DNA from: Sphingomonas sp. DG1-23
Lineage (GTDB): Bacteria; Pseudomonadota; Alphaproteobacteria; Sphingomonadales; Sphingomonadaceae
NCBI RefSeq assembly: GCF_030730875.1
Contig: NZ_JAVAMA010000001.1
Coordinates: forward strand, 1 to 64,000
Direction: 5' to 3'
DNA length: 64,000 nucleotides
This document shows positions 1-64,000 of the stretch, piece after piece. Below the pieces are notes generated by a model. It was not told the origin of the DNA. It saw only the letters and a program-made list of their open reading frames with translations, and made no database searches. The position numbers and the translations under genes were made by a program. Each line of letters begins with the position of its first letter. Position 1 is the first letter of the stretch.

Positions 1-207
1 TCTCGGGGCGAACCGTGCGCCTGGTTTTCGATGACCACTGCAGAACCCCGTTTGGGCCCCCGCTGCGGTGGAGTGGCTTCTATGCGCGGCTTTTGATTCG
101 GTCAACAGCCATTTGAAACTTTCTGTCTTTTTACCGAAACACGGGCCGAAAGCCGCAGAAAACCGCGCTTTACGCCATCTCAACCGGTTCGCCCGCATGA
201 CGTTCCC

Positions 208-1686
208 GTGACCGAATCAACCGCCCAATCCCCGAATCAGGGGCTCGAATCGCTCAAGGATCAGGTGCGCAGCGCCGTGATCTGGCGTTCGGGCACCCAG
301 ATCCTCGGCCAGTTGCTCACCTGGGCATCGACCTTCATCGTGATTCGGGTGCTCAGCCCCTCCGATTACGGGCTGTTCGCGATGACGCAGGTCGTTCTGG
401 TGCTGCTCAACATGCTCAATGGCTATGGTCTCGCCAGCGCGTTGATCCAGCGCGGCGATGCCGGTCGCCACGCCCAGCGTCAGCTGTTCGGGATGCTGAT
501 TCTGCTCAATCTGGTGCTCGCCGGCATCCAGTTCGGCTGCGCCCCCTTCGCCGCGGCTTATTATCGCCAGCCTATGGTCGCCGATCTGCTGCGGGTACAG
601 GCCCTGCTCTATGTCGCGACGCCGTTCATCGCCCTCCCCTATGCGCTGCTTTCGCGCGAGATGGATTTCCGCAAACAGGCGCAGGTCAATTTCGCCTCGG
701 GAATCGCCGGCGCGGTGACGGCATTGGCGGGCGCCTGGGCGGGGCTCGGCGTGTGGACTCTCGTCGCGGCGCCGATCGCCTTGTTCACGGTGCGTGCGAT
801 CGGCATGACTTGGGCGGCGAACGCCCTGATGTGGCCGAGCTTCGACTTTCGCGGCGCCGGCGACATCGCGCGCTATGGCGGGGTGATGGCGACGGGACAG
901 ATCTTCTGGTTCCTGCAGAGCCAGGCCGATGTGTTCATCGCCGGGCGGCTGTTCGATCCGCACATGCTCGGCATCTACACCACCAGCCTGTTTCTCACCC
1001 AGATCTTCGTCTCGAAGTTCGTCCCGCCGCTCAACGAAGTCGCCTTTTCGGCCTATGCCCGATTGAAGGACGACCGCGCCGCGATGGCGGCGGGCTTCGT
1101 CAAATCGGCGCGGGTGATCTTCGTCGTCGCGATGCCTTTCTATCTCGGGCTCGCGGTGACGGCGCGACCGCTGGTCGAAGTGGTGCTCGGCCCCAAATGG
1201 CTCGAGGCGGCGCCGGTGGTCCACTGGCTGGCGCTGGCGATGCCGATGATGACCCTTCAGGCGCTCTATTCGCCGGCGAGCGACGCCGTCGGCCGTCCCG
1301 GAATCGGCGCGCAGAACGGCGCGACCGGGGCGTTGCTGCTGCCCGCAGCCTTCCTGATCGGGGTGCATTGGGGTGTGATGGGGCTGATCGCGGCATGGTT
1401 CGCCGCCTACCCGCTCTATCTGGCGATCTCGACCCGGCGGACTCTGCCGGTGATCGGCGTGCGGCTGCGCGATCTGGTCGACGGGATCCTTCCGCCGGTC
1501 TTCGCCGCCATCGCAATGGCGCTGATCGTGTCGCTGCTGGCCCGCCTGCTGCCGCCGATGCCGGCGCTGGCGCAGCTGGTGCTGCTCGGGGGCGCCGGAG
1601 TCCTTGCCTATGGCGGATGGCTCGCGCTGTTCGCGCGGGAAACGCTCGACGAAGTCGTCGCTCTGGTCCGCAACCGGAGCGGTTAG
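208..1686 (+). CDS. Polysaccharide/oligosaccharide flippase (Wzx-like, MOP superfamily)
   Basis: A 492-residue, strongly hydrophobic protein with about 12-14 predicted membrane segments spread over its whole length, the usual size and layout of Wzx-type flippases. These move undecaprenyl-linked sugar repeat units across the inner membrane for exopolysaccharide or O-antigen assembly. The hydrophilic N-terminus (residues 1-25) is followed at once by a segment with the typical WRSGTQILGQ and PSDYGLFAMTQ motifs of the Polysacc_synt family. GTG start; no nearby ATG suits the conserved N-terminus better. It ends in a 4-base convergent overlap with the CBS-domain gene. No glycosyltransferase is visible beside it in this window, so the glycan it carries is unknown; the left edge may cut its operon. 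Confidence 0.88.
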   Translation: MTESTAQSPNQGLESLKDQVRSAVIWRSGTQILGQLLTWASTFIVIRVLSPSDYGLFAMTQVVLVLLNMLNGYGLASALIQRGDAGRHAQRQLFGMLILLNLVLAGIQFGCAPFAAAYYRQPMVADLLRVQALLYVATPFIALPYALLSREMDFRKQAQVNFASGIAGAVTALAGAWAGLGVWTLVAAPIALFTVRAIGMTWAANALMWPSFDFRGAGDIARYGGVMATGQIFWFLQSQADVFIAGRLFDPHMLGIYTTSLFLTQIFVSKFVPPLNEVAFSAYARLKDDRAAMAAGFVKSARVIFVVAMPFYLGLAVTARPLVEVVLGPKWLEAAPVVHWLALAMPMMTLQALYSPASDAVGRPGIGAQNGATGALLLPAAFLIGVHWGVMGLIAAWFAAYPLYLAISTRRTLPVIGVRLRDLVDGILPPVFAAIAMALIVSLLARLLPPMPALAQLVLLGGAGVLAYGGWLALFARETLDEVVALVRNRSG

Positions 1687-2111
1687 ACCGCCTGGATATA
1701 CGCCCGCATCGCCTCGGCTTCGGACTCGATCCGCTCGATCCGGTACTTCACCAGATCGCCGATCGAGATGAAGCCGATGCACCGGCCGCGCTCGACCACG
1801 GGGAGATGGCGCACCCGGCGCCGGGTCATCAGCGCGAGCGCACCAAGGACCGATTCGTCGGGCGCGACGGTGAGCGCGGGCGCGGTCATCACGTCGCTTA
1901 CCATACGGTCCAGCGCCGCGGCGCCTTCGCGTTCGAGGCCGTAGATCACGTCACGTTCGGAAAAGATGCCCACCACGGCGTCGCCGTCCATCACCGGAAC
2001 CGCGCCGATTCGTCGGCCGGCGAGCAACGCCACCGCTTCGGCCACGGTGCGATCCCCCGCGATCGACACCACGTCATGGCCTTTTCCCCCAAGGATCGCC
2101 GCGATCGTCAT
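1683..2111 (-). CDS. CBS-domain pair protein
   Basis: A 142-residue soluble protein consisting almost entirely of two CBS repeats (about residues 8-65 and 75-130). Characteristic signatures are VAEAVALLAGRRIGAVPVMD followed by GIFSERDVIYGL in the first and LALMTRRRVRHLPVVERG with GFISIGDLVKY in the second. Such stand-alone CBS pairs bind adenine nucleotides or AMP-like ligands and are common in Alphaproteobacteria; the partner protein cannot be told from sequence. It is convergent with the flippase (4-bp overlap) and divergent from the small membrane protein at 2177. Confidence 0.9.
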   Translation of the reverse strand: MTIAAILGGKGHDVVSIAGDRTVAEAVALLAGRRIGAVPVMDGDAVVGIFSERDVIYGLEREGAAALDRMVSDVMTAPALTVAPDESVLGALALMTRRRVRHLPVVERGRCIGFISIGDLVKYRIERIESEAEAMRAYIQAV

Positions 2112-2148
2112 CGCTTATCTCCGCTTTCGGGTTCAGGCGATTGTTTCT

Positions 2149-2184
2149 CCCATGATTCGTGCCCAATTGCAAAATCATGGGCAC
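2149..2184. repeat. Two overlapping inverted repeats at the start of the small membrane protein gene
   Basis: CCCATGATT (2149-2157) is the exact reverse complement of AATCATGGG (2173-2181). GTGCCCA (2159-2165) is the exact reverse complement of TGGGCAC (2178-2184). The right arms overlap, so only one hairpin can form at a time, and both include the ATG at 2177. This may be an operator for the divergent promoter region or an RNA structure controlling the start; nothing in the sequence decides between them. Confidence 0.55.
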
Positions 2185-2473
2185 GCCGCACGATCTCGAC
2201 GATCCGGACTATGCCGCTTTCGCCTGGGGACGCTATCGGCGGATCCTCAAGGGAATGGCGCTGATCAGCCTGTTCACTGCGGGCCTGGCCGAGTTCGCGC
2301 TTTGGCTATCGCTGGGCGAACTCAATTTCGTCACCGCCAGCGCGGCCTTTCTCGGGGTGTTCCTGACGATGCTGCTCGCCGCGGCGCTGATGGGACTGAT
2401 GTTCCTGAGCTCGGGCAGCGGCCATGACGACCGAATCGAGGATCGGCTGAAGGACGAGATCGACCTCGACTGA
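2177..2473 (+). CDS. Small two-helix membrane protein, function unknown
   Basis: A 98-residue protein from the ATG at 2177; a GTG at 2159 would add six residues but has no better ribosome site. The N-terminus is acidic (HDLDDPDYAAFAWGRYRRI). Two hydrophobic helices follow, at roughly residues 23-45 and 52-80, joined by a short loop, then an acidic tail (DDRIEDRLKDEIDLD). The pattern resembles small sphingomonad inner-membrane proteins of unknown role. I do not recognise a family. It is convergent with the DUF4139 gene, with a 2-bp gap. The start lies inside a double inverted repeat. Confidence 0.72.
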   Translation: MGTPHDLDDPDYAAFAWGRYRRILKGMALISLFTAGLAEFALWLSLGELNFVTASAAFLGVFLTMLLAAALMGLMFLSSGSGHDDRIEDRLKDEIDLD

Positions 2474-2475
2474 GA

Positions 2476-4059
2476 TCAGCGCCGCTCCCCGCGCTTGAGC
2501 GCGAATTCGAGCCGCGCGACGCCATTGGCCGGAACCGTCACCCGCCACGTCTTGACGCCCTTATGCTCGACGAGCTCCGCGTCCGCCGACGCGAGCGGGA
2601 ACGGAATCGGCAGCTCGAAGGTCTCGGGCGTCGATCGCGCGTTGGTGACTTCGACGGCGAAGGGCTGGCGCTTCTTCGAAGGCGGGCGCCCGACGATCGT
2701 GTAGCGCAAGTCGCTGCTCATGCCGGTGGCGAACTCGACATCGTCGCCGATCGCACGGTCCGCCAGGTCGCTCTCGCCGACCAACAGTGATTGCTCGCGG
2801 GCGCGCTCGAACACCGCCACCCGGCCCGCGGGCAGCGGAAGGCCGAGGCCGCGTTCGTCGACATTGCGCGTGCGCAATATCCGCGCGGACTCGAAACCGA
2901 CGGACACGCCCCGCCCCGGGCTATATTCGAACGGCTGGAAAACCCCGGCATAGACGCGTGCGAAACCGACCTTCTTGCGGTCGATCATCGCGACCTGCTT
3001 GCGGCTCTGCGCGGCGACGGTGACGGGTTCCGGAACGCGATAGAGCTTGAGGTCGCCGAGCTCCTCCTGCCTGGCGGTCATCACCGCAGTGACCGACATC
3101 ATCGGCGCCGGTGCCGGTGCCATCATCTCCATTCTCTGCAGGCTGCCCGTGACGACGATGTCGTCGGCAAACCCTTCGAACATCGGCACAGGTGCCGACG
3201 GCAGACGCTCTATCCCCCAGCTTGGGTAGGTGCTGGTGGTGTCCATCGGCCAGCAGCGCAGATGAAGTTGGGGGGCAGGCCCTTTCGGCAGCGCCGCGGC
3301 GGCTTCCTTGTTGGGCGCGCCCGCCACGGCATTGGTGCTGGCGTCGGCAAAGCCCTGGCTGCCGCCATTGGCGACGGTCAGCCATGCGAACAGGTCGAGC
3401 GTCTCGCCATCCTCGGCAACTTGCGCGACATAATTCGCCGACCAGTCGAACCCCTGCGCGAGATAGGAGATCTGGATCGTGACCGTCGCGGCCGCGGCGC
3501 TGTCGGTGGTCACCGATAAAGTAGGCTTGGCAGAGAGATCCGCCGGAACGCCGGGATATTTGAGGCCTTCGGGCAGACCGGAGCAGCCCAGCGCCTCGAC
3601 TCCCGCCGCGGTGGTGAGCAGCACCCCGCCGCCCGGCCCGGACTGGATGATCGCCTCGCCCTCGGTGATCTTGCCGGTAGCGCGATTGGTGCGGCGAATC
3701 GTCACCCGGCGCTTGAGATAGGTATCGATCAGTGCCGCGGGCGACAGTAGCCGCGCATCGCGATTCTTCTCGTTCACCTGCCGCGGCAGGCCGGCGACGA
3801 TCGCGGTTTCGGGCATCATCCCTTCTGAAACGCCGACAAAGCGGATCACTGATTTGCCGGCGGGTACGCTGATCGTCCGGGTCTCGGTGACCAGAGCATA
3901 GCCGCCCGGCCAGCCGCCCGCGGGTATCGCCCCCTCGCCCCGGCCCGGATCGCGATAGAGCGTCACCGACACCGCATCGATCCGCTCGGATTCGACGAGG
4001 GTCTGCCCCGCCGCAGGCGTCGCGGCGGACAGCAGGCAGAGTGCGAGAATGCGGCGCAT
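2476..4059 (-). CDS. DUF4139 domain protein, exported (second of tandem pair)
   Basis: A 527-residue protein starting MRRILALCLLSAATPAAG, a clear Sec signal peptide. The mature part has an N-terminal region with repeated beta-rich segments (SERIDAVSVTLYRDPGRG) and a C-terminal DUF4139 region ending in a beta-sandwich-like stretch (WRVTVPANGVARLEFALKRG). This C-terminal signature is shared with its neighbour, so the two arose by duplication. Function is unknown; DUF4139 proteins are mostly periplasmic or surface proteins. The ATG at 4059 overlaps the TGA of the upstream gene by one base (TGATG), indicating translational coupling. An in-frame extension to 4191 lies inside the upstream gene and is rejected. 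Confidence 0.85.
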   Translation of the reverse strand: MRRILALCLLSAATPAAGQTLVESERIDAVSVTLYRDPGRGEGAIPAGGWPGGYALVTETRTISVPAGKSVIRFVGVSEGMMPETAIVAGLPRQVNEKNRDARLLSPAALIDTYLKRRVTIRRTNRATGKITEGEAIIQSGPGGGVLLTTAAGVEALGCSGLPEGLKYPGVPADLSAKPTLSVTTDSAAAATVTIQISYLAQGFDWSANYVAQVAEDGETLDLFAWLTVANGGSQGFADASTNAVAGAPNKEAAAALPKGPAPQLHLRCWPMDTTSTYPSWGIERLPSAPVPMFEGFADDIVVTGSLQRMEMMAPAPAPMMSVTAVMTARQEELGDLKLYRVPEPVTVAAQSRKQVAMIDRKKVGFARVYAGVFQPFEYSPGRGVSVGFESARILRTRNVDERGLGLPLPAGRVAVFERAREQSLLVGESDLADRAIGDDVEFATGMSSDLRYTIVGRPPSKKRQPFAVEVTNARSTPETFELPIPFPLASADAELVEHKGVKTWRVTVPANGVARLEFALKRGERR

Positions 4060-5444
4060 CAGTAGCGCGTGTCGAACACCACGGTGACCGACGCCTTGCC
4101 GTTGGCAGGCACCGGCACCTTCCACTCCATCCGATCGGCCGAGACGCGCTCGCCGGTCAGGCTCTGCTCGACCAGCCGGACGTCGCCCCACAGCCCGTTC
4201 TGGGCGAGATCGACCGTCACCGGCGCGGGCCGGGCATTGGTGAAATCATAGCGCATCGTGGTGCGCCAGCGCGACGAGGACAACCGCTTGCGCTCGACCA
4301 CCACCGCGGCGCCCTTGACGTCGAACGCGTCGCCGGTTCGGATCGACATCGCCGATCCCATCGGCGCCGCCGCCACGCGGCTTTCGCCGATGAACTGCGG
4401 ATCGCCGCGCGCGTCGCGCATATAGACGCGAATCGTTCCCGACGGCAGCTGATCGCCGAGACCGCCATTCTTCGAGGTCGAGAATTTGAGCACGGTCGCG
4501 GCGCTGCGCGGGTCGGACTGGGTCTCCAGCCAGCCATTGGTCCATTCATAAGTTTTGCGCGCGGGCGTGTTCTTGACGTCGAGGAAGCTGACCTGCTTCT
4601 GCTGGGCATTGGCGATCGTGGTGCGCTCGCCGAGCGGATATAGATAATAATCGCCCAGTTTCTCGCGCGGGCCGCTTTCGGTGCCGGCTTCCTCGATCGT
4701 CGAATCGCCGAGCTGCGAAAAGCTGCGATTGGTGTTACCGGCAACCAGCAGCACGTCTGCGCTGCGATAATTGGTGCCGGTATTGTTGGTCAGCGTCACC
4801 CAGCCCTGCATGTCGATCGCGCCCTTGGCCTCGTCGAACAACATCACATAGTCGCTGGTCCAGCCGAGCCCGGGAGTCAGATAGGTGAGGGTCGCCGGCA
4901 CGCGCCCCGCCTTCGCCGCCTGCAGCGTCACCGACAGGGTCGGGCGGGCACGGAGATTTTCAGGCACCTTGTCGAAGATCACCCGTACCGGCAGGCCGTC
5001 GTCGCGGAGCACTTCGATGCGGTTGCCGATCTGGAGGACGATGCCGCCATTGGCGGCGAGCACCCGCGCCTGCTCGCGCGTCTCGGCCCCGGTCGCGGGA
5101 TTGGTGCGCACGATCGTGACGACCGAACCCACCGCCTTTTCCATCAATTTGTCGGGCGAGAGCAGATCATAGTCGAAATTCTGCTCGACGATACCGAGCC
5201 CGGGACCCGACAAGGTCACCGTCTCCGACCGGATCTGCGCCGACACGTCAGGGAATTCCTGGCGCGTGCGACCGGCGGGAAGTTCGAGCTGGCGCACGTC
5301 CTGCACCAGCGACTGGCCGTTCTGATAGATGGTGACCGACACGTCGCCCTGCGCGGTCTGGTCGGGGGCCGGGACTGAGGCCGGCTGCGCCTGGGCATGC
5401 GCGGCGAACGGAGTCGCCGTCAGAATCAGAGCCGTGAAACGCAA
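4059..5444 (-). CDS. DUF4139 domain protein, exported (first of tandem pair)
   Basis: A 461-residue protein with a signal peptide (MRFTALILTATPFAAHAQA) and a DUF4139 body. It has the same organisation as its downstream paralogue: VSVTIYQNGQSLVQDVRQLE near the N-terminus and KVPVPANGKASVTVVFDTRY at the end. The start chosen is TTG at 5444, six bases after a strong GGGGGAGGA ribosome site. An upstream in-frame TTG at 5459 would place the ribosome site inside the gene. That ribosome site is one arm of a perfect 11-bp hairpin (5446-5480), so translation may be gated. Biochemical role unknown. Confidence 0.83.
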   Translation of the reverse strand: MRFTALILTATPFAAHAQAQPASVPAPDQTAQGDVSVTIYQNGQSLVQDVRQLELPAGRTRQEFPDVSAQIRSETVTLSGPGLGIVEQNFDYDLLSPDKLMEKAVGSVVTIVRTNPATGAETREQARVLAANGGIVLQIGNRIEVLRDDGLPVRVIFDKVPENLRARPTLSVTLQAAKAGRVPATLTYLTPGLGWTSDYVMLFDEAKGAIDMQGWVTLTNNTGTNYRSADVLLVAGNTNRSFSQLGDSTIEEAGTESGPREKLGDYYLYPLGERTTIANAQQKQVSFLDVKNTPARKTYEWTNGWLETQSDPRSAATVLKFSTSKNGGLGDQLPSGTIRVYMRDARGDPQFIGESRVAAAPMGSAMSIRTGDAFDVKGAAVVVERKRLSSSRWRTTMRYDFTNARPAPVTVDLAQNGLWGDVRLVEQSLTGERVSADRMEWKVPVPANGKASVTVVFDTRY

Positions 5445-5445
5445 A

Positions 5446-5480
5446 GCATCCTCCCCCAAGGCTTTCTCAGGGGAGGATGC
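5446..5480 (-). promoter_or_regulatory. 11-bp hairpin that hides the ribosome site of the DUF4139 gene
   Basis: GCATCCTCCCC (5446-5456) and GGGGAGGATGC (5470-5480) are perfect reverse complements around a 13-base loop. In the minus-strand mRNA the 3' arm is the Shine-Dalgarno sequence of the gene starting at 5444. The arms resemble the outer arms of the longer palindromic repeats at 25529, 40831 and 53111, so this may be a short member of that family co-opted as a translation switch, an RNA thermometer-like element, or merely a repeat insertion. The pairing is seen directly; the regulatory role is inference. Confidence 0.6.
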
Positions 5481-5523
5481 TAGCAGGTTGGTCGCGAAGG
5501 GTCAGCCCATCGCGGATTGAAAA

Positions 5524-6381
5524 TCAGGCGGCCGGCGGAACCTCGACATCGTCGCTCTTGGTGCGACGGCGACGCGGCTTCTTGGGCGCTTCCTCGGCAT
5601 CGTTCGCCGCAGCCGATTCGGTGCCGAAAGCCGGCGGGAGGATCGCGGCGTCGATGCCCTGCGGGGCCTCGGCCCCGGCGCTTTCGTCACGCCGCGGACG
5701 CCCGCGGCCGCGGGCGGCACGCGCGGGGCGCTCTTCGGCGGCTTCGCGCTGCTCGGGGAACAGCTCGGCGGCCGGGGCTTCCTGCGCTTCGGCCTGATGG
5801 CCGTTGGCATAGCCGTTCGCGGCATTGCCGTTCGGGCGGCGATCGCGACGGCCTTCGCGGGGTTCACGATCTTGACGCGGTTCGCGCTCGGAGCGCGCTT
5901 CACGATCCTGACGCGGTTCGCGATCCTGACGAGGCTCGCGATCGTCGCGGTCACGGCGGGCTTCCTGGCGAGGCTCACGCTCGTAGCGCGACTCGCGCTG
6001 CTGCGGACGATCGTCGCGCTGCTGCTCGTCGCCGCGATTGCCCTCGCCCTCGAAATCGAAATCATCGTCATCGCCGTCGATGTCGTTGCTCGGGCGGGGC
6101 TGCGGACGCTGATTCGGATTCGCCTCCTCGAAGCGCGAGCGGGTTTCGCTCAGCACCCGGAAATAATGATCGGCGAACTGGAGATAATATTCGGCGTTGA
6201 CCCGATCGCCCTGCATCTGCGCATCGCGCGCGAGATTCTTGTATTTCTCGAGCAACTGCGCCGCATTGCCGCGGGCACGATTGTCGATGCGGTTGCCATT
6301 GCCTTGGTTGGGGCTGCCACCCTGGCGCTGTTGACCACCACGACCGCGACGGCGGCCGTTGTTAGCCTGACGATTGTTCAT
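5524..6381 (-). CDS. DUF4167 domain protein, likely RNA-binding
   Basis: A 285-residue, very hydrophilic protein. Residues 1-40 are Asn/Arg/Gly/Gln-rich and look disordered. The DUF4167 domain follows, about residues 35-85 (NAAQLLEKYKNLARDAQMQG, then NAEYYLQFADHYFRV), the signature of this alphaproteobacterial family. The middle and C-terminus consist of Arg/Glu/Asp-rich low-complexity repeats (units like REPRQDRE repeated several times) and an acidic-basic tail. Charge pattern suggests nucleic-acid or ribosome association; no function is established. It lies downstream of hisS-prfA-prmC with a 256-bp gap. Start taken at ATG 6381; the preceding TTG at 6384 is less likely. Confidence 0.88.
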   Translation of the reverse strand: MNNRQANNGRRRGRGGQQRQGGSPNQGNGNRIDNRARGNAAQLLEKYKNLARDAQMQGDRVNAEYYLQFADHYFRVLSETRSRFEEANPNQRPQPRPSNDIDGDDDDFDFEGEGNRGDEQQRDDRPQQRESRYEREPRQEARRDRDDREPRQDREPRQDREARSEREPRQDREPREGRRDRRPNGNAANGYANGHQAEAQEAPAAELFPEQREAAEERPARAARGRGRPRRDESAGAEAPQGIDAAILPPAFGTESAAANDAEEAPKKPRRRRTKSDDVEVPPAA

Positions 6382-6540
6382 CAAGGTCTGTATGTCCTGT
6401 CTACTTAAGCCGTCCGTCGATCCATTCGGGGTCCCGGATGCAGGTTACACTTGCGGACAGCGCCGATCCGGCGCTTCCGCCCGCCATGGCCGCCGGACTG
6501 CAGCGGCACGCATGACCATGGAGTGAGCCTTAGCCCTATG

Positions 6541-6560
6541 TTTCAACAACTTGGTTGAAA
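6541..6560. promoter_or_regulatory. Inverted repeat upstream of the DUF4167 gene
   Basis: TTTCAAC and GTTGAAA (7-bp arms, 6-bp spacer) form a dyad about 160 bp upstream of the DUF4167 start, in the gap after prmC. Size and symmetry fit a dimeric repressor site. No adjacent regulator gene supports this, so it stays a candidate. Confidence 0.35.
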
Positions 6561-6589
6561 GTGCCTCGCCCCGGCGCTGTCTTAGCCCG

Positions 6590-6634
6590 TGGAGCACCAA
6601 TCTCCAAGCACAATTATGGGATCTCGGTGCTCCA
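6590..6634. repeat. 9-bp inverted repeat just after prmC
   Basis: TGGAGCACC (6590-6598) pairs exactly with GGTGCTCCA (6626-6634), with a 27-base loop, directly after the prmC stop codon. A stem of this kind could end or stabilise the hisS-prfA-prmC transcript. There is no T-tract, so an intrinsic terminator is not supported. Confidence 0.4.
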
Positions 6635-6637
6635 GTT

Positions 6638-7489
6638 TCAAGTAAGTAGTATCACGCGGGGACGCCCGCCGAGATCGCTGTGGACGGCGGGCAACAGGCC
6701 GTGCTGGAGGCCCAGCGCGGAGACCGCTTTCGCCTGCGTCCAGCCGATTTCGAGCACCGCGGCGCCACCGGGGGCGAGCAGGTCGGGTAGTGCCGGAACG
6801 ATGCGGCGATAATCGTCGAGACCGTCGATTCCCGCGAAGAGCGCAGAGGCAGGTTCGTGCTCGCGGACCTCCGGCGGCAGCAGTTCGGCGGTGCCGATAT
6901 AGGGCGGGTTGGCGAGGATCAGGTCGAATTGGCCTTCCAGCCCTTCCGCCCAATCTCCGATGCGGAACGCGACGCGATGTGCCATGCCGAGGCCCGTGGC
7001 ATTGGCGCGGGCATAACCGAGCGCCTGTTCCGATGCGTCCACGCCCAGCCCGTGCGCTTCGGGCCATTGATCGAGCGCGGCGAGCAGCAAGGTGCCGGGT
7101 CCGGTGCCGAGATCGAGGATGGTGGCGGGCGCGCGATCATCGAAATGCTCGATCGCCGCCTCGATCAGCGTCTCGCTGTCGGGGCGCGGGATGAGTGCGC
7201 CGGGGCCGACCTGCAGCTCGATGGTCCAGAAAGCGCGAGTGCCGGTGATATAGGCGACCGGTTCGTGCGCGAGACGGCGCTGGAGCAGCGGCTCGAAGGC
7301 GTCGGGGGTTGCCTCGTCGAGGTGGCGGAGGAGCAGGTCGTTGCGGGTGACGCCGAGGGCGTGCGCCATGAGGAGCTCGGCATCGAGGCGGGGGGTATCG
7401 GTGACCGAGGCGAGGCGCTCTGCAGCATCCACGAGGGCCGACCGGGCTCCCCTTCCGCTTGCGGGAGGGGTTGGGGGAGGGGCTGTCAT
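6638..7489 (-). CDS. prmC: Peptide chain release factor N(5)-glutamine methyltransferase
   Basis: PrmC methylates the Gln of the GGQ motif in release factors RF1/RF2, and here it directly follows prfA. The 283-residue protein has an N-terminal helical domain and a SAM-binding Rossmann domain with DLGTGPGTLLLAAL (motif I). The substrate-binding motif NPPYIG is near residue 187, and the end is GRPRVILL. The annotated ATG at 7489 lies inside a long palindromic repeat (7449-7545), and the first ~17 residues (PPPTPPASGRGARSA) read through its left arm. They are not typical of PrmC. A GTG at 7432 (VDAAERLAS) would give a 264-residue protein starting where the family normally begins, so the true start is uncertain. 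Confidence 0.92.
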   Translation of the reverse strand: MTAPPPTPPASGRGARSALVDAAERLASVTDTPRLDAELLMAHALGVTRNDLLLRHLDEATPDAFEPLLQRRLAHEPVAYITGTRAFWTIELQVGPGALIPRPDSETLIEAAIEHFDDRAPATILDLGTGPGTLLLAALDQWPEAHGLGVDASEQALGYARANATGLGMAHRVAFRIGDWAEGLEGQFDLILANPPYIGTAELLPPEVREHEPASALFAGIDGLDDYRRIVPALPDLLAPGGAAVLEIGWTQAKAVSALGLQHGLLPAVHSDLGGRPRVILLT

Positions 7490-7545
7490 GAAGCAGCTCG
7501 CTTGCGGCACTCCCCTCCCCTAGCCCCTCTCGCAAGCGGGAGGGG
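7449..7545. repeat. Long palindromic repeat covering the prmC start
   Basis: Two 34-base arms, 7449-7482 and 7512-7545, are near-perfect reverse complements of each other, with about five mismatches. They are made of CCCC/GGGG blocks around CGCTTGCG. The prmC ATG at 7487-7489 sits in the loop. The same block vocabulary recurs at 25529, 40831, 53111 and 61798. Confidence 0.8.
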
Positions 7546-7558
7546 AAAAAGGAAAGGT

Positions 7559-8632
7559 TCACCCATCCAGCTGGGCCAGCCGGTCGGCTTCGTCCTGCGC
7601 GGTCAGCGCGGCGATCAGTTCGTCAAGCTCGCCTTCGAGAATCTCGGGCAAGCGATGGAGTGTCAGGTTGATCCGGTGGTCGGTCACCCGGCCTTGCGGG
7701 AAATTATAGGTGCGGATGCGCTCCGAGCGATCGCCCGAGCCGACCATCGATTGGCGCGCGCCCGCACGCTCCGAATTGAGCCGGTCGCGCTCGGCTTCGT
7801 ACAGGCGGGTGCGGAGCACCTTCATCGCCTTGGCCTTGTTCTTGAGCTGCGAGCGCTCGTCCTGCTGGATGACGATCGTGCCGGTCGGCAAATGGGTGAT
7901 GCGCACCGCCGAATCGGTGGTGTTGACCCCCTGCCCGCCCGGCCCCGACGCGCGATAGATGTCGATGCGCAAATCCTTGTCGTCGATCCGGATATCGGCC
8001 TCTTCGGCCTCGGGCAGCACCGCGACCGTCGCGGCCGACGTATGGATGCGCCCGCCCGCCTCGGTCGCGGGGACGCGCTGGACGCGGTGGACGCCGCTCT
8101 CGAACTTGAGCTTCGCGAACACGCCCACGCCGGTGACGCTGAGCACGGCTTCCTTGTAGCCGCCGAACTCGGCTTCGGAGGCCGAGATCAATTCCAGCCG
8201 CCAACCCATGCGATCGGCGTAGCGCTGGTACATGCGCAGCAAGTCGCCGGCGAACAGCGCCGCCTCGTCGCCGCCGACGCCGGCGCGGATCTCGAGCATC
8301 GCCGGGCGCTGATCGGCGGCATCGCGGGGCAGAAGCGCGAGCGCGAGCTTGCGGTCGGCGGCGGCGAGGGCTTCGTCATTGGCGCGAAGCTCCTCCGACG
8401 CCATGGCGCGGAGCTCCTCGTCGGCATCCTGCGTCATGTGCTGGAGCGATTCGGCTTCCTGGCGAAGCCGCCGCACTTCGCCCGCGGCGAGCGCCACCGG
8501 CTCGAGCTCGGCATATTCCTTGGAGACCTGGACATATTTGTCGCCCGGCAAATCGCCGGTCGCCATCTGCGCCTGCAATTCGTCGCGGCGCGCCTCGATC
8601 GCGGCGATACGGTCGGCGGGGATGCTGATCAT
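7559..8632 (-). CDS. prfA: Peptide chain release factor 1 (RF1)
   Basis: RF1 reads UAA/UAG stop codons and triggers peptidyl-tRNA hydrolysis on the ribosome. The 357-residue protein has the full-length family size: an N-terminal coiled region, the PCRF domain, and the catalytic GGQ motif in the context [20 protein letters not shown] at about residues 225-245. The C-terminal region contains [19 protein letters not shown], typical of class I release factors. The stop-codon-recognition region has a PAT-like tripeptide (VPATEAGGR). Its ATG overlaps the hisS stop by four bases (ATGA), and prmC, which modifies it, follows. Confidence 0.97.
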
Positions 8633-9873
8633 AGGACGGGCGTCGCCTCAAGCGGAAGCAAAGCGTTGACCCGCTCCACGATTTCCTTGTCGCCTCTCGA
8701 TCCGCGACAGACCAGCCCGTCTCGAACGGTCAGGCTGAGGACCATGCGAGCGCCCGTTTTAGCGGCCTTATCAAAGCGCTTCTTGGGCGAGCCCGTTGCG
8801 ACCATGTCCGCGGAAAAGCCGTTGTCTCGTAACAGCTTCAGAGTGTGTTGCGCCGCGCCGATTGCGAAATCGTCTTCAACCGCAATCACAACGAGGGGCG
8901 GCTCGATCGCCGGCTCCGCGATCAGCATCGCCAGCCGCTCGACACCTGCGGCCCAGCCCACGCCCGGCGTCTCCGGCCCACCGAGCGAGCCAATCAGGCC
9001 GTCATAGCGCCCGCCGGCGAGGACGGTGCCCTGCGCGCCCAGCCGATCGGTGACGAACTCGAACGCAGTGTGGCGATAATAATCCAGCCCGCGCACCAGC
9101 CGCGAATTGCGCGTCCATTGCACCCCCGCCGCATCGAGCCCGTCGGTGACCGCCTTGAAGAAGGCCGCGGCCTCCTCGGTCAGATAGGCGTCGATGTCCG
9201 GCGCGCTGTCGGCGATCGGGCGGTCGCGCGGGTCCTTCGAATCGAGGATGCGCATCGGGTTCTTGTCGAGCCGGACCTGGCTGTCCTCGGACAGCGCGTC
9301 GCGATGCGCCTCGAAATGCGCGACCAGCGCCGTGCGCCACGCATCGCGGGTCTCGACGTCGCCCAAGGTATTGAGCTGGAGCGTCACGCCCTCGGCGATA
9401 CCGAGCTCGTGGAGCAACTGATCGGCGAGGACGAGCAATTCGACGTCCGCGGCGGGCTCGGCCGCACCGATGATCTCGGAATCGATCTGGTGGAACTGGC
9501 GGAAGCGCCCCTTTTGCGGGCGCTCGTAGCGGAACACCGGGCCCGCGGTGACCAGCTTGAGCGGCGCATATTGCTGCCAGCCCTCGGTGATATAGGCGCG
9601 GGCGATCCCGGCAGTGAATTCAGGGCGCAAGGTCAGCGAATCGCCGCCGCGGTCCTCGAAGGTGTACATCTCCTTGGAGACGACATCCGAGGTCTCGCCC
9701 ATCGAGCGGGCGAACACGCCGGTCGCCTCGAACACGGGGATGTCGACGCGCTGGAAGCAATAGAGCCGCCGGACGCGCTCGAACGTGTCGAGCACGTGCG
9801 CGAAGCGCCTTTGCTCGTCGCCGAAAATGTCCTGGGTGCCCCGGATGCGCTTGGGGGTTTCGATACGTGCCAT
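8629..9873 (-). CDS. hisS: Histidine--tRNA ligase
   Basis: Class II aminoacyl-tRNA synthetase charging tRNA-His. The 414-residue protein shows motif 2 as [19 protein letters not shown], the HisRS-specific signature [16 protein letters not shown], and motif 3 near [15 protein letters not shown]. An anticodon-binding C-terminal domain begins near residue 325. The N-terminus [20 protein letters not shown] is typical. It is the first gene of hisS-prfA-prmC, with a four-base ATGA overlap with prfA. Confidence 0.97.
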
Positions 9874-9982
9874 TTCGGCCGGGTTTCTAGGGCGTTCGCA
9901 AAATTTGCGCCACTCCCTTTAAACACGCCGCGACGCGCCCATATTCCCTTTCGAGTTCAACAACATGGAAGGAGGTGATCGA

Positions 9983-10054
9983 ATGTCTCATTGTCAAACG
10001 CCGTCTGCGGCGCGCACTCAGGCTTCGGTTCGCTCCCTGCGCGCCGCCGCCTGA
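9983..10054 (+). CDS. Small ORF with consensus ribosome site, possible leader peptide
   Basis: An ATG opens a 23-codon frame (MSHCQTPSAARTQ, then ASVRSLRAAA) ending in TGA. It is preceded by AAGGAGGTGATCGA, fully complementary to the 3' end of 16S rRNA, with 7-base spacing from AGGAGG; no other gene in the window has such a site. The peptide is basic, with no hydrophobic helix. A GC-rich hairpin ends 73 bases later, before the efflux operon. This arrangement fits a leader peptide with attenuator, or a free-standing short gene with its own terminator. Function is not recognised; a chance frame cannot be excluded. Confidence 0.5.
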   Translation: MSHCQTPSAARTQASVRSLRAAA

Positions 10055-10095
10055 GGCTTAAATTCAAGGTCGCTCGCCGCAGCGGCTGACAATGG

Positions 10096-10127
10096 AAAGG
10101 CCGTTTCCCGCAAGGGAAGCGGCCTTT
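10096..10127 (+). terminator. Rho-independent terminator-like hairpin
   Basis: AAAGGCCGTTTCCC pairs with GGGAAGCGGCCTTT across a GCAA tetraloop: 14 bp with a single G-U pair. It ends in a short T-run (TTTCGT). It follows the 23-codon ORF and precedes the efflux operon, so it could terminate the short transcript or act as an attenuator. Confidence 0.65.
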
Positions 10128-10156
10128 CGTGTATCTGCCCGCTTTCGCGTATCCGG

Positions 10157-10173
10157 AATGTGTCTGACACATT
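10157..10173. promoter_or_regulatory. 17-bp palindrome upstream of the efflux operon (operator candidate)
   Basis: AATGTGTC-T-GACACATT is a perfect 8-bp-arm dyad about 104 bp before the adaptor start. Efflux operons of this class are commonly repressed by TetR-family proteins binding such dyads; no regulator gene is adjacent here, so the binding protein is unknown. Confidence 0.5.
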
Positions 10174-10276
10174 CTGATACATTTCTTCCCTAGTAGCCGC
10201 GCAACCAGCTGCCCTATGGGCGAGTTTCGGAACTGAACTGCGCCCTCCCAATGGGCGCTACGAGCGGGTCTGCGAA

Positions 10277-11512
10277 TTGAATCTGAACCTATCGAACCTC
10301 AACGGCCGATCGGGCGTGGCGCTCTGCGTGGCGGCCCTCCTCCTCGCGTCTTGCAGCAGTGGCAGCGGCGATGCCCAGAAAAAGGGCGGGCGCGGCCCGA
10401 GCGGCCCGGTCCAGGTCGGCTATGTCGTGGTGCAGCCGACCAGCGTGCCGGTGACCACCGAGCTGGCGGGCCGCGTCACCGCCTTCCAGATGTCCGAGGT
10501 GCGGCCGCAGGTCGCCGGGATCGTCCAGCGACGCTTCTTCAAGGAAGGCTCGATCGTCCGCGCCGGGCAGACGCTCTACCAGATCGATCCGAGCCTCTAT
10601 CAGGCGCAGGCATCCGAAGCCGAGGCCAATTTGCAGAGCGCGCGCGCCACCGCCGAGGCGGCGCGGGTCCGCGCCGACCGCTATCGCCCGCTTGCGAAGA
10701 TGGAAGCGGTCAGCCAACAGGATTATACCGACGCCGCAGCGCAAGCGCGGCAGGCGAGCGCCGCGGTCGCGCAGAACAACGCCCAGCTGCGCACCGCGCA
10801 GATCAATCTGCGCTTCACGCGCGTCCCCGCCCCGATCACCGGCCGGATCGGCCGCTCGCTGGTCACCGAAGGCGCCTTGGTCACCACCAACCAGGCCGAT
10901 CCGCTCGCGGTGATCCAGCGGCTCGACCCGATCTTCGTCGACATCCAGCAATCGAGCGCCGACCTGCTCGCGCTTCGCAAATCGCTGGCGCAGGGCGGAC
11001 TCGCGCCAGCCAGTGCCGTGGTCCGCCTCAAGCTCGAGGATGGCAGCGACTACGGCCAGACCGGCACGGTCGAATTCTCCGAAGTGATGGTCAACGAGAA
11101 TACCGGCACGGTGACGCTGCGCGCGCGCTTCCCCAATGCCGAGGGCATTTTGCTGCCGGGCATGTTCGCGCGGGCCACTTTCGCGCAGGGGATCGACCGC
11201 CAGGCGTTTCTCGTCCCGCAGGCCGGCCTGTCGCGCGATCCGCGCGGCAACGCGACCGTCTATATCGTCGGCCCGGGCAATCGCGCGGTGGCGCGGACCG
11301 TGATCGCCCAACGCACGCTCGGCGCCAATTGGGTCGTGACGCAGGGCCTCGCGCCCGGCGACAAGGTCATCGTCCAGGGCACCGCCAATCTGCGCCCCGA
11401 CGCCGAGATCCGCCCCGTCCCCGTCACCACGCCGCAGAAGATCGAGGCGCCGAAGGGCGGCGCGCAAGGCAATCAGGGCGCGCAGGGTGGCGCGGCGAAG
11501 AAGGGCGGCTGA
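10277..11512 (+). CDS. RND efflux periplasmic adaptor (AcrA/MexA family lipoprotein)
   Basis: Membrane-fusion protein linking the inner-membrane pump to the outer-membrane channel. It is 411 residues with a lipoprotein signal (VAALLLASCSS; Cys is the lipidation site). The barrel-sandwich/lipoyl half-motifs lie around EVRPQVAGIVQRRFFKEGSI and FTRVPAPITGRIGRSLVTEG, with a helical hairpin between them (residues about 110-170) rich in Ala/Gln. The beta-barrel and membrane-proximal domains follow. The tail is Gly/Ala/Lys-rich and low-complexity. The start is TTG at 10277; an alternative is not obvious. The pump gene begins 6 bp downstream, so the two are one operon. Confidence 0.93.
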   Translation: MNLNLSNLNGRSGVALCVAALLLASCSSGSGDAQKKGGRGPSGPVQVGYVVVQPTSVPVTTELAGRVTAFQMSEVRPQVAGIVQRRFFKEGSIVRAGQTLYQIDPSLYQAQASEAEANLQSARATAEAARVRADRYRPLAKMEAVSQQDYTDAAAQARQASAAVAQNNAQLRTAQINLRFTRVPAPITGRIGRSLVTEGALVTTNQADPLAVIQRLDPIFVDIQQSSADLLALRKSLAQGGLAPASAVVRLKLEDGSDYGQTGTVEFSEVMVNENTGTVTLRARFPNAEGILLPGMFARATFAQGIDRQAFLVPQAGLSRDPRGNATVYIVGPGNRAVARTVIAQRTLGANWVVTQGLAPGDKVIVQGTANLRPDAEIRPVPVTTPQKIEAPKGGAQGNQGAQGGAAKKGG

Positions 11513-11518
11513 CCCCCT

Positions 11519-14500
11519 ATGTCTCGCATATTCATCGATCGCCCGATCTTCGCCTGGGTGATCGCGATCATCGTCATGCTGATGGGGGTCGGAGCGATCA
11601 TGTCGCTCCCCATCGCGCAATATCCCGACGTCGCGCCGCCGCAAGTCAACGTCCGCGCCTCCTATCCCGGCGCCTCGGCCGAGACGGTGCAGAATTCGGT
11701 CACGCAGGTGATCGAGCAGCAGCTCACGGGTATCGACGGTCTGATCTATTTCAGCTCGTCCTCGACCTCGCGCGGGCAGGTCAACATCTCGGCGACGTTC
11801 GAGAAGGGCACCGATCCGGACATCGCGCAGGTCCAGGTCCAGAACCAGGTCCAGCAGGCGCTCTCGAGGCTGCCGCAGCAGGTCCAGCAGCAGGGGTTGC
11901 GCGTCACCAAGTCGAACCCCGACTTTCTGATGATCGTCGGAGTCTATGACGAGACCGACAAGCGCACCAACCAGGACGTATCGGACTGGATGGCTTCGAA
12001 CATGCAGGACACGCTGGCCCGCACGCCCGGCGTCGGCGACACCAACGTGTTCGGCGCGCCCTATGCGATGCGGATCTGGCTGAACCCCGATCGGCTGGCG
12101 AGCTATGCGCTGATGCCGAGCGACGTCATCACCGCGATTCAGAACCAGAACACCGAAGTCGCCGCGGGCGAGATCGGCGGCCAGCCGCAGCCGAGCACCC
12201 AGATGCTCAACGCGACGGTCACCGCCCAGTCGCGCCTTCAGACCCCGCAGCAGTTCGAGCAGATCATCCTCAAGACCGAGACCAGCGGCGCCAACGTGCT
12301 GCTGAAGGACGTCGCCCGGGTCGAGCTGGGTGCCGAGAGCTACAACGCGGTCAGCCGGGTCAACGGCCATCCCGGCGCGGGCATCGCGGTCAGCCTCGCG
12401 CCGGGCGCCGACGCGCTCGAAACCGCCGAGCTGGTCAAGGCCAAGGTCGAGGAGATCGCCCGCAGCTTCCCCGCCGGCTTCAAATTCGCTTATGCCAACG
12501 ACACCACCGCGTTCATCAAGCTTTCGATCGAGGAAGTGGTCAAGACGCTGGTCGAGGCGATCGTCCTCGTCGTGATCGTGATGTTCATCTTCCTGCAGAA
12601 CTGGCGGGCGACGCTGATCCCGTTCATCGCGGTGCCGGTGGTGCTGCTCGGCACGTTCGCGGTGTTCTATGCGCTCGGCTTCTCGATCAACACGCTGACC
12701 CTGTTCGGGCTGGTGCTGGCGATCGGCATGCTCGTCGACGACGCGATCGTGGTGGTCGAGAATGTCGAACGGCTGATGGAGGAGGATCCCGACCTCTCTC
12801 CGCGCGACGCGACGATCCAGTCGATGGAACAGATCCAGTTCGCCTTGGTCGGCATCGGGCTGGTGCTCTCGGCGGTGTTCCTGCCGATGGCGTTCTTCGG
12901 CGGCTCCACCGGCGTGATCTATCGGCAATTCTCGGTTACGATCGTCTCGGCGATGGTGCTGTCGGTGCTGGTCGCGCTGATCCTCACACCCGCGCTGACC
13001 GCTACCTTGCTCCGGAAGAAGAGCGAGGAGCATAATGGCTGGGTCGAGCGGCGCTTTCCCGCGGTCGGCCGCTTCTTCGCCAGAGCACGCGACTGGTTCA
13101 ACACCAATTTCGATCGCGGGGTGCAGCGTTATGTCGGCGGCGTCACCAAGGTGGTCGACCGCAAATGGCTGTTCCTTTTGCTCTATGCCGCCGTCTGCCT
13201 GTTGCTGGTGCTGATGTTCACGCGCCTTCCCACCGGCTTCCTGCCGACCGAGGACCAGGGCGCGGCATCGGTGCAGTTCCGTCTCCCCGCCGGCGCAACG
13301 CAGAGCCGCACGCAGGAAGTGCAGCGCGCGGTCGAGCGCTATTTCATGGAACAGGAAGGCAAGAACACCGCGACGATGTTCACCGTCACCGGCGGCGGCG
13401 GCGGTGGCGGCGCCAGCGGCCAGAATACCGGGCAGGGCTTCATCAACCTTGCCGATTGGTCCGCGCGGCACGGCAAGGAGAATGCCGCCGAGGCGATCGT
13501 CCAGCGTGCGTCGGGCGCGTTCCGCAATTTCCGCGATGCGCAGGTCTTCGCGCTCGTGCCCCCGGCAATCCGCGGGCTCGGACAGTCGAGCGGCTTCACG
13601 ATGCAGCTCCAGAATGCCAGCGGCATGCCGCGCGACCAGTTCCTCGCCGCGCGCGACAAATTGCTCGCCGCCGCCAACAGCGATCCGGCGCTGGCGCAGG
13701 TACGCCTCTCCGACTTGCCCGACGTTGCGACGCTCAAGGTCGACATCGACCAGCAGAAGCTCGCTGCGCTCGGGCTCGCCCAGGGCGACGTCAATTCGAC
13801 GCTGTCGACCGCATGGGGCGGCCGCTACGTCAACGACTTCATCGATCGCGGCCGGGTGAAGCGCGTCTATGTCCAGGGCGACGCGCAATATCGCGCCAGC
13901 CCGGACAATATCGACGAATGGTTCGTCCGCACCCGCAGCGGCGAGATGGCCCCTTTCTCGTCCTTCGCGCAGACCAGCTGGGCCACCGCGCCGACGACCA
14001 TGTCGCGCTTTCAGGGCATTCCCGCCTTCGAGATCCAGGGCCAGGCCGCGCCGGGCCAGAGCTCGGGCGAGGCGATGCGCCGGATGGAGGAACTGGCATC
14101 GCAGATTCCGGGCACCAGCGTCGCCTGGTCGGGGCTGTCGTTCCAGGAGCGGCTGTCCTCGGGACAGGCGCCATATCTCTACGCGGTGTCGCTGCTGGTG
14201 GTGTTCCTGTGCCTTGCCGCCTTGTATGAAAGCTGGAGCATTCCGGTGGCGGTGCTGCTGGTTATTCCGCTCGGGCTGGTCGGGGCGGTGTTCGCGGTGA
14301 CTCTCCGCGGGCTGCAGAACGACGTCTATCTCCAGATCGGACTGCTCACCACGATGGGCCTCGCCGCCAAGAACGCGATCCTGATGATCGAGTTCGCGGA
14401 GCGCGCCGAGAAGGAAGGCAAGCGCGTGATCGACGCGGCGCTCGAGGCGGCCCGTATCCGGCTCCGCCCGATCCTGATGACCAGCCTCGCCTTCATCTTC

Positions 14501-14707
14501 GGCGTGCTGCCGCTGGCGATCTCGACCGGTGCCGGCGCGAACAGCCGCATCGCGATCGGCACCGCGGTGATCGGCGGCATGCTGACCGCGACGATCCTCG
14601 CGATCTTCTACATCCCCCTGTTCTTCGTGCTCGTCCGTCGCGGGGTGCGCGACGGCCTGAAGGCAGCGCGCGCGCGGTTCGGGCGGAATCGGGAGGCGCA
14701 GGCATGA
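11519..14707 (+). CDS. RND multidrug efflux permease (AcrB/MexB family, HAE1)
   Basis: Proton-driven trimeric inner-membrane pump, 1062 residues, the normal length. It starts MSRIFIDRPIFAWVIAI. The proton-relay aspartates lie in TM4 (GMLVDDAIVVVENVERLMEE, about residues 400-420). The TM10 lysine is in GLAAKNAILMIEFAERAEKE (about residues 940-960). The substrate-binding porter segments and a glycine-rich loop (GGGGGGGASGQNTGQGFINL) are present. It sits between adaptor and outer-membrane factor; its stop overlaps the start of the latter by four bases. Substrates cannot be told from sequence; hydrophobic drugs, bile-type compounds or plant phenolics are typical for the family. Confidence 0.96.
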   Translation: MSRIFIDRPIFAWVIAIIVMLMGVGAIMSLPIAQYPDVAPPQVNVRASYPGASAETVQNSVTQVIEQQLTGIDGLIYFSSSSTSRGQVNISATFEKGTDPDIAQVQVQNQVQQALSRLPQQVQQQGLRVTKSNPDFLMIVGVYDETDKRTNQDVSDWMASNMQDTLARTPGVGDTNVFGAPYAMRIWLNPDRLASYALMPSDVITAIQNQNTEVAAGEIGGQPQPSTQMLNATVTAQSRLQTPQQFEQIILKTETSGANVLLKDVARVELGAESYNAVSRVNGHPGAGIAVSLAPGADALETAELVKAKVEEIARSFPAGFKFAYANDTTAFIKLSIEEVVKTLVEAIVLVVIVMFIFLQNWRATLIPFIAVPVVLLGTFAVFYALGFSINTLTLFGLVLAIGMLVDDAIVVVENVERLMEEDPDLSPRDATIQSMEQIQFALVGIGLVLSAVFLPMAFFGGSTGVIYRQFSVTIVSAMVLSVLVALILTPALTATLLRKKSEEHNGWVERRFPAVGRFFARARDWFNTNFDRGVQRYVGGVTKVVDRKWLFLLLYAAVCLLLVLMFTRLPTGFLPTEDQGAASVQFRLPAGATQSRTQEVQRAVERYFMEQEGKNTATMFTVTGGGGGGGASGQNTGQGFINLADWSARHGKENAAEAIVQRASGAFRNFRDAQVFALVPPAIRGLGQSSGFTMQLQNASGMPRDQFLAARDKLLAAANSDPALAQVRLSDLPDVATLKVDIDQQKLAALGLAQGDVNSTLSTAWGGRYVNDFIDRGRVKRVYVQGDAQYRASPDNIDEWFVRTRSGEMAPFSSFAQTSWATAPTTMSRFQGIPAFEIQGQAAPGQSSGEAMRRMEELASQIPGTSVAWSGLSFQERLSSGQAPYLYAVSLLVVFLCLAALYESWSIPVAVLLVIPLGLVGAVFAVTLRGLQNDVYLQIGLLTTMGLAAKNAILMIEFAERAEKEGKRVIDAALEAARIRLRPILMTSLAFIFGVLPLAISTGAGANSRIAIGTAVIGGMLTATILAIFYIPLFFVLVRRGVRDGLKAARARFGRNREAQA

Positions 14708-16146
14708 AGCGCGCGGCACTGATCCTTCTCGTCGGAACTGCCCTCGCCAGCTGCTCGATGGAGCCGAAATACGTTCAGCCCGCGGCGCCCGTGCCGCCGA
14801 GCTGGCCGGCCGGCGACGCCTATCTGGCGAACAGCGAAGCGACGCTGCCGGCGGTCACCTATCGCGACATCTTCCGCGATGCGCGGCTCCAGAAGCTGAT
14901 CGAACGGGCGATCGCCGAGAATCGCGACCTGCGCCTCGCCGCGGCGAATATCCGGGCGGCGCGCGAGCAATATCGCATCCAGCGAGCCGATCGCTTCCCT
15001 GAAGTCACCGCCGGCGCCGGCGCTACCGCTTCGGACGGCCAGAGCAGCAGCGGATCGACCGCGGGATCGGGCACCCGCACCCGCTTCACCGCCGACGCGG
15101 GGATCACCGGGTTCGAACTCGACCTGTTCGGGCGCGTCGCCTCGCTGACCCGCGCCGAACAGAACCGCTATTTCGCCACCGAAGCGGGCGCACGGGCGAC
15201 ATGGCTGACCCTGGTCGGCGACGTCGCCGATGCGTGGCTGCGCTATGCGGCCGACGCCAGTCTGCTCAAGATCGCGCAGGATACCGCCGCCAATGCCGAG
15301 AACAGCGTTCGCCTGACCAGGGCGCGGCTGGAAGGCGGGATCGCGCCGCGGACCGATCTGCGCCAGGCCGAGCAAGTGCTCGAAGGCGCGCGCGCCGACC
15401 TCGCCGAGCAACGCACCGCGCTCGCGCAGGACGTCAACGCGCTGCAATTGCTGATCGGCGCGCCGGTGGACCCGACCTTGCTCCCCGCTTCGCTCGACGA
15501 AGCTGCGCCCATGATCGCCGAGCTGCCGGCAGGGATCGATTCGAGCGTGCTGCTCCGCCGCCCCGACGTGGTGCAGGCCGAATATACGCTGCGCGCCGCC
15601 AATGCCGAGATCGGTGCCGCGCGCGCGGCCTTGTTCCCGCGCCTCTCGCTCACCGGACTGCTCGGCCTCGCCAGCAACGCGCTGACCGGATTGTTCAGCG
15701 GCGGCGGGTTCAACTGGTCCGCGGGTGTCGACGCGAATTATTCGATCTTCAACGCCGGCGCCGGCCGCGCCAATGTCCGATTGACCGAGGCGCAGCGCGA
15801 GGCGGCGGTCGCCACCTATGAGCGCGCGATCCAGTCGGCATTCCGCGAAGTCGCCGACGCGCTGGCGCGGCGCGGGACGATCACCGAGCAATTGCGTGCG
15901 ACCCAGGCCCAAACCGACGCCGCCGCCGACACCTATCGCCTTGCCGAAGCGCGCTATCGCGGCGGCATCGACACCTTCCTGTCGAGCCTCGATGCCCAGC
16001 GCTCGCTCTATTCGGCGCGCCGCACCCTGGTGAACACGCGGCTGGTGCAGGCGAGCAATCTGGTGACCCTGTACCGCACGCTCGGTGGCGACTCGCTGCT
16101 CCGCGCGACGCCGCAAGGGCCCGAGGCGACCGCGCCGCAGCCTTAG
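14704..16146 (+). CDS. RND efflux outer-membrane factor (OprM/NodT family lipoprotein)
   Basis: Outer-membrane channel of the tripartite pump, 480 residues, with a lipoprotein signal (GTALASCSMEPKY; Cys about residue 17) and two OEP repeats. The family signature YVQPAAPVPPSWP is near the N-terminus, and FELDLFGRVASLTRAEQNRY and NYSIFNAGAGRANVRLTEAQ mark the repeats. Its ATG overlaps the permease stop (ATGA). The gene ends in a four-base convergent overlap with the halogenase-like gene on the other strand. Confidence 0.94.
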   Translation: MKRAALILLVGTALASCSMEPKYVQPAAPVPPSWPAGDAYLANSEATLPAVTYRDIFRDARLQKLIERAIAENRDLRLAAANIRAAREQYRIQRADRFPEVTAGAGATASDGQSSSGSTAGSGTRTRFTADAGITGFELDLFGRVASLTRAEQNRYFATEAGARATWLTLVGDVADAWLRYAADASLLKIAQDTAANAENSVRLTRARLEGGIAPRTDLRQAEQVLEGARADLAEQRTALAQDVNALQLLIGAPVDPTLLPASLDEAAPMIAELPAGIDSSVLLRRPDVVQAEYTLRAANAEIGAARAALFPRLSLTGLLGLASNALTGLFSGGGFNWSAGVDANYSIFNAGAGRANVRLTEAQREAAVATYERAIQSAFREVADALARRGTITEQLRATQAQTDAAADTYRLAEARYRGGIDTFLSSLDAQRSLYSARRTLVNTRLVQASNLVTLYRTLGGDSLLRATPQGPEATAPQP

Positions 16147-17552
16147 GTCCCCGGCACGCCGCAGCGCGCGAGATAGTCGGCATAGGACGGCAGTCGCCCC
16201 GGCAATTGCGCGAGGCCGGCGCGCATCTCCGTCATTCGCGTCGCCGCCGTGTCGGCGGGCACCGCCGCAGCGCACGGGTCGATCGCCTGCGGCACCACCC
16301 CGAGCCCGAGCAAAGCCGCGATCCAGACTTCCTCGAGCAGGCTGTCCTCGTCCTTATGGACGAAACGGCCGCGACGCTCGAATTGATCGAGGACGCGTGC
16401 GAGGCTGTCCGGCACTTCGATCCTCGTGCCGGCGCGGAGATAATGCAGCGCCTGAAAGTCGCGCATCCCCTCGGCCTCGGCACGCGACCGGCGGTTATAT
16501 TCGGCGGTCTCGACCGGGTGGCAGTCGCGGCCCGGCAGCAATTCGATCGCGCGGGCGATGCCGCTGTGCGCGAGGTGAAGATTGGGCCAGTGCAGCGGAT
16601 CGAGCGCGACGGCGGCGTCGCCGAGCGCGAGGACGTTGCGGACCCACGGTTCGGCGCGCCGGCCGGGACGGATCGCGACCGAATTGTCGCCGCCATCCGA
16701 CGAGGCGTGGACCCGTCCGAGCAAGGTTTTGCCGGGTAGCGACGATACGAATTGCCAGTCCTGCACGCCGCCGCCGATGATGGTGTCGTTGGGATCGGCC
16801 GCGCTGGGCGGCGCCTCGACGATCGCCACCCGATCGCAGGGCAGCGCGCTGCTCCAATCCTCGAAACCACCCGAAGACAGGGCCGCCAGCGGCGCCGCCG
16901 GGCCCGAGGCGTCGAGATAGAGATCGGCTTCGACTCGCCGGCCGTCGTCCAGCAGCACCGCTGCGACTCCGCCATCGGCACGCCCCTCGACGCTGCCGAA
17001 CGTGCCGGCGAGCCGGGTGACGCGCAGCCGATCGGCCAGCGCTGCGAGCAAATCCCGGTAGCGCGCGGGGTCCAGCCGCAGGGCATAATCGAAGGCCGCG
17101 AGCGGCGTGCCGGGCTGCGGATGGACGAACTTGCCCGCTTCGGCGATCACTCCGGCGGGCGCGTGAAGGTGCCACGCCCCGGCGCGGCCTTCGCGGCGGG
17201 CACGCGCCCAGAGCTGGTGAAAGGCGATCTTGCCCGCGGGCGCGCCATGCTCGCCATGGACATGCACCCAGGTTTCGGCGCCAGCGGGCCAATGCTCGAA
17301 GCGCAGCCCGAGCCGCGGCACCGCGGCGCCGGCACCGAGCAGCGCCTGCTCGTCCATGCCGATGCTCGCATGGAAGCGGTGGATCGCGCTCGTGCTTCCC
17401 GGCAAGCGATCGGCGAGCGCGGCGGGATCAAGCGGTGTCTCGACCATGGTGATCGCGAGTTGCGGCAGCGCGCGGGCGAAAGCGGCCGCGGCGGACAGGC
17501 CGACGATGCCGCCGCCGAGGATGGCGATGCTGCGGATCGCGCGGTCGCTCAT
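16143..17552 (-). CDS. Tryptophan-halogenase-like flavoprotein lacking canonical catalytic residues
   Basis: A 469-residue protein of the flavin-dependent halogenase fold. It has an N-terminal dinucleotide motif IAILGGGIVGLSAAAAFA (residues 9-26) and a second FAD motif around NVLALGDAAVALDPL (307-320). Compared with its neighbour, the position of the halogenating Lys is Arg (VPRLGLRF, R80). The WxWxIP motif is replaced by DWQFVSSLPG. The Glu in the LEPLES motif is replaced by His (LDPLHWPN, H321). It is therefore unlikely to halogenate as known enzymes do; it may bind flavin for another reaction or act with its partner. It is translationally coupled to the upstream halogenase (ATGA overlap). 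Confidence 0.78.
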   Translation of the reverse strand: MSDRAIRSIAILGGGIVGLSAAAAFARALPQLAITMVETPLDPAALADRLPGSTSAIHRFHASIGMDEQALLGAGAAVPRLGLRFEHWPAGAETWVHVHGEHGAPAGKIAFHQLWARARREGRAGAWHLHAPAGVIAEAGKFVHPQPGTPLAAFDYALRLDPARYRDLLAALADRLRVTRLAGTFGSVEGRADGGVAAVLLDDGRRVEADLYLDASGPAAPLAALSSGGFEDWSSALPCDRVAIVEAPPSAADPNDTIIGGGVQDWQFVSSLPGKTLLGRVHASSDGGDNSVAIRPGRRAEPWVRNVLALGDAAVALDPLHWPNLHLAHSGIARAIELLPGRDCHPVETAEYNRRSRAEAEGMRDFQALHYLRAGTRIEVPDSLARVLDQFERRGRFVHKDEDSLLEEVWIAALLGLGVVPQAIDPCAAAVPADTAATRMTEMRAGLAQLPGRLPSYADYLARCGVPGT

Positions 17553-19039
17553 GCCAGCCCCAGCGCGGCGCGGTGGCCGGGCAGCGCTGCGACTTCGCGG
17601 GCGATCTGGCCGCGCAGTCGCGCCAGCGCCGCGCCCAGTTCCTGCGGATTGGCCGCATCGACGCGCTGGTCCCAGCTTTCGGGCACTATCCCCTGTCCGA
17701 TCAGCACGGCGATCCAGCTCGGCGCGAAGAACAGCCCGCGGCTGTAGCGCTGGATTCGCCCGGCGCGACGGAACAGTTCGATCTTCTCGGCGAGGCTCTC
17801 CGGGATCGGCGCGTGCCGCACGTCGCGCCAGAACGATGAATCGTCGCGCGAGCTGGCGTGGTAATGCAGGATCAGGAAGTCGCGGATCCGATCATATTCA
17901 TAATCGACCTGCGCGTTGAATTCGTCGCGGTCGGCGGCATGGATCTGCTGGATCGGGAACAGCTCGATCAATTGCTGGATCGCGACCTGGACCAGATAGA
18001 TGCTGGTCGATTCGAGCGGCTCGAGGAAGCCCGAGGCGAGCCCCACCGCGATGACATTGTGCGACCAGCTGCGCTTGCGGCGCCCCGCCCTGAAGCGCAG
18101 CACGCGCGGGTCGGCGAGCGGCTCGCCCTCGATCGCGGCGAGGATCGCGGCGGACGCTTCCTCGTCGGACAGATGCGCGCTCGAATAGACATAGCCATTG
18201 CCGACGCGGTGCTGGAGCGGGATTCGCCAGCACCACCCTGCGGGCATCGCCGTGGCGCGGGTGAGCGGCTCGATCTCACCCGGTGGCGAGGCGCAGGGCA
18301 ATGCCATCGCGCGATCGCAGGGCAGCCAGTGCGACCAATCCTCCCATGCCTCGCCGAGGGCGTCGCCGAGCAGCAGGCTGCGGAACCCCGAGCAATCGAC
18401 GAACAGATCGCCATGGATCCGCGCGCCGCTTTCGAGCAACACCGCCGCGACATCGCCGGTTTCGCCGTCGCGCTCGACCGAGACGATCTTGCCCTCGGTT
18501 CGCGTCACGCCATTCGCCTCGGCGAAGGTCCGCAGGTACGGACCGAAGCGAGTCGCGTCGAACTGATAGGCATAGCCATAGGTCGAGAGCAGAGCCTCGG
18601 GATCGGCGGCTGGCGGCGCGAAACGGCGTTGCGCGGCCATGACATGAGCAACGCAATAGTCCGCGAGTTCGCCTCCCCGCCCCAGCGCGTGGATGCGGCG
18701 CCACCAATGGAGGAAGGGCACGTCGCCCAGCGGCCGGCCGAAATCGCCGAACGGGTGGAGATAGCAATCGCCCGGCTTGCCGAAATCGCGGAACTCGATG
18801 CCGAGCTTGTAGGTGGCGTGGGTCGCCGCCATGAACCCGGCCTCGTCGAGCCCCAGCGTCTGGATGAAGGCACGCAGATGCGGGAGCGTGGCCTCGCCGA
18901 CTCCGACGATGCCGATCTCGGCGGATTCGATCAATTCGACGCTGGCGGCATGCGGCAACAGCTTCGCGACCGCCGACGCGGCCATCCAGCCGGCGGTGCC
19001 GCCACCGATTACCACTACGCGCTTGCGCGGTTCCTGCAT
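17549..19039 (-). CDS. Flavin-dependent tryptophan halogenase family protein
   Basis: A 496-residue protein with GGGTAGWMAASAVAKLL (FAD binding, residues 12-28), the halogenating lysine in ATYKLGIEF (K78), the diagnostic WxWxIP motif (GWCWRIP, W269-P274), and the catalytic Glu in LEPLESTSIY (E343). All hallmark residues are present, so a chlorinating or brominating activity using reduced FAD is plausible. No flavin reductase is adjacent. Relatives in sphingomonads and Caulobacter often lie near TonB-receptor and sugar loci and their true substrates are mostly unknown. The ATG at 19039 is preferred; an in-frame GTG/ATG-type start at 19072 adds 11 atypical residues. Three copies of AAGTTGCGG lie just upstream. 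Confidence 0.88.
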   Translation of the reverse strand: MQEPRKRVVVIGGGTAGWMAASAVAKLLPHAASVELIESAEIGIVGVGEATLPHLRAFIQTLGLDEAGFMAATHATYKLGIEFRDFGKPGDCYLHPFGDFGRPLGDVPFLHWWRRIHALGRGGELADYCVAHVMAAQRRFAPPAADPEALLSTYGYAYQFDATRFGPYLRTFAEANGVTRTEGKIVSVERDGETGDVAAVLLESGARIHGDLFVDCSGFRSLLLGDALGEAWEDWSHWLPCDRAMALPCASPPGEIEPLTRATAMPAGWCWRIPLQHRVGNGYVYSSAHLSDEEASAAILAAIEGEPLADPRVLRFRAGRRKRSWSHNVIAVGLASGFLEPLESTSIYLVQVAIQQLIELFPIQQIHAADRDEFNAQVDYEYDRIRDFLILHYHASSRDDSSFWRDVRHAPIPESLAEKIELFRRAGRIQRYSRGLFFAPSWIAVLIGQGIVPESWDQRVDAANPQELGAALARLRGQIAREVAALPGHRAALGLA

Positions 19040-19066
19040 CCTCTCGCCCCGATTCGCGGCGCCCGT

Positions 19067-19160
19067 CCGCAACTTTGGCGTTGCGACGAATTCCTCGACT
19101 TTTCCGTCACTTCATCTGCGGAAGTTTAGGAAGTTGCGGGCCGCGCCCGGAAAGTTGCGG
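19067..19160. promoter_or_regulatory. Three AAGTTGCGG copies upstream of the halogenase pair
   Basis: AAGTTGCGG occurs at 19131-19139 and 19152-19160, exactly 21 bp apart in the same orientation, and once inverted at 19067-19075. A related GGAAGTT lies at 19120, ten bases before the first copy. Two helical turns of spacing suggests cooperative binding of a regulator in the promoter of the halogenase operon. No regulator is adjacent. Confidence 0.5.
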
Positions 19161-19221
19161 CTGCGCTGCCGCATTGCTCCCCATCCCGGCCCTCGGTATC
19201 AGCGTGGCAAAGGAAATCCTG

Positions 19222-19848
19222 TTAGGAAAGGGCTGAAACGAACGCGCGCGCGCGTTCGCCGACTTCGGCCGCGGTGAGGCCGATCTTGTAGAGCGCCGAC
19301 CCCAGCCCGAACCCGTCTGCCCCGGCTTCGCGCCACGGGCCCATATTGTCGGGTGCGATGCCGCCGACGGGGAGCAGGCGAAGCTCTTTGGGCAGCACGG
19401 CGCGCATCGCCTTGAGGATCGTCGGGCTCGATCCCTCGGCAGGAAAGAGCTTGAGCGCTGTGGCGCCTGCCTCGAGGGCGGCGAAGGCCTCGGTCGGGGT
19501 AACCACGCCGGGGAGCGAAACCAGCCCCGCCTCGGCGCTCGCGGCGATGACCCGTGTGTTGGCGTTGGGCGAGATGATCATCGTGCCGCCGACCGCGGCG
19601 ACCTGCTCGACCTGGCCTTCGGTCAGCACCGTGCCGGCACCGATCACTGCGCGGCCCTCGAAGCGGCGGGCGAGCCGCGCGATGCTGTCGAGCGGGTCGG
19701 GCGAGTTCATCGGGACTTCGATCAGGGCGAATCCGGCATCGACCAAGGCGTCGCCGATGCCTTCGACCTCGTCGGGCCTCACCCCGCGCAGGATCGCGAT
19801 CAGCGGGCAGCGGGCAAAGGCGGCGTCGAAGGCGGCGATATGGCTCAT
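19222..19848 (-). CDS. dgoA: 2-dehydro-3-deoxy-6-phosphogalactonate aldolase
   Basis: Cleaves KDPGal to pyruvate and D-glyceraldehyde 3-phosphate, the last step of the De Ley-Doudoroff galactose route. The 208-residue class I aldolase of the KDPG/KDPGal family has PLIAILRGVRPDEV at the N-terminus, IEVPMNSPDP with the catalytic Glu, and the Schiff-base Lys in ATALKLFPAE (about residue 127). GIAPDNMGPW follows in the phosphate-binding region. The NSP after IEV and the overall sequence favour DgoA over Eda. It overlaps the kinase gene by four bases (ATGA). A longer in-frame reading to 20439 lies inside the kinase and is rejected. Confidence 0.92.
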   Translation of the reverse strand: MSHIAAFDAAFARCPLIAILRGVRPDEVEGIGDALVDAGFALIEVPMNSPDPLDSIARLARRFEGRAVIGAGTVLTEGQVEQVAAVGGTMIISPNANTRVIAASAEAGLVSLPGVVTPTEAFAALEAGATALKLFPAEGSSPTILKAMRAVLPKELRLLPVGGIAPDNMGPWREAGADGFGLGSALYKIGLTAAEVGERARAFVSALS

Positions 19849-20714
19849 TGTTTCACGATCTCGTTGATGCCCGCGACGAACGCGGCGTGGCTGTCGATCA
19901 GATGGGCATTGCGGCCGTGCGATTGAATGGCCGCCGCATAGAGCCCGCCGAGAGTGGGACCGGCGAGGATGTGGACGGCGTCGTGCCTCGACGTGGCGAG
20001 CCGCGCGGCGACGTCGGTGCCGATCAGCAGGCCCGAGGCATAAGAGGCGGCGTCGGCATCGTTGCGTTGACCGAGCATCTTCGCGGCACGGATGCCGAAC
20101 AGCGACGCGGCGAGGTCTTGGCGGTTGCCGTCCTCGACGCCTTCGAGAAACGCCGCGCCGAGGGTGACTTCGCCGCCGAGCTGGGTGGCGAGCAGGCCAT
20201 GTTTCCGAAGCAGGGCGAACAATTCGCCGGTCATCGCGGTGACGAAATCCGCGACCTTGCCCCCTTGCATCTCGACCCATTTGCAATGGGTGCCGGGCTG
20301 GGCGAGCAGCGAATCCGCCGGGACGAGGTCCGCCGCGACCGCGCCGAGCAACTGGACTTCCTCGCCGCGCATCACGTCGGGCCGGCCGCCGACCAGAGTC
20401 GATATGCCGGGGACGATCGCGGTGCGGTCGTCGATCCACAACAGCCCCGCCGCCAGTTCGGCGACCCCGGCGGGCGCAGCGACATAGGGCGCCGGCCGCC
20501 AGCCGATATTCGAGCCGACCATGCCCGCGAGCAGCATCGGCAGATCGCCGAACCGGCCGCGGATCGCCGCCGCCTCGGCTCCGAAATCCTCGACCGAAGT
20601 CACGCCGCGGTCATCGCGTTCGGTCTGCACGACCTGACCGCCGTCGATCAGGAACACGCGCCGGTTGGTGGTGCCCCAGTCGACGGCGAGGAAGCGGCTG
20701 CCGAAACTCACCAC
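19845..20714 (-). CDS. dgoK: 2-dehydro-3-deoxygalactonokinase
   Basis: Phosphorylates 2-keto-3-deoxygalactonate with ATP to give the DgoA substrate. The 289-residue protein shows the phosphate-binding motif FLAVDWGTTNRRVFLIDGG at its N-terminus and the family signature AQPGTHCKWVEM near residue 140. GEVTLGAAFLEGVEDGNRQD and HILAGPTLGG follow. It starts at GTG 20714 or GTG 20711 (the latter gives a GTGA overlap with the transporter stop). It is coupled to dgoA downstream and to the sugar symporter upstream. Confidence 0.92.
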   Translation of the reverse strand: MVSFGSRFLAVDWGTTNRRVFLIDGGQVVQTERDDRGVTSVEDFGAEAAAIRGRFGDLPMLLAGMVGSNIGWRPAPYVAAPAGVAELAAGLLWIDDRTAIVPGISTLVGGRPDVMRGEEVQLLGAVAADLVPADSLLAQPGTHCKWVEMQGGKVADFVTAMTGELFALLRKHGLLATQLGGEVTLGAAFLEGVEDGNRQDLAASLFGIRAAKMLGQRNDADAASYASGLLIGTDVAARLATSRHDAVHILAGPTLGGLYAAAIQSHGRNAHLIDSHAAFVAGINEIVKQ

Positions 20715-22342
20715 CAGGTCGCGTACAAGGCGATGAGGATGAGGATCACGCCGATCCCGGCCACGTTGAACACCCCCGAGGTGCGGAAGGTCACGCCCTC
20801 CATCGTCACCCGGTTGGCGTCGCCTCGGCCGCGTACCAGCAGCGAGACCGCCATTGCGAGGAACAGGCTCACCACGAACACGAACATCATCCGGTTCATG
20901 AACGGGAAGAGATAGGCGTTGAGCGCGTCGGGCAGGAAGTCCGAGGGGATGCCCATCTTGAGGATGTACGACAGCAGCACCGAGGTGATCGCGGCGACGA
21001 TCGCGCCGGCTTCGGTCGCGGGCTTCCAGAACAGGCCGAGCAGGAAGATCACGGTGATGCCCGGGGTGAAGAAGCCCGAGAATTCCTGGATGAACTGAAA
21101 GGCCTGGTCCGACTGGCCGATCAGCGGCCGGGCGGCGACGATCGCGATCACCACCGCAATCGCGGCGACGACGCGGCCGACGAGAACGAGATGCTTCTCC
21201 TGCCCCTCGACCGCAGCGACATTGTCCTCGCCGCGAGTCTTCATGCCGCGTGCCTTGGCGTAGAGATCGAGCGTGAAGATGGTGGCGATCGAATTGATCT
21301 TCGAAGCGGTCGAGGCGATGATCGCCGCGATCAGCGCCGCGAAGACGAGGCCGAGCAGCCCGGGGGGCAGCAGCTTCATCATCGTCGGATAGGCCTCATC
21401 CGGCTTGGCGAGCTCGGGCGCGAGCACGACGGCGGCGATGCCCGGGAGGACGATGATCACCGGCATCAGCAGCTTCAGGTAAGCGGCGAACACCACGCCC
21501 TTCTGCGCCTCGCCGAGATTCTTCGCGGCGAGCGCGCGCTGGATGATGTATTGGTTGAAGCCCCAATAAGACAGGTTGGCGATCCACATTCCGCCGACCA
21601 GCACCGCGATGCCGGGCAGATCCTTGTAGAAGGGATTGTCCTGGCTAAGGATCATGTCGAAATGGCTCGGCGCGCGCTCGGTGAGCACCGAGAAGCCGGC
21701 GAGGACGCCCTGATCGCCGCCGATCTGGTTGAGGGTGAGATAGGAGACGACGAGGCCGCCGAGCACCAACAGCGTCACCTGGACGATGTCGGTGAGCGCC
21801 ACCGCCTTGAGGCCGCCATAGAGCTGATAGAGCAAGGCGAAGCCGCCCAGGGCGATCAGCGACGCGGTCTGATCGACGCCCGCGACCTTGTTGACCGCGA
21901 TCGAGCCGAGCCAGATGATCGAAGTAAGGTTCACGAACACGTAGAGCGCGAGCCAGAACAACGCCATCAGCACCGGGAGCACGCGGCCGAACCGCTGCTC
22001 GAGGAACTGCGGCATCGTGTAGATCTCGTTCTTGAGGAAGATCGGCAGGAAGAATTTGCCGACGATCAGCAGGGTCAGCGCCGCCATCCACTCATAGGAC
22101 GCGATCGCAAGCCCGATCGCATAGCCCGAACCGGCCATTCCGACGATCTGTTCTGCAGAAATATTCGCCGCGATCAGCGACGCGCCGATCGCCCACCAGG
22201 GCAGCGACTTGGATGCGAGGAAATAATCCGAAGTATCCTTGGCATGCCCCGCCTTCTCTCGACTAACCCATTGGGCAAGGCCGAAAATTCCGATCGCATA
22301 GGCGATCACGACGAACAGATCCAAGTTCGAGAGACTCGTCAT
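20708..22342 (-). CDS. Sodium/sugar symporter (SSS family, vSGLT-like)
   Basis: A 544-residue inner-membrane protein with about 14 hydrophobic segments and the SSS family pattern: DTSDYFLASKSLPWWAIGAS near the N-terminus, LIAANISAEQIVGMAGSGYA, and ASTASKINSIATIFTLDLY (the conserved TM8 region). By operon context with dgoK and dgoA it most likely imports galactose or galactonate. The start is ATG 22342 after GGGAGGAAGCA; a longer reading to 22408 lacks a ribosome site. It is divergent from the FadR-type regulator, with a palindrome between them. Confidence 0.93.
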   Translation of the reverse strand: MTSLSNLDLFVVIAYAIGIFGLAQWVSREKAGHAKDTSDYFLASKSLPWWAIGASLIAANISAEQIVGMAGSGYAIGLAIASYEWMAALTLLIVGKFFLPIFLKNEIYTMPQFLEQRFGRVLPVLMALFWLALYVFVNLTSIIWLGSIAVNKVAGVDQTASLIALGGFALLYQLYGGLKAVALTDIVQVTLLVLGGLVVSYLTLNQIGGDQGVLAGFSVLTERAPSHFDMILSQDNPFYKDLPGIAVLVGGMWIANLSYWGFNQYIIQRALAAKNLGEAQKGVVFAAYLKLLMPVIIVLPGIAAVVLAPELAKPDEAYPTMMKLLPPGLLGLVFAALIAAIIASTASKINSIATIFTLDLYAKARGMKTRGEDNVAAVEGQEKHLVLVGRVVAAIAVVIAIVAARPLIGQSDQAFQFIQEFSGFFTPGITVIFLLGLFWKPATEAGAIVAAITSVLLSYILKMGIPSDFLPDALNAYLFPFMNRMMFVFVVSLFLAMAVSLLVRGRGDANRVTMEGVTFRTSGVFNVAGIGVILILIALYATWW

Positions 22343-22440
22343 TGCTTCCTCCCTGCCCCGGGCGCCGGCGGCTGATGCCGCGCTCTCGTGCCCGCCTGTG
22401 ACGCCCATTCGAGCGTCGTTGGTTCATTTATCGTATTTAT

Positions 22441-22452
22441 TGGACTTGTCCA
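22441..22452. promoter_or_regulatory. Palindrome TGGACTTGTCCA, candidate FadR-type operator
   Basis: A perfect 12-bp dyad sits in the 196-bp gap between the divergent symporter operon and the GntR/FadR regulator. Its size and placement fit autoregulated control of galactose genes. The A/T-rich TTTATCGTATTTATT just beside it may hold the symporter promoter. Confidence 0.5.
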
Positions 22453-22538
22453 GCGCCACCACTCCGCTAACGTAGGTGAAACAATGGCGTGGAGAGGGTC
22501 CTGACATCGTTGTCGGGGTCGATCAAGGGGCGGCAGGC

Positions 22539-23285
22539 ATGTCGAACAATTATCCGGAACTGGGCGCGGAGGATGCGCGGCCCCAGCTGGGCCGCAACCT
22601 GACCTATGGCATGCTCGACAGCCTCGGGCGCGCGATCGTCACCGGCCGCTACGAACGCGAGGCGTTCCCGACCGAAGCCGAGCTCGCCAAGCAGCATGGC
22701 GTCAGCCGCTCGGTGACCCGCGAAGCCGTCAAGATGCTCACCGCCAAGGGGCTGTTGAGCGCGCGCCCGCGCCAGGGCACGGTGGTCCAGCCGGCGACCA
22801 ACTGGAATTTGTTCGACACCGACGTGCTGCGCTGGCTGCTCGAGCGGCAATTCTCGGTCGAGTTGCTGCGCCAATTCAACCAGCTGCGCGTGGCGATCGA
22901 GCCCGAGGCGGCGGCGCTGGCGGCACGCGTCGGCACGCTCGACGACCTTGCCCGGATCTCGCACGGTCTGGAACGGATGGAAGCGGCCGAACAGGGCCTC
23001 GAGGATACGCTGGAGGCTGATATCGCCTTCCATGTCGCGATCCTGCGCGCGTCGGGCAATCCGTTCTACGCGCAATTTCGCGACGTGGTGGGCACCGCCT
23101 TGCGTACCTCGATCCGCTTCACCAACCGGCTGAAGGGACGCACCGCGAATGTCGCCGATCATGCGGCGGTGCGCGACGCGATCGCGGCGCATGATTCCGA
23201 AGGCGCGCGGACCGCGATGCGGGCGCTGATCGGCGACGTGCTCGAGCTGATCGACGATGTCGAGGCGGGCGAAACGCAGGGCTGA
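22539..23285 (+). CDS. GntR family regulator, FadR subfamily (galactonate-type)
   Basis: A 248-residue repressor with an N-terminal winged helix (about residues 30-95: FPTEAELAKQHGVSRSVTRE, then RPRQGTVVQP) and an all-helical FCD ligand-binding domain (about 110-235). The metal/ligand residues are suggested by DIAFHVAILRAS and DHAAVRDAIAAHD. DgoR-like proteins of this class sense galactonate. It is divergent from the symporter-dgoK-dgoA operon, which it probably controls. The ATG at 22539 is chosen; the in-frame start at 22476 is unlikely. Confidence 0.9.
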   Translation: MSNNYPELGAEDARPQLGRNLTYGMLDSLGRAIVTGRYEREAFPTEAELAKQHGVSRSVTREAVKMLTAKGLLSARPRQGTVVQPATNWNLFDTDVLRWLLERQFSVELLRQFNQLRVAIEPEAAALAARVGTLDDLARISHGLERMEAAEQGLEDTLEADIAFHVAILRASGNPFYAQFRDVVGTALRTSIRFTNRLKGRTANVADHAAVRDAIAAHDSEGARTAMRALIGDVLELIDDVEAGETQG

Positions 23286-23615
23286 GTTGCAGCTTTGGCC
23301 GCGCGTTTGATCGTGTCAACACAAGGGCTTGCAGCGATCCCGCGGGTTTCACGAGCCTCCCGGCGCGAGCGTTCGAAAATTCTTTGCGTGGTCGCGCGCA
23401 AAGCTAAGTTACCGAAATATCATGGAAATATTCTGGAAACACCAGAGAGCCCCGACATCATGGTAAACTATATGGCCGCGGCACCGCCCTGCCCTCTCCA
23501 CACTCTTCCTATGATGGCATTGATGATCGGTATGTCGAACCCGAGGGGATGAGGGGACGGGTTCGCGAATGTCCGCAATGACGGATGCTCTGCCGGCAAT
23601 GTTGTTACGGAGCTT
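23286..23615. other. 330-bp gap before the chemoreceptor gene
   Basis: No gene is supported here. The direct repeat GAAATAT occurs at 23414 and 23425 (11 bp apart), in an unusually A/T-rich patch (23405-23475). That patch is the likely promoter region of the chemoreceptor. No terminator for the GntR gene is evident. Confidence 0.5.
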
Positions 23616-25469
23616 ATGATGTCGTTGCAGAACCTCCCCATTTCGCGAAAGCTCGCCGGCGCTTTTGCTGCGCTGATCGTGATCTTCGCCGGTATTGGCG
23701 CGATCGTCTTCGTCAATCTTTCGGCGCTGGCCACGGCGGCGGACGACAAGGAACGCTCGCTGCGCGCGATGGAGATCACCCAGAAGCTGCTCACCGGCGT
23801 GCTCGAGCAGCAGAACGCGGCGCGCGGCTTCGCCATCCTCGGCAAGGAGGAGTTCGCCAAGACCTATCAGGAGAATGGCGAGAAGTTCTTCAAGACGGTC
23901 GACGAGTTCAAGGAATTCTCGACCTCGAAGGAGCAACACGCCCGCGCCGATCAGCTGATCACCAACGTCAAGACGTTGCGCGAGAAGCTCGACCATATCA
24001 TCACGCTCGCACGCAACCCCGCGACCCGCGGCCAGGCCGGCGAGCTCTCGGGCGTCAAGATGCTCGGCGAGATCCGTCCGCTGATCAAGGAGATCGCGGA
24101 AGTCCAGGAAGGCCGCGTCGAGGACAGGATCGCGGCGGAGGACACGGCGGTCGCTTCGGCCAAATGGGCGATCTGGATCGGTGGCGCATTTGCCGTGGCG
24201 CTCTCGGTGCTGCTCGGCTGGCTGCTATCGCGCGGGATCGCCGCCCCGGTTGCCCAGATGACCGGCGTGATGAACAAGCTCGCCAGCGGCAACAACGCCG
24301 TCGAGGTTCCCGGCACGACCCGCGGCGACGAGATCGGCGCGATGGCCAAGGCAGTCCTCGTATTCCGCGAAGCCGCGGTCGAGAAGCAGAAGACCGACGC
24401 GGCCAAGAAGATCGCCGACGCCGAGCAGCAGCGCGTGGTCGATACGCTCGAGGCGAACCTCGGCAAGCTGGCCCAGGGCGATCTGACCAGCGAGATCAAC
24501 GAGGCGTTCTCGCCGGCCTATGAATCGGTGAAGGTCAATTTCAACGCCGCGGTGAGCGAATTGCGCAACCTGATCGGCACCGTGATGGAGAGCGCCGCGA
24601 CGATCCGCACCGGTTCAGGCGAGATCGCCCAGGCGTCGGAAGATCTCGCGCGCCGCACCGAAGCCAACGCCGCGAGCCTCGAAGAGACTTCGGCCGCAGT
24701 CACCCAGATGGACGGCCGCCTCAAGGCGACGGCCGCCTCGGCAGGCCGCACCGTCGGCCGCGCCGACGGCGCCATCGCCACGGTATCGGGCGGCCGCGCC
24801 ATCGCCGACGAAGCCGTGCAGGCGATGACCCGGGTCGCCGATTCGGCCAAGGGCATCGACAGCGTCATCGAAGGCCTCGACAAGATCGCGTTCCAGACCC
24901 GGGTTCTCGCGATGAACGCGGCAGTCGAAGCCGGTCGTGCCGGCGAGGCGGGCCGCGGCTTCGCGGTCGTCGCCGACCTCGTCTCGGCGCTGGCGATGCG
25001 TGCCGAGGAAGAAGCCGGCCGCGCCCGCGATCAGCTGACCGCCACCCAGACCGATATCGTCGCGGCAGTGGAGATGGTCCAGAAGGTCGACAGCGCGCTC
25101 GCCGACATCTCGGGCGACGTCAGCGAAGTCCACACCCTGCTCGGCGAGATGGCCAGCGACAATCAGGCCCAGTCGACGGCGATCACCGAAATCTCGATCG
25201 CGATCGGCACGATGGACCAGTCGACCCAGCAGAATGCTGCGATGGTCGAAGAGACTTCGGCTGCTGCGCGCAATCTGAGCGGCGAAGTCGCCGCGCTTAG
25301 CGAGCAGGCGTCGAAGTTCAATGTCGGCGCCGGCGTACGTACGGTGGCGGCGCGCGCCAGCGCTCCGGCGAGGCCGGCGGCCAAGGCCGCGGGCTATGTC
25401 TCGCCGGTACGGGCACTGCCGGTGACCGCGATGGCGAGCACCGGTGGCGACGACTGGGCTTCGTTCTAG
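23616..25469 (+). CDS. Methyl-accepting chemotaxis protein, CHASE3-like sensor
   Basis: A 617-residue membrane receptor with TM1 (about residues 12-34), a periplasmic four-helix sensor resembling CHASE3 (EQQNAARGFAILGKEEF), and TM2 (about 188-208). A HAMP domain follows (to ~265), then a long coiled-coil signalling domain. The tip reads IAFQTRVLAMNAAVEAGRAG then FAVVADLVSALAMRAEE. Usual residues at three conserved positions are changed: QTN is QTR, and the Glu and Arg of EVR are LVS. The protein ends DWASF, matching the xWxxF tether for CheR/CheB. It lies between sugar operons but is separately transcribed, with a strong terminator. Start is ATG 23616 or 23619. Confidence 0.93.
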   Translation: MMSLQNLPISRKLAGAFAALIVIFAGIGAIVFVNLSALATAADDKERSLRAMEITQKLLTGVLEQQNAARGFAILGKEEFAKTYQENGEKFFKTVDEFKEFSTSKEQHARADQLITNVKTLREKLDHIITLARNPATRGQAGELSGVKMLGEIRPLIKEIAEVQEGRVEDRIAAEDTAVASAKWAIWIGGAFAVALSVLLGWLLSRGIAAPVAQMTGVMNKLASGNNAVEVPGTTRGDEIGAMAKAVLVFREAAVEKQKTDAAKKIADAEQQRVVDTLEANLGKLAQGDLTSEINEAFSPAYESVKVNFNAAVSELRNLIGTVMESAATIRTGSGEIAQASEDLARRTEANAASLEETSAAVTQMDGRLKATAASAGRTVGRADGAIATVSGGRAIADEAVQAMTRVADSAKGIDSVIEGLDKIAFQTRVLAMNAAVEAGRAGEAGRGFAVVADLVSALAMRAEEEAGRARDQLTATQTDIVAAVEMVQKVDSALADISGDVSEVHTLLGEMASDNQAQSTAITEISIAIGTMDQSTQQNAAMVEETSAAARNLSGEVAALSEQASKFNVGAGVRTVAARASAPARPAAKAAGYVSPVRALPVTAMASTGGDDWASF

Positions 25470-25486
25470 GGGGTTCACCCGAGCAG

Positions 25487-25521
25487 AAAGGGCGTCGCGG
25501 CCAGGCCGCGGCGCCCTTTTT
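25487..25521 (+). terminator. Intrinsic terminator of the chemoreceptor gene
   Basis: AAAGGGCGTCGCGGCC pairs with GGCCGCGGCGCCCTTT with one mismatch, followed by a T-tract (TTTTT). It lies 17 bp after the stop codon. Confidence 0.88.
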
Positions 25522-25528
25522 CGTATTC

Positions 25529-25651
25529 AATCCTCCCCCGCCAGGGGAGGTGGCATGCACAGCATGACGGAGGGGGAGGAAGCACCAACCTCGCGGCATG
25601 ATTCCTCCCCTCCGTCACCTTTGGCGACCTCGACCTAGCGGGGGGAGGATT
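25529..25651. repeat. Palindromic repeat between convergent chemoreceptor and GH43
   Basis: The outer arms AATCCTCCCCCGC and GCGGGGGGAGGATT, with inner blocks CAGGGGAGG and CCTCCCCTCC, make a ~120-bp imperfect palindrome. It belongs to the same family as the elements at 7449, 40831, 53111 and 61798. It has no coding potential. Confidence 0.75.
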
Positions 25652-25652
25652 T

Positions 25653-26573
25653 TCACCGTATCCTGATCGTCTCGATCACGCCGTCCGGGTGATACTGGAT
25701 CGGCTGAATCGCGACGCGGCGGCTGCCATTATACGGGCCGTTGCCAGCCTGCCCTTCCCAGCGATGATAGACGATGTAGCTGTTGCCGTCCTTCGGATCC
25801 TCGAAGAAGCTGTGGTGCCCCGGCCCCTTGTAGCGCGTGTCGCCGACGAGCAGCGGACCGCCATAGCGCCACGGACCGGTCGGCGAGAGCGCCACGGCAT
25901 AATGGACCTGATAATTCGACAGGTTCCACTGCCCCGCCGAATAAGACAGGTAATAGATGCCCTTGCGAAAGTGCATGAACGCACCCTCGGTGAAATTGGG
26001 CGGGGTATCGACCTTCACTTCCTGATCGATCGAGACCATGTCCGGCTTGAGCTTCCAGACGCGCAGCGTCGCGCCAGCGCTGCCGCCGGCATAGAGATAT
26101 GGCGTGCTGGTCTTCGGATCGACGAACACCGCGGGATCGATCGCCTCGAAGCCCTTGCCCCCCGTGATCAGCGGCTTGCCGCTGTCGGTGCAGGGACCCG
26201 CCGGCCCCTTGCACGTCGCCACGCCGATACGGCTGGGAGTCGGGTTTTGCGGGCCGACCGAATAATAGAAATACCAGCCCCCATTCGCCTGGACCATGTC
26301 GGGCGCCCAGAGGAAATGGACCGGGGCGCAGTCGTCATCGGCCCAGGCGATGTCCTTGAGGCGGATCAGCGGGTCGCTCTTTGTCCATTTGGCCTTGTCG
26401 GGCGAGGACCAGGCCGAGAGGCCGTCGCCGCCCGTCGGGTAGATCCAATATTGGCCGTCGGCCATTTCGATATCCGGATCGGCGCCGGCGAAGACCGACT
26501 TCACTTCCTGCGCGGACGCTGCCGGCGGGAGACCCGCCAACAGCGCCGCGAACGGCAGGAATGCGCGCCTCAC
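25653..26573 (-). CDS. Glycoside hydrolase family 43 (arabinosidase-like), exported
   Basis: A 306-residue protein with a signal peptide (MRRAFLPFAALLAGLPPAASAQ) and a five-bladed propeller of the GH43 type. Catalytic residues are visible: the base Asp in AGADPDIEMADG (about residue 33), the modulating Asp in EAIDPAVFVD, and the acid Glu in FTEGAFMHFRKGIYYLSYS. Likely exo- or endo-arabinosidase acting on arabinan or on arabinosylated galactan; family subgroup cannot be fixed by eye. It overlaps the GH5-like gene by four bases and shares its operon with galM and the sugar-acid dehydratase. Confidence 0.88.
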   Translation of the reverse strand: MRRAFLPFAALLAGLPPAASAQEVKSVFAGADPDIEMADGQYWIYPTGGDGLSAWSSPDKAKWTKSDPLIRLKDIAWADDDCAPVHFLWAPDMVQANGGWYFYYSVGPQNPTPSRIGVATCKGPAGPCTDSGKPLITGGKGFEAIDPAVFVDPKTSTPYLYAGGSAGATLRVWKLKPDMVSIDQEVKVDTPPNFTEGAFMHFRKGIYYLSYSAGQWNLSNYQVHYAVALSPTGPWRYGGPLLVGDTRYKGPGHHSFFEDPKDGNSYIVYHRWEGQAGNGPYNGSRRVAIQPIQYHPDGVIETIRIR

Positions 26574-27715
26574 TTGCCCGAGGCGGGTACCACGCCCTTC
26601 GGCGCCGCGGCGAGGCGCTTGATCAGATCGACTTCGGCCTGGCGATAGGGCTTGCCGTCGAAGTGCAGGATGTCGTGGAACCAGATCGTCGGCTCCTCAT
26701 AGGTGTACGGCTTCTTCCAGCTGTCCCATGGGAAGCGGGTCTGCATCTTGCCGTCGACAAAGCCCCAATTGTACATCGCGATATTGAGCTTCTTGCCGAT
26801 CGGCAGCGTGTTGTCGAAGGTCGAGCCGTTGCCGCGCGCCATATATTCGGTGCACCATACCGGGCGGCCATAGCTCAGCATCTGCTGCGCGCGCTTCTCG
26901 AACTTCTCCGCCCAGCTGTAATCGTGGAAGCTGAGCACATCGGACTCGCGGATCTGGATCTTCTCGACCGCATCGACCCGGTTCAGATCGTCCCAATGCT
27001 CGCCGATCCACACGCCCGAGGTGAGCGGCTGGACCGGGTTCGCAGCGCGTGCGGCAGCGAAGAAGCGCGGCAGCAGCAATGCGACATATTTGTTCTTGTC
27101 CGGGGTCGGCTTGTAATTGCCGCCGCCGCTATTGTTCGGCTCGTTCCACACGTCCCAGCCGACGATGCGATCGTCCTTGGCGAAGGTGGTGACCACATCC
27201 TTCACATAGGCTTCGAGCTTGCCATATTGCGACGCGTCCTTGAGGCGGTCCGCGCCCGGCGACTGGAGCGAGCCCGAATTGTGCACGCCGGGGATCGGCG
27301 GATGCTGCGGGCCGGCAACCGGGTTGGGATCCCAGCAGCTGTCGAAGAAGATCCACAGCGTCTTGATATTGTGCTTTGCCGCGATCGTCATGAACTCGTC
27401 CATGCGGCGCTTGAGCCCGGCGGCGTCGGTTTCCCAGAGCAAGTGATGCAGGTTCACCCGCATCACGTTCATCCCCATCGCCTGGGCCCAGCCGAGCTCG
27501 AGATCGATGCGCTGCGGATCCCAGGTCTCGGCCTGGAACATCTCGAGCTGGTTGATCGCCGTGGCGGGCGTGTAATTGGCGCCGACCTGCCAGGGCTGGG
27601 TGGCATGCCACGCATTGGCCTGCGCCTTGGTCCATTGGTCGCGCGCCTCGGCCGAGGAGATGCTTGCGACGAAGGCGAGCGCGGTCGCCGAGAGAAGGAA
27701 GCTTTGACGGATCAT
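26570..27715 (-). CDS. Cellulase-like TIM-barrel glycosidase (GH5-like), exported
   Basis: A 381-residue protein with a signal peptide (residues 1-24, ending SSAEA) and a (beta/alpha)8 barrel. Acid/base Glu is in GWDVWNEPNN (about residue 192); the nucleophile Glu is in PVWCTEYMARGNG (about residue 290). Its relatives are usually annotated as cellulase-family or 1,4-beta-xylanase proteins without tested activity. Its operon (dehydratase, aldose epimerase, GH43) suggests a galactan or arabinogalactan target rather than cellulose. It is translationally coupled to GH43. Confidence 0.82.
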   Translation of the reverse strand: MIRQSFLLSATALAFVASISSAEARDQWTKAQANAWHATQPWQVGANYTPATAINQLEMFQAETWDPQRIDLELGWAQAMGMNVMRVNLHHLLWETDAAGLKRRMDEFMTIAAKHNIKTLWIFFDSCWDPNPVAGPQHPPIPGVHNSGSLQSPGADRLKDASQYGKLEAYVKDVVTTFAKDDRIVGWDVWNEPNNSGGGNYKPTPDKNKYVALLLPRFFAAARAANPVQPLTSGVWIGEHWDDLNRVDAVEKIQIRESDVLSFHDYSWAEKFEKRAQQMLSYGRPVWCTEYMARGNGSTFDNTLPIGKKLNIAMYNWGFVDGKMQTRFPWDSWKKPYTYEEPTIWFHDILHFDGKPYRQAEVDLIKRLAAAPKGVVPASGK

Positions 27716-27731
27716 CTGGTCTCTCCCGGGA

Positions 27732-28883
27732 TCAGCGGCGAGCCGCGGTCGCGCCGCTGCTCAATTTGTAGGTCATGATGTTGCGATAGGTCTGGCCGGG
27801 CTCGAGCCGCGATTCGGGGAAGCCCTTCTGGTTGACCGAATCGGGGAAGATCTGCGGCTCCATCACGATCGCGTCGCCGCCGCGATAGATCTTCTTCGCC
27901 TTGCCCGAGAAGGTGCCGTTGAGGAAATTGCCCGAATAGAATTGCAGCCCGGGCTGGTTCGACCAGAGCTCGAAGCTGCGGCCCGAAACCGGATCGGAGA
28001 CGCGCGACATCAGATGCTGGGTACTGGTGACCTTGCGGCCGATCACCCAATTATGGTCGTAGCCGCGGCCATAGACCATCTGCTTGTCGCTCGCGTCGCG
28101 GACGCGATCGCCGATCGCGCGGGGCTTGCGGAAATCGAACACGGTGCCGGCGACCGGGCGGAAGATGCCGGTCGGGATCAGGGTCTCGTTGACCGGGGTG
28201 ATCGAATCCGCCGGAATGGTGACGATATGGCCCATCGCGCCGTTCGAGGAGCCTTCGCCCGAGAGGTTCCAGTACGCGTGGTTCGAGATGTTGACGATCG
28301 TCGCCTTGTCGGTGGTGGCGGTATATTCGATCGTGAGGTTGTTCGCCTCGTCGAGCGCATAAGTGGCGTCGACGGTGAGCGTGCCGGGATAGCCCTGATC
28401 GCCGTCGGGACTGACATAGCGCAGGGTGACCGAGGCGGCGGGGCCGTTCTTCACCGACACGACTTCCCACAGCACCTTGTCGAAGCCCATCGAGCCGCCG
28501 TGCAGCGCATTGGTGCCGTCGTTGAGCGGAGTCTGATAGTCGCGGCCGTCGAGCCGGAAGCGCCCGCCGTCGATGCGGTTGGCGAAGCGGCCGACCGTGG
28601 CGCCGATGAAATTGGGGTATTTCAGATAGTCGCCGATATTGTCGTGGCCGAGCGCGATATCGGCTTTCTTGCCGGCGCGATCGGGCATCACCAGCGACTG
28701 GATCGACGCGCCATAAGCGATGATGTTCGCCGACACGCCGCGGGCGTTGGTGAGCAGCACCGAGTCGACGGTGCGGCCGTCGGGCAGCTTGCCGAAGGTG
28801 CCGCGCTTCGCGGTGGCGGCATCGGCGGCGGGGGCGGCGATTGCCATGGCGGCCAATACTCCCAGGGCTGTCATCGTCTTCAT
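27732..28883 (-). CDS. galM: Aldose 1-epimerase (mutarotase), exported
   Basis: Interconverts alpha and beta anomers of galactose and related aldoses. The 383-residue protein has a signal peptide (MKTMTALGVLAAMAIAAPAADA), so it acts in the periplasm. Family motifs are NFIGATVGRFANRIDGGRF, the His in NISNHAYWNLSGEGSS, and the catalytic Glu region LELW-like SFELWSNQPGLQFYSGNF. Strong GGGAGGAGAGA ribosome site. It lies 50 bp downstream of the sugar-acid dehydratase and is presumably part of the galactose operon. Confidence 0.92.
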   Translation of the reverse strand: MKTMTALGVLAAMAIAAPAADAATAKRGTFGKLPDGRTVDSVLLTNARGVSANIIAYGASIQSLVMPDRAGKKADIALGHDNIGDYLKYPNFIGATVGRFANRIDGGRFRLDGRDYQTPLNDGTNALHGGSMGFDKVLWEVVSVKNGPAASVTLRYVSPDGDQGYPGTLTVDATYALDEANNLTIEYTATTDKATIVNISNHAYWNLSGEGSSNGAMGHIVTIPADSITPVNETLIPTGIFRPVAGTVFDFRKPRAIGDRVRDASDKQMVYGRGYDHNWVIGRKVTSTQHLMSRVSDPVSGRSFELWSNQPGLQFYSGNFLNGTFSGKAKKIYRGGDAIVMEPQIFPDSVNQKGFPESRLEPGQTYRNIMTYKLSSGATAARR

Positions 28884-28933
28884 TGTCTCTCTCCTCCCAA
28901 GCTTGTTCTGATCAATGTCAGATTAGTGCCAGA

Positions 28934-30739
28934 TTAGTGGCTGTCGCGCGGAATGCCCCGTGTCTGGGCGATACGCTGATATTTGACGGCGCTCTCGAGC
29001 ACCGCGCCGGTATCGAACTGGCCGACGAGATCGCGGTGGATCTCCTGCCACGGCGTCTGCGCCTCGGGCACGTAATCGATCGCGAGCGCTTCGCGGCGGC
29101 GCGCGATCTCTTGCGGATCGACGAGCATGTCGGCGGTGCGGTTCTTGAGGTCGATGCGAATGCGGTCGCCGGTCTGGACCAAAGCGAGCCCACCGCCGAC
29201 CGCCGCCTCGGGCGCGGCGTTGAGGATCGAGGGCGAGCCGCTGGTGCCCGACTGGCGGCCGTCGCCGAGGCACGGCAGCGCATGCACGCCAGCCTGAATC
29301 AGGGCGGTGGGCGGGCGCATGTTCACCACTTCGGCGCCGCCGGGATAGCCGACCGGGCCGGCCCCGCGCATGATCAGGATCGAATTGGTGTCGATGCCGA
29401 CCGAGGGATCGTCGATGCGGTGATGATAATCCTCCGGTCCGTCGAACACCACGGCGACGCCTTCGAACGCCTCGGGATCCTCGGGATTGCTGAGATAGCG
29501 GCTGCGGAACTCGTCGGAGATCACGCTGAGTTTCATCACCGCATTGTCGAACAGATTGCCCGAAAGAACGGTGAGCCCCGCGGCAGGCTTCATCGGCGCG
29601 TCGAGCGGGAAGATCACGTCGGCATCCTCGCTCTCGGCAGTCGCGACATTGTCGGCGACGGTCTTGCCGTTGACGGTGAGCGCGCTGCCGTCGATCAGCC
29701 CGGCGCGGAGCAATTGCCCCATCACCGCGGGGACGCCGCCGGCGCGATAGAAATCCTCGCCGAGATATTTGCCCGCGGGCTGGAGATTGACCACCAGCGG
29801 GATGTCCGAACCATGCTCTTCCCAGTCGGCGAGGCTCAGTTCGACGCCGATATGGCGGGCGATCGCGTTCAGGTGGATCGGCGCGTTGGTCGATCCGCCG
29901 ATCGCCGAATTGACCCGGATCGCGTTCATGAACGCGGTGCGGGTGAGCACGTCCGAAGGCTTGCGGTCGGCATGGACCATCTCGACGATCTGGAGGCCGG
30001 TGCGATAGGCATTCTCCTGCCGGTCGCGATACGGCGCGGGGATCGCGGCCGAACCGGGCAGCGACATGCCGAGCGCCTCGCACAAGGAGTTCATCGTCGT
30101 CGCGGTGCCCATCGTGTTGCACCAGCCCGTCGACGGCGCCGACGAGGCGACGAGCTTGATGAAGCCCTGATAGTCGATCTCTCCGGCGGCGAGCATCTCG
30201 CGGGCCTTCCACACGATCGTGCCCGATCCGGTGCGCTCGCCCTTGAACCAGCCGTTGAGCATCGGGCCGACCGAGAGCGCGATCGACGGGATGTTCACCG
30301 TCGCCGCGGCCATCAGGCAGGCGGGAGTGGTCTTGTCGCAGCCGATCGTGAAGACGACACCGTCCATCGGATAGCCGTAAACCGCCTCGACCAGGCTGAG
30401 ATATTGCAGGTTGCGATCGAGCCCCGCGGTCGGGCGCTTGCCGGTTTCCTGGATCGGATGCGTGCCGAACTCGAGCGCGATGCCGCCGGCGTCGCGAATG
30501 CCTTCCTTGACGCGCTTGGCGAGCTCGAGATGGTGGCGGTTGCACGGCGCCAGATCGCTGCCGGTCTGGGCGATGCCGATGATCGGCTTGCCCGATTGAA
30601 TCTCTTCGAGGCTGATTCCGAAGTTGAGATAGCGCTCGACATAGAGCGCGGTCATGTCGGGATTGGCGGGATTATCAAACCAGGCGCGCGACCTCAGGGG
30701 CGGACGTCCGCCGTTCGAACCATTTTCCGCGTCGCTCAT
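28934..30739 (-). CDS. IlvD/Edd family sugar-acid dehydratase (L-arabinonate/D-galactonate type)
   Basis: Removes water from an aldonate to a 2-keto-3-deoxy acid. The 601-residue protein has the three iron-sulfur Cys in APCNRHH (about 65), GCDKTTPAC (about 136) and [11 protein letters not shown] (about 205). The catalytic Ser region is [36 protein letters not shown] and the length near 600 match pentonate/galactonate dehydratases rather than IlvD proper. Given dgoK-dgoA and galactose dehydrogenase, galactonate or L-arabinonate is the probable substrate; it may serve both. GGAGAGGTGA ribosome site. Divergent from the galactose dehydrogenase gene. Confidence 0.88.
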
Positions 30740-30867
30740 TCACCTCTCCGGTGGGGTAATTGCCTTGTCCGCCGGCGCCATTTTTGTTCGCGCCGACGGT
30801 GTCGTGCGGGCTTGATACCGGCAGTGCGGGGCAATAGGAAGCATATATATCTTATAAAAGGAAAGTA

Positions 30868-31812
30868 GTGAGGATGACGGAGAGCGGGACGCAGCCCATT
30901 CGGCTGGGACTGGTGGGAATCGGCAAGATCGCGCGGGACCAGCACCTCCCTGCCCTCGCCGCCGATGGCCGGTTCGCGCTGACCGCGACCGCCAGCCGCC
31001 ACGCGACCCTGGACGGCATTCCCGGCTATCACGACATCGGCACGATGATCGCGGGCGGGCATGATCTGGATGCAGTCTCGCTCTGCACTCCCCCGGACGG
31101 GCGCTATGAGCAGGCCGTCACGGCGATCGACGCGGGGCTGCACGTGATGCTCGAAAAGCCGCCGGCGACGACGCTGACCGAGATCGCCGCGCTCGCCGAA
31201 CGCGCGCGGGCCAAGGGCGTCGTGCTCTACACCACGTGGCACTCGCGCGAAGCCGCGGGGGTCGAGCCCGCCAAGGCGTGGCTGCAGGGCAAGCAGATCC
31301 ACGCGGTGCGGATCACGTGGCGCGAGGATATCCGCCGCTGGCATCCGGGGCAGGAATGGATCCTCGCGGCGGGCGGCTTCGGGGTGTTCGATCCGGGCAT
31401 CAACGCCTTGTCGATCGCGACCAAGATTCTGCCCGAGCCGATGCTGCTCAAATCGGCGTGGATGGAAGTGCCCGAAGGCCGCGCCTCGCCGCTCGCCGCC
31501 GAACTCGAGATGCGCAGCGGCAATGCCCGCGTCGACGTGGTGTTCGACTTCCTCCAGACCGGCCCGCAGACGTGGGACATCGAAATCGACACCGATGCCG
31601 GCACGCTCCGGCTGTGCATGGGCGGCAGCATCCTCCAGCTCCCCGGCGAAGACGAGCAGAAAGCGCCCGACCGCGAATATCCGCGGCTCTATGCGCGCTT
31701 CGCCGAACTGGTGGCGGCGGGCGAGAGCGACGTCGACGTGCGGCCGCTGCAGATCGTCGCCGATGCCTTCATGATGGCCGAGCGACGCGTGACGGCGCCG
31801 TTCGACTTTTAA
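30868..31812 (+). CDS. gal: D-galactose 1-dehydrogenase (Gfo/Idh/MocA family)
   Basis: Oxidises D-galactose (and often L-arabinose) to the lactone with NAD(P). It is 314 residues with a Rossmann motif RLGLVGIGKIARDQHLPAL and EKPP at the family position. A stretch WREDIRRWHPGQEWILAAGG followed by GVFDPGINALSI closely resembles the characterised Pseudomonas galactose dehydrogenase. Starts at GTG 30868 after AAAGGAAAG, or ATG 30874. An A/T-rich TATATATCTTATAAAAG lies immediately upstream, in the gap shared with the divergent dehydratase. First step of the galactose oxidative route. Confidence 0.87.
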   Translation: MRMTESGTQPIRLGLVGIGKIARDQHLPALAADGRFALTATASRHATLDGIPGYHDIGTMIAGGHDLDAVSLCTPPDGRYEQAVTAIDAGLHVMLEKPPATTLTEIAALAERARAKGVVLYTTWHSREAAGVEPAKAWLQGKQIHAVRITWREDIRRWHPGQEWILAAGGFGVFDPGINALSIATKILPEPMLLKSAWMEVPEGRASPLAAELEMRSGNARVDVVFDFLQTGPQTWDIEIDTDAGTLRLCMGGSILQLPGEDEQKAPDREYPRLYARFAELVAAGESDVDVRPLQIVADAFMMAERRVTAPFDF

Positions 31813-31896
31813 GCCTCGAGCGGGCGATCTCACAAAAAGGGACCGCCCGCACCCGGACATCATCATTCGGAACAGCGGCACCGACGTTTCCCACAG

Positions 31897-31914
31897 TGTG
31901 TCCGGACTGTGTCC
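31897..31914 (+). promoter_or_regulatory. TGTGTC-n2-GACTGTG motif before TonB receptor 1
   Basis: TGTGTCCGGACTGTGTCC ends 147 bp before the ATG of the receptor at 32062. A nearly identical 18-mer (15 of 18 bases) lies at the same distance before the second receptor (46511). A possible -10 (TATGAT, 31959-31964) follows. Likely a common activator or repressor site. Confidence 0.6.
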
Positions 31915-32061
31915 TTCCTGCCACGCCTCTCCACGATTTGCGCCTACCGTCTTATTGATATGATTAATCACTTGCCGGTGGTTGGAAGCAACGGCATAGC
32001 GACGACTTGAATGAGAGAGGCTCGTCAAGAGCCCTGCTCAGTTGCCAAGGGGAGGTTCGCG

Positions 32062-34863
32062 ATGCGCCTGAAATCCGTAATTCTAGCTTCGACTTCGTTT
32101 CTCATTTTGGCGGGAACCGCTCCCGCCTTTGCCCAGACCGACGACGCGCCCGCCGCGCAGGACGCAGCCGCAGTCGCGGCCGATGCCGCCACGCAGGAAG
32201 AGGATGCGATCGTCGTCACCGGCTTGCGCCGCAGCCTCGAGACCTCACAGCGGATCAAGCGCGAATCCGAAGGTATCGTCGACGCGATCGTCGCCGAGGA
32301 TATCGGCAAGCTGCCCGACACCTTCGCCTCTTCCGCGCTGCAGCGCGTGGCCGGCGTGAACGTCACCCGCGGCGGTGGCGAATCGGCGGGGGTCACCGTC
32401 CGCGGCCTGCCCAATCTGACCACCACCTATAACGGCCGCGAGATTTTCACTGCCGAAGGTCGCTTCGTCGCGATCCAGGATTTCCCCGCCGGCACCGTCG
32501 CCGCCCTCGAAGTCTACAAGTCCGGCCTCGCCAACCAGGTCGAAGGCGGCATCGCCGGCGCAGTCAACGTCCGCGGCCGCAAGCCTTTCGACTTTGACGG
32601 CTTCGAGCTGTCGGGCTCGCTCAACTATGTTCATTCGGAGCAGGCGCAAAAGGAAGCACCGAACGGCAACCTGCTGATCAGCAACCGCTGGGACACCGGC
32701 ATCGGCGAGATGGGCCTGTTGTTCAACGCGTCCTATGTCGGCATCGAGTTCCTCGATTCGACCCGCGAGCAGTCGCTGGTGATCGCGCGGACCAACCAGG
32801 TCAATCCGCAGAACGGCGAGATCACGAACTACGCGCCGGGCCAACCGGCCGGGCTGCGCTTTCCCGACGCACAGGGCATCTACCAGGGCTATGGCAAGCG
32901 CTGGCGCCCCTCGGCCAACGCCGCGTTCCAGTGGAAGCCGACGCCCGAGCTCGAAATCTATCTCGACGGCCTCTACCAGGGTTTCCGCTCGCAGGATTAC
33001 AACCGCTGGATGTTCATCCCGATCTTCGGCCCGACCACCCTTCCGGGGGTTCGGACCGGAATGACGCTGTCGAACATCACGACCTTTGCCGGCACCAACC
33101 AGATTTCGAGCATGACCGTCACCGGTGCGGCCAATCCCGATGGCTGGACCGGCTCGTTCAACGGCAAGACCGACACCTATCAGGGCGGCGGCGGCATCAT
33201 CTGGACGCGCGACCGGCTGCGGATCTCCGCCGATATCGCCTATACCGACAGCCAGTACACCGCGAACAACGTCAACGTCGACTATTCGATGACCGGCGCG
33301 CCGGTGCGCAACGTCCAGTTCGAGGCCGGGCAGGACGGCGGGCCGACGCAGACCTTCGTCAATTACGACATCACCAACCCCGCCAATTTCACCACGCGCG
33401 GTCTTTGGCAGGAACTGTCGGTGGTGAACGGCAAAGACCTGCAGGCGCGTGCGGATCTTTCCTACGATCTCGATCTGGGCTTCCTGAAGCGGCTGGACGT
33501 CGGCTTCCGCTTCTCCGACCGCAAGGCCGGCCGCAATCTCGGCAACTTCTACGCCAACGGCCAGGGGATCGGCGTTCCGCTGACCTCGCTGCCGGGCGCC
33601 GAGGTGAAGACCAGCCTGCCCGGTTTCACCTACAATCGGGTCCAGCCCAACGTCTTCTATGCGACGCTCACCCGCGACAGCATTCGCGACAATCTGCCCG
33701 CGTTGCGCAGCTTCTTCGGGGCGCCGGCAGGCCTGCCTGCGTTCAATCCGTCCGAGAATTTCCGCGCGAATGAAAAGTCCTATGCCGCTTATGCGCAGCT
33801 GAAATACGGCTTCGACCTGGGCGGCACCGTGATCGACGGCGTGGTCGGCGTGCGCGGCGTCAAGACCAAGCTCAACATCGACGGCTTCTCGCGGGTCGAG
33901 CTTCCGAACGTCCCCGTCACCAACCCGCCGGTTTCCGCCGAAAGCGAATATACCGACTGGCTGCCCAATGCGAGCGCGCGCATCGGCTTCACCGACAAGC
34001 TCCAGATGCGCCTTGCTTTCACCCAGACGCGCACCCGGCCGAACTTCTTCGATCTTCGACCCAACACGACGCTGTTCCAGCCGCCCACCTTCACCGATCC
34101 GAACGATCCCTGCTTCGACGAAACCAACACGACCGAGCCCTGCATCGAGCGTCGCCGCCGCGGCGGTTCGGCCGGCAATCCCAATCTGAAGCCGCTCACT
34201 TCGGACAATTACGACGCGAGCCTCGAATATTATTTCTCGCGGACCGGCTCGCTCACCGCAGGGATCTTCCGCCACGACGCCGCGGGCTTCCTTGCGACGG
34301 TGGCGGACCGCAGCCAGCCGGGCCTGCGCATCGACCGTCCGGTGAACCTTGGCCAGACCCGGCTGCAGGGCGCGGAAATCACCTTCACCAGCTTCCTCGA
34401 CATCGAGGGGCTGCCCGAATGGATGAAGGGCTTCGGCCTGCAGGCCAACGGCACCTATATCGATGCCAAGGGCGACCTGCAGCCGAACTTCGCGGCGACG
34501 CTCAACAACGAGCAGCAGGAATTCCCCGGCGTCTCCAAATGGGCGTACAATCTCGTCGCATTGTACGAGAAGCCGCAATTCTCGGCGCGTCTCGCCTATA
34601 ATTACCGGTCTAAGTTCGTCACCGGCTATACGCTCGAGGCTTTCGATCCGATCGCGCACGCGATCAAGGAGAAGGGCCGCGGCCAGCTCGATTTCTCGAC
34701 TTCAATCACGCCGATTCCGAACATCACCGTGGCGTTCGACATCGTGAACATGCTCGGCAATCCGTTGCAGCGCGAACGCGCGTACGACACCGGCGACGTC
34801 TACACGCGGCAGGTGCTGTACCTCGAGCGCAGCTACTCGCTCGGCGTGCGCTTCCGCTTCTGA
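32062..34863 (+). CDS. TonB-dependent receptor 1 (Caulobacter-type glycan receptor)
   Basis: Outer-membrane active transporter, 933 residues. Signal peptide to AFAQ, a TonB box in DAIVVTGLRRSL, a plug domain with ALQRVAGVNVTRGGGESAGV and GGIAGAVNVRGRKPFDF, then a long beta-barrel ending in the aromatic motif SLGVRFRF. Its GH105 and BNR-4 neighbours downstream suggest uptake of acidic oligosaccharides, probably from rhamnogalacturonan or arabinogalactan. ATG 32062 follows AAGGGGAGG; a longer frame from 32011 is discounted. A terminator-like hairpin follows the gene. Confidence 0.93.
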   Translation: MRLKSVILASTSFLILAGTAPAFAQTDDAPAAQDAAAVAADAATQEEDAIVVTGLRRSLETSQRIKRESEGIVDAIVAEDIGKLPDTFASSALQRVAGVNVTRGGGESAGVTVRGLPNLTTTYNGREIFTAEGRFVAIQDFPAGTVAALEVYKSGLANQVEGGIAGAVNVRGRKPFDFDGFELSGSLNYVHSEQAQKEAPNGNLLISNRWDTGIGEMGLLFNASYVGIEFLDSTREQSLVIARTNQVNPQNGEITNYAPGQPAGLRFPDAQGIYQGYGKRWRPSANAAFQWKPTPELEIYLDGLYQGFRSQDYNRWMFIPIFGPTTLPGVRTGMTLSNITTFAGTNQISSMTVTGAANPDGWTGSFNGKTDTYQGGGGIIWTRDRLRISADIAYTDSQYTANNVNVDYSMTGAPVRNVQFEAGQDGGPTQTFVNYDITNPANFTTRGLWQELSVVNGKDLQARADLSYDLDLGFLKRLDVGFRFSDRKAGRNLGNFYANGQGIGVPLTSLPGAEVKTSLPGFTYNRVQPNVFYATLTRDSIRDNLPALRSFFGAPAGLPAFNPSENFRANEKSYAAYAQLKYGFDLGGTVIDGVVGVRGVKTKLNIDGFSRVELPNVPVTNPPVSAESEYTDWLPNASARIGFTDKLQMRLAFTQTRTRPNFFDLRPNTTLFQPPTFTDPNDPCFDETNTTEPCIERRRRGGSAGNPNLKPLTSDNYDASLEYYFSRTGSLTAGIFRHDAAGFLATVADRSQPGLRIDRPVNLGQTRLQGAEITFTSFLDIEGLPEWMKGFGLQANGTYIDAKGDLQPNFAATLNNEQQEFPGVSKWAYNLVALYEKPQFSARLAYNYRSKFVTGYTLEAFDPIAHAIKEKGRGQLDFSTSITPIPNITVAFDIVNMLGNPLQRERAYDTGDVYTRQVLYLERSYSLGVRFRF

Positions 34864-34891
34864 TCGGAACGCCGCGGGCCCGAGCAAGGCC

Positions 34892-34919
34892 GGGGGACGC
34901 GAGTCCTCCAGCTTTCTTC
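34892..34919 (+). terminator. Weak terminator after TonB receptor 1
   Basis: GGGGGAC pairs with GTCCTCC (one G-U) across GCGA, followed by a T-rich tail (CTTTCTTCTTTT). It may only attenuate transcription into the GH105 gene. Confidence 0.5.
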
Positions 34920-34970
34920 TTTTCCGGCGCGGCTTTGCTATGACCCTTCAATAACGAAGAGGGGATCCGC

Positions 34971-36122
34971 ATGTCGCTGCGCACCGCATTGCTCCTGCTG
35001 GCTGCAACCGGCGCGGCGCCGGGCGCGGCGCTCGCCCAGGCGCCCGCAGCGAGCCCGCGCGCGGCGATCGACACTGCGACCAGGCTGGCACGCTGGCAGC
35101 TCGCGCGGATGACCGACACCAGCCACATCTCCCGCGCCGGCGGCGAGACAGGCAATCCGCGGGCGTGGGAGCAGGCGGCATTCTGGGTCGGCATGACCGC
35201 GCTCGCCGATCACGGCGCGCCCGCCGATATCGGCAAGGCGATCCTCGACATGGGCCGCTCCAATAAGTGGCAGCCGGGCCGTCTGCCCTTCTTCGCCGAC
35301 GATCATGCGATCACCCAGAGCTATCTCTGGACGGCGAAGCATGGTGCAGGCTCGGCTCCGGTGCAGTCGGTGCGCCGCGTCTTCGACAATGTCGTGAACA
35401 ACGCCCCGCGCGTGACGCTCGCCTTCGTCGTTCCGGAAAAGGGCGGCTATGGCGCGACCGAGTGCCTCGCGCGCTGGTGCTGGTGCGATGCGCTGTTCAT
35501 GGCGCCGCCGGCGATGCTCGAGCTGTCGAACCAGACCGGCGACCGACGCTACCGCGATTATGCGCTCCGCGAGATCTGGGCGACCACCAATTTCCTCTAC
35601 GATCCGGCCGAACGGCTCTTCTACCGCGACAGCCGTTTCTTCGACCGGCGCGACGCCGGGGGGCGGAAGATGTTCTGGAGTCGCGGCAATGGCTGGGTGG
35701 TCGCAGGGCTCGCGCTGATGATCCCGAAACTGCCCAAAAGCGATCCCGAGCGGAAGAAGCTCGAGGCCTTGTTCGTCGAGATGGCGGGCAAGGTGAAGGC
35801 CGTGCAGAAGCCCGACGGCTATTGGGCGCCCTCGCTGCTCGCGCCCGAGGATTCGCCGCCCGAATCGAGCGGCACCGGCTTCTTCACCTATGGCCTTGCC
35901 TGGGGGATCAAGGCCGGGCTGCTGCCGCGGGCCGAATATGCACCGGTGGTGCGAAAGGGCTGGTCGGCACTCAATCGCGCGATCCAGCCCGACGGCCGGC
36001 TCGGCTATGTCCAGCAAGTCAGCGATAGGCCCGAACAGGTGCTCGCCACCGACACCCAATATTATGGCGTCGGCGCGTTCCTGCTCGCGGCCAGCGCAGT
36101 CGCAGACCTGAAGCTCGACTGA
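34971..36122 (+). CDS. Glycoside hydrolase family 88/105 (unsaturated uronyl hydrolase), exported
   Basis: A 383-residue (alpha/alpha)6-barrel protein with a signal peptide (to ALAQA). Signatures include RARLPFFADDH-like GRLPFFADDHAIT, an active-site region RWCWCDALFMAPPAM, and MFWSRGNGWVVAGLALM with the family RGNGW motif. Near the end, GTGFFTYGLAWGIKAG is typical. It removes the unsaturated uronic acid left by lyases at the non-reducing end of oligosaccharides. Its stop overlaps the start of the BNR-4 gene (TGATG), so the pair acts together; this is one of two GH105-type enzymes in the window. Confidence 0.9.
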   Translation: MSLRTALLLLAATGAAPGAALAQAPAASPRAAIDTATRLARWQLARMTDTSHISRAGGETGNPRAWEQAAFWVGMTALADHGAPADIGKAILDMGRSNKWQPGRLPFFADDHAITQSYLWTAKHGAGSAPVQSVRRVFDNVVNNAPRVTLAFVVPEKGGYGATECLARWCWCDALFMAPPAMLELSNQTGDRRYRDYALREIWATTNFLYDPAERLFYRDSRFFDRRDAGGRKMFWSRGNGWVVAGLALMIPKLPKSDPERKKLEALFVEMAGKVKAVQKPDGYWAPSLLAPEDSPPESSGTGFFTYGLAWGIKAGLLPRAEYAPVVRKGWSALNRAIQPDGRLGYVQQVSDRPEQVLATDTQYYGVGAFLLAASAVADLKLD

Positions 36123-37432
36123 TGCTGCGGCTGCTGGCGCCGCTCACTCTGGTCTGCGCGGCGCCGGCGGCGGCACAGCGGATCGAGGCGGTCGACCGCG
36201 TTTGGGCCGGTCATGACGTGCCCTTCGCCCTCGTGGTGGCCGAAGAGCGCATCTTCGTCGGCTATTACGATGCCGCACGCCAGTTGAGCGTCGCCAGCCG
36301 CTCGCGCAAGTCTTCCGGGTGGACCTATAAGCGGCTGCCGAGCAAGGTCGGCTGGGATAGCCACAATCGCATCGCCATGGCGATCGACACCGCCGGACAG
36401 CTTCATGTCGCCGCCAACATGCACAATGATCCGCTCGTCTATTTTCGCACGTCCAGCGCGGGCGATGTCCGCACCCTCGCCCGGGTCGAAGTCATGACCG
36501 ACCGGGCGAGCGAGCGGAGCATGACCTATCCGATGTTCCTGAAGAACGCCGGCGGCAGCCTGATCTTCAAATATCGCGACGGGGGCAGCGGGCGTGGGCG
36601 CGAGATCTACAATATCCTCGACGGCGCGGCGTGGAAGCGGCTGCTCGACGCGCCGCTGGTCGACGGCGAAGGCCGGCGCAGCGCCTATTTCGTCGGGCCG
36701 GTATCTGGTCCCGACGGCTGGTTCCATCTCAGCTGGGTCTGGCGCGACACTCCCGATGCGGCGACCAATCACGATCTTTCCTATGCTCGCAGCCGCGACC
36801 TGCTGCATTGGGAGCGCTCGGACGGCACGCCTTTGCCCCTGCCGATCCGGCTGGGTGATGCCGAGGTGGTCGATCCGGTGCCGGTGCGCGGCGGCATGAT
36901 CAACAACAACACGCCGATCGGTTTCGACGCCGCCGGGCGGCCGGCGATCGCATTCCACAAGCTCGACGCGGCGGGGAACACCCAGGTCTATGTCGCGCGT
37001 CGCGAGGCGCGTGCCTGGCGGATCGTGCAGGCGAGCGACTGGAAGGGCTTTCGCTGGGATTTCGGCGGCCCGGGCTCGCTGGACTTCCGCCTGCACGTCG
37101 AGGCGCCCCGAATGGATGGGAGGATGCTCCGCGTGCCGGTGGCGCGCGACGGCAAGCCGATAGACCTGCTGCTCGATGGCGCGACGCTGGCCCGAAACGG
37201 CGAACGGCCGGGAAGGACGCTGGCGGGCCGGCTGGCGAAGCGGATCGCCGTGCCGAAGGGCATGCGGCTCAATACGGTCGAGGACACGTCGGGTGTGGCA
37301 ATCGCCTGGGCGACGCTGCCGCCAAATCGGGATTTGCCCCGTGCGACGGCGCCGGAGCCTCAGACGCTAAGCCTCGTATTACCGCCGACCTTCGTCAGTC
37401 GGCGCGGCGCTCCGGCACGTCTTGCAATGTAG
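36122..37432 (+). CDS. BNR-4 repeat beta-propeller protein, probable polysaccharide lyase
   Basis: A 436-residue exported protein (signal MLRLLAPLTLVCAAPAAAQ) whose body matches the BNR-4 type propeller. RIFVGYYDAARQLSVASRSR, WDSHNRIAMAIDTAGQLHVA and NMHNDPLVYFRTS repeat in bladed fashion. Known BNR-4 enzymes include ulvan lyases and L-rhamnosyl-glucuronate lyases; the His/Tyr-rich HNRI and NMHNDP stretches sit where those enzymes bind substrate. Coupled to a GH105, which would clear the unsaturated product. Exact activity is unknown and not assignable by sequence reading. Confidence 0.7.
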   Translation: MLRLLAPLTLVCAAPAAAQRIEAVDRVWAGHDVPFALVVAEERIFVGYYDAARQLSVASRSRKSSGWTYKRLPSKVGWDSHNRIAMAIDTAGQLHVAANMHNDPLVYFRTSSAGDVRTLARVEVMTDRASERSMTYPMFLKNAGGSLIFKYRDGGSGRGREIYNILDGAAWKRLLDAPLVDGEGRRSAYFVGPVSGPDGWFHLSWVWRDTPDAATNHDLSYARSRDLLHWERSDGTPLPLPIRLGDAEVVDPVPVRGGMINNNTPIGFDAAGRPAIAFHKLDAAGNTQVYVARREARAWRIVQASDWKGFRWDFGGPGSLDFRLHVEAPRMDGRMLRVPVARDGKPIDLLLDGATLARNGERPGRTLAGRLAKRIAVPKGMRLNTVEDTSGVAIAWATLPPNRDLPRATAPEPQTLSLVLPPTFVSRRGAPARLAM

Positions 37433-37605
37433 GATTTCGCCTGCTTGGCTCGCAGGGCCGGATCCTCGCCGGCCGCTCTTTCATATCGTTCGGGAAACGG
37501 ATCGCGCGCCGCAAATTTCGCGCGATAATGTTGCGAGATGTTTTGCGTTTCCGCCAACTTGGTCAACTTAGGCTCGGCCCGCGCTTTCGCAGGAGCACCG
37601 TCAAA

Positions 37606-38676
37606 TTAGCAATCCACCTTCCGCTCGGTCGGTGTGTGCGGCTGGATGCACGGGTGGGTGGGATAGGCTTCGAGGTCGAGTTCGGTCGCTTCGCGCACGA
37701 CTTCCACCCGGTCGCCCGCATCCTTCATCTCATAGAGCTTGCCGAGCGCGAAGGTGAAGGGCCGGTGGAGGACCATCATCAGCCGGCCGTCGAACGCGCG
37801 GAACAGCATGCCGTGACCGCTGTCGCGGCGGACCAGCGGGTCGAGCTGCTCCCACGGCCCTTCGAGGCTGCCCGATTTCGAGCGCGCGATCGACTGGACA
37901 TAGCCGCGCTCGCCATAGCTCGACCACAGCATCACCAGCGTGCCTTTGGCGGTGCGATAAAATTCGGGACCGTCGGTCACCCAGACGCTGTCGCCGTCGG
38001 GCTGGCGCTGGCCCTTGGCCCAGGGCGCTTCGTCGGCGCGAAACAACAGCTTGGGCGGGCCCGCGGCGGCGAGCATGTCGTCGAGCGGGATCGCCTCGAT
38101 CGTGCCCACCGTAGTCTGCAGCCATTCATGGGCATAGACGAGCCACGGCTTGCCCGCGGCATCGACATGGAGCGTGCCGTCGAGCGTCATCAATTCCTTG
38201 GGCGCGATCGGCTCGCCGTTCCGGACGGCGCGATATGGCCCGTCCACCTTGTCAGCCACCGCGAGGATGGTGCCGCGGCGATAGGGCTTGCGATTGCCTT
38301 CGGGCGGCAAGGTCGCGGCTTCATCGTGGAAGGTCGTGAAGAGGTACCATTTGCCCCGCCATTGATGCACCTCGGGCGCCCAGGCGCCGCCCTTGGCCCA
38401 AATGCCTTCGGGCAGCGTGAACACTACCCGCGGGCGGCTCCAGTGCTTCAGGTCCCTGCTGGCATAGACCATCGTGCCGAGCCGGCGCTCACCGGTCATC
38501 GCGGTCTCGTTGCGGGTGAAGAGATAATAGGTCTTGCTGGCATTGTCGGCGACGATGAAGGGATCGTGGAGCTGCATTTGCGGGAGGAGCAGCGGCGCTT
38601 CGGCGGGCTTTTGCTGCGCGGCGACTGGGGCCGCCGTGAGTACGGCCAGCGCAGCGAGCAAATGCTTGAATCGCAT
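37606..38676 (-). CDS. Glycoside hydrolase family 43, exported
   Basis: A 356-residue protein with a signal peptide (to APVAAQ) and GH43 triad candidates: base Asp in MQLHDPFIVAD, second Asp in ELMTLDGTLHVD, and acid Glu in VTDGPEFYRTAKGT. WAPEVHQWRGKWYLF is typical of the fold. It differs strongly from the GH43 at 25653, so it belongs to another subfamily (arabinosidase, xylosidase or galactanase). It lies 4 bp after the MFS transporter stop as last gene of the rhamnose operon on this strand. Confidence 0.85.
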   Translation of the reverse strand: MRFKHLLAALAVLTAAPVAAQQKPAEAPLLLPQMQLHDPFIVADNASKTYYLFTRNETAMTGERRLGTMVYASRDLKHWSRPRVVFTLPEGIWAKGGAWAPEVHQWRGKWYLFTTFHDEAATLPPEGNRKPYRRGTILAVADKVDGPYRAVRNGEPIAPKELMTLDGTLHVDAAGKPWLVYAHEWLQTTVGTIEAIPLDDMLAAAGPPKLLFRADEAPWAKGQRQPDGDSVWVTDGPEFYRTAKGTLVMLWSSYGERGYVQSIARSKSGSLEGPWEQLDPLVRRDSGHGMLFRAFDGRLMMVLHRPFTFALGKLYEMKDAGDRVEVVREATELDLEAYPTHPCIQPHTPTERKVDC

Positions 38677-38680
38677 GCCC

Positions 38681-39910
38681 TTAGCTCCGCCCCGCCGCGA
38701 TTTCCTCGAGCGACTTACCTTCGTTGCGTGGCGCCCAGATCAATCCGATCACACTCGAGGCGACGAGGAAGCCGGTCAGGATCCACGCCAGCGTGGTGTA
38801 ATCATAGGATGCGAGCCACGGCACGAAGAAGCTCCAGATGCCGAGGCCGATGCGGACGATGGCGAAGGTAAGACCCTGCGCCGTCGAGCGGATCGCGGTT
38901 GGGAAAAGCTCGGCCGACCAGAGCTGGAAGAAGCTCTGCGCGCCGAAACCGCCAGCCACCCCCATGATGATCACATGGAGGATGTAGATCTCCAGCGTGA
39001 AGCCGAAGATCGCGAGGATCGCCATGCCGACCACATGCATCGCCGCGGAAATGCCGAACAGCAGCCGCTGGTTGACCTTGTCGGACAGCGTCATGAAGAT
39101 CGCGAGGATCGAGACCATGCCGATCAGGAAATAGCTCGCCGGCACGATCGTCGCGACCCATTCGGGCAGATCATGCTGGTTGACGAGATAGGGCGTGAAG
39201 AAGCCGTTGAACCCCGCCCACAGGTTCCAGAAGCCGTACATCGCGGCGAGGAACAGCACCGCCGCGAAATAGCGCGGACTGAACAGCTCGCGCCAGCCGG
39301 TCTGCTGGTCCTGTGCCTGGCTCTCCTCCCAACGCTGCGACTCCCGCATCCGCGAACGCAGGAAGGTCAGCCCCAGCGCCAGCACGGCCAGATGCGCGAA
39401 GATCCAGCGCACTCCGGTGATGCCCCAGGGCTGGAGGAAAAAGGCCGCGACCAGCACCGCGACCGGGCCGAGGTACCAGAGCAATTGCGCCACGCCCGAA
39501 TGCGCGCCGCGCTTGTCGTCGGGCGCCTGCTCGGCGATCAGCGACCACGAGGCGGGGATGTCCGCGCCGACCGCGAGGCCCACGAGAACGAACCCCAGCA
39601 CGATCATCCACGGCGCCGAGGCGAAGACGAGGAACAGCATGCCGAACGCGTAGAACAGCATGTCGTACTGGTAGATCTTCTTGCGACCGAATTTGTCGCA
39701 CAGGATGCCGCCGATCAGCGCGCCGACACCGGCGGAGATCGCGTTGGCGCTGAACGCCCCGATCAGCCCGATAAAGCTGTCCGAAAGGCCGTAAATCTCC
39801 TTCCACAGCGCCAGCGCGACCGATCCGGCGACGATCGACCCCGCATCGATATAATTGGCGAGGCCGGCGAGAATGGTGTCGCGCCACTTATGGTCCTGCG
39901 TGTCGCTCAT
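38681..39910 (-). CDS. MFS sugar/acid transporter (likely rhamnose or oligosaccharide)
   Basis: A 409-residue, 12-helix major facilitator with the loop 2-3 motif GGILCDKFGRKKIYQYD and GVAQLLWYLGPVAVL mid-protein. SAELFPTAIRSTAQGLTFAI belongs to the sugar/metabolite:H+ symporter group. It sits between the lactonase gene (8-bp gap) and the GH43 gene inside the rhamnose-catabolic operon, so it probably imports L-rhamnose, rhamnonate or a rhamnose-bearing oligosaccharide. A longer frame up to 40585 runs through the lactonase and is rejected. Confidence 0.9.
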   Translation of the reverse strand: MSDTQDHKWRDTILAGLANYIDAGSIVAGSVALALWKEIYGLSDSFIGLIGAFSANAISAGVGALIGGILCDKFGRKKIYQYDMLFYAFGMLFLVFASAPWMIVLGFVLVGLAVGADIPASWSLIAEQAPDDKRGAHSGVAQLLWYLGPVAVLVAAFFLQPWGITGVRWIFAHLAVLALGLTFLRSRMRESQRWEESQAQDQQTGWRELFSPRYFAAVLFLAAMYGFWNLWAGFNGFFTPYLVNQHDLPEWVATIVPASYFLIGMVSILAIFMTLSDKVNQRLLFGISAAMHVVGMAILAIFGFTLEIYILHVIIMGVAGGFGAQSFFQLWSAELFPTAIRSTAQGLTFAIVRIGLGIWSFFVPWLASYDYTTLAWILTGFLVASSVIGLIWAPRNEGKSLEEIAAGRS

Positions 39911-39918
39911 ATGCCCCC

Positions 39919-40821
39919 TCAGATGCCCAGCCCGAGCCGGTAGATGCGATCGGCGTTGCGCCCCCACAGCGCGCGGCGCTCGTCCTCGCTGAAATCGGCA
40001 GTGATCGCGGCATAGGCGTCGAGATGCTGCGCGAAGCTGCCGAAGAGCTTGTCGGTCGGAAAGTCGCTGGCGAACATCGCGCGGTCGGTGCCGAACAACC
40101 CGATCGCTTCGAGGATGTAGAGCCGTGCCTGGTCGAGGCTCCACGGGCGATGCGTGAAGCCCATTCCCGAGAGCTTGGTCGCGACATTGGGCAAGGCGGC
40201 GAGCGCGGCCATGCCGGTGCGCCACTGCTCCCATTCGCCGGGCACCGCCATGCCGGTATGGTTGATAATGATTTGCGTTTCGGGGTGCCGCGCGATGATC
40301 TCCGCGAGCCCCGCGAACTGGCCGGGATAGGCCTGGAGGTCGAAGCTCAGCCCGTATTTGCCGAGCAAGGCGAAGCCCTGCGCCCAGGCCTCGTCCTGCG
40401 TGACGTCGCGCGGCGTGTAGCTGCGGCGCGGGTCGGCGTGCCAGTTGACGATGTGGCGGATGCCGCGGACGGCGTGGTGCGCGGCATGCGCGTCGAGCAA
40501 GGCCTCGATCCCGGGGTCGTCGAGCGCGGCGAAGGCGATGATCGCATTGGGCATGCCGCGTGCGTCGGCGAGGCCCTGCAGCCATTCGGTCTCGGCGAGC
40601 GCGGCGCTGGCGTCGGCACCGGCATCGACATGGACGATGCCGCGGACGTCCCAGCCCTCGGCATCGGCGAGGTAGTCGTCGAGCAGATAGGTCCTGGCGA
40701 TCGGCGCGACGCTGCCATTGGGGCCGTCATCGGCGAAGGGCGGCGTCAGCCACGGATAGGCGATGCGGTCGAGGTCCCAGAGATGCACATGGGCATCGAT
40801 GAACGGCAGATCGCGCGCCAT
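39919..40821 (-). CDS. Amidohydrolase, probable L-rhamnono-gamma-lactonase
   Basis: Opens the lactone formed by rhamnose 1-dehydrogenase to L-rhamnonate (LRA2-type step). The 300-residue metal-dependent hydrolase of the COG3618 group has the metal motif IDAHVHLWDLD at residues 8-18, a His in IIINHTGM, and the catalytic Asp in FASDFPTDK. Start is ATG 40821 after GAGAGGAA. Upstream lies a 162-bp palindromic repeat that separates it from the other rhamnose genes on the same strand. L-fuconolactone is an alternative substrate by family, but context favours rhamnono-lactone. Confidence 0.82.
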   Translation of the reverse strand: MARDLPFIDAHVHLWDLDRIAYPWLTPPFADDGPNGSVAPIARTYLLDDYLADAEGWDVRGIVHVDAGADASAALAETEWLQGLADARGMPNAIIAFAALDDPGIEALLDAHAAHHAVRGIRHIVNWHADPRRSYTPRDVTQDEAWAQGFALLGKYGLSFDLQAYPGQFAGLAEIIARHPETQIIINHTGMAVPGEWEQWRTGMAALAALPNVATKLSGMGFTHRPWSLDQARLYILEAIGLFGTDRAMFASDFPTDKLFGSFAQHLDAYAAITADFSEDERRALWGRNADRIYRLGLGI

Positions 40822-40830
40822 TTCCTCTCC

Positions 40831-40992
40831 AACTCCTCCCCGAGCTCGCCTGGGGGAGGGGACCATTGCCGCAGGCAATGGTGGAGAGGCGCCGCCGCAG
40901 TCGCCGGGTACCGCTCCACAAACGCCGCTGCGCGGCGCCCCTCCACCATGCTGCGCATGGTCCCCCTCCCCGAGCAAGCTCGGGGAGGAATT
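40831..40992. repeat. Palindromic repeat between rhamnose genes
   Basis: The outer arms AACTCCTCCCC and GGGGAGGAATT enclose inner inverted blocks such as GGCAATGGTGGAGAGG and CCTCCACCATGC. Its left end directly abuts the ribosome site of the lactonase gene at 40821. Same family as the other CCTCCCC/GGGGAGG elements. Confidence 0.75.
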
Positions 40993-40995
40993 AGT

Positions 40996-41745
40996 TCAAT
41001 ACGTCGTCCGCCCCCCGGACGTGTCGAAAGTCGACGCCGTCGTGAAGCTGCATTCCTCGCTCGCCATGAACAGGATCATCGCGGCGCTTTCCTCGGCCTC
41101 GCCGAGGCGGCCCATCGGGATCTTCGAGCGCATGTAATCGACCTGGCTCGCGGGGAGTTGTTCGAGGATCGGGCTCTCGAACGTCGCCGGAGTCAGCGCG
41201 TTGGCGATGATGCCCTTGCCCGCCAGTTCCTTGCCGAGCGACTTGGTGAGGCCGATCACCCCCGCTTTCGACGCCGAATAGGCCGAGGCGTTGGGATTGC
41301 CTTCCTTGCCCGCGACCGAGGCGACGTTGACGATCCGGCCATAGCCGTTCGCCAGCATCTGCGGGATCACTTCGCGGCAGCAATAGAACAGGCCGTTGAG
41401 GTTGATGTCGATCACGCGCTGCCAGCTGTCGAGCGGGAATTCGTGGACCGGCACGGTCGCGCCGGTGATCCCGGCCGAATTGACCAGCACGTCGATCCGG
41501 CCGAGCGCCGCGGCGCTGTCTTTGGCGGCCCGGGCGACCGCCGCGGGATCGGAAACGTCGAGCACGACATTGTGCTTCGCGCCGATCTCGCCCGCCACCG
41601 TGGCGAGCGCATCGGCGTTCAGGTCCCAGAGCGCGACCTCGCCCCCTTCGGCGATGAAGCGGCGCGCGACCGCAAGACCGAGCCCCCCGGTGCCGCCGGT
41701 GATGACCGCGGTGCGGCCGGCGAAGCGGCCGGAATAAACGGTCAT
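40996..41745 (-). CDS. SDR, probable 2-keto-3-deoxy-L-rhamnonate 4-dehydrogenase
   Basis: Oxidises KDR at C4 to 2,4-diketo-3-deoxy-L-rhamnonate (LRA5-type step) with NAD. The 249-residue classical SDR has TGGTGGLG at residues 15-22, NSAGITG, catalytic Ser in VASVAGKEG, and YSASKAG (Tyr and Lys). Its position right after the FAH-type hydrolase (four-base ATGA overlap) and after rhamnonate dehydratase is the basis for the specific call; family alone would only say SDR. The repeat at 40831 follows its stop codon. Confidence 0.85.
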   Translation of the reverse strand: MTVYSGRFAGRTAVITGGTGGLGLAVARRFIAEGGEVALWDLNADALATVAGEIGAKHNVVLDVSDPAAVARAAKDSAAALGRIDVLVNSAGITGATVPVHEFPLDSWQRVIDINLNGLFYCCREVIPQMLANGYGRIVNVASVAGKEGNPNASAYSASKAGVIGLTKSLGKELAGKGIIANALTPATFESPILEQLPASQVDYMRSKIPMGRLGEAEESAAMILFMASEECSFTTASTFDTSGGRTTY

Positions 41746-42596
41746 TCGGCCACCCACGCCACGAATTCCTGACGCTGCTCGCCGAGTTTCTCGATGCCGA
41801 GAGTCACGACGTCGCCCGCCTTCAGATACCAGGGCTCGGGCTTCTGGCCGAGGCCGACGCCGGGAGGCGTGCCGGTGGTGATGACGTCGCCGGGCTCGAG
41901 GATCATGAACTGCGAGAGATAGGCGATGATCTGCGCGACGGTGAAGATCATCGTCTTGGTCGATCCGTCCTGCTTGCGCTCGCCATTGACGTCGAGCCAC
42001 ATGCTCAAATTCTGCGGATCGCCGACCTCGTCGGCGGTGACCAGCCAGGGGCCGATCGGGCCGAAGGTCGGAAAGCCCTTGCCCTTGTCCCAGGTCGCGC
42101 CGCGCTCGGTCTGCCAGTGGCGCTCGGAAATGTCGTCGATCACGCAATAGCCGGCGACATGGCTGAGCGCATCGGCTTCCGAAACGTAGGAAGCGCGCTT
42201 GCCGATGATCACGCCGAGCTCGACTTCCCAATCGGTCTTCTTCGAATCCTTCGGGATCGTCACCGGATCGTTCGGTCCCTGGATGCAGGTCACCCATTTC
42301 TGGAACACCACCGGCTCTTCGGGGATCGGCAGGTTCGATTCCGCCGCGTGATCGGCATAGTTCAGGCCGATCGCGACGAACTGCCGCGTGCCGGCGACGC
42401 AGGCGCCGTAGCGCGGATCGCCCTCGACCTTGGGCAGCGATGCCGGGTCGATCGCGGCGAGCCTTGCCAGCCCCTCGGGAGAGATCTCGGCGGGGCCCAC
42501 ATCGGCGATCACGCCCGACAAGTCGCGTATCGCGCCGTCGGCGTCGATCAGGCCGGGGCGTTCGTTACCGGCGGTTCCAAAACGGCAGAGTTTCAT
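41742..42596 (-). CDS. FAH family hydrolase, probable 2,4-diketo-3-deoxy-L-rhamnonate hydrolase
   Basis: Cleaves the diketo acid to pyruvate and L-lactate (LRA6-type step). The 284-residue protein of the fumarylacetoacetase family has metal ligands in TDWEVELGVIIGK (two Glu) and CVIDDISERHWQ (Asp). FVAIGLNYADHAAES and GDVITTGTPPGVGLG are classic motifs. Gene order rhmD-FAH-SDR matches the alternative rhamnose route characterised in Sphingomonas by Watanabe and Makino. It overlaps the SDR by four bases. Confidence 0.88.
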   Translation of the reverse strand: MKLCRFGTAGNERPGLIDADGAIRDLSGVIADVGPAEISPEGLARLAAIDPASLPKVEGDPRYGACVAGTRQFVAIGLNYADHAAESNLPIPEEPVVFQKWVTCIQGPNDPVTIPKDSKKTDWEVELGVIIGKRASYVSEADALSHVAGYCVIDDISERHWQTERGATWDKGKGFPTFGPIGPWLVTADEVGDPQNLSMWLDVNGERKQDGSTKTMIFTVAQIIAYLSQFMILEPGDVITTGTPPGVGLGQKPEPWYLKAGDVVTLGIEKLGEQRQEFVAWVAE

Positions 42597-42614
42597 GGGT
42601 CAGATCTCTCAGTC

Positions 42615-43811
42615 TCAATGCGTGTAGGGGCGGTGCATCGGCAGTTCGCGATTGAGCTCGACCCCGAAGCCGGGCTTGTCGAGCGCGCTCACATGCAGGC
42701 GCCCGTTCACGGGCACCGGCTCGCCGATCAATTGCGGGTGGAACATCGGGACGACTTCGGTCGGCCCGGGATGCATCATCAGGAACTCGGCGAAGGGCGA
42801 GTTATGCCGGGTGATGACGAAGTGATAGCTGTAGACGCTCGAGCCGTGCGGGATCATCAGGACGCCCTTGCTGTCGGCATAATTGGCAATCTTGATCAGT
42901 TCGGTGACGCCGCCGCACCAGCCCACATCGGGCTGGATGATGTCGCAGCATTCCATGTCCATCAGCATGCGGAAGCCCCAACGGGTCGCCTCGTGCTCGC
43001 CGGTGGTGACGAGCAGGCCCCTGGGGGCGTTCTTCTTCAATGCGGCATAGGCCCAATAATCGTCGGGGCTCAGCGCCTCCTCGATCCACTTCAAGCCGCA
43101 CTCATTGTACGCCCTGTGGGCGAGCCGGGTGGCATAATCGAGGTCGAGGCTCATCCAGCAATCGAGCATCAGCCAGAAATCGTCGCCGACCTTGGCGCGC
43201 ATGTCGGCGAGATCGGCGATGTTCCTGTGCAGCCCGTCCAGTCCCTCGGCCGGGCCGTGGTGGAGCGGGAGCTTGCCGCCGATAAAGCCGAGCTCCTTGG
43301 CCACGTCGGGCCGTGCGCCGGTCGCGTAGAATTGCAATTCGTCGCGCACCGCGCCGCCGAGCATTTGATAGACCGGCTCGCCGCGCAACTTGCCGAGCAG
43401 GTCCCAGAGCGCAAGGTCGACGCCCGAAATGGCATTCACCACCAGACCCTTGCGGCCATAATATTGCGTCGAGAAGTACATCTGGTCCCAGATCTTCTCA
43501 TAGTCGGTCGGGCTGCGGCCTTCGAGGAAGCGCGCGAGATGCTTTTCGACGATGAACGCCGCGGGCTCGCCGCCGGTGGTCACCGCGAAGCCGATCGTGC
43601 CGTCCTCGGCCTCGATCTCGACGATCAGGGTGCCGAGCACGTTGATGCCGAAACTTTGCCGCGACTGGCGATATTCGGGATAGCGCGCCATCGGCGTGGC
43701 GATGTGATCGTCGATCCAGTGACCACCGCCCTGATCATGATAATCGGCACCGCCGCCGCGGACGGTAAAGGCACGGACGTGCTTGATCTTCGAAAGGCCG
43801 GCTGCAGCCAC
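42615..43811 (-). CDS. rhmD: L-rhamnonate dehydratase (enolase superfamily)
   Basis: Dehydrates L-rhamnonate to 2-keto-3-deoxy-L-rhamnonate with Mg. The 398-residue protein carries the RhmD-specific N-terminal stretch [20 protein letters not shown] and [20 protein letters not shown]. Metal ligands are suggested in MLDCWMSLD (Asp), WIEEALSP (Glu) and [12 protein letters not shown] (Glu). The catalytic His region is [18 protein letters not shown] start at 43811 preceded by AAAGGGGA. First gene of the minus-strand rhamnose operon; divergent from the IclR regulator. Confidence 0.94.
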
Positions 43812-44016
43812 GTCAATCGATCCCCTTTAGGGCCAGCGTACCATATCCGGGCACGCCGCCTGAGAATGTGAAAAATCGCGCGCAACGAATACCATCATGT
43901 GATACGCCGCGCCGTTGTTCCGGTTTGAAAGGGTCTGGCGCGAGCCGAAATGCTCCGCCGCTTCGCACCCCTCCTGATGCTTTACTTTTCCACTTTATGG
44001 GATAGGATGTTACGAG

Positions 44017-44847
44017 ATGAGACGCGACCCGTCAAACGCTGAATCGGAACCGACCGAGAAGAAGGCGGGCCCCAAGGTGCAGGGCAGCCAGACGCTGATC
44101 CGCGGGCTCGACATGCTCGACAAGGTGATCGACGGCCCGATCAAGCTCGCCGAGCTTTCGGCACGGATGGGGCTCACGCGCTCGACCACCCACCGCCTCG
44201 CCAATGCGCTGATCGACCGCGGCTTCCTCACTTACCTCCCGCGCGACGGCTATCAGCTCGGCCCCAAATTGATCCAATTGGGCTTTCTCGCGCAGAGTCA
44301 GGCCGACATCGTCCAGATCGCCCGCCCGCGCATGGAAGAGCTGGCCGCGGCATCCGAGGACACGGTGCATCTCGGCCGAATGGACGGCGACCTCGCGCTC
44401 TATCTCGACAAGATCCCCGGCCGCCGCCGCGTCGAGATTTCGAGCCGGATCGGCGATCGCCAGCCGCTGACCTCGACCGGGCTCGGCAAGGCGCTGCTCG
44501 TCGACGGCAGCGAAGCGGAATGGACGCGATTGTTCGAAGCCGATCAGGCGCATGGCGCGCCGCGCGCGGATCGCGAGACATGGTTCGAGCGGATGCGCGG
44601 CTATGCCGAGGCCGGCCATGCTTTCGACCTCGAGGAAAATGAGGATCAGATCCGCTGCGTCGCCGCGCCGGTGCGCGACGTCTCCGGAAAGATCGTCGCG
44701 GCGATCAGCGTGTCGAGCGCCGCGCAATATATGGACGACGAGCGGATGGCGGCGCTGAGCGGCCAGGTCCGCGAAACCGCGCAGCGGATCAGCACCGATC
44801 TGGGCTGGAGCCCCGACGTGCGCCCGCCGCGACGTTCACGCAGATAG
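44017..44847 (+). CDS. IclR family transcriptional regulator of rhamnose genes
   Basis: A 276-residue regulator with an N-terminal winged helix (about residues 25-85: IKLAELSARMGLTRSTTHRL, then LIDRGFLTYLPRDGYQLGPK) and a C-terminal effector domain with LTSTGLGKALLVDG and DQIRCVAAPVRDVSGKIVAA. It stands between divergent rhmD and downstream rhamnose dehydrogenase (15-bp gap), so it is the probable rhamnose or KDR sensor. An imperfect dyad TTCCACTTTATGGGA lies in its promoter region (near 43990). Confidence 0.88.
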   Translation: MRRDPSNAESEPTEKKAGPKVQGSQTLIRGLDMLDKVIDGPIKLAELSARMGLTRSTTHRLANALIDRGFLTYLPRDGYQLGPKLIQLGFLAQSQADIVQIARPRMEELAAASEDTVHLGRMDGDLALYLDKIPGRRRVEISSRIGDRQPLTSTGLGKALLVDGSEAEWTRLFEADQAHGAPRADRETWFERMRGYAEAGHAFDLEENEDQIRCVAAPVRDVSGKIVAAISVSSAAQYMDDERMAALSGQVRETAQRISTDLGWSPDVRPPRRSRR

Positions 44848-44862
44848 TATCGGGAGAGGCTT

Positions 44863-45627
44863 GTGAGGTTGTTGGAAGGCAAGACCGTGCTCGTCACGGG
44901 CGCATCGACGGGCATCGGCCGCGCCGCCGCGGTCGGCGCCGCCAAAGCCGGCGCCGATGTCGTCATCAACTATCACAGCCGCGACGACGATGCTGCGGCA
45001 TGCGTCGCCGAGATCGAGGCGGCCGGCCAGCGCGGGCTGGCGGTGAAAGGCGACGTCGCCGCGCCGGAGACCGCGACCGAGTTCGTGCGGAAAGCAGTCG
45101 AGGCGTTCGGCAAGGTCGACGTGATGGTCTCCAACGCCGGAATCTGCCCGTTCCATTCGTTCCTCGACATGCCCGTCGAGACCGTCCAGCGGACGATGCA
45201 GGTCAATCTGCTCGGCGGCTATTTCATGTGCCAGGCGGCGGCCAACCAGATGGTCGCGCAGGGCCATGGCGGCGCGCTGATCGCGGTCTCCTCGATCTCG
45301 GCTTTGGTCGGCGGCGAATATCAAACGCACTACACCCCGACCAAGGCGGGGCTGCATTCGCTGATGCAGTCGACTGCGATCGCGCTGGGCAAGCACAATA
45401 TCCGCTGCAATTCGGTGTTGCCCGGCACGATCCTCACCGAGATCAACAAGGACGATCTCGCCGATGTGGAGAAGCGCAAATACATGGAAGGCCGCATCCC
45501 GCTCGGCCGGCTGGGCCAGGCCGAGGATCTCGCCGGGCCGATCGTCTTCCTCGCTTCGGACATGGCGGCCTATGTCACCGGCGCGGCCTTGCTGGTCGAC
45601 GGCGGCGCTTTCGTGAATCTGCAATGA
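44863..45627 (+). CDS. SDR, probable L-rhamnose 1-dehydrogenase
   Basis: Oxidises L-rhamnose to L-rhamnono-lactone (LRA1-type first step). It is a 254-residue classical SDR with TGASTGIGRAAAVGAAKAG at the N-terminus, SNAGICPF, catalytic Ser in VSSISALVG, and YTPTKAG (Tyr-Lys). The N-terminus and CPFHSFLDMP region resemble sphingomonad rhamnose dehydrogenases. GTG start after GGGAGAGG. It is downstream of the IclR regulator, and its TGA overlaps the acetylesterase ATG by four bases. Confidence 0.86.
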   Translation: MRLLEGKTVLVTGASTGIGRAAAVGAAKAGADVVINYHSRDDDAAACVAEIEAAGQRGLAVKGDVAAPETATEFVRKAVEAFGKVDVMVSNAGICPFHSFLDMPVETVQRTMQVNLLGGYFMCQAAANQMVAQGHGGALIAVSSISALVGGEYQTHYTPTKAGLHSLMQSTAIALGKHNIRCNSVLPGTILTEINKDDLADVEKRKYMEGRIPLGRLGQAEDLAGPIVFLASDMAAYVTGAALLVDGGAFVNLQ

Positions 45628-46412
45628 GGGCGCTGCTCGCCGCCGGAGTCGCGGTCCTCGCCTGGGCCCTGCCCGCCGAGGCGCAGCAGCGCATCCTGAT
45701 CGCGAGCGATTCGACCGCGGCCAATTACGGCGCCGATCGCTATCCGCAGACCGGCTGGGGGATGATGCTCAAATGCGGCCTCGCCCCCGATGTCGAGGTG
45801 ATCAACCGCGCCGTGGGCGGCCGCAGCACGCGGACCTTCATCTCCGAAGGCAAATGGGACGCCTTGCTCGCCGAGGCCAGGCCCGGCGACGTGGTGCTGA
45901 TCCAGTTCGGGCATAACGACGCCAGCGTCTCGCGCCCCGAGCGCTATGCCCCCGCCGCAACACTTTACCGCGACAATCTGCTGCGGATGATCTGGGAGTC
46001 GCGCGGCCGCGGCCTGATCCCGGTGCTGGTCACGCCCCCTGCCCGCCGCTCCTTCGACGGCGCGCGCGCCAAGGCCGATTTCGCGGCATATTCGCAGGTC
46101 GAGCGCGAACTGGTGGCGAGCACCAACACGCCGATGATCGATCTCGAGACGCGCTCGCTCGATCTGGTCAGCAGTGCCGGCGAGGCCGGATCGAAGAAAT
46201 ATTACCTCCATTACACCGCGGCCGACAAAATCGCCGCCTTCCCCAACGGCATCGCTGACGACACCCATTTCAGCGAGCTCGGCGCCCGCGCGATGGCCAA
46301 TCTCGTGGCGCAGGAGCTCAAGGCGCTGAAGGTGCCGCTGGCCGAGAAGGTTCTCGCCGAGCGTCCGGACCTCAACCGAGCCAAGCCATTGGGCAGCTTC
46401 GCCTGCTGCTGA
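45624..46412 (+). CDS. SGNH hydrolase, rhamnogalacturonan acetylesterase-like (short form)
   Basis: A 262-residue exported esterase (signal to LPAEA) that removes acetyl groups from rhamnogalacturonan. Block I is IASDSTAANYG with Ser in place of the usual Gly before Asp. Block II is NRAVGGRSTRTF, block III is LIQFGHNDAS, and block V is DDTHFSELGA with the catalytic Asp and His. It is coupled to rhamnose dehydrogenase, linking debranching to sugar use. A second, longer acetylesterase lies at 51890. Confidence 0.88.
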   Translation: MRALLAAGVAVLAWALPAEAQQRILIASDSTAANYGADRYPQTGWGMMLKCGLAPDVEVINRAVGGRSTRTFISEGKWDALLAEARPGDVVLIQFGHNDASVSRPERYAPAATLYRDNLLRMIWESRGRGLIPVLVTPPARRSFDGARAKADFAAYSQVERELVASTNTPMIDLETRSLDLVSSAGEAGSKKYYLHYTAADKIAAFPNGIADDTHFSELGARAMANLVAQELKALKVPLAEKVLAERPDLNRAKPLGSFACC

Positions 46413-46510
46413 GCGGCGTCGTTTGCCGTCAAGATGACACCGCTGGACAAAAGCTGCAGCGCCGCGCAGATTTAGCGTCGGCGCGGCCCGACGTGCGCCT
46501 CGCCGCGATA

Positions 46511-46528
46511 TGTGTCTCGACTGTGACC
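46511..46528 (+). promoter_or_regulatory. TGTGTC-n2-GACTGTG motif before TonB receptor 2
   Basis: TGTGTCTCGACTGTGACC matches 15 of 18 bases of the motif at 31897 and also ends exactly 147 bp before its receptor ATG. A/T-rich CATATATATT (46590-46599) downstream may be the -10 region. Confidence 0.6.
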
Positions 46529-46675
46529 AAAACCCCACATGGATCGGGCAAATGGCAAAAGGGGGATTGGCGGACCGTTTCAGGTAAGTCATATATATTG
46601 GGAAATAAGAACAAGAAATGAGACTGACTGACGCGACAAGCGCAGCGGTCGGCAGGACAAGAGGAGGGGATCAGC

Positions 46676-49600
46676 ATGAGGGTTGCATCGTATTCGCGTG
46701 TTCGCGGGGCCGGAATTTCAAGCGCCGCTCTAGCTGTCGCGCTGGCATGGATACCGGTGGCAATGGCACAGGACGCGTCTGCCGCCGACCCGGCCGCCCA
46801 GCAGAACGTCCCCCCAGACGAGAGCGAAATCGTCGTCCAGGGCTTCCGCGCCTCGCTCAACAGCGCGCTCAACCAGAAGCGCGAGGAGACCGCCGCGGTC
46901 GACTCGATCGTCGCCGAGGACATCGGCAAATTTCCCGACAGCAATCTCGCCGAATCGATGCAACGCGTCCCCGGCGTCGCCCTGTCGCGCGGCGATGGCG
47001 GCGAGGGCCGCAACATTTCGGTCCGCGGGCTCGGCGCGCAATTCACCCGCGTGCGGATCAACGGCATGGAAGGCACCGCGCAAACCGGCTCGTCGGATAT
47101 TTACGGCGCCGGCAATTCCGGCCGCAGCTTCGATTTCAGCGTCTTTCCGACCGAGATTTTCTCGTCGTTGGCGGTGCGCAAGACCACGTCGGCCGATGTG
47201 GAAGAGGGCTCGCTCGGCGCGACCGTCGATCTCAACGCGCCCAAGCCGATGAATTTCGACAAGGACTTTGTCTTCTCGGCGACCGCGCGCGGCGTCTACA
47301 ACACGATCAGCAAGAAGGTCGATCCGCGCGCTTCGCTGATCGTTTCCAAGAAGCTGAACGACAGCTGGGGCGTGCTTGCCTCGGTCGCCTATCAGAAGCG
47401 CCACGTCCGCGAAGTCGGCTATTCGGCGGTGGACGTCCTCTCGGCCAATGCGAACGGCCTCGACACCGACGGCAACGGCCCGATCCCGATCCTGCCTTAT
47501 TGCACCCCGGTCGGCGGCTTCGTGCAGAACGGCGTGACCTATGTCAGTCCGACCACGGCGACCGCCAACAATGGGGTGAACATCGGCGCGAATGCAGCGA
47601 ATTGCAGTGCGGGCAACCCGCGCACCAGCACCCAGGCTGCCTATGCTACCGTCTTCAACCTGCGTCGTGCCGATGCCGCCGCCATACCGGGCAGCGGCGC
47701 CTTCTTGCCGCGGCTGCCGCGCTACGTGAATTCCGAACAGGACACCAAGCGCATCGGCGGCACGCTCACCATCCAGTTCACGCCGGATGACGACACCGAT
47801 ATCAGCTTCGACATGCTCTATTCGCGCTATGACGTGGAGCGCCGCGACAATTATATCGCGGCCATGTCGTTCGGCCGGTTGGTCAACGAGCTCGGGCAGG
47901 CGACGGTTTCGGTGCGCGACATCGAATTCGACGAGAATGGCTCGCTGGTTTACGGCCTGTTCGACGGCGTCAATGTGCGCTCCGAAGGCTTGGTCGATCA
48001 CTTCATCTCGGACTTCAAGCAGGGCAATCTGAACTTCCGCCACCGCTTCAACGACACGCTCGAGATCACCGGCCTGTTCGGCATCAACCAGTCGGTCTGG
48101 TGGGGTCCGAAGCGCTTCCAGACTTTCATGGACGCCATCCACACCGACGGCTTCTCGATCGACTTCCGCGACGGCGGCGCCACGCCGAAGATCGGCTTCG
48201 GGTTCGACGTGTCGAACCCGGCCAATTTCCTCTACGGGCCGCGCGCGAATGCCGCCGCGCCGGTGACCGGTGGCTTCAGCTTCCAGGGCAAGCCGTCCAA
48301 GGCGCAGACCGACAACGGCACCTTCGAACTCAACACGCTATGGAATGTCGATCAGGGCCTGAAGTTCAAGGTGGGCGGCCAGTATCGCGAAAGCGATTTC
48401 AACTCGTACAACCTCGCGCCCTATACCGCCGACCTGGCCATTCGCCCGCTTCCCGCGGGCACCAGTCTCGCCAGCATCACGCGCCAGATCAGCGGGCTCG
48501 ACAATTTATGGGGCAACGGCGCGCCGGCCAGCTGGGCGGCGATCGATCCGGACAAATGGGACGCGCTCTTCGACCTCGATGCGGTGCGCTATTGCGACGT
48601 GGACTGCGGCGGCAGCCGTGCCCGCGTCCGCGAGGAGGTCAAGAGCGTCTATGCGATGGCGACCTTCAACACCGAAGGCCTGTTCCCGCTCACCCTGCGC
48701 GGCGATGTCGGCGTCCGCTACGTCCGCACCGACATGCTGGCCTCGGGCTATGTCCCGATCACCGCAGCATCCAGCCCCACCGGCACGCGCCGCGTCTATA
48801 CGCAGGTCAACCGCGGCTATACCGACTGGCTGCCTTCCGCCAACGTGGTGTGGGAGATCAACCGTGATCTGTTCCTGCGCCTCGCAGCGGCGAAGGTGAT
48901 GTCGCGTCCGGATCTCCCCAGCCTGACGCCGACGAGCAGCATCACGGCGACCACCCAGAGCGGTACGATCAACAATCCGTTCCTCGACCCGATCCGCGCC
49001 GATACTTTCGATGCCGCGCTGGAATGGTATTTCAAGCCGGGCTCGCTGCTGTCGGTCGCCTATTTCAAGAAGAACATCAAAACCTTCGTCCAGCGCATCA
49101 CCAGCCGGATCCAGTTCAGCGAACTGGGTCTTCCGGCCGAGTTGCTGGCAGGGACGCCGTCGACTCCCGCGGACTTCTTCAACGTCAGCCAGCCGTTCAA
49201 CACGCCGGGCGGGCCGCTGGAAGGCGTCGAAGTCAATGCGCAGGTGCAGCTCGATTTCCTGCCCGGCTTCCTCGGCAATTTCGGCGTGCTGGCGAATTAC
49301 ACCCACGTCACCTCGACGATCAATTACTGCCTCACCAGCGTGAACGGGGCCTGCACGGTCGGCACCACCGCCGATCTGATCGGACTGTCGAAGAACACCG
49401 CCAGCGGCACGCTGTTCTACGAAGACAGCAAGTTCAGCATCCGCGGCACCGCGAGCTATCGCGATCGGTACATCCGCGGCATCCCGGGGCCGGCCGGCAG
49501 CGACATCCAGGGCAATTCGCCGAACGTCTTCGTCGACGCCTCGGCCTCCTATGCGATCACCGACAATATCAAGGCGATCCTCGAGGTGCAGAACCTCACC

Positions 49601-49702
49601 GACGAGCGCAACAACCTGTATATCGACAGCACGCGCCGCGACACGCTGTTCCAGACCCGGATCGGACGGACGTTCAATTTCGGCGTGAACTTCCAGTTCT
49701 GA
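46676..49702 (+). CDS. TonB-dependent receptor 2 (Caulobacter-type, large)
   Basis: A 1008-residue outer-membrane transporter with a signal peptide (to AMAQ), TonB box ESEIVVQGFRASL, a plug domain with NLAESMQRVPGVALSRGDGG and ADVEEGSLGATVDLNAPKP, and a long barrel ending FNFGVNFQF. It is followed by a strong terminator and then the PL11-led operon, so its likely cargo is rhamnogalacturonan-I oligosaccharides. Start ATG 46676 after GAGGAGGGGATCAGC. Confidence 0.94.
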   Translation: MRVASYSRVRGAGISSAALAVALAWIPVAMAQDASAADPAAQQNVPPDESEIVVQGFRASLNSALNQKREETAAVDSIVAEDIGKFPDSNLAESMQRVPGVALSRGDGGEGRNISVRGLGAQFTRVRINGMEGTAQTGSSDIYGAGNSGRSFDFSVFPTEIFSSLAVRKTTSADVEEGSLGATVDLNAPKPMNFDKDFVFSATARGVYNTISKKVDPRASLIVSKKLNDSWGVLASVAYQKRHVREVGYSAVDVLSANANGLDTDGNGPIPILPYCTPVGGFVQNGVTYVSPTTATANNGVNIGANAANCSAGNPRTSTQAAYATVFNLRRADAAAIPGSGAFLPRLPRYVNSEQDTKRIGGTLTIQFTPDDDTDISFDMLYSRYDVERRDNYIAAMSFGRLVNELGQATVSVRDIEFDENGSLVYGLFDGVNVRSEGLVDHFISDFKQGNLNFRHRFNDTLEITGLFGINQSVWWGPKRFQTFMDAIHTDGFSIDFRDGGATPKIGFGFDVSNPANFLYGPRANAAAPVTGGFSFQGKPSKAQTDNGTFELNTLWNVDQGLKFKVGGQYRESDFNSYNLAPYTADLAIRPLPAGTSLASITRQISGLDNLWGNGAPASWAAIDPDKWDALFDLDAVRYCDVDCGGSRARVREEVKSVYAMATFNTEGLFPLTLRGDVGVRYVRTDMLASGYVPITAASSPTGTRRVYTQVNRGYTDWLPSANVVWEINRDLFLRLAAAKVMSRPDLPSLTPTSSITATTQSGTINNPFLDPIRADTFDAALEWYFKPGSLLSVAYFKKNIKTFVQRITSRIQFSELGLPAELLAGTPSTPADFFNVSQPFNTPGGPLEGVEVNAQVQLDFLPGFLGNFGVLANYTHVTSTINYCLTSVNGACTVGTTADLIGLSKNTASGTLFYEDSKFSIRGTASYRDRYIRGIPGPAGSDIQGNSPNVFVDASASYAITDNIKAILEVQNLTDERNNLYIDSTRRDTLFQTRIGRTFNFGVNFQF

Positions 49703-49714
49703 ACCTTGCCTTCC

Positions 49715-49746
49715 GTGGGCCGCCGTTCGCGGCCGCCCACTTTTTT
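49715..49746 (+). terminator. Strong intrinsic terminator of TonB receptor 2
   Basis: GTGGGCCGCCG pairs with CGGCCGCCCAC (one mismatch) across TTCG, followed by six T. It isolates the receptor from the PL11 operon. Confidence 0.87.
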
Positions 49747-49757
49747 CGGGAGACCAG

Positions 49758-49799
49758 GCGAAAGCGGGCAGCGATCGAAGGATCGCGGCCCGTTTTCGC
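49758..49799. repeat. Second long hairpin downstream of TonB receptor 2
   Basis: GCGAAAGCGGGC..GCGATC pairs with GATCGC..CCCGTTTTCGC across GAAG, about 19 bp with two imperfections. No T-tract follows, so it may stabilise the receptor transcript or act as a back-up terminator. Confidence 0.55.
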
Positions 49800-49823
49800 G
49801 TCGGGCGCCGGCACGGATATAAT
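49795..49823 (+). promoter_or_regulatory. Candidate sigma-70 promoter of the PL11 operon
   Basis: A perfect -10 TATAAT (49818-49823) lies 17 bp after TTCGCG (49795-49800), about 95 bp before the PL11 start. The -35 match is weak, so an activator may be needed. Confidence 0.45.
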
Positions 49824-49917
49824 CCCGAAATGTAAATAGTCGTGCCATTTGTTGGGAGTTTGTTGACTCCATCCGGCTGCGGGGGCAGCTTGTCGAAAAC
49901 AGATCGGGGAGAGGTTC

Positions 49918-51789
49918 ATGCTGGCGGCACTGATCATCGCATCGGCGATCCCTGCGCCGGCGGCGCCGGCAGTGGCGGGACGGCAAATCGAGCGCCTCGA
50001 TCGCGGGCTGGTCGCCGTGCCGGCGGCGGGCGGCGGCAATCAGGTCTCGTGGCGGTTGCTCGCCACCGACGCCAGAAGCGCACGCTTCACGCTCTATCGC
50101 GACGGCAAGCCGATCGCACGGGTCGGTGGCAGTCAGGCGACCAGCTTTCTCGACCGCGCCGGTACCGTCACCTCGCGTTATTCGCTCGCGGCAAAAGGCG
50201 CCGGCGCGCTCGCCTGGGCCAACGGCTATCTTGCGATCCCGCTCGACAAGCCTGCCGAGGGGCGCACTGGCGACGGCGAGACCTATGGCTATACCGCCAA
50301 CGACGCTTCGGTCGGCGATCTCGACGGCGACGGACGCTATGAGCTGATCGTCAAATGGTATCCGACGATCGCCAAGGACAATGCCTTTTCGGGCTATACC
50401 GGCGTCACCTTGATCGACGCCTATACGCTCGAGGGCAGGAAGCTGTGGCGGATCAATCTGGGGCCAAACATCCGCTCGGGCGCGCATTACACCCAGTTCA
50501 TGGTCTATGATCTCGACGGCGACGGCAAAGCCGAAGTTGCGATGAAGACTGCCGACGGCACGGTCGACGGCACCAACCACATGATCGGCGATCCGCATGC
50601 CAGCTGGACCAGCCGCGAAGGTGAAGTCGACATCGAGGACCGCACCGGCGCCAAGGTCCTGCCCGATGGGCGAAAGGTTTCCGAACTCAAGGGTCGCATC
50701 CTCAGGGGCCCCGAATATCTGACTGTATTCGACGGCACGACCGGCAGAGCGCTGGCCAGCGCGCCCTACGCACCCTCGCGCGGTCCAGGCGGCGACGACA
50801 ATCCGGACTATGAGCGGATGAAGGCGGTCTGGGGCGATGGCTATGGCAACCGCTCCGAACGCTATCTGGCCGGGCTGGCCTATCTCGACGGGCACAGACC
50901 CAGCCTCGTCTTCGGACGCGGTTACTATGCCCGCTCGACCGTCGCCGCCTGGGATTATCGAAAGGGCGAGCTCCGCATGCGCTGGCTGTTCGACAGCGCA
51001 GTGCCGGGCAATGAAAAGTTCGGTGGTCAGGGCAACCATCAGCTCTCGGTCGCCGATGTCGACGGCGACGGGCGCGACGAGATATTCTACGGATCGATGG
51101 TGCTCGACGATGACGGCAAGGGCCTGTGGTCCTCGGGCCTCGGGCATGGCGATGCGATGCACTTGTCCGATCTCGACCCGACGCATCCGGGGCTCGAGAA
51201 GTTCGGCGTGCATGAGAATATGAAGATGAGCGGCAATCGCGGCGCGGCGATGCTCGATGCGAAGACCGGGGCGATCCTTTGGTCGACGCCGGCCGACAGG
51301 GATACCGGCCGCGGCATCGCGATCGACGTGGATCCGCGCCATGCGGGCGCCGAGGCTTGGGCGAGCAATTCGCGCGACCTTTATGATGCGAAGGGCAACG
51401 TCATTCCCGGCGGGCATCCGCGCGCGGCCAATTTCGGGATCTGGTGGGACGGCGACCGGCTGCGCGAGTTGCTCGACGGCAAGCGGATTTCCAAATGGGA
51501 CTGGAACAATGGCACCGAGCAGATCCTGCTCGACCCGGCCGGCGCGGTCTCGAACAACGGCACCAAGGCGAACCCGTCGCTGTCCGCCGACATCATCGGC
51601 GACTGGCGCGAGGAACTGGCGGTGCCGAGCGCGGACAGCCGCGAGCTGCGCATCTACGCTACGCCCTACCCCACCAGCGAACGCATCGTGACGCTGATGC
51701 ACGACCCGGTCTATCGGCTCGGAGTGGCGTGGCAGAACACCGCGTACAACCAGCCGCCACACACGTCGTATTTCCTGGGGGCGAAGTGA
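49918..51789 (+). CDS. Rhamnogalacturonan lyase, polysaccharide lyase family 11
   Basis: Cuts the rhamnogalacturonan-I backbone by beta-elimination. The 623-residue exported protein has a short hydrophobic signal (MLAALIIASAIPAPAAPA) and the eight-bladed PL11 propeller. Several Ca-binding DxDGDG motifs are seen: VGDLDGDGRYELIVKWYP, VYDLDGDGKAEVAMKTADG and VADVDGDGRDEIFYGSM. PNIRSGAHYTQF is a family hallmark. Start ATG 49918 after GGGGAGAGG. It leads an eight-gene co-directional cluster to 61796. Confidence 0.95.
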   Translation: MLAALIIASAIPAPAAPAVAGRQIERLDRGLVAVPAAGGGNQVSWRLLATDARSARFTLYRDGKPIARVGGSQATSFLDRAGTVTSRYSLAAKGAGALAWANGYLAIPLDKPAEGRTGDGETYGYTANDASVGDLDGDGRYELIVKWYPTIAKDNAFSGYTGVTLIDAYTLEGRKLWRINLGPNIRSGAHYTQFMVYDLDGDGKAEVAMKTADGTVDGTNHMIGDPHASWTSREGEVDIEDRTGAKVLPDGRKVSELKGRILRGPEYLTVFDGTTGRALASAPYAPSRGPGGDDNPDYERMKAVWGDGYGNRSERYLAGLAYLDGHRPSLVFGRGYYARSTVAAWDYRKGELRMRWLFDSAVPGNEKFGGQGNHQLSVADVDGDGRDEIFYGSMVLDDDGKGLWSSGLGHGDAMHLSDLDPTHPGLEKFGVHENMKMSGNRGAAMLDAKTGAILWSTPADRDTGRGIAIDVDPRHAGAEAWASNSRDLYDAKGNVIPGGHPRAANFGIWWDGDRLRELLDGKRISKWDWNNGTEQILLDPAGAVSNNGTKANPSLSADIIGDWREELAVPSADSRELRIYATPYPTSERIVTLMHDPVYRLGVAWQNTAYNQPPHTSYFLGAK

Positions 51790-51790
51790 A

Positions 51791-51878
51791 ATCCGTCATC
51801 CCGGCGAATGCCGGGATCGCATGCGGCAAACGGAGCCTGTTGTTACCCGAGATTCCGGCTTTCGCCAGGACGACGGAT
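51791..51878. repeat. Inverted repeat of a second family between PL11 and acetylesterase
   Basis: The arms 51791-51818 and 51851-51878 are reverse complements at 24 of 28 positions, built on ATCCGTC-n-TCC-n-GGCGAA-n-GCCGG. The downstream gene's AAGGAG follows its right end by two bases. It is distinct from the CCTCCCC family. Confidence 0.75.
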
Positions 51879-51889
51879 GAAGGAGTAGC

Positions 51890-53095
51890 TTGGTGCTACT
51901 GATCGCACTGCAGATGGCGATGACCCAGACCCCTCTCCGCTTCGACCTCGAACCGCCGAAACACGTCACCGGCCGCATCGCAGTGACGGCGGACAAGGCG
52001 TATGAGCAAGGCGGCTACGGCTATGAGCCGCAGCGCCGCGGCAAGGAATTCCTGTTCTCCGCCGCGTTGCCCGAGGGCAATTATCGAGTGACCGTAAGGC
52101 TGGGCGGACGCGTGACGGTGAAGGCCGAATCGCGTCGACTGATGCTGCGCGACATCACCACCAGACCGGGTCAGTACGTCACCGTCAGCTTCATCGTGAA
52201 CGTCCGCGACGCCCGGCTCGTGCCACCTCCGGCCAATGCGCCGGGCGGCAGCGCGGTCAGGCTCAAGAGCCGCGAAGCGGAGAGCTATACATGGGACGAC
52301 AAGCTCACGCTCGAATTCCTCGGCGATCCGCGGGTGGCCTCGATCGACATCGAGCCGGTCGCCGTGCCGACGATCTTTCTCGCGGGGGATTCGACCGTCA
52401 CCGACCAGCGCTCCGAGCCCGCGGCGAGCTGGGGTCAGATGCTGACGGCGCTGTTCGAGCCGGACATTGCGGTCGCCAACCACGCCGAATCGGGCGAGAC
52501 GCTCAAATCGTTCGTCACCGAATTGCGTTTCGACAAATTGCTGTCGCAGGTGAAGTCGGGCGACTGGCTGCTGATCCAGTTCGGCCATAACGATCAGAAG
52601 GTGCAGTGGCCGCAAACCTATGCCGACCCGCAAATCACCTATCCGGCATGGCTCAGGACCTATATCGCGGAAGCCCGCCGCCGCGGCGCGCATCCGGTGC
52701 TGGTGACCTCGCCCGAACGGCGCAACTATCAGGGCGACGGAACCGTGCGGCGGACATTGGCCGAATATGGCGAAGCCGCCCGAAGGGTTGCGCGCGAAGA
52801 ACGGATTCCCCTGCTCGACCTGCAGGAGCGGACCGTCGCGCTGTACGAAGCCCTGGGTGACGCCAAGGCGGCGAACCTGTTCAATGATCGCGGCAAGGAC
52901 CGTACGCACCATAATAATGCCGGCGCATGGTTTCTCGCCCGTGCGCTCGCCGCGGGGATTGCCGCGCAGATTCCCGAGCTCGCTGCGCACCTCAAGCCCG
53001 CCGCCCGTCGCTTCGACGCTGCCAATCCCGATCTCGACGAACGCTTTGTCGCCGCGAGCCTCGCGGAGAGCGACGTGCGGCCCGCGGGGAATTGA
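51890..53095 (+). CDS. Rhamnogalacturonan acetylesterase with N-terminal beta-domain (SGNH)
   Basis: A 401-residue protein with a probable beta-sandwich (about residues 15-155, carbohydrate-binding-like: FDLEPPKHVTGRIAVTADKA and YRVTVRLGGRVTVKAE) followed by an SGNH esterase. Block I is FLAGDSTVTDQ, block II is NHAESGETLKSF, block III is LIQFGHNDQK, and block V is DRTHHNNAGA. The architecture resembles bacterial RG acetylesterases of the YesT kind. Starts at TTG 51890 or GTG 51893 after AAGGAG. The N-terminal signal is short (LLIALQMAMTQ), so export is probable but unproven. Confidence 0.88.
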   Translation: MVLLIALQMAMTQTPLRFDLEPPKHVTGRIAVTADKAYEQGGYGYEPQRRGKEFLFSAALPEGNYRVTVRLGGRVTVKAESRRLMLRDITTRPGQYVTVSFIVNVRDARLVPPPANAPGGSAVRLKSREAESYTWDDKLTLEFLGDPRVASIDIEPVAVPTIFLAGDSTVTDQRSEPAASWGQMLTALFEPDIAVANHAESGETLKSFVTELRFDKLLSQVKSGDWLLIQFGHNDQKVQWPQTYADPQITYPAWLRTYIAEARRRGAHPVLVTSPERRNYQGDGTVRRTLAEYGEAARRVAREERIPLLDLQERTVALYEALGDAKAANLFNDRGKDRTHHNNAGAWFLARALAAGIAAQIPELAAHLKPAARRFDAANPDLDERFVAASLAESDVRPAGN

Positions 53096-53110
53096 TGGCG
53101 CACACCAATC

Positions 53111-53237
53111 CATCCTCCCCCGAAGGGGAAGGGGGACCGCGCAGCGGTGGAGAGATATTCTCCCCAAGCGATGCCGCCCGTGGAGATTACCCCTCCACCA
53201 AGCTGCGCTTGGTCCTTCTCCCCCTCCAGGAGAGGAT
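53111..53237. repeat. Palindromic repeat supplying the ribosome site of GH28-1
   Basis: The outer arms ATCCTCCCCC and GGAGAGGAT, with inner blocks GGGGGACCGCGCAGCGGTGG and CCAAGCTGCGCTTGG, form an imperfect palindrome. The end GGAGAGGA is the Shine-Dalgarno sequence of the GH28 gene whose ATG is at 53241. Confidence 0.75.
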
Positions 53238-53240
53238 CTG

Positions 53241-54698
53241 ATGCGTACCGGCCACGTCTTCGACGTCCGCGACCATGGTGCGAAGGGCGACGGCGTCGCG
53301 CTCGATTCCCCTGCGATCAACGCCGCGATCCTCGCTGCCGAGGCTGCGGGCGGGGGCATGGTGATCCTGCCGCCGGGCGACTATCTCAGCTTCTCGATCC
53401 GCCTCAAGAGCCGCGTCACGCTGGTGCTCGAAAAGGGCGCCACCCTGATCGCCGCCGAGAAGGGCCCGCCAGGCGCCTATGACCTGCCCGAGGAACGCGG
53501 GCCCCAGCTCTATCAGGATTTCGGCCACAGCCATTGGCACAACAGCCTGATCTGGGCCGAACATGCCGAAGACATCGCGATCATCGGCAAGGGCCGGATC
53601 CTGGGGCTCGGGCTCACCCGCAACGGCCCTGGCACGCCGTGGAGCAAGCAGGCCGGCGAGCGGCCGCTGTCGATGGCGGCGATGCCCGCCGCCGAGGTCG
53701 GCAAACTCGAGCGCGATCGCGCGGCAATGCAGGGCATGGGCAACAAGGCGATCGCGCTGGCGCATTGCAAGCGCGTCAGGCTCGATGGCTTCACCTTGTT
53801 CAAGGGCGGCCATTTCGCTTTGCTCGCCAGCGAAGTCGACGGGATCGACATCTCCGATCTCCATATCGACACCAATCGCGACGGGCTCGATCTGGATTGC
53901 GTCCGCGATGCCCGGGTCGTGCGCTGCCGGGTCAACACGCCCAATGACGACGCGATCGTGCTCAAGACCAGCCTGGGGCTCGGCAGGCGCTCGGCCTGCG
54001 AGGACATCGAGATCCGCGACTGTCAGGTCAGCGGGTTCGATCTGGGCACGATGCTCGACGGCACCCGCCAGCGCACCCAGGAGCTTTCGCCCGACCGCGA
54101 CCGCGTCACCGGGCGGATCAAGCTCGGCACCGAAAGCAATGGCGATTTCCGCCGCATCCGCATCGCCAATTGCCGCTTCGAACGCAGCCGCGGGCTCGCG
54201 CTGGAGACGGTCGACGGGGGCGTGATCGAGGATGTTCTCGCCGAGAATATCGCAATGGCCGACGTGACCACCGCCCCCTTGTTCCTCCGCCTCGGCGCGC
54301 GGCTGCGCGGGCCCGAGGGGATTCGCCCCGGCGCGATGCGCAATGTCGAGATCCGCGGGTTGAAGGCGACGGGGATCGACCCGCGCTTCGCCGCGATCCT
54401 CGCGGGATTGCCCGGCAACCCGATCGAATGCGTTCAACTCCGCGACGTGGACCTGTCGTTCCGCGGCGTCTTTTCGGGGCCGGTGCCGGCCAGCCCGCCC
54501 GAATTGGCCGACGCCTATCCCGAACCGAGCATGTTCGGCCCCACCCCGGCCTGGGGTTTCTGGGCGCGGCATGTGGCGGGGCTGGACGTCAAGAAGCTCC
54601 GCCTCAGCCGCGAAGCTGGCGATCGTCGCCCGCCCATATTGCTCGACGACGCCCATGGGCGGGCCGAGGACGCACAATATTGGCCCGATGCGGTTTGA
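53241..54698 (+). CDS. Glycoside hydrolase family 28 (polygalacturonase-like), no signal peptide
   Basis: A 485-residue right-handed beta-helix protein. It starts MRTGHVFDVRDHGAKGDG with no signal, so it is probably cytoplasmic and acts on imported oligosaccharides. Catalytic Asp candidates lie in NRDGLDLDCVRD and NTPNDDAIVLKT; the substrate Arg-Lys is in TGRIKLGTESNGD. This differs from canonical polygalacturonases in its HG motif and suggests an exo-acting galacturonidase or rhamnogalacturonan galacturonohydrolase. The ribosome site comes from the upstream palindromic repeat. Confidence 0.86.
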   Translation: MRTGHVFDVRDHGAKGDGVALDSPAINAAILAAEAAGGGMVILPPGDYLSFSIRLKSRVTLVLEKGATLIAAEKGPPGAYDLPEERGPQLYQDFGHSHWHNSLIWAEHAEDIAIIGKGRILGLGLTRNGPGTPWSKQAGERPLSMAAMPAAEVGKLERDRAAMQGMGNKAIALAHCKRVRLDGFTLFKGGHFALLASEVDGIDISDLHIDTNRDGLDLDCVRDARVVRCRVNTPNDDAIVLKTSLGLGRRSACEDIEIRDCQVSGFDLGTMLDGTRQRTQELSPDRDRVTGRIKLGTESNGDFRRIRIANCRFERSRGLALETVDGGVIEDVLAENIAMADVTTAPLFLRLGARLRGPEGIRPGAMRNVEIRGLKATGIDPRFAAILAGLPGNPIECVQLRDVDLSFRGVFSGPVPASPPELADAYPEPSMFGPTPAWGFWARHVAGLDVKKLRLSREAGDRRPPILLDDAHGRAEDAQYWPDAV

Positions 54699-54719
54699 CG
54701 CGACGCCCGCAAACGACTA

Positions 54720-54750
54720 CCATATGTTGCATATAGTTCCCATATAATGG
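54720..54750. promoter_or_regulatory. A/T-rich dyad upstream of rhaM
   Basis: ATATG-TTG-CATAT followed by CCATATAATGG forms an A/T-rich region in an otherwise GC-rich operon. It may be an internal promoter or an operator for the rhaM-GH35-GH53 segment. Confidence 0.35.
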
Positions 54751-54765
54751 ATGTCGGGAGAGGGC

Positions 54766-55083
54766 ATGACCACCACGCACGCATTCAGGATGCAGCTGAA
54801 GCCCGGCACCGCGGACGCGTACAAGGCGCGGCACGATGCGATTTGGCCCGAGCTGGCCGAATTGCTCCATCATAGCGGCATCCGCGATTATTCGATCTTC
54901 CTCGACGAAGAGACGTGCGCGCTGTTCGCCGTGCTCAAGCTGACCGACGACAATGCGCGCGACGCACTGCCCGAGCATCCGGTGATGCGGAAATGGTGGG
55001 ATTACATGGCCCCGCTGATGGAGGTCGAGCCGGACAACAAGCCGAAGGAATGGGTCCTCAAGCCAGTGTTCCACCTCGCATGA
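54766..55083 (+). CDS. rhaM: L-rhamnose mutarotase
   Basis: Interconverts alpha and beta L-rhamnose so the dehydrogenase meets its preferred anomer. The 105-residue ferredoxin-like fold matches RhaM: FRMQLKPGTADAYKARHDAI, WPELAELLHHSGIRDYSIFL, and the end KWWDYMAPLMEVEPDNKP. The start chosen is ATG 54766, preceded by GGGAGAGGGC; an ATG at 54751 would place that ribosome site inside the gene. It overlaps the GH35 gene by four bases (ATGA) and joins the RG-I operon to rhamnose catabolism. Confidence 0.93.
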   Translation: MTTTHAFRMQLKPGTADAYKARHDAIWPELAELLHHSGIRDYSIFLDEETCALFAVLKLTDDNARDALPEHPVMRKWWDYMAPLMEVEPDNKPKEWVLKPVFHLA

Positions 55084-58067
55084 TCCGCGCGGCCCTCGCC
55101 GCCGCCGTGGCGCTCTCCGCCCCCGCCGCCGCGCAGGAGGCCCGGCAGACCGCCAATTTCGACGCGCCGGTCAAGAGCTTCGGCCGGGTTTCGTACGATG
55201 CGCGCTCGCTGATGATCGACGGCAAGCGCACGATCATCTGGTCGAGCGAGATGCACGCGTTCCGCCTGCCCTCGCCCGATCTGTGGCGCGACGTGCTCCA
55301 GAAGATGAAGGCGAGCGGGTTCAACACCGTCGCATTCTATTTCGACTGGGGGTTCCACAGCCCGAAAAAGGGCGTCTACGATTTCAGCGGCATCCGCGAC
55401 ATCGATCGCCTGCTGACCATGGCCGAGGAAGAGGGCCTGTGGGTGATCACCCGGGCCGGGCCCTATGTGAATGCCGAGCTCACCCGGGGCGGCTTCCCCG
55501 GCTGGCTGGTCAATCAGCGCGGCCGCGCGCGCACCGACGATCCCGAATATCTCTCCGCGTCGGACGAGTGGCTGACCAAGGTCAACGCGATCATCGCGCG
55601 CCACCAGATCAACGGCGACGGCAAGGGCCATAAGGGCAACGTCATCCTCCACCAGATCGAAAACGAGCTGGCGCTGACCACTCCGGCGCAGCGCCGCTAC
55701 ATGGATCACCTCTATGCCAAGGCGCTCGCCGACGGCATCAACGTGCCGATCTTCCACAACGATCAGGGCCGCAACGGCTATTGGGTGCCCGAGGACAGCA
55801 AGGTCGAGAAGACCGTTGCCGGCCCCAACGACCTGTATGCCTTCGACGGCTATCCCGGCGGCACCTGCACCGTCGAGGGGAAGCCTACCCGCGGCAGCGC
55901 GGCGCCCGACTGGGGCTATTACGGCCCCGGCGGCGCCAAGGGCGGCGCCTCGGCCTCGCCCAACACGCCGGGCTTCCTCGCCGAGTTCGGCGGTGGCTGG
56001 TTCGATTATTGGGGCTCGAACGGCGGCTACGAATGCAACGCGATCCAGCGCGGGCGCCGCTTCCAGCGGGTGTTCTACGGCACCAATCTCGCCAACGGCA
56101 TCCAGATCCAGAGCTTCTATATGGGGTTCGGCGGGACGAGCTGGGGCTGGCTGCCGGCGCCGGTGGTGTTCACCAGCTATGATTATGGCGCCGCCTTCTC
56201 CGAGACCCGCGAGGTGCGCCCCAAGGCCGAGGAACTGAAGCAGCTCGGCGGGCTGATCGCCGCGGTGCCCGATCTCGCCGGGATGGTGCCGGCGGGACCG
56301 GTCGAGATCTCGACCGACAAGGTGCAAGTCTATCACAACAAGAACCCCGAAACCGACGCGCGCTTCCTGCTGGTCACCCACAAGCCGTCCAACGTCCAGA
56401 CCAGCGACCGCTTCAGCTTCACGGCGAACCTGCCCGACGGCCGCTACACGCTTCCGATGCAGCTCGACGGGTTCGACGCCAAATGGCTGATCGCCGGCGT
56501 CGATCTCGGCGGGCAGCGGCTGGTCTATTCGACGTCCGAGCTGCAGACGATCCTCAAGCAGGACGATCGCGACGTCGCACTGCTCTATGGCCGCGCGGGC
56601 GAGGCCGGCGAGACCGTGCTGCGCTATACGAGCGCCCCGAAGGTCGCCGTGCTCGAAGGCGGCGCGACTTCGGCATTCGATGCGGCCAAGGGCGATCTCA
56701 AGCTCAATTACGCGCACCGTGGGCTGACCCGAATTCGCATCAGCGGCGGCGGGCGGCCCGAACTGTTGCTGCTGATCGGCGACGAGGCCGAGGGCGCGAG
56801 ATTCTGGCACATTGGCGAAACGCTGGTGCGCGGGCCGGCGCTGCTCCGTGCGGCGAAATTCAAGGGTGGCAGCCTCGCGCTCACCGGCGACACGCGCGAA
56901 CCGACACCACTCGAGCTATGGGCACCCGCCGGCATCCGCAGCGTGACGTGGAACGGGGCGAAGGTCGCGACCGTTCGCACCCTATCGGGCAGCGCGGCAG
57001 CGACGGCCAGCCTGCCGGCCCCGGTCGAATTCTCGGTTCCTGCGCTGACCGACTGGCGCGTCGCGGCGGGGTCGCCCGAGGCCGATCCGAAATTCGACGA
57101 TCGCGATTGGGCCAAGATCGACAACCGCGCCTACGCCAGCATCACCGCGCGCGCCGACGGTCAGCCCAACATGCTGATGGACGCCTATGGCTTCCACGAG
57201 GGCGATGTCTGGTATCGCGGGCGCTTCGCCGGCACCCCCGATGCCGAGCGGCTCAAGCTCCATTACGGCGCCGGCGGCTCGGGGCTGGTCCAGGTGTTCC
57301 TCGACGGCAGACTGATCGGGCAGGACGAGATCCCCGCCGGTCTCCCGCGTCCCCTCACCACCGGTGCGCCCAGCTTCGCGCTGCCCGAGGCCGCGCGCGC
57401 GCCGGGCGAGCACGTCCTGTCGGTGATGGTGCGCAACAACGGGCATAATTGGGACCTCGACGCCGACGATTTCCACAAGGAAGCGCGCGGCCTCGTCTCG
57501 GCATCGATCGAACCGGTCGCCGGACCGAGCTTCGCGGTGCCGATCGCATGGCGGATCAACGGCCGCGGCGAGGATCTCCCCGATCCGGTACGCGGAGTGG
57601 CCAATAATGGCGGCCTCGATGGCGAGCGCCGCGGCTGGCATCTCCCCGGCTTCGACGATCGCGGCTGGAAATCGGCGCGCATTCCCGCCGCACAGGCCGT
57701 GGCGGGCACCAGCTGGTATCGCACCGGCTTCGACCTCGCGGTGCCCAAGGGGCAGGACGCCACGATCGGTCTCGCCTTTGGCGACACCGGCAAGCCGCGT
57801 TCGAGCGTCGCCTATCGGGTGCTGATCTTCGTCAATGGCTGGAACATGGGGCAGTTCATCGCGCATGTCGGCCCGCAGCGTGTCTTCCCGATCCCCGAAG
57901 GCATACTCAACCATCGCGGCCGCAATCATATCGCGCTGGCGGTGACCAGCGACGGCGCGCCCGGCAATGCGCTGGAGGCAGTCAAATTGGTGACGTTGCG
58001 CAACGTGCGCGGCGGGCTGCCGGTGCGGACGGTGCCGGCGCCTGCTACTCCGGCGGAACTCAAGTGA
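55080..58067 (+). CDS. Beta-galactosidase, glycoside hydrolase family 35
   Basis: Releases galactose from galactan side chains. The 995-residue exported protein (signal MIRAALAAAVALSAPAAAQ) has a GH35 TIM barrel: RTIIWSSEMHAFRLPSPDLW then GFNTVAFYFDWGFHSPKKGV. Acid/base Glu is in ILHQIENELALT and the nucleophile Glu in FLAEFGGGWFDYWGSNGG. Beta-rich domains 2-4, including a jelly-roll galactose-binding part (about 700-990), follow. A longer frame from 54915 is rejected. It is coupled to rhaM and to GH53 (GTGA overlap). Confidence 0.95.
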   Translation: MIRAALAAAVALSAPAAAQEARQTANFDAPVKSFGRVSYDARSLMIDGKRTIIWSSEMHAFRLPSPDLWRDVLQKMKASGFNTVAFYFDWGFHSPKKGVYDFSGIRDIDRLLTMAEEEGLWVITRAGPYVNAELTRGGFPGWLVNQRGRARTDDPEYLSASDEWLTKVNAIIARHQINGDGKGHKGNVILHQIENELALTTPAQRRYMDHLYAKALADGINVPIFHNDQGRNGYWVPEDSKVEKTVAGPNDLYAFDGYPGGTCTVEGKPTRGSAAPDWGYYGPGGAKGGASASPNTPGFLAEFGGGWFDYWGSNGGYECNAIQRGRRFQRVFYGTNLANGIQIQSFYMGFGGTSWGWLPAPVVFTSYDYGAAFSETREVRPKAEELKQLGGLIAAVPDLAGMVPAGPVEISTDKVQVYHNKNPETDARFLLVTHKPSNVQTSDRFSFTANLPDGRYTLPMQLDGFDAKWLIAGVDLGGQRLVYSTSELQTILKQDDRDVALLYGRAGEAGETVLRYTSAPKVAVLEGGATSAFDAAKGDLKLNYAHRGLTRIRISGGGRPELLLLIGDEAEGARFWHIGETLVRGPALLRAAKFKGGSLALTGDTREPTPLELWAPAGIRSVTWNGAKVATVRTLSGSAAATASLPAPVEFSVPALTDWRVAAGSPEADPKFDDRDWAKIDNRAYASITARADGQPNMLMDAYGFHEGDVWYRGRFAGTPDAERLKLHYGAGGSGLVQVFLDGRLIGQDEIPAGLPRPLTTGAPSFALPEAARAPGEHVLSVMVRNNGHNWDLDADDFHKEARGLVSASIEPVAGPSFAVPIAWRINGRGEDLPDPVRGVANNGGLDGERRGWHLPGFDDRGWKSARIPAAQAVAGTSWYRTGFDLAVPKGQDATIGLAFGDTGKPRSSVAYRVLIFVNGWNMGQFIAHVGPQRVFPIPEGILNHRGRNHIALAVTSDGAPGNALEAVKLVTLRNVRGGLPVRTVPAPATPAELK

Positions 58068-59257
58068 AGCTGAGCCGTCGGGAGACGATCGGTGCCGGCG
58101 CGTTCGGCGTGGCGAGTCTGGCTGCGCCGGCGCAGGCAAAGTCCGGCGCACGGCCCTGGCCCTATCTGATCGGCGCCGACATTTCGTGGGTGCCCGAGGA
58201 CGAGGCGGCGGGCGCGACCTACTATCTGGACGGGACGCGCAAGGACCCGCTTGAGATCTTCCGCGAGGCCGGCTTCAACGCGCTCAAGCTGCGGCTCTTC
58301 GTCGATCCCGCCAAGGGCTATTCGAAAGGCAATCCCGGCGGGCCGTGGTGCGGGCTCGACCAGATCATCGACTTCTCGAAGCGGATCAAGGCGGCCGGCT
58401 TCCACCTTTCGACGACGCTGCATTATTCGGATACCTGGGCCGATCCGCAGCATCAGGAGAAGCCGGCGGCCTGGGCCGATCTTCCGTTCGCCAAGCTGGT
58501 CGACACTGTCCATCGCTACACCGCCGATACCTTCGCCGCACTGAAGGCGGCAGGCGCCGCGCCCGATCTGGCGATCCTCGGCAACGAGACCACGTTCGGC
58601 ATGCTCTGGCCCGAGGGCCGCGTGCCGCTGACCATTGCGACCGGCAATCCGCAGACCGATGCGGTGCACATGAACGTGGCCGGTGCGGGCGGCTATGACC
58701 GGTTCGCGGCTTTGCTCAAGGCCGGGGTCTCGGCGACGCGCGACGCGCTGCCCGGCGTGCCGCTCGCGCTGCACAACCATCTCGGCCGGCACTGGCCGAT
58801 CGTCCGCCACTGGACCGACAGCCTGCTGGAGCGCGGGGTGGATTTCGATGCGCTCGGCTTCTCCTGCTACCAGCAGGCCGCGGAAGGCGATTGGGAACGC
58901 AGCTTTGCCGAATTCACGCGGCGCTATCCCGACAAGGGCTTCTTCGCGATCGAATATTCGTCGCGCAAACGCTACGTCAACGATCTCGTCCATGCGCATC
59001 CGAACGGATGGGGCAGCTATATCTGGGAGCCGACCCGGCATCAGGAAGCGATCTTCCTGAAAGACGGAGTCAGTGCGGGAGAGGGCCCGCGGCCGAACCT
59101 GCTCTCGCAAGGCATCAACGGCGCCGAGGCGCCGGGCGCCGCGCCTGCCCCGCCGGCACCGCGCAAGCCCCGCGACCATGGCGGGCGCTATGACGCCGAT
59201 CCGACCTTCATTCGCCTCTACCAAAAGATGGCGAAGGACTATGGGGTCATGAAGTGA
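58064..59257 (+). CDS. Arabinogalactan endo-beta-1,4-galactanase, GH53
   Basis: Cuts beta-1,4-galactan side chains of RG-I. The 397-residue protein starts GTG with a twin-arginine-like signal (KLSRRETIGAGAFG..PAQA). The (beta/alpha)8 barrel shows IGADISWVPEDEAAG, GFNALKLRLFVDPAKGY, acid/base Glu in LAILGNETTFG (about residue 172), and nucleophile Glu in FFAIEYSSRKR (about residue 300). HNHLGRHW and GWGSYIWEPTRH are typical. GTGA overlap with GH35; product galactose fits the galactose route upstream. Confidence 0.93.
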   Translation: MKLSRRETIGAGAFGVASLAAPAQAKSGARPWPYLIGADISWVPEDEAAGATYYLDGTRKDPLEIFREAGFNALKLRLFVDPAKGYSKGNPGGPWCGLDQIIDFSKRIKAAGFHLSTTLHYSDTWADPQHQEKPAAWADLPFAKLVDTVHRYTADTFAALKAAGAAPDLAILGNETTFGMLWPEGRVPLTIATGNPQTDAVHMNVAGAGGYDRFAALLKAGVSATRDALPGVPLALHNHLGRHWPIVRHWTDSLLERGVDFDALGFSCYQQAAEGDWERSFAEFTRRYPDKGFFAIEYSSRKRYVNDLVHAHPNGWGSYIWEPTRHQEAIFLKDGVSAGEGPRPNLLSQGINGAEAPGAAPAPPAPRKPRDHGGRYDADPTFIRLYQKMAKDYGVMK

Positions 59258-59292
59258 CTCGCCCCCACCCTATCGAACGCAGGAGACATTAA

Positions 59293-60408
59293 TTGGCCGC
59301 CCTCACCCACGACGTTCCGCGCAGCGAGATCACGTCGAAGATCGACCTGCTGATGGACAATCTCGTCAACATCAAGGACGAGACCGGCGAGTTCCTGCTT
59401 CATCTCGAGGACGGCCGGATCATCGACACCAAGGGCTGGGCCGGCTGGGAATGGACGCACGGCGTCGGCCTGTTCGGGATGTGGCGCTATTACGAGCAGA
59501 CCGGCGACGACAAAGCGCTGCACATCGTCAAGCAATGGTTCGAGGACCGCTTCGCGGAGGGCACGCCGACCAAGAACATCAATACGATGGCGCCGTTCAT
59601 CACGCTCGCCTACCTCTATGAGCACGAGCCTGATCCGCGCTATCTGCCCTATCTCGACACCTGGGCCGAATGGCTGATGGCGCCCGACGGGCTGCCCAAG
59701 ACCGAGGAAGGCGGGTTTCAGCACATCGTCTTCAACGACGAGAATCCCGGCGAATTATGGGACGACACGTTGATGATGTCGGTGCTGCCGCTTGCCAAGA
59801 TCGGGCTGCTGCTCAATCGGCCGCATTATGTCGAGGAGGCGAAGCGCCAGTTCCTCGTCCACATCAAATATCTGTTCGACCGCAAGACCGGGCTGTGGTT
59901 CCACGGCTGGGACTTCAACGGCCGGCACAATTTCGCCGAGGCGCTTTGGGCGCGCGGCAATTGCTGGGTGACGATCGCGATCCCCGAGATCATCGAGATC
60001 CTCGATCTTTCCGAGGGCGACGCCTTCCGCACCTTCCTGATCGACACGCTCGCCGCGCAAGTGAAGACGCTCGCCGGGACGCAGGATGCCGAAAGCGGGT
60101 TGTGGCACACGCTGATCATGGATCCGACGTCGTACCTCGAAGCCTCGGCCACCGCCGGCTTCGCTTATGGCATTCTGAAGGGCGTGCGGAAGGGCTATCT
60201 GCCGCGCGAATATGAGCAGGTCGGGATCAAGGCAGTGCGCGGCGTGCTGGCGAATATCGACCCGGCGGGCGAGCTCCAGCAGGTCAGCTTCGGCACTGCG
60301 ATGGGCGACAGCATGCAATTCTACAAGGATATCCGCCTGACCTCGATGCCCTATGGCCAGAGCCTCGCGATCTGCGCGCTGGGCGAGTTCCTGCGGACCT
60401 ATATCTGA
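59293..60408 (+). CDS. Unsaturated rhamnogalacturonyl hydrolase (GH105), cytoplasmic
   Basis: Removes the unsaturated galacturonyl residue from lyase-made RG oligosaccharides. The 371-residue (alpha/alpha)6 protein has no signal peptide. TTG start at 59293 after AGGAG. Motifs are WAGWEWTHGVGLFGMWRYYE, TLMMSVLPLAKIGLLL, and ALWARGNCWVTIAIPEII. GDSMQFYKDIRLTSMPYGQS is a hallmark of YteR-like enzymes. The one-base TGATG overlap with the following GH28 shows coupling. Confidence 0.94.
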   Translation: MAALTHDVPRSEITSKIDLLMDNLVNIKDETGEFLLHLEDGRIIDTKGWAGWEWTHGVGLFGMWRYYEQTGDDKALHIVKQWFEDRFAEGTPTKNINTMAPFITLAYLYEHEPDPRYLPYLDTWAEWLMAPDGLPKTEEGGFQHIVFNDENPGELWDDTLMMSVLPLAKIGLLLNRPHYVEEAKRQFLVHIKYLFDRKTGLWFHGWDFNGRHNFAEALWARGNCWVTIAIPEIIEILDLSEGDAFRTFLIDTLAAQVKTLAGTQDAESGLWHTLIMDPTSYLEASATAGFAYGILKGVRKGYLPREYEQVGIKAVRGVLANIDPAGELQQVSFGTAMGDSMQFYKDIRLTSMPYGQSLAICALGEFLRTYI

Positions 60409-61796
60409 TGCTGGGACGGCGCGACCTGCTCGCCGGCGGAGTCGCGCTGCCGTTGCTCGCCGCGTCCCCCGTCCGGGCGGGGATCGTGCGGCACTGGAGC
60501 GTGCGGGTGACCGCCCCGTTCGACATGCCGGCGATCGAGATCCCCGATTTCGGGGCGGCGCGCGGCTTTCCGATCACCGAATATGGCGCGAAGCCGGACG
60601 ACCAGCGCGCCAACCAGCGCGCGATCGGCGATGCGATCGCCGCGGCCTCTGCCGCGGGCGGCGGCCGGGTGGTGGTACCGACGGGGATCTGGGCAACGGG
60701 GCCGATCCACCTGCGCAGCAATATCGAGCTGCATCTCGAAAAGGGCGCGACGCTCGCATTCTCGCCTCACCCCGCCGATTACCTCCCCGCGGTGCCGACG
60801 AGCTGGGAAGGCGTGGAGTGCCTCAATTATTCACCTCTGGTCTATGCCTATGATTGCGACAATGTCGCGATCACCGGCGAAGGCGTTCTGCTCGCGCGGC
60901 TCGACATCTGGGCGGTGTGGTATGCGCGGCCCAAGCCGCACATGGATGCGCTGGTCGAACTCTATCAGATGGCGCGCAAGGGCGTGCCGGTGTCGCAACG
61001 CGACATGACCACAGGCGAGGCCAATCTCCGCCCGCATTTCATCCAGTTCAATCGCTGCCGGCACGTGCTGATCGAAGGCGTGCAGATCCGGAACAGCCCG
61101 TTCTGGACGATCCACCCCTATCTCTGCCGCGACGTGGTGATCCGCGGAGTGCGCATCGAAGCGCACGGCCACAACAATGACGGCGTCGATCCCGAGATGA
61201 GCCAGAATGTGCTGATCGAAGGCTGCGTGTTCGATCAGGGCGACGATGCCGTCTCGGTAAAATCGGGCCGCGACCATGACGGCTGGCGGCTGAAGACGCC
61301 CGCGCGCAACGTGGTGATGCGCAATTGCCGGGTGAAGAACGGCCATCAATTGATGGCGATCGGCAGCGAGCTTTCGGGCGGGATCGAGAATGTCTTCGTC
61401 GACGATTGCCATTTCGATGCGACGGAATCGGGCGCGAAGAGCAGCATCCAGAACATCCTGTTCGTCAAGACCAACGAACGCCGCGGCGGCTATGTGCGCA
61501 ACGTGCATCTGTCCAACGTCAGCGCGACTGCGGTCGCCGGCGGCGTGCTCAGCGTCGACACCGACGTGCTGTATCAGTGGCGGACGCTGACGCCGACCTA
61601 TGACCGGCGGCTGACGCCGATCGCGGGGTTGCACGTCAGCGACGTGCGCGTGGCGGAGGCCAGGTTCATCGCGGAGATCAAGGGCCAGGCCGGACGCCCG
61701 GTGCGTGACGTTAGCTTGAAGCGCGTGAAGGTGGCCAAGGTGACCGGAACGCCGGTGTCCGGCGAGCATGTCGTGGGGATGCGGGTGGAGGACTGA
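60408..61796 (+). CDS. Glycoside hydrolase family 28 (polygalacturonase/RG-hydrolase), exported by Tat-like signal
   Basis: A 462-residue beta-helix pectinase with the N-terminus MLGRRDLLAGGVALPLLAAS, a twin-arginine-like signal. Catalytic Asps are seen in NNDGVDPEMSQN and FDQGDDAVSVKSGRD; the His is in GHQLMAIGSELSGG. The KPHMDALVELYQMARKGVPV insertion and RPHFIQFNRC are common in exo-polygalacturonases. End of the PL11-led operon, followed by a palindromic repeat. Confidence 0.93.
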   Translation: MLGRRDLLAGGVALPLLAASPVRAGIVRHWSVRVTAPFDMPAIEIPDFGAARGFPITEYGAKPDDQRANQRAIGDAIAAASAAGGGRVVVPTGIWATGPIHLRSNIELHLEKGATLAFSPHPADYLPAVPTSWEGVECLNYSPLVYAYDCDNVAITGEGVLLARLDIWAVWYARPKPHMDALVELYQMARKGVPVSQRDMTTGEANLRPHFIQFNRCRHVLIEGVQIRNSPFWTIHPYLCRDVVIRGVRIEAHGHNNDGVDPEMSQNVLIEGCVFDQGDDAVSVKSGRDHDGWRLKTPARNVVMRNCRVKNGHQLMAIGSELSGGIENVFVDDCHFDATESGAKSSIQNILFVKTNERRGGYVRNVHLSNVSATAVAGGVLSVDTDVLYQWRTLTPTYDRRLTPIAGLHVSDVRVAEARFIAEIKGQAGRPVRDVSLKRVKVAKVTGTPVSGEHVVGMRVED

Positions 61797-61797
61797 A

Positions 61798-61888
61798 AAC
61801 TCCTTCCCGAGTAGTCTCGGGAGGGGGACCAGCCGCAGGTCCACCAGCTTCGCTGATCCCCCTCCCCCAGCAAGCTGGGGGAGGAATT
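61798..61888. repeat. Palindromic repeat between convergent GH28-2 and PL22
   Basis: The outer AACTCCTTCCCGAG and GGGGGAGGAATT arms, with the strong hairpins CCCGAGTAGTCTCGGG and CCCCCAGCAAGCTGGGGG, form the element. It may also end transcription from both sides. Confidence 0.75.
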
Positions 61889-61892
61889 GAGG

Positions 61893-63197
61893 CTATTTCG
61901 TCTTCGCCACCTCCACCGCATAGACGTGGTTCGCCCCCTCGAAATTGGCGCGGAAGACGATCCATTTGCCGTCGGGGGTGAAGGTCATGTTGGGCTCGAG
62001 CCGGTAATCGTGCTTGCGCATGTCGACCAGCTTCTCGGTGTCGAACGTCCCCGGTGCGATCAAGGTCTCCGCCCCCGGCGCGTGGATGCCGGCGACGTCG
62101 GGAATGTCCCTGGGCGTGAACAGATAGAGATACTTGCCGTCGGGGGCGTGCGCGACCATCTCGCTGTCGCCGCCGTCGCCGGAGAATAATTTGCCGTCGG
62201 GCGACTGGTTGAAATGCACCGACCAATGGTTGCGCTCGACATTGTACCAGCGGCGCTTGCCGCTGGTCAGGTCGTAGCCGGCGAGCCAGAACACCTGCCC
62301 GCGCGGAGTCTGGAGATCGTACCAGATCGTCTTGCCGTCGGGCGCGAAGAATTCGTGCCCGGCAATCTCCATGTTCATCGTGCGGGTGTGGACGAGGCGC
62401 TTGCCGGTGCCGTCGGCGCGGATCGTCCAGATCCGGTCGACCTTGTGCCACGGGCCTTCGTGGCAATACAGAATCTGCTGCGGGTCGGTCGGCGAGAACT
62501 GGATATGGTTGAGCCAGTCGGTCGAGGCGGTGACCACCTTGCGCACGCCGGTCTTCACGTCGATCGTGAAGATCTCCATCGGGATCCTCGCCTCGAGCCG
62601 CTCGTTGAGCCGGACCTCCTTGGCCTCGGCATAGGTCATCGGCCGGCCATCGGGCCAGTTGGCGGCGTATTGCGCCTGATCGAAGCGCTTGTTGTCGCCG
62701 GGCTTCGCGCCGGGCTGGAGCGGCCGGTCGGTCTCGGCCCATTGACCGAGCAGCAGGGTCTCGTCGGCGTTGATCGAGCCGATAAAGCCTTGCGCGATCT
62801 CGGCGATCTTCCGCACCTTGCCGCTGTCCACGTCGACCGCGAAGATCGTCGAGGGCCCGCCATCGGGTCCGCGCCGCTGGTAATATGCCGTCCGCGTCTT
62901 GCGCCCGGTGAACAGCAGGATCGCGCCCTGCGCCTTAACCAGCGGCGTCATTTCCCAGGTCTTCAGATCGACCACCGAAATGCCCCCGGGGACCGACACC
63001 ACCATCTTGTCGCCCTGCGGGGTGTAACTGTTCTGATGGAAATAGAGGCTCGCCGTCCCCGCCTCGCGGCTGATCCGGATCACCTTGTGCCCGGTGAGCT
63101 TGTCGACCCATTCCGCCGCCGGATCGGCGTGCGCCGCGCCCGCCAGCAGCAAGGCCGCCGCCGCGAGGCTCTGGCAAATCAGGCGTCCCCGCCGCAT
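61893..63197 (-). CDS. Oligogalacturonate lyase (PL22), exported
   Basis: Splits short galacturonan to unsaturated monomer. The 434-residue protein with a signal peptide (MRRGRLICQSLAAAALLLAGAAHA) has a seven-bladed propeller. FHQNSYTPQGDKMVV, IQFSPTDPQQILYCHEGPWH (metal-site His-rich strand), HEFFAPDGKTIWYDLQTPRG and RNHWSVHFNQSPDGKLF are the oligogalacturonate lyase signatures. ATG 63197 preferred over the frame start at 63230. Divergent from the GPH transporter. It shows that homogalacturonan fragments as well as RG-I are used. Confidence 0.94.
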   Translation of the reverse strand: MRRGRLICQSLAAAALLLAGAAHADPAAEWVDKLTGHKVIRISREAGTASLYFHQNSYTPQGDKMVVSVPGGISVVDLKTWEMTPLVKAQGAILLFTGRKTRTAYYQRRGPDGGPSTIFAVDVDSGKVRKIAEIAQGFIGSINADETLLLGQWAETDRPLQPGAKPGDNKRFDQAQYAANWPDGRPMTYAEAKEVRLNERLEARIPMEIFTIDVKTGVRKVVTASTDWLNHIQFSPTDPQQILYCHEGPWHKVDRIWTIRADGTGKRLVHTRTMNMEIAGHEFFAPDGKTIWYDLQTPRGQVFWLAGYDLTSGKRRWYNVERNHWSVHFNQSPDGKLFSGDGGDSEMVAHAPDGKYLYLFTPRDIPDVAGIHAPGAETLIAPGTFDTEKLVDMRKHDYRLEPNMTFTPDGKWIVFRANFEGANHVYAVEVAKTK

Positions 63198-63231
63198 CCT
63201 CTGTCTCCCGCCGACTTGATGTTGTTCCACA

Positions 63232-63241
63232 TATCATGATA
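63232..63241. promoter_or_regulatory. TATCATGATA palindrome between PL22 and transporter
   Basis: A perfect 10-bp dyad in the 101-bp divergent gap, in an A/T-rich context. Candidate operator for the pectin regulator; no adjacent regulator gene is in view. Confidence 0.35.
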
Positions 63242-63298
63242 GCCGTTCAAAATATGGAGTAAAGAACAGGCTTGGCCTGTCGCCCGAGAGGAACCTTG

Positions 63299-64000
63299 AT
63301 GGCCACCAGCGCACCCGCGCCCAGCCCTTCCGCCCAGCGCCCCGTCCGCCTGATCAACTATCTCGCCTACGGCTCGAACGACGTGCTCGGCGCGGGCTCG
63401 ATGGCGGTGATCTCGGGCTGGGTCCTGTTCTTCTACACCAGTTTCTGCGGGCTCGATGCGTGGCAGGCAGGGCTGATCTTCCTCGTCGCGCGGGTGCTCG
63501 ACGCGATCGCCTCGCCGATCATCGGCCACATCTCCGACAATATGGGCGAGACCCCGCTCGGCCGCCGGTTCGGGCGGCGGCGCTTCTTCATCCTCGCAGC
63601 GATCCCCCTGCTCCCCAGCTTCGCGATCATGTGGATCGCCGGCCAGGGCTTCTGGTATTATCTGGTCACCTACGTCCTGTTCGAGCTGGTCTACGCGATG
63701 GAGATCATCCCGTACGAGACCCTCGCCGCCGAGATGGGCAAGGACTTCAAGACCAAGGCCAAGTTCGCCACCACCCGCATCCTGTTCGCCCAGGCGAGCG
63801 CGATCCTCGCCGGCTTCCTGCCCGGCTGGCTGATCGAGGCGCTGGGCAAGGACAGCGCCGACACCTTCCTCTATATGGGCATATTGTTCACCGCCTTGTT
63901 CATGCTCGCGGCCGGCCTGCTCTTCCTGTTCAGCTGGGAGCGCCCCGCCTCCGAAGTCGCGGCACTGCGCCCGACCGGCGACCAGCAGCCGAGCGTCGGA
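63299..64000 (+). CDS. GPH-type (MelB-like) sugar transporter, truncated by window edge
   Basis: At least 234 residues of a glycoside-pentoside-hexuronide:cation symporter. It starts ATG 63299 after GAGAGGAA, with the family N-terminus NYLAYGSNDVLGAGSM and DAIASPIIGHISDNMG. The loop motif GRRFGRRRFFILAAIPLLPS and IIPYETLAAEMGKDFKTKAK are also present. The first six or so helices are seen; the gene runs off the window. Paired divergently with PL22, it probably imports oligo- or mono-galacturonates. Confidence 0.88.
   Translation, partial: MATSAPAPSPSAQRPVRLINYLAYGSNDVLGAGSMAVISGWVLFFYTSFCGLDAWQAGLIFLVARVLDAIASPIIGHISDNMGETPLGRRFGRRRFFILAAIPLLPSFAIMWIAGQGFWYYLVTYVLFELVYAMEIIPYETLAAEMGKDFKTKAKFATTRILFAQASAILAGFLPGWLIEALGKDSADTFLYMGILFTALFMLAAGLLFLFSWERPASEVAALRPTGDQQPSVG

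Follow-up and report, generated by a model that had tools for sequence, protein, structure and literature searches.

Two overlapping genes in Sphingomonas sp. DG1-23 probably encode a PL42 exo-lyase and a GH105 clean-up hydrolase which, in the periplasm or further out, would act in turn on Rha-alpha-1,4-GlcA ends. We infer the activity, cell location, and substrate of the pair from strong evidence on PL42 membership and active-site residues, from moderate evidence in the adjoining product pathways, and from a precedent in B. plebeius. The window, that is, the whole stretch of 64,000 nucleotides that was analysed, contains the pair in the following immediate context:

32011..34863 (likely start 32062), plus strand: TonB-dependent receptor (TIGR01782, 569.1 bits, cut-off 310)
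34971..36122, plus strand: GH105a (PF07470), predicted to be an exported unsaturated glucuronyl hydrolase, with Asp173 lying in the WCWCDALFMAPP motif; closest solved structures 4ce7, 5noa, and 4q88
36120..36124, plus strand: TGATG stop/start overlap between the GH105a and BNR_4 genes, a probable translational coupling
36122..37432, plus strand: predicted exported propeller, PL42-type lyase (BNR_4, former GH145), assigned from Pfam, PDB sequence and fold matches, and residues

Both open reading frames lie on the plus strand exactly where a preliminary description had placed them. The first (383 aa) falls in Glyco_hydro_88, which in Pfam covers GH88 and GH105 (PF07470, E 2.2e-69), and the second (436 aa) matches PF15892 (Pfam, E 4.3e-86). 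The genes had been described as translationally fused; instead, they overlap at the junction GAC TGATG CTG and encode two separate proteins, the translation of which is probably coupled through the overlap. That the pair follows a TonB receptor and that both products are exported was borne out, in the former case by the 107 bases separating the receptor end from the GH105a start and in the latter, as a prediction, by signal-peptide-like N-terminal segments judged by eye. Since the 4.59-Mb host genome holds a single BNR_4 gene and three PF07470 genes, the pairing is not a matter of chance.

Sequence comparison and the predicted fold provide strong evidence that the BNR_4 protein, a seven-bladed propeller nearest GH145/PL42, belongs to PL42 (former GH145). 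Its closest sequences in the PDB are 5mvh (E 2.1e-41), 5mum, 5muk, and 4irt, with E values of 2.1e-41 to 1.9e-40 against BACCELL_00856, BACINT_00347, BT3686, and 4irt, followed by FoRham1 (7esk, 1.5e-14), the founding PL42 lyase from Fusarium oxysporum. A 22-row profile recovered these relatives and raised FoRham1 to 4.7e-26, with short ulvan lyases of the PL24 type appearing from 1.7e-10. The AlphaFold2 model (pLDDT 90.2, from an alignment of 35 rows) consists almost entirely of strands and matches propellers. In VIA-align, the former GH145 structures came highest (Z 32.9-34.5 over 357-375 residues, rmsd 3.4-3.6), ahead of FoRham1 (Z 25.8-27.5; 27.5 for 7esk, 371 residues, rmsd 3.9), the ulvan lyases (Z 21.9-22.9; PL25 22.9, PL24 22.4), and lectins (Z 18.0 and below), and Foldseek ranked the former GH145 structures above FoRham1, PL24, PL25, and lectins, in that order. 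Thus, structure prediction and comparison against PL24, PL25, and PL42, which the preliminary description had proposed as a check, group the protein with PL42; PL24 and PL25 are not its nearest relatives in either sequence or fold, and close similarity to a noncatalytic BNR protein was not observed, with the former GH145 enzymes nearest and lectins below all lyases. The PL27 lyases BACCELL_00875, BACFIN_07013, and BT0263 are reported to perform the same reaction on the Rha-GlcA of gum arabic with an unrelated (alpha/alpha)6 barrel (PMC8377490, as far as the excerpted text goes) and are analogues only; no such barrel is present in the model.

The three nearest enzymes, BACCELL_00856, BACINT_00347, and BT3686 (Z 32.9-34.2), once classified as GH145 and now as PL42, share 28-29% identity with the BNR_4 protein over the fold and have the same anterior lyase residues. 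FoRham1 shares the family, the fold, the His-His-Asp motif, and the Arg neutraliser, but is fungal, is 19-20% identical, and differs at one subsite position (see below). We took the roles of the FoRham1 residues from the available portions of PMC8377490 and PMC10951650, counted the corresponding positions along the pairwise alignment, and scored column identity over 35 aligned rows. Asp83, His85, His105, Tyr150, and Arg166 of FoRham1 correspond to Asp79, His81, His101, Tyr136, and Arg152, and Ser170, Tyr202, Arg220, and Asn275 correspond to Ser156, Tyr189, Arg208, and Asn261; all nine residues are identical in 35/35 rows. In this alignment, the anterior catalytic set of PL42 (His, His, Asp, Tyr, the Arg neutraliser, and Arg220) is complete. 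The rhamnose subsite (Tyr26, Asn275, Gln276, Arg331, and Glu381 in FoRham1) may differ, because Gln276 is replaced by Asn262 (column: Asn in 22 rows, Gly in 7, gap in 6), next to the matching Asn261, and no equivalents were mapped for Tyr26, Arg331, and Glu381, the last two of which fall past the point, near chain position 300, where the alignments stop. Arg323 is a guessed candidate for Arg331 and is Arg in only 23/35 rows.

The BT3686 rhamnosidase model is the top NCBIfam match of the protein and BT3686 is among its nearest structures, as would suit a GH145-type retaining alpha-rhamnosidase that leaves saturated GlcA, with the GH105 unrelated; yet the score, 182.7 bits, lies far under the cut-off of 700, and the posterior position of the rhamnosidase histidine, which is His48 of BT3686 and a Gln in both BACCELL_00856 and BACINT_00347, is occupied by Ala40, with His in 0/35 rows. 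Two Bacteroides members lacking His48 were reported to show no rhamnosidase activity on gum arabic and to act on wine AGP as rhamnose-releasing lyases, an activity that needed the equivalent of His81 in one of them (PMC8406133, in the part of the paper at hand). We therefore rejected the hydrolase reading, which is most improbable, on the missing posterior histidine. The BNR_4 protein is predicted to be a lyase and not a hydrolase, because the FoRham1 lyase residues are present and the His48 equivalent is missing.

Downstream of the pair, the window encodes the following features:

37606..38676, minus strand: GH43 (GH43a), oriented towards the pair; its closest solved relative, 5c0p, bears the name endo-arabinase
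38681..39934, minus strand: MFS transporter (open reading frame listed as 38681-40585)
39919..40845, minus strand: amidohydrolase, probable L-rhamnono-lactonase (Amidohydro_2; L-fucono-1,5-lactonase match below cut-off)
40996..41745, minus strand: SDR, probable 2-keto-3-deoxy-L-rhamnonate dehydrogenase, suggested by its place
41742..42596, minus strand: 2,4-didehydro-3-deoxy-L-rhamnonate hydrolase-like protein (NF053535, 473.5 bits, cut-off 500)
42615..43811, minus strand: L-rhamnonate dehydratase (NF011968, 751.1 bits, cut-off 393)
44863..45627, plus strand: L-rhamnose 1-dehydrogenase Lra1 (NF053807, 454.5 bits, cut-off 400)
49918..51789, plus strand: PL11 rhamnogalacturonan lyase, the ordinary RG-I lyase of the locus
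59293..60408, plus strand: GH105b, a second GH105; nearest 3qwt/3pmm/4xuv, then YteR

Judged by these gene assignments, the locus combines RG-I degradation with an oxidative L-rhamnose pathway. Farther along lie a GDSL esterase, a second TonB receptor, the PL11, a pectate-lyase-like protein, GH35, GH53, GH105b, and GH28. An IclR regulator is encoded between L-rhamnonate dehydratase and Lra1, and a GH5-like protein at 26570-27715 gave only a weak match to PslG in the PDB. The earlier claim that the BNR_4 protein is not a standard RG-I lyase agrees both with its placement in PL42 and with the separate PL11.

GH105a has its best solved relative in 4ce7, an unsaturated 3S-rhamnoglycuronyl hydrolase (195.8 bits), followed by 5noa and 4q88, and scores 48.7 bits against YteR. 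Its Asp173, identical in 17/17 aligned rows, corresponds to Asp143 of YteR, which we take to be catalytic. GH105b scores 87.2 bits against YteR, with 4ce7 last at 39.1. As the rankings are opposite, with GH105a nearest 4ce7 and GH105b nearer YteR, the two represent, by sequence, different subtypes, of which GH105a would act on beta-linked unsaturated GlcA and GH105b on alpha-linked unsaturated GalA. The 4ce7 enzyme presumably serves ulvan use, and this top match, together with the propeller and His-His-Asp triad shared with the ulvan lyases of PL24 (LOR_107) and PL25 (PLSV_3936), which are endo-acting on ulvan and come next in fold rank, could point to a PL24/PL25-like pair acting on sulfated Rha-GlcA. 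However, the PL42 members stand far higher in both sequence and fold, the neighbouring enzymes are RG-I enzymes, and FoRham1 is reported to have only trace activity on ulvan (PMC8377490, in the section available). An ulvan lyase pair is thus very improbable, and ulvan is unlikely as the main substrate.

Under the preferred reading of a PL42 lyase followed by GH105a, the anterior face of the propeller would bind the non-reducing-end disaccharide L-Rha-alpha-1,4-D-GlcA, Arg152 would neutralise the GlcA carboxylate, and His81, linked with His101 and Asp79, would take H5 and protonate the leaving rhamnose oxygen in a syn-elimination. For FoRham1, a 2026 QM/MM study favoured a concerted elimination (PMC13169297) over the stepwise scheme of PMC10951650, according to the accessible parts of both. 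L-rhamnose would thereby be set free, and the chain would be left with a terminal 4,5-unsaturated GlcA, the residue that GH105a would then remove. Rhamnose could enter the adjoining oxidative pathway through rhamnose dehydrogenase, rhamnonate dehydratase, and diketo-rhamnonate hydrolase, and the uronate could pass to an isomerase of the KduI/IolB family, which has two genes in the host genome, both outside this locus. Overall, sequence, predicted fold, and catalytic residues support the initial proposal that the BNR_4 protein is a lyase cutting Rha-uronate linkages and that the GH105 cleans up after it.

The tested PL42 lyases are described as cleaving Rha-alpha-1,4-GlcA ends (PMC8377490, PMC8406133; partial texts), and the linkage is most likely presented here by arabinogalactan side chains that are capped with Rha-GlcA and enter the cell along with RG-I. 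Because the Bacteroides PL42 lyases cut wine AGP and, in the portion of the report consulted, not gum arabic (PMC8406133), fine specificity is not readable from the family. None of the scanned window proteins was recognisable as an arabinogalactan-specific enzyme. The host genome yielded 20 GH43 matches; the 10 domains compared with NCBIfam received no exo-1,3-galactanase name (eight matched arabinanase models, all below cut-off, and two had no match), and one GH43 domain matched PDB chains named xylanase and arabinanase. A search of the host genome for the GH79 C-terminal domain (PF16862) returned no match, as did the controls, so that this result carries no weight.

Alternatively, the pair could work on the RG-I backbone, the lyase taking terminal Rha off Rha-alpha-1,4-GalA ends and GH105a removing the unsaturated GalA, thereby peeling the chain from the non-reducing end. 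The locus does carry PL11, GH28, GH35, GH53, and a second GH105; the window proteins scanned (part of the open reading frames) included no recognised alpha-rhamnosidase, with the GH106 and GH78 matches of the host genome lying on other contigs; and the rhamnose genes lie next to the lyase in the window, as they do in 9/9 other loci of the conserved-locus group defined below. Nevertheless, FoRham1 had no detectable activity on Rha-ended RG-I oligosaccharides and BT3686 none on RG-I, as stated in the excerpted part of PMC8377490; the single-histidine syn mechanism would fit GlcA and not GalA, with its axial O4; and GH105a is nearest a rhamnoglycuronyl enzyme, whereas the locus already has GH105b, which is closer to YteR. 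We regard action on the RG-I backbone as unlikely. A broader proposal, that the Sphingomonas PL42 branch has shifted from arabinogalactan caps to RG-I and that the pair strips Rha-uronate units off RG-I itself or off its side chains to feed the rhamnose pathway, is doubtful; if true, it would add a new substrate for environmental PL42 enzymes devoid of the rhamnosidase site.

The closest precedent for a PL42 lyase acting with GH105a on Rha-GlcA ends is PUL5 of B. plebeius, in which BACPLE_00338 (BpGH145) and then BACPLE_00337 (BpGH105) are reported to act sequentially on wine AGP (PMC8406133, as far as the available text describes). Both systems join a PL42 lyase lacking the posterior histidine to a GH105, encoded there under an adjacent locus number. 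By published description, PUL5 is a Bacteroides system with a GH43_24 exo-galactanase that acts on sulfated wine AGP, whereas the present pair belongs to an RG-I/rhamnose locus of Sphingomonas that includes a TonB receptor and in which enzymes of that kind were not recognised. The enzyme pair is of known type; its novelty lies in the host group, in how the coupling is conserved, and in the RG-I/rhamnose setting. In the literature we found, PL42 enzymes had been tested from gut Bacteroidota (Bacteroides and Dysgonomonas) and one Fusarium only (PMC8377490, PMC8406133, from the parts available), and other substrates of the lyase site were said to be still to be identified (PMC8406133, same part). 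Among titles and abstract openings in an open-licence library, no study of a BNR_4/PL42 and GH105 pair in sphingomonads was found. With the lyase, its GH105, and the rhamnose route nameable in one locus, and with the pair forming a conserved unit in a small Sphingomonas group, it offers a compact and inexpensive way to test how specific PL42 enzymes are outside the gut. The setting could reflect either a capped arabinogalactan or a Rha-uronate linkage of RG-I as the target, and the BNR_4 protein could become a tool enzyme to uncap arabinogalactans.

BNR_4 proteins are present in 32 of 295 genus genomes (30 above cut-off), in 17 of 396 genomes drawn from the order (14 above cut-off), and in 5 of 385 sampled from the class (4 above cut-off). 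Surroundings were taken for all genus matches except the four weakest (G951, G1016, G813, and G125), and the locus counts exclude L095-L098, where the BNR_4 match was too weak or the window protein gave none, as well as L100 (a second stretch of G012). The lyase occupies the same place in 10 genus genomes (the window and nine other loci), which we refer to as the conserved-locus group: the rhamnose block is present in 10/10, GH43a in 9/10, the TonB receptor in 7/10, and the intact pair in 8/10. In one of the other loci, GH43a is split in two pieces. TGATG was found at 9/9 sites inspected for the group; the junction is gone from the remaining genome, G873, whose reading frame begins GH105-like and continues into BNR_4. 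In G967 (locus L092), BNR_4 is split over two frames, and the GH105 is shorter, its frame stopping before TGATG.

These two broken pairs among 10 could suggest a noncatalytic or degenerate BNR protein, a possibility that is extremely slight given the invariant catalytic residues, the ranking of all lyases above lectins in fold, and the low dN/dS values of 0.14-0.23 for BNR_4 and 0.09-0.24 for GH105a (NG86, four comparisons each; YN00 gave no usable rates in 6/8 comparisons). By these estimates, the pair is under purifying selection. In a phylogenetic tree from which the two broken copies were left out, the BNR_4 proteins of the eight intact-pair genomes form one clade with support 100/100; a long-branch warning applies to L006 with L043 and to five more.

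Beyond this group, association with GH105a is variable. In a sister group (60-66% identity), the 12-20 kb retrieved per locus contains a GH105a homologue in 6 of 14 cases, four of them within ~5 kb, and none was found over that span in the other eight. Nor was one seen close to L006 or L099 or to any of the five most distant rows. The sister-group setting is mixed, because the scanned loci L078 and L042 contain no genes for the expected products, with efflux, peptidase, or phosphatase genes instead. Such genes do occur in two more distant relatives: the neighbourhood of L043 encodes a bifunctional rhamnulose-1-phosphate aldolase/dehydrogenase and that of L077 the 5-dehydro-4-deoxy-glucuronate isomerase KduI, both above the NCBIfam cut-off. 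In a more distant family group (39-40% identity), a GH105a homologue lies within ~4 kb of the BNR_4 gene in 6/6 loci.

Among the 10 Sphingomonas genomes with the conserved locus, the pair formed by GH105a and the predicted PL42-type BNR_4 lyase is broken in 2 genomes. The GH105 gene is missing from the locus (L005/L090) of Sphingomonas sp. UNC305MFCol5.2, where the BNR_4 frame (L005:7917-9209; L090:9249-10541), devoid of the usual signal peptide, starts inside a GH105-like stretch and runs continuously into BNR_4. Collectively, the loss of GH105 and the joined frame look like a deletion. In Sphingomonas sp. 7/4-4 (pair region at L004:6839-9265; L092), 2 frames share BNR_4, GH105 is shortened, and GH43a, the GH43 gene facing the pair, is broken into 2 pieces; the lyase/GH105 module is undergoing decay in this genome.

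Relatives from the same family (G012, G091, G285, G157, G324, and G307) carry 3 or 4 BNR_4 genes each, spanning approximately 25-54 kb (C1:2046800-2086600 in G012; loci L043 and L100). A homologue of GH105a lies close to these multicopy clusters, and a rhamnulose aldolase fusion is named in only one of the multi-BNR_4 loci, L043. Some of the BNR_4 copies in these genomes are distant ones that may, at a guess, be ulvan-lyase-like.

The BNR_4 protein of the window ends in a C-terminal tail of approximately 15 residues (37385-37432), which is missing from the 7 nearest homologues in the alignment; in the structural model, pLDDT is below 50 at residues 427-436.

GH105b, the second GH105 gene of the window (59293-60408), received the NCBIfam name "beta-galactosidase BglB" (480.2 versus a cut-off of 420), which does not fit its membership in PF07470. 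Annotation pipelines may assign wrong names to proteins of this kind. The third GH105-family gene of the genome (G000:C12:334718-336579) is adjoined by a KduI/IolB-family gene.

At the edge of the RG-I and rhamnose gene cluster, 2 tryptophan-halogenase-like genes stand side by side (16143-19072, reverse strand), adjoining an RND efflux operon (10277-16146). A chemotaxis receptor with CHASE3, HAMP, and MCP domains (23616-25469, forward strand) adjoins the sugar genes.
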